A stretch of DNA of 20,056 nucleotides from a virus. Position 1 is the first letter of the stretch. The number at the start of each line of letters is the position of its first letter. Location: the IMG/VR virus record IMGVR_UViG_3300000651_000012, positions 1-20,056 of that record; one strand, 5' to 3'. Both the position numbers and the translations under genes were made by a program. The notes under the pieces were generated by a model. The model saw only the letters and a program-made list of their open reading frames with translations, made no database searches and had not been told where the DNA came from. This document shows, piece by piece, positions 1 to 20,056 of the stretch.

Positions 1-1
1 C

Positions 2-30
2 GGGCGCCAGGAGTAATGCTTCTGGCGCCC
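2..30. repeat. Palindromic element with GCCAGGAG core
   Basis: GGGCGCCAG (2-10) pairs perfectly with CTGGCGCCC (22-30) around an 11-base loop. The left arm runs into the GCCAGGAG motif (6-13). A near-identical element lies at 2631-2672 and a related one inside a coding region at 3509-3538, so this looks like a dispersed palindromic repeat. A second perfect hairpin, TCAGGAT-GTGT-ATCCTGA (38-55), follows, and then the leader of the first gene. Confidence 0.7.
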
Positions 31-84
31 AGCCGTATCAGGATGTGTATCCTGACTGATGATTCCGAAAGGATGAAACGGTTG

Positions 85-100
85 TCTAGAAAGGATAGGA
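85..100 (+). promoter_or_regulatory. Leader with ribosome binding site, divergent copy
   Basis: TCTAGAAAGGATAGGA directly precedes the ATG at 101. It is a variant of the leader CTAGAAAGGAATGGAACA found before at least five other genes (starts at 551, 958, 1522, 2192, 2706). AAAGGA is the Shine-Dalgarno core. Confidence 0.6.
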
Positions 101-310
101 ATGATGGCAAAAACGGTATGTTACACCATAGAATTGTCATCTTTGGAGATGGTTGCTGTCGCCAATGCTATCAAGAGTGCATTTGCTTCCGGCGTGTTGG
201 ACGCTGATCTTGCAAAAGCTTTGCTGGAACGCTTAAAGCAAAGTGAGCCGGATTATGCCAAGGCACGCCGCGCCAATGCTAAATTGATCAAGGCGAGTAA
301 GGTGACATGA
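101..310 (+). CDS. Small hypothetical phage protein (69 aa)
   Basis: The family is not recognised. The 69-residue protein has an amphipathic, Ala- and Leu-rich middle (about residues 15-45) and a basic C-terminal third, consistent with a small helical cytoplasmic protein. The start is chosen from the AAAGGATAGGA leader directly upstream; ATG codons at 101 and 104 are both possible. Its stop overlaps the next start as ATGA (307-310), so the two are probably translationally coupled. It opens the accessory-gene block and follows two perfect hairpins (2-30, 38-55). Confidence 0.65.
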   Translation: MMAKTVCYTIELSSLEMVAVANAIKSAFASGVLDADLAKALLERLKQSEPDYAKARRANAKLIKASKVT

Positions 311-483
311 AGAAATCAGAAAAGAAAATCCAGAAATGGTTGGATACTCTTTATCAACTCAGGAAAGAGTTGTCCTATACCAAGAATCCAACTTCAGAAA
401 TTGAAGAGGCATATTTCCAAATTGGCATGGCGATTGATAGGCTTCTGGATCTGTTACACAAATGCAGAGTGGGGCGGTCATAG
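307..483 (+). CDS. Small charged helical protein (58 aa)
   Basis: The reading frame begins MKKSEKKIQKWLDTLYQL and ends at TAG 481-483. It is Lys- and Glu-rich with regularly spaced Leu and Ile residues, suggesting a short coiled coil; no family is recognised. It overlaps the upstream gene by the ATGA arrangement, which supports both its start and its reality. Its stop codon forms the three-base loop of a perfect hairpin: GGCGGTCA (473-480), TAG, TGACCGCC (484-491). That hairpin may help end translation or transcription or shield the message end. Confidence 0.6.
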   Translation: MKKSEKKIQKWLDTLYQLRKELSYTKNPTSEIEEAYFQIGMAIDRLLDLLHKCRVGRS

Positions 484-491
484 TGACCGCC
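473..491 (+). terminator. Hairpin with the stop codon in its loop
   Basis: GGCGGTCA and TGACCGCC form a perfect 8-bp stem with TAG, the stop of the 307-483 gene, as the whole loop. No U-tract follows, so it is not a textbook intrinsic terminator. An alternative pairing TGACC (484-488) with GGTCA (508-512) is also possible. Confidence 0.4.
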
Positions 492-531
492 TTAATGCGC
501 CGCCGCTGGTCACAAGCCCAGGGCAGTGTGT

Positions 532-550
532 TCTAGAAAGGAATGGAACA
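532..550 (+). promoter_or_regulatory. Repeated ribosome-binding leader
   Basis: TCTAGAAAGGAATGGAACA directly precedes the ATG at 551. The same string precedes the ATG at 958 (939-957). The same string from CTAGA onward precedes 2192 and 2706, and with one change (GGAGCA) 1522. AAAGGA is the likely Shine-Dalgarno core with about 8 bases to the start codon. Confidence 0.75.
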
Positions 551-874
551 ATGGGAAAAATTATCGCACTACTGGTTGTAGGCGTCATTATTGCTGGCAT
601 ATTTGGTTCCGGCAAGAGTGATCCTAATCAAGACTCACCAGCAAAGCTTTGGGATTTTGAGAAATGCATGGACAACGACACATTCATACGTCAATCCAAA
701 TATCTCGCAAATCAGATTGATTGGGAGCAAGTTGAGAACTCGGCGCTATGGCCAGAAGTCATGAAAACAGCCTTTGGCTCTAGACAACTGGTCAAAGAGA
801 TGGAAAGGATTGGCACTAAGCCATGTCCTGAGATCAAGGGTGTGTATGACAAGATTAAGAAGCAGCTACACTGA
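551..874 (+). CDS. Membrane-anchored small protein (107 aa)
   Basis: The start is set by the repeated leader immediately upstream; an in-frame extension back to 401 would run through the hairpins and lacks a binding site. Residues 4-19 (IIALLVVGVIIAGIFG) form an N-terminal membrane segment or uncleaved signal anchor. It is followed by a polar domain with two Cys residues (in EKCMD and TKPCP) that could form a disulfide if exported. The family is unknown. It probably sits in the inner membrane with the bulk of the chain outside, but topology is inferred only. Confidence 0.7.
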   Translation: MGKIIALLVVGVIIAGIFGSGKSDPNQDSPAKLWDFEKCMDNDTFIRQSKYLANQIDWEQVENSALWPEVMKTAFGSRQLVKEMERIGTKPCPEIKGVYDKIKKQLH

Positions 875-893
875 TGAGCCCTGATTGGGCGAA

Positions 894-921
894 ACTAGTT
901 GGCCAGAAGAGGTCAGCTAGT
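894..921 (+). other. RNA-type hairpin with G-U pairs
   Basis: ACTAGTTGGCC (894-904) can pair with GGTCAGCTAGT (911-921) around the loop AGAAGA. This gives 11 pairs, two of them G-U wobbles. Wobbles pair in RNA but not in DNA cruciforms, which points to a transcript structure. A second small hairpin GTAGC-ACA-GCTAC (924-936) follows, then the repeated leader of the next gene. Confidence 0.55.
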
Positions 922-957
922 CTGTAGCACAGCTACAATCTAGAAAGGAATGGAACA

Positions 958-1176
958 ATGGGATACGTCTTGGCAATAGGAGATTGCATATGCTGTAAAA
1001 GGCATTTTGCTTTCAATCCTAAACACGTGCCATCGACAAAGGCCATCACTGGTAGAGCAGAGCCGATCTGCTATCCATGTATAACTGTCATCAACGAGAA
1101 ACGCCAAGCGATGAATTTGGATTTGTTTCCTATTCATCCTGAGGCGTATGAATCTTGTGATGAGAATGAATTGTGA
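958..1176 (+). CDS. Small Cys-rich (zinc-ribbon-like) phage protein (72 aa)
   Basis: It begins MGYVLAIGDCICCKRHFAF and carries a C-x-C-C cluster near residues 10-13 and a C-x2-C pair (CYPC) about 28 residues later, the spacing of a zinc ribbon. Proteins with this opening and the FNP..VPS segment are, as I recall, common in phage accessory regions and have no assigned function. The start is fixed by the full repeated leader at 939-957. The stop TGA overlaps a GTG start (1173), suggesting coupling to the next small membrane protein. Confidence 0.75.
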   Translation: MGYVLAIGDCICCKRHFAFNPKHVPSTKAITGRAEPICYPCITVINEKRQAMNLDLFPIHPEAYESCDENEL

Positions 1177-1304
1177 TCCGGCTTATATGGCCAATGCTTG
1201 CTATCATGGTAGGCATCATGGCCCGTTGTGTCGGAACACTAGCATGGATGTTAGAACATGAAGACAATCCTGATATCGCTCCTGGCGGTATGCCTAGCTG
1301 CTAA
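1173..1304 (+). CDS. Putative small membrane peptide (43 aa, GTG start)
   Basis: A GTG at 1173 overlaps the upstream stop (GTGA). It opens a 43-codon frame, beginning (M)IRLIWPMLAIMVGIMARCVG and ending PGGMPSC at TAA 1302-1304. Residues 3-25 are hydrophobic enough for one membrane span. The frame overlaps the start of the next gene by 47 bases, which is unusual and lowers confidence. No family is recognised. It is supported mainly by the coupled start and its hydrophobic character. Confidence 0.4.
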   Translation: MIRLIWPMLAIMVGIMARCVGTLAWMLEHEDNPDIAPGGMPSC

Positions 1305-1434
1305 TGTAGCGTTGGCAGCGCCATACTCCAAAAAGGATAATGCTGGTTGGACTCACTACTACAACGACAAGGGCCAGCAGCAATGCATCTCCAAAAAGGA
1401 TGCAGCAGGCTATCGGCACTATTACTGTAACTAG
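1258..1434 (+). CDS. Small secreted protein with signal peptide and internal repeat (58 aa)
   Basis: MKTILISLLAVCLAANVALA is a clear Sec-type signal peptide: basic start, hydrophobic core, and Ala-x-Ala-like cleavage region near residue 20. The mature chain is only about 38 residues. It contains two copies of a motif, SKKDNAGWTHYYN and SKKDAAGYRHYYC, plus two Cys residues that could form a disulfide. A 13-base direct repeat, CTCCAAAAAGGAT (1326-1338 and 1389-1401), underlies the duplication. It is presumably periplasmic or released; function unknown. CTCCTGGC (1279-1286) falls inside the signal-peptide codons. Confidence 0.6.
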   Translation: MKTILISLLAVCLAANVALAAPYSKKDNAGWTHYYNDKGQQQCISKKDAAGYRHYYCN

Positions 1435-1457
1435 AGCTTGCCTGTAAGAATGGAGCA

Positions 1458-1490
1458 CCAGGAGCAATCCGGGTTGCTCTATTCTCCTGG
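1458..1490 (+). other. Two mutually exclusive hairpins upstream of a leader
   Basis: CCAGGAG (1458-1464) can pair with CTCCTGG (1484-1490). Alternatively GAGCAA (1462-1467) pairs with TTGCTC (1474-1479) around TCCGGG. The two stems share bases and cannot coexist. The pairings use a degenerate form of the dispersed GCCAGGAG motif (A or G in place of the outer base). The leader CTAGAAAGGAATGGAGCA (1504-1521) follows. Confidence 0.45.
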
Positions 1491-1521
1491 GCAAGACCAG
1501 GGACTAGAAAGGAATGGAGCA

Positions 1522-1695
1522 ATGGAAAAGTGCAACTGTGGGTCAGATTTGCCACCAGAACCTCAATATGACGCTCGTGGTATTTTCTGTTTCTGGGCTT
1601 GCGATAAGTGCAGAGCAGAAAAGCAAAGCCACTTTCGTCCTGAGGTGTTTACTGATGCAAACTATTGGCATGATGAGCCTATTGACGACGAATAG
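1522..1695 (+). CDS. Conserved small zinc-binding phage protein (57 aa)
   Basis: The frame starts MEKCNCGSDLPPEPQYDARG and has C-x-C near the N-terminus and CDKC near residue 30, a plausible Cys4 zinc site. The YDARGIF...CDKC...RPEV..D.NYW.DEPI pattern matches a small hypothetical protein I recall as widespread in phages of many hosts; no role is established. The ATG at 1522 is chosen because it lies directly after a leader copy. An upstream in-frame ATG at 1438 would include that leader and the hairpins as protein, so it is rejected. Confidence 0.8.
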   Translation: MEKCNCGSDLPPEPQYDARGIFCFWACDKCRAEKQSHFRPEVFTDANYWHDEPIDDE

Positions 1696-1727
1696 GCACA
1701 TGTCAATTGTTCCGGGGGCAAATCAAT

Positions 1728-1979
1728 ATGGTTGAAGAACTGTACTCAGTATGTGTGTTCTATGAACCGGGCAACTTATATGAATACAAATGTAAGCACG
1801 CCTTGATCGGACATGCTCTTGCCGAAGTGGTAATCCAATCCGGTAGGTCTGATGTCATAAGACTCATTGTAACCAACACTGCTGATTTCATTGTGTTTGA
1901 TTGGCGAGCCGATTCTGGTATCGTGTGGCCAATGATGGAAGACAAACTACAAAAGGGGGAAGATACGGATGTGGATTGA
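1728..1979 (+). CDS. Hypothetical protein (83 aa)
   Basis: Starts MVEELYSVCVFYEPGNLYEY, preceded by a GGGGGC stretch at ordinary Shine-Dalgarno distance, which is why this ATG is preferred over the in-frame one at 1707. The pattern of short hydrophobic strands (YSVCVFY, VIRLIV, DFIVFDW) suggests a small alpha/beta fold. The family is not recognised. Its 3' end overlaps the start of the next small membrane protein by 11 bases. Confidence 0.65.
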   Translation: MVEELYSVCVFYEPGNLYEYKCKHALIGHALAEVVIQSGRSDVIRLIVTNTADFIVFDWRADSGIVWPMMEDKLQKGEDTDVD

Positions 1980-2097
1980 AATAATGATTGTCCTATTTTT
2001 GTTGCCTGTGATTGGTGTCTTGGTTTTGGTCGTCATTGATATAGTAAGTGTGTACAGGGCCAGGAGACGCTGGACTAAACGTGGCTTAGACGCCTAG
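1969..2097 (+). CDS. Single-span membrane peptide (42 aa)
   Basis: It begins MWIEIMIVLFLLPVIGVLVL and ends in a strongly basic tail (RARRRWTKR). By the positive-inside rule this is one membrane span (about residues 4-28) with the C-terminus in the cytoplasm. AAAAGGGGGA just upstream is a good ribosome binding site. It overlaps the upstream gene by 11 bases. The function is unknown; single-span basic peptides in phages include holin-like and superinfection-exclusion proteins, but nothing here decides. GCCAGGAG (2059-2066) is embedded in the basic tail codons. Confidence 0.6.
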   Translation: MWIEIMIVLFLLPVIGVLVLVVIDIVSVYRARRRWTKRGLDA

Positions 2098-2102
2098 ACG
2101 AA

Positions 2103-2131
2103 AGGCCGCTAGTCGCTTAGGCTAGTGGCCT
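2103..2131 (+). other. RNA-type hairpin between genes
   Basis: AGGCCGCTAG (2103-2112) pairs with CTAGTGGCCT (2122-2131), ten pairs with one G-U. A second stem TGCTGG (2133-2138) with CCAGCA (2151-2156) follows. Then the leader CTAGAAAGGAATGGAACA lies at 2174-2191. No U-tract is seen, so a processing or stability element is as likely as a terminator. Confidence 0.5.
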
Positions 2132-2191
2132 CTGCTGGAAATTGATCCTACCAGCACTGATGAGTCAGGATCACTAGAAAGGAATGGAACA

Positions 2192-2443
2192 ATGGGAAAA
2201 GAATGGCCAGTGTCGGCATCAGGGAAAACACCTGATGAGATATTGCGTGAATATCGTTGTAGAATAACATCATTTTTCTCAGGCTCTAAAACTCAATATG
2301 TGGTCAAAAGAGGCATATTGAGTATCTCGCCCAGTGCTCTCACTCTTGAAGCGATTTGTGAATGGATTGTTGAAAATGAAGACTTCATCTCACAAAGAGC
2401 CAAGGCAATTGATGATTTCTCACAGAGAATAAGAGACAACTAA
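2192..2443 (+). CDS. Hypothetical protein (83 aa)
   Basis: Starts MGKEWPVSASGKTPDEILRE, immediately after a full leader copy (2174-2191). Predicted character is mixed alpha/beta with a helical, charged C-terminal half. It has one Cys in the first half (YRCRI) and one in the second (ICEWIV). No family is recognised. The next gene begins 12 bases beyond its stop. Confidence 0.65.
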   Translation: MGKEWPVSASGKTPDEILREYRCRITSFFSGSKTQYVVKRGILSISPSALTLEAICEWIVENEDFISQRAKAIDDFSQRIRDN

Positions 2444-2455
2444 TATGGGGCGGTA

Positions 2456-2620
2456 ATGAAGAAAAAACCGGAGACAACAACAGAAATATTGAAGAAAGTG
2501 ATAAAGCGACTCAGCCGATTGGAAAACAAAATGAAAGAAGTAGAAAAGAAAATTGATTATGTCTATGACGATGAAGTCACAGAAATTCCCAACAATGATA
2601 AGATGAATCGGCCTGCTTAG
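2456..2620 (+). CDS. Small coiled-coil protein (54 aa)
   Basis: The frame starts MKKKPETTTEILKKVIKRLS and ends at TAG 2618-2620. Residues 8-36 show a heptad-like run of Ile, Leu and Val (EILKKVIKRLSRLENKMKEV), so a short coiled coil is likely, with an acidic tail. A GGGGCGG stretch (2447-2453) upstream can serve as a ribosome binding site. No family is recognised; phage proteins of this type are often small oligomeric adaptors, but that is not shown here. Confidence 0.6.
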   Translation: MKKKPETTTEILKKVIKRLSRLENKMKEVEKKIDYVYDDEVTEIPNNDKMNRPA

Positions 2621-2630
2621 CAGTATTTAC

Positions 2631-2672
2631 GGAATGGGCGCCAGGAGAATAACGCTTCTGGCCGCCTATTCC
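2631..2672. repeat. Palindromic element with GCCAGGAG core (second copy)
   Basis: GGAATGGGCG-CCAG (2631-2644) pairs with CTGG-CCGCCTATTCC (2658-2672). This gives fourteen pairs with one G-U and one bulged C. The core GGGCGCCAGGAG ... CGCTTCTGG is almost the same as the element at 2-30. CCAGCA-C-TGCTGG (2674-2686) forms another hairpin, and then the leader at 2688-2705. Confidence 0.65.
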
Positions 2673-2705
2673 GCCAGCACTGCTGGACTAGAAAGGAATG
2701 GAACA

Positions 2706-3692
2706 ATGGCAAGACCTACAATAGTAGGAGACAGACGTGTAGAGTTTGACATGAGTCAAGTTAGCATAGCCAATTTGACTATACCTAAAATGCGTGAAGC
2801 CATCATGACTAATATGCTATTGTCTGGTCCAGGTTTATATGAAGAATACATGCCTAGTCCACAACAACTAGAGCGTATCAATTTGTGTGCGCAACTTGCT
2901 ATCAAGAGTGGTCAAGTAATTGATTTTGGCTACTGGCCTAACGAGATGATCAAGGATACCAGTCTAAGGTCGGGTAAACTTTATAACGACGGTGCTCTGG
3001 GTATGCCGTTCAGTTCTCCTTGGATTTTTGTCCATTCCTGGGATTCACCAGACTCTATGGAATACAGAAAATCAGATAAGCCAGTAACGGTTGCTTATCT
3101 GGTCGATCCAGAGAATGATGAACTTGGTTGTGGATTTCAAGCCTTGGAAATGGATGCCTTCAATATCGCTGGTCTCTTTACACTCGGTGTTGGGGACAGA
3201 TTGGTATACAATCCAGAACCAGGTTCTGAAAAATATAATGTGGCAGTTATTGCAGCTCACAAAAGATTTCCTTTGGCTGAAATTGGGATGCCAGAGGCGC
3301 TTCAAGCGCAAATGACTGATAGTCATGCTGCATGTAATGTTCTTGATCCGCTGATGACGGCTTTGATGATTCTCAATACTCGTGGTGTTAGATCAGAAAC
3401 GGTAACACCATCCGAGAAACTCAACAAGGCAAGAATCAAGAATGGCAAATATCCTATACCACCATATAAAGTAGTTGACAGTACAGGATATGTAACAGCG
3501 TATCAAGCGCGCCAGGAGAAAAGACCTGCTTCTGGCGGGACACACGCTAGTCCTGCGCCACATATACGAATGGGTCATTGGCGTAATTTTGTGACTGGTA
3601 ATCGAAGTTGGATACGTGATACACTCGTTAATGTCCCTCCAGAATTGAGAGACAAGTTCTTATCAACTAGAACACACTACAAAACGAAGTAA
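2706..3692 (+). CDS. Conserved hypothetical phage protein (328 aa)
   Basis: The ATG at 2706 directly follows a leader copy; earlier in-frame codons from 2634 would translate the palindrome and are rejected. The protein is soluble with no membrane segment. A large N-terminal part (about 1-235) has mixed alpha/beta character. A low-complexity linker (about 262-285, rich in Arg, Ala, Ser, Gly, Pro) follows. The C-terminal segment carries GHWRNF...GNRSWIRD (about 288-305), resembling an R-x-GHWR motif I recall at the C-termini of other hypothetical phage and plasmid proteins. A palindromic element related to the intergenic ones (3509-3538) lies in frame within the linker. Function unknown. Confidence 0.75.
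   Translation: MARPTIVGDRRVEFDMSQVSIANLTIPKMREAIMTNMLLSGPGLYEEYMPSPQQLERINLCAQLAIKSGQVIDFGYWPNEMIKDTSLRSGKLYNDGALGMPFSSPWIFVHSWDSPDSMEYRKSDKPVTVAYLVDPENDELGCGFQALEMDAFNIAGLFTLGVGDRLVYNPEPGSEKYNVAVIAAHKRFPLAEIGMPEALQAQMTDSHAACNVLDPLMTALMILNTRGVRSETVTPSEKLNKARIKNGKYPIPPYKVVDSTGYVTAYQARQEKRPASGGTHASPAPHIRMGHWRNFVTGNRSWIRDTLVNVPPELRDKFLSTRTHYKTK
3509..3538. repeat. Palindromic element inside a coding region
   Basis: GCGCCAGGAG (3509-3518) and CTTCTGGCGGG (3529-3539) repeat the layout of the intergenic elements at 2-30 and 2636-2665. CGCCAG (3510-3515) pairs with CTGGCG (3532-3537). It is translated as ARQEKRPASGG in a low-complexity linker, as expected if such an element was inserted in frame. 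Confidence 0.5.
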
Positions 3693-3702
3693 CTCATATG
3701 AG

Positions 3703-3744
3703 AGTAGCCATAGTAATATGGCTACTGTCACCTGGGTTACCAGG
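3703..3744 (+). other. Two tandem perfect hairpins
   Basis: AGTAGCCATA (3703-3712) pairs perfectly with TATGGCTACT (3717-3726) around GTAA. CCTGG (3731-3735) pairs with CCAGG (3740-3744) around GTTA. Both have the small loops of stable RNA tetraloop hairpins. They sit between two genes, ahead of a degenerate leader (GGAACAATGGAAAGGGAACA...). Confidence 0.6.
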
Positions 3745-3765
3745 GAACAATGGAAAGGGAACAAT

Positions 3766-4068
3766 ATGGCAGAAATACAATACATGGATTACGCCACTGC
3801 CAAGGAAATTGTCTCAAATTCAGAAGCGTATGATATTGATGATGTGTTAGTAGCAATAATGTTCATAATGTCATATTATTATGATGATATTACAATTGAG
3901 GCTATAAAAGATGCCACCAATGCTTTAGAATTGGTGGCAGAAAGGATAAACTGCCACGATCCTTATCAAGATAATCGTTACCCAGAACGTTCTTGTGATT
4001 TCTGCAAACGATTGTATTGTGGCCCATCATTGTATTGCAGCCTAAAGTGTGCACTAGATGATGCGTAA
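3766..4068 (+). CDS. Small protein with C-terminal zinc finger (100 aa)
   Basis: It starts MAEIQYMDYATAKEIVSNSE after AAAGGGAACAAT, which serves as ribosome binding site. An in-frame ATG at 3718 lies inside a hairpin and is rejected. The N-terminal two thirds are helical. The last 25 residues (SCDFCKRLYC...YCSLKC) hold five Cys residues in a C-x2-C ... C ... C-x3-C arrangement like MYM/FCS-type zinc fingers. Such fingers usually mediate protein or nucleic-acid binding. Function unknown. Confidence 0.7.
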   Translation: MAEIQYMDYATAKEIVSNSEAYDIDDVLVAIMFIMSYYYDDITIEAIKDATNALELVAERINCHDPYQDNRYPERSCDFCKRLYCGPSLYCSLKCALDDA

Positions 4069-4083
4069 AAAGGATAACTGACC

Positions 4084-4296
4084 ATGAGTAGATACGGCAC
4101 TGAAGTAAGAACAGCTGTAGGCGCAACTGTAATTGATGCTTTTCGTAATGTTGTTCCAATACATTTGCGCAATCTTGGTATTGGTAAATTAGAGGTCAAA
4201 GTTGTAACAACAGGTGTTATTCAACTAAAGATATGGGGCATAAATAATCCTTTGCCTGCTTATTACACAATAAAAATAACAGAGAATTATACATGA
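4084..4296 (+). CDS. Hypothetical protein (70 aa)
   Basis: Starts MSRYGTEVRTAVGATVIDAF, with AAAAGGATAA upstream as ribosome binding site. A helical first half is followed by strand-like segments (KLEVKVV, VIQLKIWG, YYTIKI). No Cys and no membrane segment. No family recognised. It overlaps the next gene as ATGA (4293-4296), implying translational coupling. Confidence 0.65.
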   Translation: MSRYGTEVRTAVGATVIDAFRNVVPIHLRNLGIGKLEVKVVTTGVIQLKIWGINNPLPAYYTIKITENYT

Positions 4297-4490
4297 TTAC
4301 TTGGTTGATGTTTCTTATCTGCTCAGCAGGAGATTGTCATACGATAACTCCTATTGACAGGCCATTTATGGGAACAAGTGCCTGTTTCCATGAAGGAATG
4401 ATAATTACACCATCATGGGAAGATGCACATCCTGGATGGAAAGTATCAAAAGTCTTGTGTAGAACTGGGGAACGCTCACAAGAACACTGA
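4293..4490 (+). CDS. Small Cys-containing, possibly exported protein (65 aa)
   Basis: It begins MITWLMFLICSAGDCHTITP. The first 12 residues are hydrophobic but lack a basic start, so export is possible but uncertain. Four Cys residues (about 10, 15, 31 and 56) are well placed for disulfides. The ending DAHPGWKVSKVLC has the look of a conserved small phage protein I recall only vaguely. Coupled to the upstream gene through ATGA. Function unknown. Confidence 0.6.
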   Translation: MITWLMFLICSAGDCHTITPIDRPFMGTSACFHEGMIITPSWEDAHPGWKVSKVLCRTGERSQEH

Positions 4491-4496
4491 TCATTT

Positions 4497-4546
4497 CTCC
4501 TGGCGTGCGAGCGCCAGGAGTATTTGCCAGATTAATAGTGTCTGGC
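4497..4546. repeat. Perfect inverted pair of the GCCAGGAG motif, plus second hairpin
   Basis: CTCCTGGCG (4497-4505) and CGCCAGGAG (4512-4520) are perfect 9-base inverted repeats around TGCGAG, so the dispersed motif occurs here in both orientations. GCCAGA (4526-4531) with TCTGGC (4541-4546) makes a second stem. The leader variant TTAGAAAGGAGCAAAACA follows, ending at the ATG at 4565. As the 5' region of a DNA-binding regulator it could also be an operator. Confidence 0.65.
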
Positions 4547-4564
4547 TTAGAAAGGAGCAAAACA

Positions 4565-4984
4565 ATGGTAACATCTAGTTCAAATCCACACCCACCAAAT
4601 TTGAGCGAAACTTTGTTGACTGCTATATACAATGGTAAATATGACACTGAGGTAACAAAAAAAGTAGCAAAACGACTTGGAGTTCATAACTCAGCATTAT
4701 GGGCTTGGCTTCACAATAAAGGCCAACCTAGTGTAGCAAACGCCAAGAAACTATCTGAGTGGTATAACATTCCTATGGACCAATTGAGAGTTGAGGTTGC
4801 TGTTCCTAGACCTGGTCCTATTGTTACCTACAAAAAGAATAGAAAACGCAGAAACATATCAGAACATAAAGATGTATTGTTTGATCAAGTCGGTGACAAA
4901 TACAGATTCACATGCGACATAATGATTGATAATGTCCAGGATGTATTTGAGCTAATGAAGATTGTGGCGAAATACACAAAGTAA
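4565..4984 (+). CDS. Helix-turn-helix (XRE/Cro-like) regulator (139 aa)
   Basis: Starts MVTSSSNPHPPNLSETLLTA after the leader variant. Residues about 27-75 (TEVTKKVAKRLGVHNSALWA...KLSEWYNI) read as an XRE-type helix-turn-helix: V-A-K-R-L-G-V then the recognition helix. A basic linker (KKNRKRR) and a C-terminal alpha/beta segment, possibly for dimerisation, follow. The likely role is a phage transcriptional regulator. The perfect inverted repeat at 4497-4520 is a candidate autoregulatory site. A terminator-like structure lies just downstream. Whether it is a lysogeny repressor or an early-gene switch cannot be told. Confidence 0.65.
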   Translation: MVTSSSNPHPPNLSETLLTAIYNGKYDTEVTKKVAKRLGVHNSALWAWLHNKGQPSVANAKKLSEWYNIPMDQLRVEVAVPRPGPIVTYKKNRKRRNISEHKDVLFDQVGDKYRFTCDIMIDNVQDVFELMKIVAKYTK

Positions 4985-5003
4985 CAATGGAATAGGGGTC
5001 TTT

Positions 5004-5048
5004 ACTAGCGCGAGAAACCGCGCTAGTATCGGTTTCTTGTTCTTTTAG
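5004..5048 (+). terminator. Attenuator-like overlapping hairpins with U-rich tail
   Basis: ACTAGCGCG (5004-5012) pairs perfectly with CGCGCTAGT (5019-5027). GAAACCG (5014-5020) pairs with CGGTTTC (5030-5036), and that second stem is followed by TTGTTCTTTT, as in an intrinsic terminator. The stems overlap, so they are alternatives (or a pseudoknot). This is the design of an antiterminator/terminator pair controlling entry into the replication module. Confidence 0.6.
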
Positions 5049-5077
5049 GAGTTGTCAAACAGCACAAGGAACACACA

Positions 5078-5584
5078 ATGCAAGATGAAAGAATAAAAGC
5101 AATCACAGACAAAGCCAAAGAAATGAAGGATCTAGATATTGAAATTGAAAAACTCAGAGAAGCACTAGCAGTAAAAGAGAAAAACTTCAATTATATCTCT
5201 GAGGTAGAATTACCAGAAATGATGGGAGATATAGGTCTCAGTCAATTTGTATTAACTGATGGGACTAAATTGAGCGTAAGTCCTGTCCTCAAAGTATCAG
5301 TGCCCAAGTATAAAATGAATGATGCTAACAAATGGTTAGTTGAGAATCAATATGATGGAATGGTAAAGACAAGTCTGGAGTTCCCCAGAAGCGTTCCAGA
5401 TTATGCCATCAATCAGATTATACAATTCATTTTATCACAAGGATACTACTGTGAAACAGAAAGGAAAATACATTGGCAGACACTCAACAAATGGGCTCGT
5501 GAAATGGAACTGGAGGGCGAAGTGATACCTGAAGACATCTTCAATGTTTTCCGCAGCAACAAAACTGTAATTGAAAGGAAATAA
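5078..5584 (+). CDS. Conserved phage coiled-coil protein of the replication module (168 aa)
   Basis: It begins MQDERIKAITDKAKEMKDLD. Residues 10-40 form a coiled coil with Leu/Ile heptads. Then comes LPEMMGDIGLSQFVLTDGTKLSV, a pattern (E.LP..M...G...F.L.DG.K..V) that I associate with a widespread phage family of unknown function near ssDNA-binding and recombination genes. The C-terminal part is helical. It is first in the long + strand replication block, 30 bases after the attenuator-like structure, with AAGGAACACACA upstream of the ATG. Confidence 0.65.
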   Translation: MQDERIKAITDKAKEMKDLDIEIEKLREALAVKEKNFNYISEVELPEMMGDIGLSQFVLTDGTKLSVSPVLKVSVPKYKMNDANKWLVENQYDGMVKTSLEFPRSVPDYAINQIIQFILSQGYYCETERKIHWQTLNKWAREMELEGEVIPEDIFNVFRSNKTVIERK

Positions 5585-5586
5585 CA

Positions 5587-6192
5587 ATGACAGACATACC
5601 CGATACAATTCCTATGGATCCTGTATTGTCTGCAATTTCTGAAAGGATAGTCTTATCACTAAAAGTTCTAATGAGAGCAAAAAAAAGAGTGCTAGAAGAA
5701 AGTATAAAGGTTGGCAATGCATTAAATGATGCAAATGAAAGAATTCAGCAAAAGAAAGGAGATAGTGATTTCTATTGGACGTATAGAAATTATCTCAAAT
5801 CTATAGGTATGAATAGTAGAACTGCAGCAACATATAGAAAGGTTGCTAAAGGTGTAAAAGAACACAAATTGAATATTGAAGAGCTTATAAGGGATGGAAT
5901 TACACTCAGACAAGTTCATCATAGAATTGTACAGAGAGAAAAAATTGCTCGTGGTGAATCATTAAGCAGATCATATGCATCACCAGATGTTTCAACTTTA
6001 TCAGTAACATTGACTGCAGAACATCACCAAAGAATAAAAAAGAATTGTATAGATTTAGGATTGACTCAACAAGATGCTGTAGAAGAATTTTTGGCTGATT
6101 ATTGGTCTGATTTCTATGAAGCAAAAGTAGAAGAATTGAAAAAGAGATCAGAAAAACATAACGTATCATCATCACTTGGAAGGAGTCACTAA
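5587..6192 (+). CDS. DUF3102-like protein (201 aa)
   Basis: Residues about 30-85 (a helix with G-x-x-L-N-D-A-N-E, then W..YL..IGMNSRTAATYRKVAKG) resemble DUF3102 proteins of plasmids and phages. Those proteins have a helix-rich, DNA-binding-like layout, including a motif where the protein senses or binds DNA next to the replication machinery. The C-terminus (about 135-175) has a second small helical domain of ribbon or HTH type. Good ribosome binding site (GAAAGGAAATAACA) two bases after the upstream gene. The stop and next start share a base (TAATG). Similarity is from memory, so the name is tentative. Confidence 0.55.
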   Translation: MTDIPDTIPMDPVLSAISERIVLSLKVLMRAKKRVLEESIKVGNALNDANERIQQKKGDSDFYWTYRNYLKSIGMNSRTAATYRKVAKGVKEHKLNIEELIRDGITLRQVHHRIVQREKIARGESLSRSYASPDVSTLSVTLTAEHHQRIKKNCIDLGLTQQDAVEEFLADYWSDFYEAKVEELKKRSEKHNVSSSLGRSH

Positions 6193-7043
6193 TGGTAACC
6201 CGCAAAAGGCAAATTCGTATGGACAGCACAACCGAGCAACTTCCAGCAACACTAACTGCTGAGGAAGAAGAACTAATCAAACTATCACAAAGAAACACAA
6301 AGTTTGAAAGAAATGACCTTATCATTCCATTACTCAAAGTAATGCAACCATCAAGTCCAGAAGTATTGGAGGGTGGAGCACAATATGTTCCTGGCGCTAG
6401 ACCTGGCATGTTTTACAATACATCATCCGGTAAGCTTACTCCTGGCCAGGAGGGGATGCTATGTTGTATTATTGGTCATCAACGTAAAGTGATGGAGTGG
6501 ATACCAAGAACAGCAGGTGGAGGTCTAGTAAAGAGATGGGGTATGGATAATGGTTGGAAAACACTATGTGATCCTGATCAAATAGATGCCCTTAATCCAG
6601 TAACAAGAGAAGGCCACACTATAGATAAACGTAGGGAATTTTTGATATTTGATATTGACCCTAGCACTGGTAATACTGATCCTAGTTTCTTCAGTATGAG
6701 AGGCACTGCTATGAGAATAGCAGCGCAACTTTCAAATATGCTTGTTGGAAACAAAATAAGATTGGGTGATGGCAGAATTATCACGCCGCCATATTATTAT
6801 TTTGTGTACAAATGCACTTTGGAAAGGATGACCAATGATCAGAATCAAATGTGGTGGCTTCCCAAATTCACTAAACATGTAAAGGATGGCCAACACGTTA
6901 AAACACAGGATATGCCCAATGGCAAGGAAATATATGAACAAGCTAAAATATTCCAAGAACAATTCTTGGAAGGAACAATTCAACAAGAATCATATGAACA
7001 ACCCATAAAAGATGAATTGGAAGGGGATGCTGTCACTTTCTAA
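6192..7043 (+). CDS. Putative phage ssDNA-binding / replication protein (283 aa)
   Basis: Starts MVTRKRQIRMDSTTEQLPAT behind GGAAGGAG at good distance; an ATG ten codons in (6219) is a weaker alternative. The pattern F.RNDLIIPLL...QPSSPEV......Y..GA..G...N..SG......GM...I.....VMEWIPR is one I recall from a phage family often annotated as an ssDNA-binding or recombination-associated protein. The acidic C-terminus (DELEGDAVTF) fits an SSB-like tail. CTCCTGGCCAGGAG, a perfect 14-base palindrome of the dispersed motif (6439-6452), lies within it. Stays tentative without a search. Confidence 0.5.
   Translation: MVTRKRQIRMDSTTEQLPATLTAEEEELIKLSQRNTKFERNDLIIPLLKVMQPSSPEVLEGGAQYVPGARPGMFYNTSSGKLTPGQEGMLCCIIGHQRKVMEWIPRTAGGGLVKRWGMDNGWKTLCDPDQIDALNPVTREGHTIDKRREFLIFDIDPSTGNTDPSFFSMRGTAMRIAAQLSNMLVGNKIRLGDGRIITPPYYYFVYKCTLERMTNDQNQMWWLPKFTKHVKDGQHVKTQDMPNGKEIYEQAKIFQEQFLEGTIQQESYEQPIKDELEGDAVTF
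6439..6452. repeat. 14-base palindrome fusing two copies of GCCAGGAG
   Basis: CTCCTGGCCAGGAG reads the same on both strands: two overlapping opposite copies of the dispersed octamer inside a coding region (translated as TPGQEG). Confidence 0.85.
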
Positions 7044-7053
7044 ATGACTTGGA

Positions 7054-7078
7054 GTGGGCACGGATAATCTGTGCCCAC
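7054..7078 (+). terminator. Perfect hairpin between genes
   Basis: GTGGGCAC (7054-7061) pairs perfectly with GTGCCCAC (7071-7078) around a 9-base loop. No U-tract follows. AGGAG (7086-7090) then leads to the next start at 7097. It could be a weak terminator or an RNA-processing site. Confidence 0.45.
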
Positions 7079-7096
7079 CAACATCAGGAGAATTAA

Positions 7097-7579
7097 ATGA
7101 CTGCCGCAGGTCCATATATAGAAAATCTACAAGAAATAAAAGTTGAACTAAAGCAACTACGGACTATTATTGCCAAAGTGGCTCGTCAAGTTGATGAGAT
7201 GTATAATTGGGATTATGAGGAAACTACGAGTGGAGGTAATGTAACTCAAGTAGAGGATAGACATGCTCATGATGAAGCAGAAATTAAGGCACGTGGACAA
7301 CGCATTCCATATAACCTTATTTCTGATCCAGTAGATGTATCACAATTTCGTGATTTCATTTACAATGCTAAATCAAGATATAAGATGTTCACAGAGGATG
7401 AACTGAGGTATCTTGACTTTGCTGACAAAAACTTTGAGGATATTAGATTGACCAGAAAACATATTGGCATTCTTCAAGGTGTATATTTCAAATTGTATAG
7501 CAAACCATGGCCATTTAAATCCAAACAAGGATATATGTATAAGCTTGACAATGAAATGATATGGGAGTGGTTCGAATGA
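7097..7579 (+). CDS. Hypothetical protein with N-terminal coiled coil (160 aa)
   Basis: Starts MTAAGPYIENLQEIKVELKQ after CAGGAGAATTAA. Residues 8-38 form a coiled coil. A disordered acidic stretch follows (ETTSGGNV...DRHAHDEAE). The C-terminal domain of about 80 residues is Tyr- and Phe-rich (FRDFIYNAKSRYKMF...LRYLDFADKNF) and ends in an aromatic tail. No family recognised. Its stop overlaps the oxidoreductase start as ATGA, indicating coupling. Confidence 0.6.
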   Translation: MTAAGPYIENLQEIKVELKQLRTIIAKVARQVDEMYNWDYEETTSGGNVTQVEDRHAHDEAEIKARGQRIPYNLISDPVDVSQFRDFIYNAKSRYKMFTEDELRYLDFADKNFEDIRLTRKHIGILQGVYFKLYSKPWPFKSKQGYMYKLDNEMIWEWFE

Positions 7580-8487
7580 TAATCATTGGCGCAGGATTGG
7601 CTGGGCTACTGGCGGCCAGGAGGTTCGCAAATTATAATCCTGTTGTTCATGAGAAACAGGATGATTTGCCAAATAATCATAGTGCTTTGCTACGATTTAG
7701 AACTCCAGCAGTAGGGGAGGCTATTAATGTGCGATTCAAGGAAGTAATTGTACATAAAGGAGTATTGTTAGAAGATGAAGCCACAATTACAAATTTTCCA
7801 ACCGTCAAAGAGTACAATGCTTATTCTTATAAATCAACAGGGGGCATTTACGCCGGCAGATCTATCACCAATATTAAACCTGTTAAACGATACATTGCTC
7901 CCAGTAATTTCGTTCGAACATGTAGTATTGGAGCTAATGTCAGATACAAGAGCAATATTGAAAGCCTCCATAAAGGGGATGAAACCATTATCTCAACAAT
8001 CCCTATGCCTGCCTTGATGGAAATATTACAATATCCAAAAATGCCTAAATTTGTAACAAGTAAAATATGGACAATCAATTGTGATTTAGACAACGTAGAT
8101 ACCTATCAAACTGTGTATATACCATACAATCATTTTGAACCTTACAGAGTAAGTATTACTGGGAGAAGAATGACAATTGAGTTTACTAAGCAACCTGATA
8201 TTCCATCATACTATATTGAGAAATATTGTGATATATTAGCCATATCATCCTCATATAGAAATGTGGAAATGAGGGAACAAATATATGGCAAAATAGTTCC
8301 AATAAATGAATATGAGCGCCAGCAGTTCATTTTATGGGCTACAGATAAATTTGATATTTACTCATTAGGCAGATACGCAACTTGGAGACAAATATTACTT
8401 GATGATGTAATAAAAGACATTGATGTAATCAGTAGATTTATAACCCAAAGAGTTGGATATGATCGTCAACTCAACCTCAAATACTGA
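7576..8487 (+). CDS. FAD-dependent oxidoreductase (303 aa)
   Basis: MIIIGAGLAGLLAARRF is a Rossmann dinucleotide-binding start (G-x-G-x-x-G at residues 5-10, then a helix). Later come the TIISTIPMPAL strand (about 135-145) and a C-terminal LGRYATWRQILLDDVI segment, the place where FAD-binding amine-oxidase or UDP-galactopyranose-mutase-like enzymes close over the cofactor. ATG 7576 is preferred over 7561 because it gives an ATGA overlap and starts the fold directly. It sits 12 bases before the ThyX-like gene, whose family also uses FAD. The substrate is unknown; a role in nucleotide or base chemistry is inferred from context. GCCAGGAG (7615-7622) lies just after the Gly motif. Confidence 0.75.
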   Translation: MIIIGAGLAGLLAARRFANYNPVVHEKQDDLPNNHSALLRFRTPAVGEAINVRFKEVIVHKGVLLEDEATITNFPTVKEYNAYSYKSTGGIYAGRSITNIKPVKRYIAPSNFVRTCSIGANVRYKSNIESLHKGDETIISTIPMPALMEILQYPKMPKFVTSKIWTINCDLDNVDTYQTVYIPYNHFEPYRVSITGRRMTIEFTKQPDIPSYYIEKYCDILAISSSYRNVEMREQIYGKIVPINEYERQQFILWATDKFDIYSLGRYATWRQILLDDVIKDIDVISRFITQRVGYDRQLNLKY

Positions 8488-8499
8488 AAGGAACTCAAC

Positions 8500-9237
8500 A
8501 TGAAAGTAACATTGCTTTATTCTACTCCAAACGCAATAGAACTGCTCATCTTTACAAAGAATACAAGACTCAATATGAATCCCAAAGGCATGGAGGAAAT
8601 CTTCTCCTGGCCGCGTGACAAGAAAATGAATGAACTTAAATACATGGCTTCAACAATTCCTAGCAGTTGGGAATTTGTGGATCTAATCTTCTGTATTGAG
8701 GGTGTATCAAGAGCATTTACACACCAGCTCGTTCGCACTAGAACAGCGAGCTACGCCCAGCAAGCGATGCGTATAGTTGATATGACAGACTTTGATTATT
8801 ATACAGGACCGAGTATAACAGGAGAATTAAAACATACATATGATCAAGCTATGCAAGATATCAACTATGCATATCAAGCTATTGTTGGATCTGGAGCAAA
8901 GCCAGAGGATGCTCGTGGAGTATTGCCAACAAATATTTGTACTAATATTTGTATGAAGATTAATTTGAGAAATTTCTCTGATCTTGTCAAGAAACGTATG
9001 AGCCCCAGAGTTCAAGATGAATACGCTGAAGTATTAAAGCAAATGGTGGAGGAAACACTCAAAGTTTGGCCATGGGCATTACTATTCATCATGCCGCGCA
9101 ACTCTACTGCTCATGCTGAGTTAACACAATACCTCAAAGAACAACTCAACAAGGAGATGAAAGAAACAGGTAAACCACAAAATGAGACTGAAGCTTGGGC
9201 CGCTATGAAACATCTCGACATTCTACGCCAGGAGTAA
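8500..9237 (+). CDS. thyX: ThyX-like flavin-dependent thymidylate synthase, variant motif (245 aa)
   Basis: ThyX methylates dUMP to dTMP using FAD, NADPH and methylene-tetrahydrofolate. The signature here is THQLVRTRTASYAQQAMR (residues 74-91), matching the family's RHR-x7-S region but with Thr for the middle His (80) and Ala (89) for the Ser. The usual His about 20 residues upstream is Phe (SWEFVDL). The Arg after the signature (91), the ARGVLPTN segment and a later Arg (KKRMSP), which match substrate-binding positions in the family, are retained. Length is typical. GAAAGGAACTCAAC precedes the ATG. It could be a true ThyX of a phage lineage, or a relative that makes a modified pyrimidine. 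Confidence 0.75.
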   Translation: MKVTLLYSTPNAIELLIFTKNTRLNMNPKGMEEIFSWPRDKKMNELKYMASTIPSSWEFVDLIFCIEGVSRAFTHQLVRTRTASYAQQAMRIVDMTDFDYYTGPSITGELKHTYDQAMQDINYAYQAIVGSGAKPEDARGVLPTNICTNICMKINLRNFSDLVKKRMSPRVQDEYAEVLKQMVEETLKVWPWALLFIMPRNSTAHAELTQYLKEQLNKEMKETGKPQNETEAWAAMKHLDILRQE

Positions 9238-9239
9238 TT

Positions 9240-9635
9240 ATGATTAAAGAGACAGATACCAATGGTTTCATTATCACTGTAGATACATACTACAAAACAG
9301 GAGTCATCATTAATTCTCTTGTAGAATTGTGTCATGGTGCAGCCAGAGCTAATCATTGGTGGGATAAGGAACGCAATGTAGGAGAAATGCTTTGCTTAAT
9401 ACACAGCGAAATAAGTGAGGCAATGGAGGGACACCGCAAAAGTGCCAAAGATCAACATATAGATCAAGATTCAATGACAGTTGAATTAGCTGATGCTTTA
9501 ATCAGAATACTTGATCTAGCAGGAGGATTGAGATTGAGATTGGGAGAAGCATTTGCTGAGAAGCTATGCTATAATCAGATCAGACCTGATCACAAGATTG
9601 GAAACAGACTAGCGCCAGGGGGGAAAAAATATTGA
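9240..9635 (+). CDS. MazG-like nucleotide pyrophosphohydrolase (131 aa)
   Basis: Starts MIKETDTNGFIITVDTYYKT. The region GEMLCLIHSEISEAMEGHRK...ELADALIRILD has the E-x2-E and E-x2-D helix pairs of the MazG/all-alpha NTP pyrophosphatase fold, which bind magnesium and hydrolyse (d)NTPs to monophosphates. In phages, MazG-like enzymes clean or redirect the nucleotide pool or lower host (p)ppGpp signalling; which applies is unknown. Its ribosome binding site is the AGGAG of a GCCAGGAG copy (9227-9234) that also encodes the end of the ThyX-like protein. The ATG at 9240 is chosen over 9195 for that reason. Confidence 0.75.
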   Translation: MIKETDTNGFIITVDTYYKTGVIINSLVELCHGAARANHWWDKERNVGEMLCLIHSEISEAMEGHRKSAKDQHIDQDSMTVELADALIRILDLAGGLRLRLGEAFAEKLCYNQIRPDHKIGNRLAPGGKKY

Positions 9636-9925
9636 TTATGAAACCAGACGCACAACTAATACAATTGGCTGATTTATTCAAGGAAAGAAATCAGCAATAT
9701 GGTAATAGTTACAAAGAAACAGGGAAAGTTTTTGAGGCTCTATTTCCTAATGGAATAAAAATTGATGGGGAGCTAGATTTCAACAGATTTTGTATCCTTG
9801 TTCAAATTGTTGGAAAACTCAATAGATATTGTAACAACTTTGCTATGCCATTATCATCTGATCATCTCAAAGACATATCAGTATATGCAACAATGCTATT
9901 AGAATTAGATGGTGGAAAAGGATGA
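9632..9925 (+). CDS. DUF1599/Nmad1-like nucleotide-associated protein (97 aa)
   Basis: The pattern ERNQQYGNSYKETGKVFEALFPNGI....DFNRF.ILVQIVGKLNRY......H..DI.VYATML resembles DUF1599-type proteins. These are helical and were proposed from gene neighbourhoods as nucleotide-modification-associated (Nmad1). It is placed directly after MazG-like and ThyX-like genes, as expected for that idea. Start: TTG at 9632 overlaps the upstream stop (TTGA) and lies 8 bases after a G6 run, whereas ATG at 9638 is 14 bases away. TTG is therefore preferred, but ATG remains possible. Confidence 0.6.
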   Translation: MIMKPDAQLIQLADLFKERNQQYGNSYKETGKVFEALFPNGIKIDGELDFNRFCILVQIVGKLNRYCNNFAMPLSSDHLKDISVYATMLLELDGGKG

Positions 9926-10476
9926 GCCTCATTTTCATGGATACAGAGACAACCGCGCTCCTGGCGGTGGAAGCCGCTGAGATACAACATCAACCGCATA
10001 TTGTAGAAATATATTGCTTAAAGACAAATGATAAATTTGAACAAATATCACAATTTCATACTCTAATGAAGGTGCCAATAATAATACCAGAAGAAGTTGT
10101 TAAGATACATGGTATTGATAATCAAGCGGTTGAAGGCTATAGACCATTTGCAGGATACTACCGCCAGTTAGCAAACTATTTTGTAGGTGTAACACATCTA
10201 ATAGGACACAATCTACAATATGATAAACGTATGTTGATCTATGAATTAACAAGAATCAACAAGCAATATAGTTTCCCATGGCCGCCAAGAGATATATGCA
10301 CTGTAGAAGAATTACAGAAAGTTATTGGATACAGAATATCTCTCAGCAATATTCATGCCGAATTGTTTGGTATTGGGTTTGAATCTGCTCATTCGGCTAA
10401 AGCAGATACAGAAGCATTATTGAAAGTATACAAGGAGTTGGTCAGACGTGACATGGTAAAAGGGCCAGTACTATGA
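9922..10476 (+). CDS. DnaQ-like 3'-5' exonuclease (184 aa)
   Basis: A proofreading-type exonuclease of the DEDDh group. MDTETT gives the first Asp and Glu (residues 7 and 9), HNLQYDK (about 95-101) the second Asp, and HSAKAD (about 155-160) the His and last Asp. KIHGID near residue 72 is the usual I/V-x-GI-T/D segment. It is coupled upstream (ATGA) and lies just before the C-family polymerase. It therefore probably acts as a detached epsilon-type proofreader, in line with the degenerate PHP domain of that polymerase. CTCCTGGC (9958-9965) lies right after the catalytic DTE codons. The family is secure; the partnership is inferred. Confidence 0.85.
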   Translation: MSLIFMDTETTALLAVEAAEIQHQPHIVEIYCLKTNDKFEQISQFHTLMKVPIIIPEEVVKIHGIDNQAVEGYRPFAGYYRQLANYFVGVTHLIGHNLQYDKRMLIYELTRINKQYSFPWPPRDICTVEELQKVIGYRISLSNIHAELFGIGFESAHSAKADTEALLKVYKELVRRDMVKGPVL

Positions 10477-10631
10477 TAAATCCCTGTAAAGAGCACCCTA
10501 ATTTTGATCATATGGCTGAACCAGAACAAAGACACTATGTATTGTGTCCATTGTGCGCACAAGCTTTACGCAAACTAGAATACAAGAGGCAAAAAGAACA
10601 ATATGAAAACTCAACTACAAATAAGAACTGA
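10473..10631 (+). CDS. Small Cys/His protein (52 aa)
   Basis: ATG at 10473 overlaps the exonuclease stop (ATGA) and opens a 52-codon frame beginning MINPCKEHPNFDHMAEPEQR, with YVLCPLCAQALRKLEYKRQ in the middle. C-x2-H plus C-x2-C is a likely zinc site, followed by a basic helix. It overlaps the polymerase start by 29 bases. The coupled start, zinc pattern and tight fit between two certain genes support it. Function unknown. Confidence 0.6.
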   Translation: MINPCKEHPNFDHMAEPEQRHYVLCPLCAQALRKLEYKRQKEQYENSTTNKN

Positions 10632-13389
10632 GTTTTCATTCCGTTGGGCATTTGGGCCTGTCCGCAAAGTTGTGGGCAGGCTCAAAGAGCTTCAGTGTAA
10701 ATCAGCAGCAATTACTGATCGAAATTCTACATTTGGTCACATCGCATGGAATAAGCATTGTAAAGCAGCTGGTATTAAGCCAATATTTGGTTGTGAATTT
10801 GCTTTCATAGAAGACATAAACGTCCGCCAGAAGAAACAAAATCTATTCTGGTTACCAGTAATTGCTAAAACAAATGCTGGCCTCAGAGAACTATATGCAA
10901 CATTAGAAGAAGCAACACACAATTTTCATTATGTGCCACGATTGCCTTTCAGCAAAATAGATGATTTTAGTCAAGATGTAATAGTGTTTAGCGGAATTTC
11001 AGGTCTAGGCAACGGTGTTAAGCTTCCCACGCATGTATATAGATCGGGCCATCCCGCGACCTCACATGTATTATTATCAGAAAATATAGTGCCAGTTTCA
11101 GATAACTATATGATCACAACAGCAGATCGTTCAGCTTATGAAATATTATCAGGTAGAAATAAGAATGATCGACCATCTCCAATGCATATATTAGATGAAT
11201 GGGAGCTAAGAAATGACATAGAATTGGAGGATGATGCATTTGAATTAGCAGATAAATTAGCAGAAGAATGTACAGCAGAAATACAAATTGCTACAAACAT
11301 CAAATATAAATCAAACTTGACACTGTTAGAGATGTGCATTCTTGGTGCAAGGGAGCGCGGCCTGGAGCTTAATGACACATATAAAGAGAGACTGGACTAT
11401 GAACTTAAGTTGATCATTGACAAGGGTTATGAGGACTATTTCTATGTAATAGCAGACATGGTGCGATATGCAAAGAATCATATGGTTGTTGGCCCGGCAC
11501 GCGGCTCTAGTTGTGGTTCTCTTGTCTGTTATTTGCTGGGCATTACTGATATTGATCCTTTACCTCATGGTCTTATTTTTGAAAGATTCATTGACATTAC
11601 TCGATTTGATTTGCCTGACATTGATATTGATTTTCAAGACAATAAAAGAGAAATGGTATTCAATTATATTCAAGACAAATACGGCCAGGAGAATGTGGCC
11701 AGATTGGGAACAGTGCTAAAATACAAGCCTAAATCAGCAATATCTGATGCTGCTAAAGCTTTACAAATACCAGATTGGGAAACAAAAGCAGTCAAAGATT
11801 CAATGCTGAAACGATCCAGTGGAGATTCACGTGCTGGATTTGCTATACTTGACACCTTTTCAGAGCTAGAAACAGGTCAACGTTTTATTGAGAAATATCC
11901 AGCAATGAAAATAGCTGGAGATTTAGAGGGACATGCACACTATACAGGTAAACATGCTGCTGGCGTGATTATCACGAATGAACCGCTCATAAATTATGTT
12001 GCTAAAGATGCAAGAACAAATACAGTTCAAATAGATAAAATAGATGCAGAGAACATCAATCTTATGAAGATTGATGCTCTGGGTCTCAAAACATTAACAA
12101 TTATTTCTGATTGCCTGGATTCAATAGGTTGGAAATACAATGATTTGCTTAAACATCCTCTAGATGATGATAAAGCATATGAAGTATTGCGCAAATTTCG
12201 TTTCTGTGGCATTTTCCAATATGAAGGTCAGGCTCTGCAAACCCTGGCCAGGAGAGTTCACATTGATAGATTTGATGATATATCATGTTTAACAGCACTA
12301 GCTAGACCTGGACCCTTTGCTTCTGGTGCTGCGAATGAATGGGTCCAACGACGCATGGGCAAGACCCAAGTAACATATCAACATCAAACTATGGAGAAAT
12401 ACACACGTGAAACCTATGGGCTTATTGTTTATCAAGAACAAGTCATGCTATGTGTTCGTGAGATTGGCCTACTCTCGTGGGAGGATACGTCCACGCTACG
12501 CAAAGCTATGTCAAAGTCGTTCGGTCTTGAATACTTTGATCAATTCTGGCAAAAATTTAGAAATGGCGCCGCCTCGCAAGGCATCACAGAAGAAATTTCC
12601 AGGAAGATTTGGGACTCTGTCAACTCATTTGGCTCGTGGGCTTTCAACAAGAGCCATGCGGTTGCATACGGCACGCTATCATATTTTTGTTGTGTATTGA
12701 AGGCACACTTTCCAATCGAATTTGCTCTTGCTGTTATTCGTAATACTCAAGATGTTATTGCAATCAAACGTTATCTCAGAGAACTAGACAGAGATGGATA
12801 TGAGGTAAAGAGTTATGACATTATGCGTAGTGAAGTATCATGGTCTTTCAAAGACAATGTATTCTTAGGCGGACTGACAAATATCAAAGGTATTGGAACC
12901 AAGAAAGCAGAGAAAATGCTCCTGGCGCCGCCTGACAATAGGCCCTTCATGGTGCCATATCCTATCATTACACCATATGACAATTTGTTTGAAGGCAGAA
13001 CTAGATTTGCTGATCTAATTGAAAATCCTCGCAAATATAATATTGTGCGGAACAAGAGATCAGATTTGATTGATATACATGATGAATATGAGGGTCCAGC
13101 AGTATTCATCGCCAAATTAATACACCGCAACGAGAGATCGCTTAATGAGGCAATGTTCTTAGTTCAGCGCAACAATGTCAAAGTTCCAATGGACAAATGG
13201 TTAAATATATTGTTGGAGGATGATACTTCCACAATATATGCCACAATCTCCAGATACAAATTTCCATCAATGGGAATAATGCTGCTTAACAAATACAATA
13301 CTGGAGACTGGTTTATCTGGGGCGGAACTGTCAAGAGTGGGAGACGCATGTATGTGGATCAATATAGGTTTATCGGGGCCGCGAGCTAG
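10603..13389 (+). CDS. dnaE: C-family DNA polymerase, DNA pol III alpha-like (928 aa)
   Basis: The order follows bacterial DnaE. First is an N-terminal PHP domain (to about residue 200), then the ARGSSCGSLVCYLLG segment (about 299-313). The catalytic triad is PDIDIDF (Asp 339 and 341) and KIDALGLKTL (Asp 491). GLIVYQEQVM lies near residue 607, and a helix-hairpin-helix (NIKGIGTKKAE) near 760. At 928 residues it is shorter than cellular DnaE (about 1,160) and ends soon after the fingers and HhH region. The PHP metal site looks dead: RTEFS replaces H-x-HTxYS-type residues and TDRN replaces TDHG. A separate DnaQ-like gene precedes it. The ribosome binding site is weak, so translation may depend on coupling. 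Two forward (11684, 12247) and one reverse (12919) motif copies lie inside. Confidence 0.93.
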   Translation: MKTQLQIRTEFSFRWAFGPVRKVVGRLKELQCKSAAITDRNSTFGHIAWNKHCKAAGIKPIFGCEFAFIEDINVRQKKQNLFWLPVIAKTNAGLRELYATLEEATHNFHYVPRLPFSKIDDFSQDVIVFSGISGLGNGVKLPTHVYRSGHPATSHVLLSENIVPVSDNYMITTADRSAYEILSGRNKNDRPSPMHILDEWELRNDIELEDDAFELADKLAEECTAEIQIATNIKYKSNLTLLEMCILGARERGLELNDTYKERLDYELKLIIDKGYEDYFYVIADMVRYAKNHMVVGPARGSSCGSLVCYLLGITDIDPLPHGLIFERFIDITRFDLPDIDIDFQDNKREMVFNYIQDKYGQENVARLGTVLKYKPKSAISDAAKALQIPDWETKAVKDSMLKRSSGDSRAGFAILDTFSELETGQRFIEKYPAMKIAGDLEGHAHYTGKHAAGVIITNEPLINYVAKDARTNTVQIDKIDAENINLMKIDALGLKTLTIISDCLDSIGWKYNDLLKHPLDDDKAYEVLRKFRFCGIFQYEGQALQTLARRVHIDRFDDISCLTALARPGPFASGAANEWVQRRMGKTQVTYQHQTMEKYTRETYGLIVYQEQVMLCVREIGLLSWEDTSTLRKAMSKSFGLEYFDQFWQKFRNGAASQGITEEISRKIWDSVNSFGSWAFNKSHAVAYGTLSYFCCVLKAHFPIEFALAVIRNTQDVIAIKRYLRELDRDGYEVKSYDIMRSEVSWSFKDNVFLGGLTNIKGIGTKKAEKMLLAPPDNRPFMVPYPIITPYDNLFEGRTRFADLIENPRKYNIVRNKRSDLIDIHDEYEGPAVFIAKLIHRNERSLNEAMFLVQRNNVKVPMDKWLNILLEDDTSTIYATISRYKFPSMGIMLLNKYNTGDWFIWGGTVKSGRRMYVDQYRFIGAAS

Positions 13390-13458
13390 GGTCCGATCCG
13401 GCCTTAGAAATAGCTAGACATAGGTTTTAAACGAGGTGCCAAGCTATGTAGAGCTTCC

Positions 13459-13500
13459 CTTTTACGGCTCTAGCTACTAGTATAGCTAGAGCCGTAAAAG
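13459..13500. terminator. 18-bp perfect inverted repeat
   Basis: CTTTTACGGCTCTAGCTA (13459-13476) and TAGCTAGAGCCGTAAAAG (13483-13500) are perfect complements around CTAGTA. This is the longest perfect stem seen in the window. No clean U-tract follows on either strand, so an RNase III-type processing site or transcript-end stabiliser is as plausible as a terminator. A small hairpin AAGCT-ATGTAG-AGCTT (13441-13456) precedes it. The rest of the 134-base gap 13390-13523 shows nothing recognisable except AAGGAG before the next gene. Confidence 0.7.
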
Positions 13501-13523
13501 AGCCTCTAACAAGGAGAATTAAT

Positions 13524-13790
13524 ATGAAGAGAAAATACAAAGGCAAACCGTTACTCAAGAAAACTTGTGAATATTGTCAAGAGTTTTATATAACACGTCG
13601 TGAAGAAGCAAAATTTTGTTGCACAAATCACAGAGTATTGTGGCACTATCATATGGATACTGGAACAGCAATTACAAAGAAGAATATTAGCATCAATTCA
13701 ATATGGCCAAAAGTTATTTCAACAAGAGATGATCATGGATTTGAAATATGTTTAAATCAAGATGGTAGTTACTTAATGAGATCATTATAA
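13524..13790 (+). CDS. Small zinc-finger protein (88 aa)
   Basis: Starts MKRKYKGKPLLKKTCEYCQE after AAGGAGAATTAAT. The first half is basic, with C-x2-C (15, 18), CC (32, 33) and NH (36): an FCS/MYM-like zinc site of the KFC...C kind. The second half has strand-like segments and no motif. Likely nucleic-acid or protein binding; no exact family. First gene after the strong 18-bp stem, so it may head a separate transcript with the iron permease-like and peroxidase genes. Confidence 0.65.
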   Translation: MKRKYKGKPLLKKTCEYCQEFYITRREEAKFCCTNHRVLWHYHMDTGTAITKKNISINSIWPKVISTRDDHGFEICLNQDGSYLMRSL

Positions 13791-14123
13791 ATGTTTGAAA
13801 ACATATCAAGAGTAATTGCTGAACATTGCGGCAGAGCCTATGCGTTCATTTTGTCTGTACTTGTTGTAGTAATTTGGGGAATAACTGGACCAATATTTCA
13901 TTATTCAGATACATGGCAACTCATCATCAACACTGGAACCACAGTTGTAACTTTTTGGCTAGTGTTTATTATTCAGTCTACACAGAATAGAGATCAAATA
14001 GCATTACAATTAAAACTTGATGAATTAATCAGAGCTACCAAAGGAGCAAGAGATGAGATAGCAGGCATTGAAGATAAAACTGAAAAAGAATTGCGTGATC
14101 TCAAAGGAGAACACGATGGATAG
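13791..14123 (+). CDS. Low-affinity iron permease-like membrane protein (110 aa)
   Basis: The run AFILSVLVVVIWGITGPI...SDTWQLIINTGTTVVTFW...FIIQSTQNRD...LQLKLDELIRATKGAR is the conserved core of PF04120 (low affinity iron permease) of bacteria. There are two membrane spans (about 17-37 and 47-67). The ...SDTWQL(I)INTGTT..TF..VF.IQ.TQNRD signature and a charged helical tail follow. Length fits short bacterial members. In bacteria the family is linked by name to iron transport, but bacterial function is poorly established. It starts right after the previous stop, with no strong ribosome binding site, so coupling is likely. A phage copy is unusual. Base composition matches its neighbours, so it is not a recent arrival. 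Confidence 0.85.
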   Translation: MFENISRVIAEHCGRAYAFILSVLVVVIWGITGPIFHYSDTWQLIINTGTTVVTFWLVFIIQSTQNRDQIALQLKLDELIRATKGARDEIAGIEDKTEKELRDLKGEHDG

Positions 14124-14340
14124 AAAAGCTGTAGAAGAGGCACTAGATGCTGCAATAAATAATTGCACTGAGCTTTTTGAACTAACTGGTAAGCCTAGTC
14201 CAGAGTTATTCTTTATGTCTGGACTCGCATCGTTTCTGATAACTATGAAAACAACTGCGCCAGAAATGCATGTAGATGAAATACTACAAGTTATGCGCAG
14301 TATTGCCATGAACAAACTCCATATGGGAACTGCCACATGA
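14116..14340 (+). CDS. Small helical protein (74 aa)
   Basis: Starts MDRKAVEEALDAAINNCTEL behind AAAGGAGAACACG, which sets this ATG rather than the in-frame 14068. Entirely helical in appearance, with no Cys cluster or membrane segment. No family recognised. It overlaps the permease gene by 8 bases and the peroxidase start by the ATGA overlap, so the three are probably translated as a unit. Confidence 0.65.
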   Translation: MDRKAVEEALDAAINNCTELFELTGKPSPELFFMSGLASFLITMKTTAPEMHVDEILQVMRSIAMNKLHMGTAT

Positions 14341-15785
14341 CACAATTGCTGAAAGAGTTCCGGTCATTAGATGGATCTGGTAACAATCTTAATAATCCAA
14401 GTGAAAATCAAACTGGCACTGGTGAACGAGAATTGTTGCCACGCGGGCCAGGAGTAGGAACTGGAACTAATGCTAGGCAAATCTCTAATGTCGTTTCTTC
14501 TGGGCCGCATGCCGATGATGCTAATCCTCAAGGATTAAGCGCCATGATGTATGTGTGGGGCCAATTCCTTGATCATGATATGGATTTGACACCGCAAGAT
14601 AATACAAATCATATTGACATAACGATACCTGCTGGTGATCCAACTAAGCCAGAAGGATCTGTTATATCATTGACTCGATTTATGTTACAAGATGGAACAG
14701 CCAAAAATACAGTAAGTGGATGGATTGATGGATCACAAGTCTATGGATCAGACACAAATACTGCAAATAGTCTCCGTTTGCCTGATGGACATTTGGCAAC
14801 CAGCAGTGGAAACAATTCACCAATTGTCAATGGCCATTTCGTCGCAGGAGATGTCAGGGTTGCCGAGAATCCAGACCTTACTAGCATCACCACTCTATTC
14901 GTCCGAGAACACAACCGATTGGTTGATCAGTTACACAGAGATAATCCCAGTTGGACGGGAGACCAATTGTATAATATGGGACGCGCAATTGTGGGTGCGG
15001 AAATAGAGAACATTACATATACTGAGTTTCTTCCACATCTCCTGGGCATGACAGCTATACCTGTATACACAGGATATGATCCTAGTGTAGATGCTAGAAT
15101 TACTGAAGAGTTTTCTACAACTACATTTAGATTTGGTCACTCGATTATTAGTGGTGTCGAAGAAAAGGTTGGTCCTGATGGAAAGGAGATAAGCAGTCAA
15201 AAACTGAGTGATGCTTTCAATGATACTCCTGCTGATGTAGAATCAGATGGTGGTGTTGAATCTCTCTTGCGCGGTATTACACGAGATTTATCTGTTACCA
15301 ATGATGTGTTTGTAATTAATGATTTGCGTAATTTACTTGCTGATTCTCCTGTATTTACTGATCTATTTGCAGTAGATATACAACGTGAGCGTGACCTGAA
15401 CATTAGCAATCTTAATCAAGCTAGAATTGCATTGGGACTAAAGCCATACGGATCGTTTAGCGATTTGACCACTGATCCTAATGTGCTAAACAATTTGATT
15501 AAGTCTTATAACTCTATTAATGATGTGGATCTCTTTATTGGAGGATTAGCTGAGCCGCATATTCAAGGTGCTATTGTAGGTGAGACGTTTAGGACTATGT
15601 TGACTAACCAGTTCATTGCACTAAGGGATGGTGATCGACTGTGGTGGCAAAATGCTGGATTTGATTCTGATACACAGAAGATGATCGCCAGTAGAACATT
15701 GGCTAATATACTTGACGATAATGCCAATGTAACAATACCAGGTAAAGATGTGTTCTTGGCAAGCAACCCAGTGGATGCTTCATAA
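14337..15785 (+). CDS. Animal-type haem peroxidase (peroxidase-cyclooxygenase family, 482 aa)
   Basis: A complete bacterial-style member of the animal haem peroxidase family. FRSLDGSGNNL opens the chain. WGQFLDHD (74-81) supplies distal Gln76, haem-linked Asp79 and distal His80. VRVAEN (173-178) supplies distal Arg174 and haem-linked Glu177. FVREHNRL follows. FRFGHS (264-269) supplies proximal His268. IQRERDLNISNLNQAR and RDGDRLWWQN are family landmarks. All expected catalytic residues are present, so an active enzyme oxidising halides or organic substrates with hydrogen peroxide is likely. No signal peptide is seen, so it would be cytoplasmic, released by lysis, or virion-borne. Coupled to the upstream gene (ATGA) and downstream gene (TAATG). 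This is a striking cargo for a phage. Confidence 0.9.
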   Translation: MTQLLKEFRSLDGSGNNLNNPSENQTGTGERELLPRGPGVGTGTNARQISNVVSSGPHADDANPQGLSAMMYVWGQFLDHDMDLTPQDNTNHIDITIPAGDPTKPEGSVISLTRFMLQDGTAKNTVSGWIDGSQVYGSDTNTANSLRLPDGHLATSSGNNSPIVNGHFVAGDVRVAENPDLTSITTLFVREHNRLVDQLHRDNPSWTGDQLYNMGRAIVGAEIENITYTEFLPHLLGMTAIPVYTGYDPSVDARITEEFSTTTFRFGHSIISGVEEKVGPDGKEISSQKLSDAFNDTPADVESDGGVESLLRGITRDLSVTNDVFVINDLRNLLADSPVFTDLFAVDIQRERDLNISNLNQARIALGLKPYGSFSDLTTDPNVLNNLIKSYNSINDVDLFIGGLAEPHIQGAIVGETFRTMLTNQFIALRDGDRLWWQNAGFDSDTQKMIASRTLANILDDNANVTIPGKDVFLASNPVDAS

Positions 15786-16024
15786 TGTCTAGAGCAGGAG
15801 AGAAAATAGCAGCAGGTAGAGAAATGCAAATGAGAATAGCAGAGGCAGAATCAACACTGCGATTACTTGCATATCAAGTTGGGATAAAATGCAAACAGTG
15901 TAATGTTGTTATTAAAGATGGAGAACACATTGGCGGTATATCATTCTTAGCCATTGATGGAGTTAACTTTATGGCAAGTCCATATTGTGTAAATTGTACA
16001 GAAAGGATTTGTCATGATCTTTAA
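15785..16024 (+). CDS. Small Cys4 zinc-ribbon-like protein (79 aa)
   Basis: Starts MSRAGEKIAAGREMQMRIAE, sharing a base with the peroxidase stop (TAATG). An N-terminal helix is followed by CKQC and, about 30 residues on, CVNC: a zinc-ribbon or treble-clef-like pair. Function unknown. No ribosome binding site of its own, so it depends on translation of the peroxidase. It overlaps the helicase start by 11 bases. Confidence 0.65.
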   Translation: MSRAGEKIAAGREMQMRIAEAESTLRLLAYQVGIKCKQCNVVIKDGEHIGGISFLAIDGVNFMASPYCVNCTERICHDL

Positions 16025-17441
16025 TACACAACCATATAAGCACCAAGTAGAAGCCATAAACACAGCTTGGCTACGTCCTGGCTTTGCCTATTTCTTAGAA
16101 CAAGGCACAGGCAAAAGCAAAATCATTATTGATGAAATAGTTAATTTGATAGAACTCGGAGAGATCAATTGTGCCATCATTTTGGCTCCCAATAATGTTC
16201 ATGTAAATTGGAAATATGAATTTGAAAAACATTGGCCAGATTATGATAAATTCGCAATACAAGTATGGCATTCTAACAAGAAAAAAGTTCTTCGTGAAGA
16301 AGAAACCAGATCAATATTAAAGTCAGGAAAAGTTCTCATATTCCTGATGAATATTGAAGCAATATCTACAACATCTGGAAGAGAATATGTCATACGTATT
16401 CTCAGAGCATGTAGACAAACATATATGGCAATAGATGAAAGCCACAAGATTAAAACTCCTGGCGCATTGAGAACTAGAGCAGCAATAGAATTTAGCAGAT
16501 TTGCTAAGTTCAGACGTATTGCTACAGGAACAGAAGCAGAAGAAGGATTGGAGAACCTTTATACACAATTCAGGTTTCTCGATCCAAATATCATTGGAAT
16601 AAGATCATATACTGCATTTTGTCGTATGTTTTGTATAATGGGAGGATATGAAAACAGAGAAATCAAAGGTTATCATAATCAGGAGATGCTGGCCAGTAGA
16701 ATAGCACCTCACATCTTCAATCGGCGCAAGAAAGATTGTTTGGATTTACCAGACAAGGTATATGTTACTCATCAAATAGGAATGACGCTTGAACAGCATA
16801 AATTATATACACAACTTGAAGAAGATTTAATTTTGGAGCTTAAAAGTGGACTCATAGTAGATGCCACGATAGCAATAACAAGAATGATGCGTCTACAACA
16901 AGTATTGTGTGGGCATATTAATAGTTCAGATGCTGAATCCACAAAAAATTCAGAGATCATACCATCTCATAGGGCTGATTTTGTTGCTGATATCGTTGAA
17001 GACGCTAGCAGTAAAGTCATTATATTCTGCCGATTTGTCAAAGATGTCGAGCTAGTAATTACAGCACTCTCCAATAAAGGCATCCGAGGGATAGGGGTGT
17101 CCGGTCTAATTGAGAGCGATCGTAGACTGTGTGAGATAAATAGATGGAGAACAGACCCAAGTATTAAAGCATTAGCAATTACAACCGCTACTGGCGGTGT
17201 GGGGCTTACGTTGAATGAAGCCTCAACGACAATATTCTATAGCAATAGTTGGTCATCCACAGATAGGATACAAGCCGAAGATCGTAACCACCGCATCGGC
17301 CAGGAGAACAAAGTAACGTATCATGATATTGTAGTTCATAATAAGATTGATCATAGATTATTGAAGGCTCTACAAAGCAAAAAATCAGCAGCACTACAAT
17401 TTAGACAAATGGTTGATGTAATTCGTTTCCTTGAAGAATGA
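16014..17441 (+). CDS. SNF2-family DNA helicase/translocase (475 aa)
   Basis: An SNF2-type superfamily 2 ATPase with both RecA-like lobes. Q-motif-like PYKHQ (7-11), Walker A GTGKS (31-35), DESH (141-144) in place of DEAH, ATGTE..EGLENLY as motif III, TGGVGLTLNEAS as motif V, and QAEDRNHRIGQ (about 420-430) as motif VI, containing the arginine finger. It probably moves along or remodels duplex DNA during phage replication or repair. The ATG at 16014 follows GAAAGGATTT at good distance. Motif III has TEAE in place of the usual TP. GCCAGGAG (17299-17306) encodes the GQE of motif VI. Last gene of the + strand block; its stop abuts the opposite-strand stop. Confidence 0.9.
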   Translation: MIFNTQPYKHQVEAINTAWLRPGFAYFLEQGTGKSKIIIDEIVNLIELGEINCAIILAPNNVHVNWKYEFEKHWPDYDKFAIQVWHSNKKKVLREEETRSILKSGKVLIFLMNIEAISTTSGREYVIRILRACRQTYMAIDESHKIKTPGALRTRAAIEFSRFAKFRRIATGTEAEEGLENLYTQFRFLDPNIIGIRSYTAFCRMFCIMGGYENREIKGYHNQEMLASRIAPHIFNRRKKDCLDLPDKVYVTHQIGMTLEQHKLYTQLEEDLILELKSGLIVDATIAITRMMRLQQVLCGHINSSDAESTKNSEIIPSHRADFVADIVEDASSKVIIFCRFVKDVELVITALSNKGIRGIGVSGLIESDRRLCEINRWRTDPSIKALAITTATGGVGLTLNEASTTIFYSNSWSSTDRIQAEDRNHRIGQENKVTYHDIVVHNKIDHRLLKALQSKKSAALQFRQMVDVIRFLEE

Positions 17442-17573
17442 TCATTTCTTCCTTTTGGGCAAATGTTTTATGCCTCGTTTCTTATCAGCATTGTGCCATT
17501 CTTTGGCCCATTTTGCACCTTGTTTAGCTTTCATTGCTACAAAGCGAGCTTGTGCTTTACTTTTGCTGGGCAT
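17442..17573 (-). CDS. Small basic phage protein (43 aa)
   Basis: Reads MPSKSKAQARFVAMKAKQGA and ends LPKRKK. Strongly basic. The MP(S/A)KSKAQ-R-F opening is typical of small phage proteins I recall near packaging and structural genes, similar in style to DUF3008. Likely nucleic-acid-binding or virion-associated, but no role is established. Its stop is back to back with the helicase stop, sharing the palindrome TGATCA (17439-17444), so the two transcription blocks converge here without any gap. It overlaps the upstream gene by 17 bases. Confidence 0.7.
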   Translation of the reverse strand: MPSKSKAQARFVAMKAKQGAKWAKEWHNADKKRGIKHLPKRKK

Positions 17574-17841
17574 GATTGTGATCTAACATGTTATGGATTG
17601 TGTCACATGTTTCTACAACAGACAAAAATTTACCATTGGTTGTAACAACAATACATTTTACTGTGGGTGGAAAATGTTTAACTATGTCACCCTTAATGGG
17701 TTCTCGCAGTGAGCTTATCTCGTTAATATTGACAAAGGATCGCTGGCCATATGGGCCATGCAATTCCAAAAACTCAACCTTTATCAATATAACAATTGAT
17801 GCTGCAAAAAGCAGCGCTTTATCTTTTATTTGATCCAGCAT
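17557..17841 (-). CDS. FlbD-like small protein with hydrophobic N-terminus (94 aa)
   Basis: The likely start is MLDQIKDKALLFAASIVILI, inside the end of the upstream gene. A longer start at 17898 would overlap that gene by 80 bases and is disfavoured. Residues 9-21 are hydrophobic but short. After that, the pattern F.N..EI.SLREP...........C.VV.TNGKFLSVVET.D.I...L resembles the small beta-rich FlbD fold of flagellar regulators, seen also in phage proteins near structural genes. The function in phage is unknown. No clear ribosome binding site, so coupling is probable. Confidence 0.5.
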   Translation of the reverse strand: MLDQIKDKALLFAASIVILIKVEFLELHGPYGQRSFVNINEISSLREPIKGDIVKHFPPTVKCIVVTTNGKFLSVVETCDTIHNMLDHNHAQQK

Positions 17842-18046
17842 CAGATGTTTCACGTTTGCTGAATCGTTCCATAGTTGCCCATAACTTTTGCTGAGCAACT
17901 ATTTGAGCTTCTACTTCTGGCGGGTTGAGTTTGCCTTGTAAAGCTAGTTCACAAGATTTCTGCATTTGCTCTAATTGTTCTGGAGTAATAAGATTTGGAA
18001 GAACAGGATCAACTTTAGGCTCAACTTTTTCAGGATTATCTGACAT
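17819..18046 (-). CDS. Small hydrophilic phage protein (75 aa)
   Basis: Starts MSDNPEKVEPKVDPVLPNLI after AGGAGACAATC, a good ribosome binding site. The N-terminus is Pro- and Glu-rich and probably disordered. The rest is one long helix (EQLEQMQKSCELALQGKL...AQIVAQQKLWATMERF). No family recognised. It lies downstream of the tail-fibre-like gene in the same transcript. Confidence 0.65.
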   Translation of the reverse strand: MSDNPEKVEPKVDPVLPNLITPEQLEQMQKSCELALQGKLNPPEVEAQIVAQQKLWATMERFSKRETSDAGSNKR

Positions 18047-18055
18047 GATTGTCTC

Positions 18056-19120
18056 CTATATAAGCATACCATAAGTCGCAGCATCAACTATTCCTGCAAT
18101 TGTTCCAGGAATAGAACTGTCGCCTGTGCCAGACATATTAATTATAGCACCAGTATTTACAATGTATTTTCTGCCAACTATAGTTCCAGTGAAAGTTGCG
18201 CTCCAAGCATTCATATTTCCGTTACTTTCACAAAGATAAAAGCAACCACTAAAAGTTGGATTTCCTGTGATAGTAATTGTATTTCTCGCATTGGTAAAAC
18301 TTCCACCTGTAGTTGCTCTTACGTGATAAGGTGAAGCACCATAAATTGAATATTTACCTGAAGCTCCCTGCCAAGGATAAACAACACCACTACCTGAAAC
18401 AAGTATTTGCATTTGTGAGCAAGGACCAAATGCTATTGTATCGTGAACAATAGCACCACCACGATCAGCAAAAAAACCAATACCAGCAGGAGTATAATCG
18501 CCTGTTGATCCAGTCGCCTCTACTGAAAAACCTTGAGCATATAAATTGGCACCACCACTTGCAAAGACAGCAGCACCATTAGCATTTTTAATTATGTATG
18601 ATCTAGGGTTTGCTATATCTCCTTGAACAATTAAATTGCCATTAATAATTGGTTGATTATGATAAAATGGATCATAAGTTCCAGGAACCTTTAATTGAAC
18701 AATAATGTTGTGACCACCACCATCAATAGTAGCATAGACTGTATTTATTGCTTTCTGAACAGTTTTCCAAGGATTGCCTGTTGTACCATTACCAGTAACA
18801 TCATTACCATTAACCACATCAACATAAAGTGCCAAATCTGCAGTAAGCTTAGTTCTCTGCAGACTCCTAATAGCATTCCACAATTGTGTTAAATCATTAT
18901 ATACAGGCGTCATACTAGCGCCAAGTATACAATTGGCTATTTGACCATATAACCAATTGTCTTTATCATCTACCCATTGAAACATACTATTGAATTGTTC
19001 AACAGTAGGAGGCGCCTGACCAATAAATGCCCAACCTGCATCCGCTTGTGCAAATGTAGGATCATCAGTTAATCCACTCTTTGCCCATTCATGGCCAAAA
19101 CGATCCCACCAAGATGGCAT
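18056..19120 (-). CDS. Tail-fibre / tailspike-like protein with beta-helix (354 aa)
   Basis: Starts MPSWWDRFGHEWAKSGLTDD after AGGGAGAACGAAT. Residues 1-90 look like a virion-attachment segment. From about 97, LYVDVVNGNDVTGNGTTGNPWKTVQKAINTVY is the classic opening of a right-handed beta-helix (pectate-lyase-like) found in phage tail fibres and spikes. Gly-, Asn- and Thr-rich strands continue to the end. The C-terminus (GTIAGIVDAATYGMLI) resembles the ending of the partial protein at the window edge (ALASLITALAAYGLI), suggesting a shared role at virion fibres. It probably binds host surface glycan. No catalytic residues can be assigned. Confidence 0.75.
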   Translation of the reverse strand: MPSWWDRFGHEWAKSGLTDDPTFAQADAGWAFIGQAPPTVEQFNSMFQWVDDKDNWLYGQIANCILGASMTPVYNDLTQLWNAIRSLQRTKLTADLALYVDVVNGNDVTGNGTTGNPWKTVQKAINTVYATIDGGGHNIIVQLKVPGTYDPFYHNQPIINGNLIVQGDIANPRSYIIKNANGAAVFASGGANLYAQGFSVEATGSTGDYTPAGIGFFADRGGAIVHDTIAFGPCSQMQILVSGSGVVYPWQGASGKYSIYGASPYHVRATTGGSFTNARNTITITGNPTFSGCFYLCESNGNMNAWSATFTGTIVGRKYIVNTGAIINMSGTGDSSIPGTIAGIVDAATYGMLI

Positions 19121-19132
19121 ATTCGTTCTCCC

Positions 19133-19306
19133 TTATGGATACCAATGATAACCAGCATACGGTAAGAATAGGCCAACTAGCAATACAACAACCAATACAG
19201 TTAGAATTATACCTATTGGATTGTTATATGCAACGTGACCTGAACTATATCCCCATCCACCTCCAAGTAACAATAGCACTATTAATATGACCAATACAAG
19301 GGTCAT
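19133..19306 (-). CDS. DUF3309-like small membrane protein (57 aa)
   Basis: Reads MTLVLVILIVLLLLGGGWGY, a Gly/Tyr/Ser loop, then a second span (IGIILTVLVVVLLVGLFL). Two membrane segments linked by a Gly-rich loop are the pattern of DUF3309 proteins, common in proteobacteria and their phages. Function unknown; such proteins in structural regions may be holin-like or membrane-modifying, but this is not shown. It starts one base after the upstream stop (GAGTAA then ATG) with GGAGGAG inside the upstream gene's end as ribosome binding site. Confidence 0.65.
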   Translation of the reverse strand: MTLVLVILIVLLLLGGGWGYSSGHVAYNNPIGIILTVLVVVLLVGLFLPYAGYHWYP

Positions 19307-19504
19307 TTACTCCTCCATTGGTCTAAAATCGCTCTGCCCATTAGGTCTATTCTCCTGGCGGGGCATGTTCTGCGGCTGATCAACTTGAGCTTGCAGCTGC
19401 ATTGAAACTTGATTGATCAACGGAGCAGCTACCTTAAACGGTTGCTCGGCCAGGAGCGTGAGGATATTGTTCCAAGTCTCAATACTCAAGTTTACAACAG
19501 GCAT
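19307..19504 (-). CDS. Small conserved phage protein (65 aa)
   Basis: Starts MPVVNLSIETWNNILTLLAE after AAGGAGAGTAAC; a start at 19555 is disfavoured because it lies within the upstream gene. The N-terminal half is helical (ETWNNILTLLAEQPFKVAAPLINQV). The C-terminal half is Gln-, Asn- and Pro-rich and likely disordered. It lies between two tail-region genes, typical of a small virion or assembly protein. Two copies of the dispersed motif, 19352-19359 and 19449-19456, fall in this short gene. Confidence 0.65.
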   Translation of the reverse strand: MPVVNLSIETWNNILTLLAEQPFKVAAPLINQVSMQLQAQVDQPQNMPRQENRPNGQSDFRPMEE

Positions 19505-19514
19505 GTTACTCTCC

Positions 19515-20056
19515 TTATGCTGTAGTCGTATCAGTGATAAGTCCATAAGCCGCAAGAGCAGTTATCAATGAGGCCAAAGCTGCATTGCTGCCTTTAGCTC
19601 CAGATACTGTGGCTTTTGCTTGTGGTGCTGTATTATAGAACCCAACATTGCCAATAATACGCACACCACCTGTCCCTTGACCTTGTATTGCAAGATTAAT
19701 GTTGGTATCTGTGCCATTTGCTTGCACAAATACTTGTCCACCAGCACCAGCCGGAGCAATCTGGCAATAGTTAGCAGGAGCAGAGGCTGTGCCGGCAATA
19801 CGAAACGCAGGAGCACCACCTTGTTGAAGTGTAAATATAGATGTGCTAGCACCCATATTCCAACGAACGTTACTGGTATTGCCCATTGTTATATCAAGAG
19901 GATTAGCGCCCTGTCCCTGCCCCAAAGTTACTGTATTGCCAGTGGATACAAAATTGGGACATGTAAGAGTATTGCTAAATGTTGTCACGCGTGTAGCACG
20001 AGTAACAGTAAAGGCAGTTCCAAGAGATACGCCAGAATCATCATAAGCAGTCAGAT
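19515..20056 (-). CDS. Tail protein, 5' end cut by the window
   Basis: The - strand frame is open to the window end (visible part LTAYDDSGVSLGTAFTVTRA onward) and ends ALASLITALAAYGLITDTTTA. About 179 residues are visible. A GTG at 19988 is not a convincing start because coding continues upstream without a stop. The visible part is Gly-, Thr- and Asn-rich with short repeating strands (NTVTLGQGQGANPLDITMG, TGGVRIIGNV), typical of phage tail fibres or receptor-binding appendages. The true start and size are outside the window. Confidence 0.7.
   Translation of the reverse strand, partial: LTAYDDSGVSLGTAFTVTRATRVTTFSNTLTCPNFVSTGNTVTLGQGQGANPLDITMGNTSNVRWNMGASTSIFTLQQGGAPAFRIAGTASAPANYCQIAPAGAGGQVFVQANGTDTNINLAIQGQGTGGVRIIGNVGFYNTAPQAKATVSGAKGSNAALASLITALAAYGLITDTTTA

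Follow-up and report, generated by a model that had tools for sequence, protein, structure and literature searches.

Results

A four-gene cassette upstream of replication genes

The window analyzed here, the whole 20,056-base virus record IMGVR_UViG_3300000651_000012, probably represents part of a tailed phage genome. A reading made from the sequence alone had pointed to four consecutive genes, and these are indeed present head to tail on the plus strand at positions 7576–9925, followed by genes for an exonuclease and a polymerase:

7576–8487, + strand: UGM-fold flavoprotein, core component 1 (phrog_4828, E 1.2e-57; GxGxxG)
8500–9237, + strand: divergent ThyX-like protein, core component 2 (PF02511, E 9.9e-35)
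9240–9635, + strand: MazG-like nucleotide pyrophosphohydrolase-like protein (phrog_5658, E 4.4e-45; ExxE...ExxD pattern)
9632 or 9638–9925, + strand: small all-helical DUF6378-like protein (start TTG 9632 or ATG 9638)
9922–10476, + strand: DnaQ-like 3'-5' exonuclease, downstream context (PF00929, E 5.6e-18)
10603–13389, + strand: DnaE-type (PolIII alpha) replicative polymerase, downstream context (PF07733, E 1.2e-67)

For the flavoprotein, the ATG at 7576 is the likelier start, and an ATG at 7561 is also open. The cluster stands well above chance, its gene order and content being kept across distant phages, and its downstream context is likewise conserved, with the DnaQ-like exonuclease found in 61 loci and the DnaE-type polymerase in 66.

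Elsewhere in the window, a leader-like repeat, CTAGAAAGGAATGGAACAATGG, occurs in seven copies (81–116, 528–563, 935–970, 1499–1534, 2169–2204, 2683–2718 and 4542–4577). Each copy ends in the start codon of a small gene, and the repeat likely serves these genes in common for ribosome binding or regulation. The window also encodes an animal-type haem peroxidase (14337–15785, + strand; PF03098, E 2.3e-109), which has no PHROG match and is unusual cargo for a phage genome. Directly 5' of it lies a gene for a low-affinity iron permease family protein (13791–14123, + strand; PF04120, E 4e-45; phrog_3485), and the two are possibly an iron/peroxide-related pair.

The flavoprotein resembles UDP-galactopyranose mutase

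The first gene had been read as an FAD oxidoreductase. Its GxGxxG motif and its phrog_4828 match bear out a flavoprotein, and structural comparison corrects the family. The AlphaFold2 model (pLDDT 93.8) finds its best structural match in UDP-galactopyranose mutase (UGM; Z 21.3, rmsd 3.5, 292 of 303 residues, 15% identity), ranking above protoporphyrinogen oxidase and monoamine oxidase, and Foldseek gives E 1.5e-10 for the model against UGM. On the evidence of this model, the fold is UGM-like. A Pfam scan at E <= 1 returned only sub-threshold Rossmann/FAD/NAD matches and no match to the Pfam UGM family (GLF). Residues invariant over 64 sequences include H35, R40, R95, R105, R191, E202, K239, R266, D276 and D281, a set that would suit a phosphate-bearing, nucleotide-like substrate. 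The homolog in Rhizobium phage TM30 (L004:4608–5567; phrog_4828, E 1.8e-76) is annotated "polysaccharide deacetylase," which is probably a misannotation.

A ThyX clade that has lost active-site histidines

The second protein matches the Thy1 family profile, scoring 120.5 bits on PF02511 against a cut-off of 24.8, and it carries RTRTASYAQQAMR in place of RHRxxSxxxxSxR, so that the ThyX-like protein with an altered signature described from the sequence alone stands as described. On TIGR02170 it scores 84.3 bits against the NCBI equivalog cut-off of 87.9; members of its clade (78.1–102.2 bits) straddle that cut-off, and ordinary phage ThyX proteins score 171–218 bits.

Residues are numbered here by Thermotoga maritima (Tm) ThyX, the construct numbering being offset by 12. 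In ordinary ThyX, histidines of the His53, His79 and His178 type contact flavin and folate. Among 63 flavoprotein-linked ThyX proteins, His53 is replaced by Ile, Val or Leu and His178 by Arg or Lys in every case, and His79, the second position of the signature, is Thr, Ser or Asn in 56; the 7 that retain His79 all have Lys at 178. The Ser88 position holds S, T or A, and N85 has become Ala in 61. The window protein has replacements at Tm H53, H79, H178 and S88. Residues aligned to Tm E58, Q75, R78, R80, R147, R165 and R174 are invariant in the linked proteins. Four ordinary phage ThyX proteins, by comparison, retain His53 and the RHR motif, and no such flavoprotein was found with the ordinary phage ThyX proteins compared. 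The linked proteins form one clade (support 95/97), whose sister group, made up of actinophage proteins, is likewise without His53 and His79.

These features have to be weighed against the main rival explanation, ordinary thymidylate supply, in which the linked ThyX evolves fast but still makes dTMP as a true synthase, the flavoprotein serves it as redox partner or is some other enzyme of the nucleotide pool, and the MazG-like and HAD proteins adjust the dNTP supply of the phage DnaE polymerase. It draws support from a PF02511 score well over threshold, from a clade that straddles the TIGR02170 cut-off at 78–102 bits, from the position of the cassette among replication genes, and from the fact that ThyX with the substitution S88A stays active. 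Yet ordinary phage ThyX proteins reach 171–218 bits on the same profile and do so without such a flavoprotein, and His53 and His178 are lost throughout the linked clade, with His79 lost in nearly all. Moreover, ordinary supply would leave unexplained both the tailoring genes and the restriction resistance of phage JG024 and the Wifceviruses described below. We consider it rather unlikely.

Flavoprotein and ThyX are inseparable

We fetched 80 viral-contig loci with the flavoprotein profile and read them for ThyX. In 79 of the 80, a ThyX gene lies 3' of the flavoprotein gene on the same strand; in the lone exception (L054), the contig stops 19 nt past the flavoprotein. The gap between the two genes is <=60 nt in 53 of 89 loci and <=2,540 nt in all 89. 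In cellular genomes the flavoprotein family hardly occurs: only three cellular-genome contigs carry it, two of them (L105 and L106) with both core genes and the third (L107) ending inside the flavoprotein gene. Among isolates, the window query and a distant Rhizobium query each returned 359 records with the flavoprotein; most are Pbunavirus, and the others include Wifcevirus, Carpasinavirus and Rhizobium jumbo phages. ThyX matches are distributed over the same genera with almost the same counts, the pair matching by host genus in Pseudomonas (291/291), Escherichia (27/27), Serratia (9/9), Xanthomonas (6/6) and Rhizobium (8/10) records. The pairwise-distance matrices of the two proteins correlate with r 0.54, the best of 2000 permutations reaching 0.14.

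The linkage is effectively obligate. By these computed comparisons, the UGM-fold flavoprotein does not part from its distinct ThyX clade and co-varies with it, the pair lying just upstream of the replicative exonuclease and polymerase. The same data bear on a second alternative, that the product of the UGM-like enzyme is a sugar nucleotide, with a role in glycans or in anti-defense, and that only shared regulation joins this enzyme to ThyX. The UGM fold and the label "UDP-galactopyranose mutase" in some database annotations speak for it. Against it, the flavoprotein of phages unrelated to one another is obligately linked to a single ThyX clade and varies together with it, and the family is nearly missing from cells; we regard this alternative as very improbable.

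The Rhizobium jumbo phage TM30 carries the pair, and no ThyA-type enzyme was found in it. The cytosine-modified RL38JI was considered as an analogy for a cytosine target in TM30. A candidate FAD homolog beside ThyX in Gordonia phage Gmala1 was rejected, the neighbor being a PD-(D/E)XK nuclease.

Variable partners surround the constant core

The third protein was described from the sequence alone as MazG-like. It has the motif EISE, followed about 21 residues on by ELAD, in agreement with the metal-binding pattern ExxE(12–28)ExxD, and it matches the PHROG "pyrophosphatase" family phrog_5658 (E 4.4e-45), both of which uphold the description; the Pfam MazG family gave no match to the window protein. 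In another locus (L045), PF03819 (MazG) does match the gene directly downstream of ThyX. A MazG-like protein is present in 11 of 90 loci.

The fourth gene had been taken for a DUF1599/Nmad1-like protein, an identity that we reject. The DUF1599 profile matched neither the window protein (E <= 1) nor any of 34 homologs (E <= 0.1), and the nearest Pfam family is instead DUF6378, matched by 17 of 35 members with a best E of 1.4e-4. The predicted structure is all-helical (pLDDT 89.5) and had no significant match in the PDB. Of 90 loci, 58 have a DUF6378-like homolog 3' of ThyX, and in several of these the homolog is fused to a HAD phosphatase; a HAD phosphatase occurs in 55 loci. What stands third beside the core pair therefore varies, and the MazG-like and DUF6378-like genes are common, not constant, partners of the core.

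Other loci carry genes for candidate tailoring enzymes. NodU-type carbamoyltransferases occur in 7 loci, between the flavoprotein and ThyX in L028, L029, L030 and L033 and in or beside the cassette in L052, L087 and L088, which suggests a carbamoylated base in some phages. In Vibrio phage VA-RY-3, a sulfotransferase-like gene (L002:9369–10124; PF13469, E 5.8e-7) two genes past ThyX suggests a sulfated decoration. SDR proteins are found in about 24 loci, glyoxalase-fold proteins in 17, SAM methyltransferases in 7 and radical SAM proteins in 2. Most loci, the window included, lack tailoring genes. Changing decorators around a constant core form the pattern expected of a base-modification pathway.

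Restriction resistance of phages that carry the pair

Phage JG024 carries the flavoprotein and ThyX. Its virion DNA is left uncut by ScaI, NdeI and BsaI and is cut by XbaI (PMC10913387), and SacII cuts it as well (PMC3008698). The genome contains 2 ScaI, 10 NdeI, 5 BsaI, 6 XbaI and 3 SacII sites. The authors of the JG024 study proposed methylation (PMC10913387), and host methylation may be an alternative source of the resistance. A Pfam scan of 55 JG024 non-structural proteins, which remote enzymes could escape, gave no methyltransferase or other known modification enzyme.

Comparison data show that NdeI is blocked on thymidine-modified ViI DNA and cuts T4 DNA containing 5gmC. Because of this NdeI pattern, and because the SacII site (CCGCGG) has no A or T, a modified T (or A) fits JG024 better than a modified C or G. 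We weighed as counter-evidence that XbaI (TCTAGA) and Cas9 act on JG024 DNA; any modification there would therefore be partial, small or context-dependent and not a universal block. Wifceviruses, which also carry the pair (L005), withstand every restriction-modification system tested apart from EcoP1_I, which is of type III, by no known mechanism (PMC11990801), and this exception could help to name the modified base.

A third alternative is that a different base, for example cytosine or adenine, is modified and that the substrate of ThyX is another nucleotide. Phage enzymes of the thymidylate synthase superfamily also make modified dCMP (PMC13390438), a carbamoyltransferase acts in a cytosine-modification system (PMC8670742), and cytosine-modified T4gt DNA resists ScaI. 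The cutting of JG024 DNA by SacII at CCGCGG and the block of NdeI on JG024 but not on 5gmC T4 DNA argue the other way, and we judge this alternative improbable.

Discussion

The sequence-only reading proposed a role in nucleotide modification from family context. That role now has a broader basis in the obligate linkage, the accessory transferases and oxidoreductases and the published restriction data. We propose, with moderate confidence, that the locus is a pyrimidine-modification cassette with two obligately linked enzymes at its core, yielding a C5-modified pyrimidine, most likely derived from thymidine.

From the linkage, the clade, the residue losses, the fold and the neighboring genes, we infer substrate, product and order of reactions as follows; the chemistry proposed for the pair leans on residue conservation. 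First, the altered ThyX would bind dUMP, because it retains the residues to which dUMP and FAD binding is ascribed. Second, it would use methylene-tetrahydrofolate as donor to place a one-carbon unit on C5 without finishing the ordinary reduction to dTMP, which would leave a C5 handle, such as 5-hydroxymethyl, on the nucleotide. Third, the UGM-like flavoprotein, with its many invariant Arg and Lys residues and its UGM-like GRxxxWR motif, would act next on the nucleotide bearing this handle. Fourth, MazG-like, DUF6378-like or HAD proteins may clear the competing normal nucleotide, and DnaE would build the modified product into DNA. Finally, the handle could in certain lineages be decorated by an SDR or by a transferase, whether carbamoyl-, sulfo-, methyl- or other. 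The outcome would be DNA resistant to many restriction enzymes.

More tentatively, Pbunaviruses, Wifceviruses and many uncultured phages may contain a modified thymidine not described before, the product of a new pair of enzymes. In this pair a ThyX without its histidines would start the one-carbon transfer, and the UGM-like flavoprotein, possibly through flavin N5 chemistry, would complete or divert it. Pbunaviruses rank with the Pseudomonas phages most often used in therapy. If their DNA is indeed modified, this would matter for host range, for restriction, for nanopore sequencing and for the rebooting of genomes, and it could be the reason that restriction enzymes fail on the DNA of some such therapy phages. 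Such a modification would also account for the unexplained restriction resistance of Wifceviruses, and it would give two named genes through which a nucleotide chemistry not yet described can be tested.

Comparison with known systems

Base modification in phages by way of a thymidylate synthase relative is already known; in our literature search, no paper was found that names the flavoprotein–ThyX pair or describes it as a modification system, nor was any nucleoside analysis found for a phage that carries it. The linked proteins share with ThyX the family profile (PF02511/TIGR02170) and the residues at Tm E58, Q75, R78, R80, R147, R165 and R174. They differ from it in lacking His53 and His178 in all cases and His79 in nearly all, in having A, S or T at Ser88 and Ala for N85, and in forming a separate clade that is always paired with the flavoprotein. 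The flavoprotein, in turn, resembles UGM in its whole-length fold (Z 21.3) and its C-terminal GRxxxWR-type motif. Unlike UGM, it has no GLF match, is only 15% identical, spans about 300 rather than 360–500 residues, and is phage-restricted and tied to ThyX.

With the thymidine hypermodification of phages M6, ViI, phiW-14 and SP-15, the pathway proposed here would share a synthase-superfamily enzyme acting at the mononucleotide stage, removal of the competing nucleotide and later tailoring; SP-15, too, has genes for Thy1-family enzymes (PMC5977210). Unlike those systems, the window encodes a UGM-like flavoprotein, and neither a 5-hmdU DNA kinase nor an amino-acid:DNA transferase or other transferase of such pathways was recognized in it, a fragment, or among the JG024 non-structural proteins.

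A parallel in gene arrangement is found in the Krampusvirus group, where Microbacterium phage Chivey (L097:524–2643) has a short FAD oxidoreductase abutting or overlapping a ThyX that lacks His53 and His79, with a MazG-like gene nearby. The sequences are very distant and the Chivey ThyX is longer, but its FAD protein shows remote similarity to the flavoprotein (hhalign P 95%) and its ThyX falls in the sister clade of the linked ThyX proteins. The FAD oxidoreductase and ThyX of Chivey are possibly a second version of the same pair.

Follow-up and report, generated by a model that had tools for sequence, protein, structure and literature searches.

The peroxidase gene and its phage setting

The DNA analysed here, referred to as the window, is a linear-ended virus record of 20,056 bases. 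On its plus strand, an open reading frame at 14337..15785, with its ATG at 14337 and a TAA stop at 15783-15785, encodes in 482 codons a haem peroxidase that consists of the bare catalytic domain. The Pfam profile PF03098 (An_peroxidase) matches residues 8-466 of the 482-residue protein with positions 1-522 of its 530 (E 2.3e-109; 366.8 bits against a cut-off of 25 bits), while no PHROG match was obtained at E up to 0.001. An earlier note, made from the letters of this DNA, had claimed a complete animal-type haem peroxidase borne by a phage. The almost full-length profile match, the structural model described below and the phage genes on either side bear this out, and the coordinates, frame and length given for the gene were exact.

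The gene occupies a slot between two phage replication genes. The left border is a phage DNA polymerase III alpha gene (10603..13389, plus strand; phrog_405, E 2.5e-228), 54-77% identical in 16 close IMG/VR relatives, and the right border is an SNF2-type helicase gene (16014..17441, plus strand; phrog_62, E 1.6e-108), 53-66% identical in close relatives. A perfect 18-bp inverted repeat with a 6-nt gap (13459..13500) lies between the polymerase gene and the slot and is not among the predicted terminator-like sites, which are no commoner in the window than in shuffles. The slot begins with a small gene with a zinc-finger-like cysteine pattern, seen by eye (13524..13790, plus strand), that has counterparts of 38-55% identity beside the polymerase in related phages and no Pfam or PHROG match. 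It abuts the gene of a small membrane protein of the PF04120 'Iron_permease' family (13791..14123, plus strand; E 4e-45; phrog_3485, E 1.3e-29). This in turn overlaps a 74-residue gene (14116..14340, plus strand), for which we chose the ATG at 14116 although the listed ORF begins at a TTG at 14068. The stop of the 74-residue gene overlaps the peroxidase start in an ATGA (14337-14340), and a TAATG (15783-15787) couples the peroxidase to a 79-residue gene (15785..16024, plus strand), taken like the 74-residue gene from the ORF list, without a Pfam or PHROG match, that overlaps the helicase start. Both couplings had been noticed before. As is typical of a moron, the peroxidase gene stands between phage genes, those matching phrog_405 and phrog_62, on one contig.

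When the polymerase was used as the query, IMG/VR yielded 49 relatives, including the 16 close ones (54-77%). In most of the close relatives the genes run in the window's order from about position 2.2 kb to the polymerase or beyond, as far as their stretches permit; L097 has fewer shared genes and L100 a different gene order. Polymerase is followed by helicase on the fetched stretch of 10 of the 16, and no helicase match was seen on the fetched stretches of the other six. The spacing between the two genes is 869 bp in six records (L090-L094 and L099, which have like match figures), 1,177 bp in L095, 276 bp in L096, 198 bp in L100 and about 9 bp in L097, compared with about 2.6 kb in the window. 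The stretch between these two borders is variable, and the peroxidase is part of the cargo that it holds.

The phage nature of the contig is firm. PHROG matches identify DNA polymerase III alpha, an exonuclease subunit, ThyX and a helicase in the window. One 52-kb relative carries portal, capsid, maturation protease, tail sheath and tape-measure genes, so that the window's phage group is of the contractile-tail type, as judged by this one genome. The only tail-type gene recognised in the window, at 18056-19120, is on the minus strand, opposite to the peroxidase. For the portal, capsid, polymerase and ThyX proteins compared, similarity at 25-55% extends to phages of many bacteria, with proteobacteria in most of the best rows.

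Other features of the window were recorded in passing. Positions 81-4577 hold seven copies of a 36-nt unit with the core CTAGAAAGGAATGGAACAATGG, each placing an ATG at or inside an ORF start region, and in three cases (101, 958 and 2192) this is the listed start; the repeat looks like a ribosome-binding or leader cassette. Two proteins that resemble gp33 and gp34 of phage Pam3, with PHROGs of unknown function, are encoded at 5078-5584 and 6192-7043 and are conserved in most close relatives. A 308-residue protein at 7561-8487 (phrog_4828, unknown function; no Pfam match) is conserved in relatives that are free of peroxidase and starts with what we take to be a GxGxxG-type nucleotide-binding motif like that of FAD enzymes. 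The larger genes change from plus to minus direction within 17441-18046, near a terminator-like hairpin at 17800-17816 (plus strand).

Active site and predicted fold

The residues expected of a working haem pocket are in place. The distal motif G75-Q76-F-L-D79-H80-D81 (14559..14579, plus strand) conforms to GQxxDHD, given in passages of PMC4420034 as the distal signature of the superfamily, with the catalytic His, an ester Asp and a Ca2+ Asp. The distal RxxE pair, Arg174 and Glu177, lies at 14856..14867, and an RFGH motif at 15129..15140 supplies Arg265 and the proximal haem ligand His268 (both plus strand). By alignment, Asn360 (15414..15416, plus strand) is the expected hydrogen-bond partner of His268. 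Among 61 aligned bacterial relatives, Gln76, His80, Arg174, Glu177, Arg265 and His268 are each present in all 61, Asp79 in 60, and Asn occupies position 360 in 57. A calcium loop is predicted at Ser127-Ser133 (14715..14735, plus strand), where S127, W129, D131 and S133 align with the Ca2+ ligands Thr140/Trp142/Asp144/Ser146 listed for CyanoPOX in part of PMC11776367; Asp81 joins this set. The earlier note had named Gln76, Asp79, His80, Arg174, Glu177 and His268 along with the landmarks REHNRL (190-195) and RDGDRLWW (430-437). All are present, the six residues on family columns of the 61 relatives, and to them the present analysis adds the calcium loop, Asn360 and the missing C-terminal tail discussed below.

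Conservation extends beyond these motifs. The phage protein keeps 41 of the 42 columns that are invariant among the 61 bacterial relatives, the exception being N347D, and 127 of the 150 columns that are invariant among the 16 bacteria of its own clade. Peroxidase domains of the inactive, dual oxidase type are described in the pertinent part of PMC4420034 as devoid of the proximal His; the phage protein has H268. Its N-terminus shows no hydrophobic stretch by eye.

An AlphaFold2 model built from a 62-row alignment reached a mean pLDDT of 91.2 and a pTM of 0.92, so that the structure prediction previously suggested as a check yielded a confident model on the bacterial lactoperoxidase/myeloperoxidase fold. 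Foldseek and VIA-align place it on 8s6c, Dictyostelium peroxidase A (DdPoxA), myeloperoxidase (MPO) and LPO. The nearest structure is 8s6c, the bacterial lactoperoxidase CyanoPOX (Z 51.6, rmsd 1.6 over 472 residues, 36% identity), followed by DdPoxA (Z 47.3) and MPO (Z 44.2), which together with the pLDDT indicates the peroxidase-cyclooxygenase superfamily fold. Sequences of solved structures gave 64 distinct matches at E up to 0.001, again led by 8s6c (E 3e-78). The assignment of the predicted protein to the enzymes of this superfamily is about as secure as it can be made from a sequence and a model.

Bacterial origin and occurrence in phages

A scan of a species-genome collection returned 299 relatives; the 80 best were retained. 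The best 23 of the 299 (L007-L029) are 46-51% identical to the phage protein and belong to Bradyrhizobium, to Belnapia and Paeniroseomonas (Acetobacteraceae), and to metagenome bins of Synechococcus, Cyanobium and Mycobacterium/Mycolicibacterium. The tree, a test proposed earlier, was built from 61 of the best 80 loci and the phage protein, 19 having been dropped by hand as near-duplicates or for size. The phage row belongs to a clade of 17 rows, 16 of which are bacteria from L007-L029, at a support of 100/100. Its end branch is long, at 0.99 changes per column. The separation of these 16 from the phage row has a support of 86/46, too weak for a donor to be named.

The phage protein differs from these relatives at both ends. 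In 22 of the 23 closest loci the domain is followed by 123 residues or more, compared with 8 residues after position 474 in the phage protein, and most of the 23 also carry an extra N-terminal part that the phage protein lacks. These counts cover 70 of the best 80 loci, 10 having been omitted by hand, among them several that lie close to the end of a contig. By eye the tails of the close relatives end in an RTX-like manner, and Pfam found RTX repeats in four of the eight close relatives scanned, in one of them just under the cut-off. The C-terminal calcium-repeat or secretion tail that marks bacterial RTX-type secreted peroxidases is absent from the phage protein. In the remaining 47 loci, which are more distant, the tail has a median length of 60 residues. 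Three of the 70 loci (L029, L059 and L076) are short at both ends and, because such core-only bacterial versions exist, trimming within the phage lineage is likely, short of shown. From sequence comparison, the peroxidase was apparently acquired from bacteria and cut to its catalytic core.

The composition of the gene is that of its surroundings. Its GC is 0.411 and its GC3 is 0.296, compared with a GC of 0.60-0.73 in the 23 nearest bacterial loci, and its codon-usage z is -1.25 relative to 21 other window genes, within a range of -5.3 to 4.2 for the 22 genes, which were chosen by hand from the ORF list of the window. The AT-rich, phage-like composition reported earlier is thus borne out. Given this phage-like GC3 and codon usage and the GC-rich nearest bacterial loci, the gene has therefore long resided in AT-rich phage DNA. 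That 482 codons have stayed open and the active site intact through about 50% divergence points to selection, as does the retention of 41 invariant columns along so long an end branch. An assembly chimera of host and phage DNA was considered and rejected as unlikely, in agreement with the earlier note, as both borders are syntenic, the genes overlap and the codon usage is phage-like.

The gene was not seen in other records of the window's phage group. A PF03098 search of related phages gave no match in 26, where the control genomes were likewise silent, and none in a further 23, where all four known carriers included as controls were matched. The peroxidase is thus in 1 of 50 related phage records, the window included, many of the other 49 being fragments, so that a record without the gene is not the same as a phage without it. 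The earlier suggestion to look for homologues in other phages met with a divided outcome, negative in these 49 records and in a phages collection of 50,697 records (tblastn, E up to 0.01) and positive for one distant group. IMG/VR scans with the protein alone and with alignment A1 gave no confirmed relative, and those with alignments A3 and A4 gave one, the distant contig L136. Relatives can escape such scans, which use six short peptide patterns for a single protein and two for an alignment, and the window's own record was possibly excluded, so that it provided no positive control.

The L136 match led to nine IMG/VR contigs (L136, L144-L146 and L154-L158), a second group that is unrelated to the window's phages. 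The other eight are 62-77% identical to L136, and eight of the nine have long matches, the ninth a 63-residue fragment at a contig end. They are not independent: shared ORFs of L145 and L146 are 99-100% alike, and L155-L157 have the same match figures. Peroxidase genes lie at L136:4436-6319, L144:4992-6842 and L146:4764-6767. Pfam covers part of the domain in this group, profile positions 151-327 at most. The proteins match PF03098 as the window protein does and are 29% identical to it in the aligned part. The three that were aligned keep QxxDHD, RxxE and RFGH and have a twin-arginine-like signal start by eye. A capsid gene (PF05065) is present in five of the nine records (three of four and two of five) and a prohead protease in three of the four searched for it. 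In L146 the capsid gene precedes the peroxidase by about 2.8 kb, and glycosyltransferase, epimerase and methyltransferase genes follow the peroxidase immediately. A capsid match is absent from four records (G053, G057, G058 and G059), and G053, at 73.7 kb, also lacks a prohead-protease or terminase match among the families searched; some of these contigs may for this reason be host or prophage-edge DNA. The four stretches measured have a GC of 0.67-0.73, and a guess from GC alone would make the hosts GC-rich and perhaps actinobacterial. None of the phages collection matched the second-group protein.

It seems that phages acquired the peroxidase family on at least two occasions. We tentatively propose, with somewhat less than even credence, that animal-type haem peroxidases are a recurrent and unreported redox cargo of phages with at least two entries, one bare and cytosolic in contractile-tail phages and the other exported by a twin-arginine route in capsid-bearing ones. 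If so, phages would employ the same peroxide chemistry as neutrophils and milk, to the benefit or the harm of bacteria, and the second group offers natural replicates for testing what use the enzyme is to phages. Our literature search, which left most subscription-journal papers and bioRxiv preprints outside its range, found no report of a phage animal-type haem peroxidase in titles or the opening lines of abstracts; in passages of PMC13390420, PMC10284932 and PMC13233415, 'peroxidase' stands for something other than such a gene. A viral structure library contained a haem peroxidase of Orpheovirus IHUMI-LCC2 (A0A2I2L5A1; TM 0.86, 25% identity), a Yasminevirus alpha-dioxygenase (E 6.1e-28) and the 308-residue A0A7T7DFZ6 (E 5.4e-9, TM 0.35 over the query). 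Within the literature and databases searched, a bare-domain peroxidase as phage cargo appears new; the superfamily itself is known.

Possible roles and known counterparts

Enzymes of this superfamily split H2O2 at the haem, and the resulting Compound I oxidises small donors or halides. The members found in milk and in white blood cells produce germ-killing oxidants. Three roles had been suggested for the phage enzyme: removal of host peroxide, attack on competitors after lysis, and modification of the virion or biofilm. We give an even chance to the first, in which the gene is auxiliary, moron-type cargo of bacterial origin and its product a soluble, cytosolic peroxidase that uses host haem and consumes H2O2 in the infected cell. 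A phage ancestor would have taken the catalytic part of a bacterial gene for a secreted RTX-type peroxidase. The protein would be made with the replication genes, fold in the cytosol and take up host haem b and Ca2+. His80, Arg174 and Gln76 would then split H2O2 to give Compound I on a haem held by His268 and Asn360, and small phenolic donors or iodide, thiocyanate or bromide would re-reduce the haem. The likeliest benefit would be consumption of H2O2, and of the radicals that it feeds, while the cell is intact, with left-over enzyme set free at lysis. Consumption before lysis is preferred because the gene stands among replication genes.

By analogy, a bare domain could plausibly be active in the bacterial cytosol, since CyanoPOX, when produced in E. 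coli, is soluble, is loaded with haem and acts on H2O2, iodide and phenols (PMC11776367, in part), and the peroxidase portion of MopA oxidises Mn(II) when separated from the rest of its protein (PMC6247904, in part). Among the reducing substrates tested with CyanoPOX, iodide gave the best efficiency, and the KM for H2O2 was 0.48 mM, according to the kinetic passages of PMC11776367. Several observations count against peroxide consumption by the phage enzyme. One is the N347D change. Another is by analogy: the CyanoPOX KM of 0.48 mM is high for a scavenger of everyday cell peroxide. A third is that none of the 49 related phage records carries the gene, so that any benefit would be conditional. 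If the enzyme is active, it would be the first phage member of the myeloperoxidase/lactoperoxidase superfamily within the literature searched, and peroxide control in infected cells or oxidant release at lysis could be directly tested. From the bare gene it can also be seen how much of a larger, secreted peroxidase of bacteria is sufficient for retention.

Release at lysis is the main rival to peroxide consumption, although we consider it unlikely. The enzyme would be idle in the cytosol and, once released, would make oxidants from environmental H2O2 and halides or thiocyanate against competing bacteria or other phages, lysis standing in for the secretion system of the bacterial relatives. The C-terminal tails of the close relatives, several of them RTX-like, resemble those of exported proteins, and two long peroxidases among the more distant ones have type I secretion genes next to them. 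Gln76 is present, and the distal glutamine seems to be involved in halide binding according to part of PMC4420034; the preference of the related CyanoPOX for iodide, cited above, fits as well. However, the gene is placed with replication genes, and neighbours would gain as much from the release as the phage's own progeny.

The PF04120 gene, two genes upstream in the same gene run, raises the prospect of an iron- or manganese-related module for metal or haem handling, for instance through Mn(II) oxidation of the kind that the peroxidase part of MopA performs. This is distinctly improbable. A 49% homologue of the PF04120 protein occurs in six close relatives beyond the helicase, on the opposite strand and without any peroxidase, so that a shared iron module finds no support in the gene arrangement of the relatives. 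MopA proteins, moreover, are long peroxicins (PMC6247904, in part) of a different branch, and MopA activity was not seen in Pseudomonas putida GB-1 in the portion of PMC11930936 that concerns it. Very improbable, too, is that the gene is captured cargo of no use to the phage or an artefact of chimeric assembly from host and phage DNA, for which the presence of the gene in this contig alone of the 50 related records would speak; the syntenic borders, the overlapping or abutting junction genes, the phage codon usage and 482 codons without a stop despite roughly 50% divergence all run counter to it. That the protein is packaged or displayed on the virion, acting for example on the host surface or matrix as adhesive members of the superfamily, the peroxinectins (PMC4420034, in part), might suggest, is barely credible, as Pfam finds no domain beyond the peroxidase and the gene lies in the replication block, with the one recognised tail-type gene on the opposite strand. 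Given this location and the missing tail of the relatives, a virion or biofilm role looks least likely of the three suggested earlier.

The phage protein can be set beside several known peroxidases. It shares with MPO and LPO the fold (MPO Z 44.2), the distal Gln, His and Arg, the proximal His and Asn, and the Asp and Glu ester sites. In contrast to these enzymes, it has no signal or pro-peptide, and its Asn178 aligns with the MPO methionine that bonds to the haem. The Orpheovirus protein is likewise virus-encoded and has the same fold, but its virus is a giant virus of eukaryotes and not a phage. A plasmid-encoded peroxidase of Limimaricola variabilis (WP_322338017.1) has the full domain, with 38% identity over 98% of the query; it differs in its length of 643 residues and, by eye, in its C-terminal glycine- and aspartate-rich repeats. 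CyanoPOX of Cyanobacterium sp. TDX16 (8s6c), as described in the structural part of PMC11776367, has the same haem-pocket residues and Ca2+ loop and is a near-bare catalytic domain. It is bacterial and carries a C-terminal PEP-CTERM sorting segment, whereas the phage protein has no such segment and ends 8 residues past position 474.
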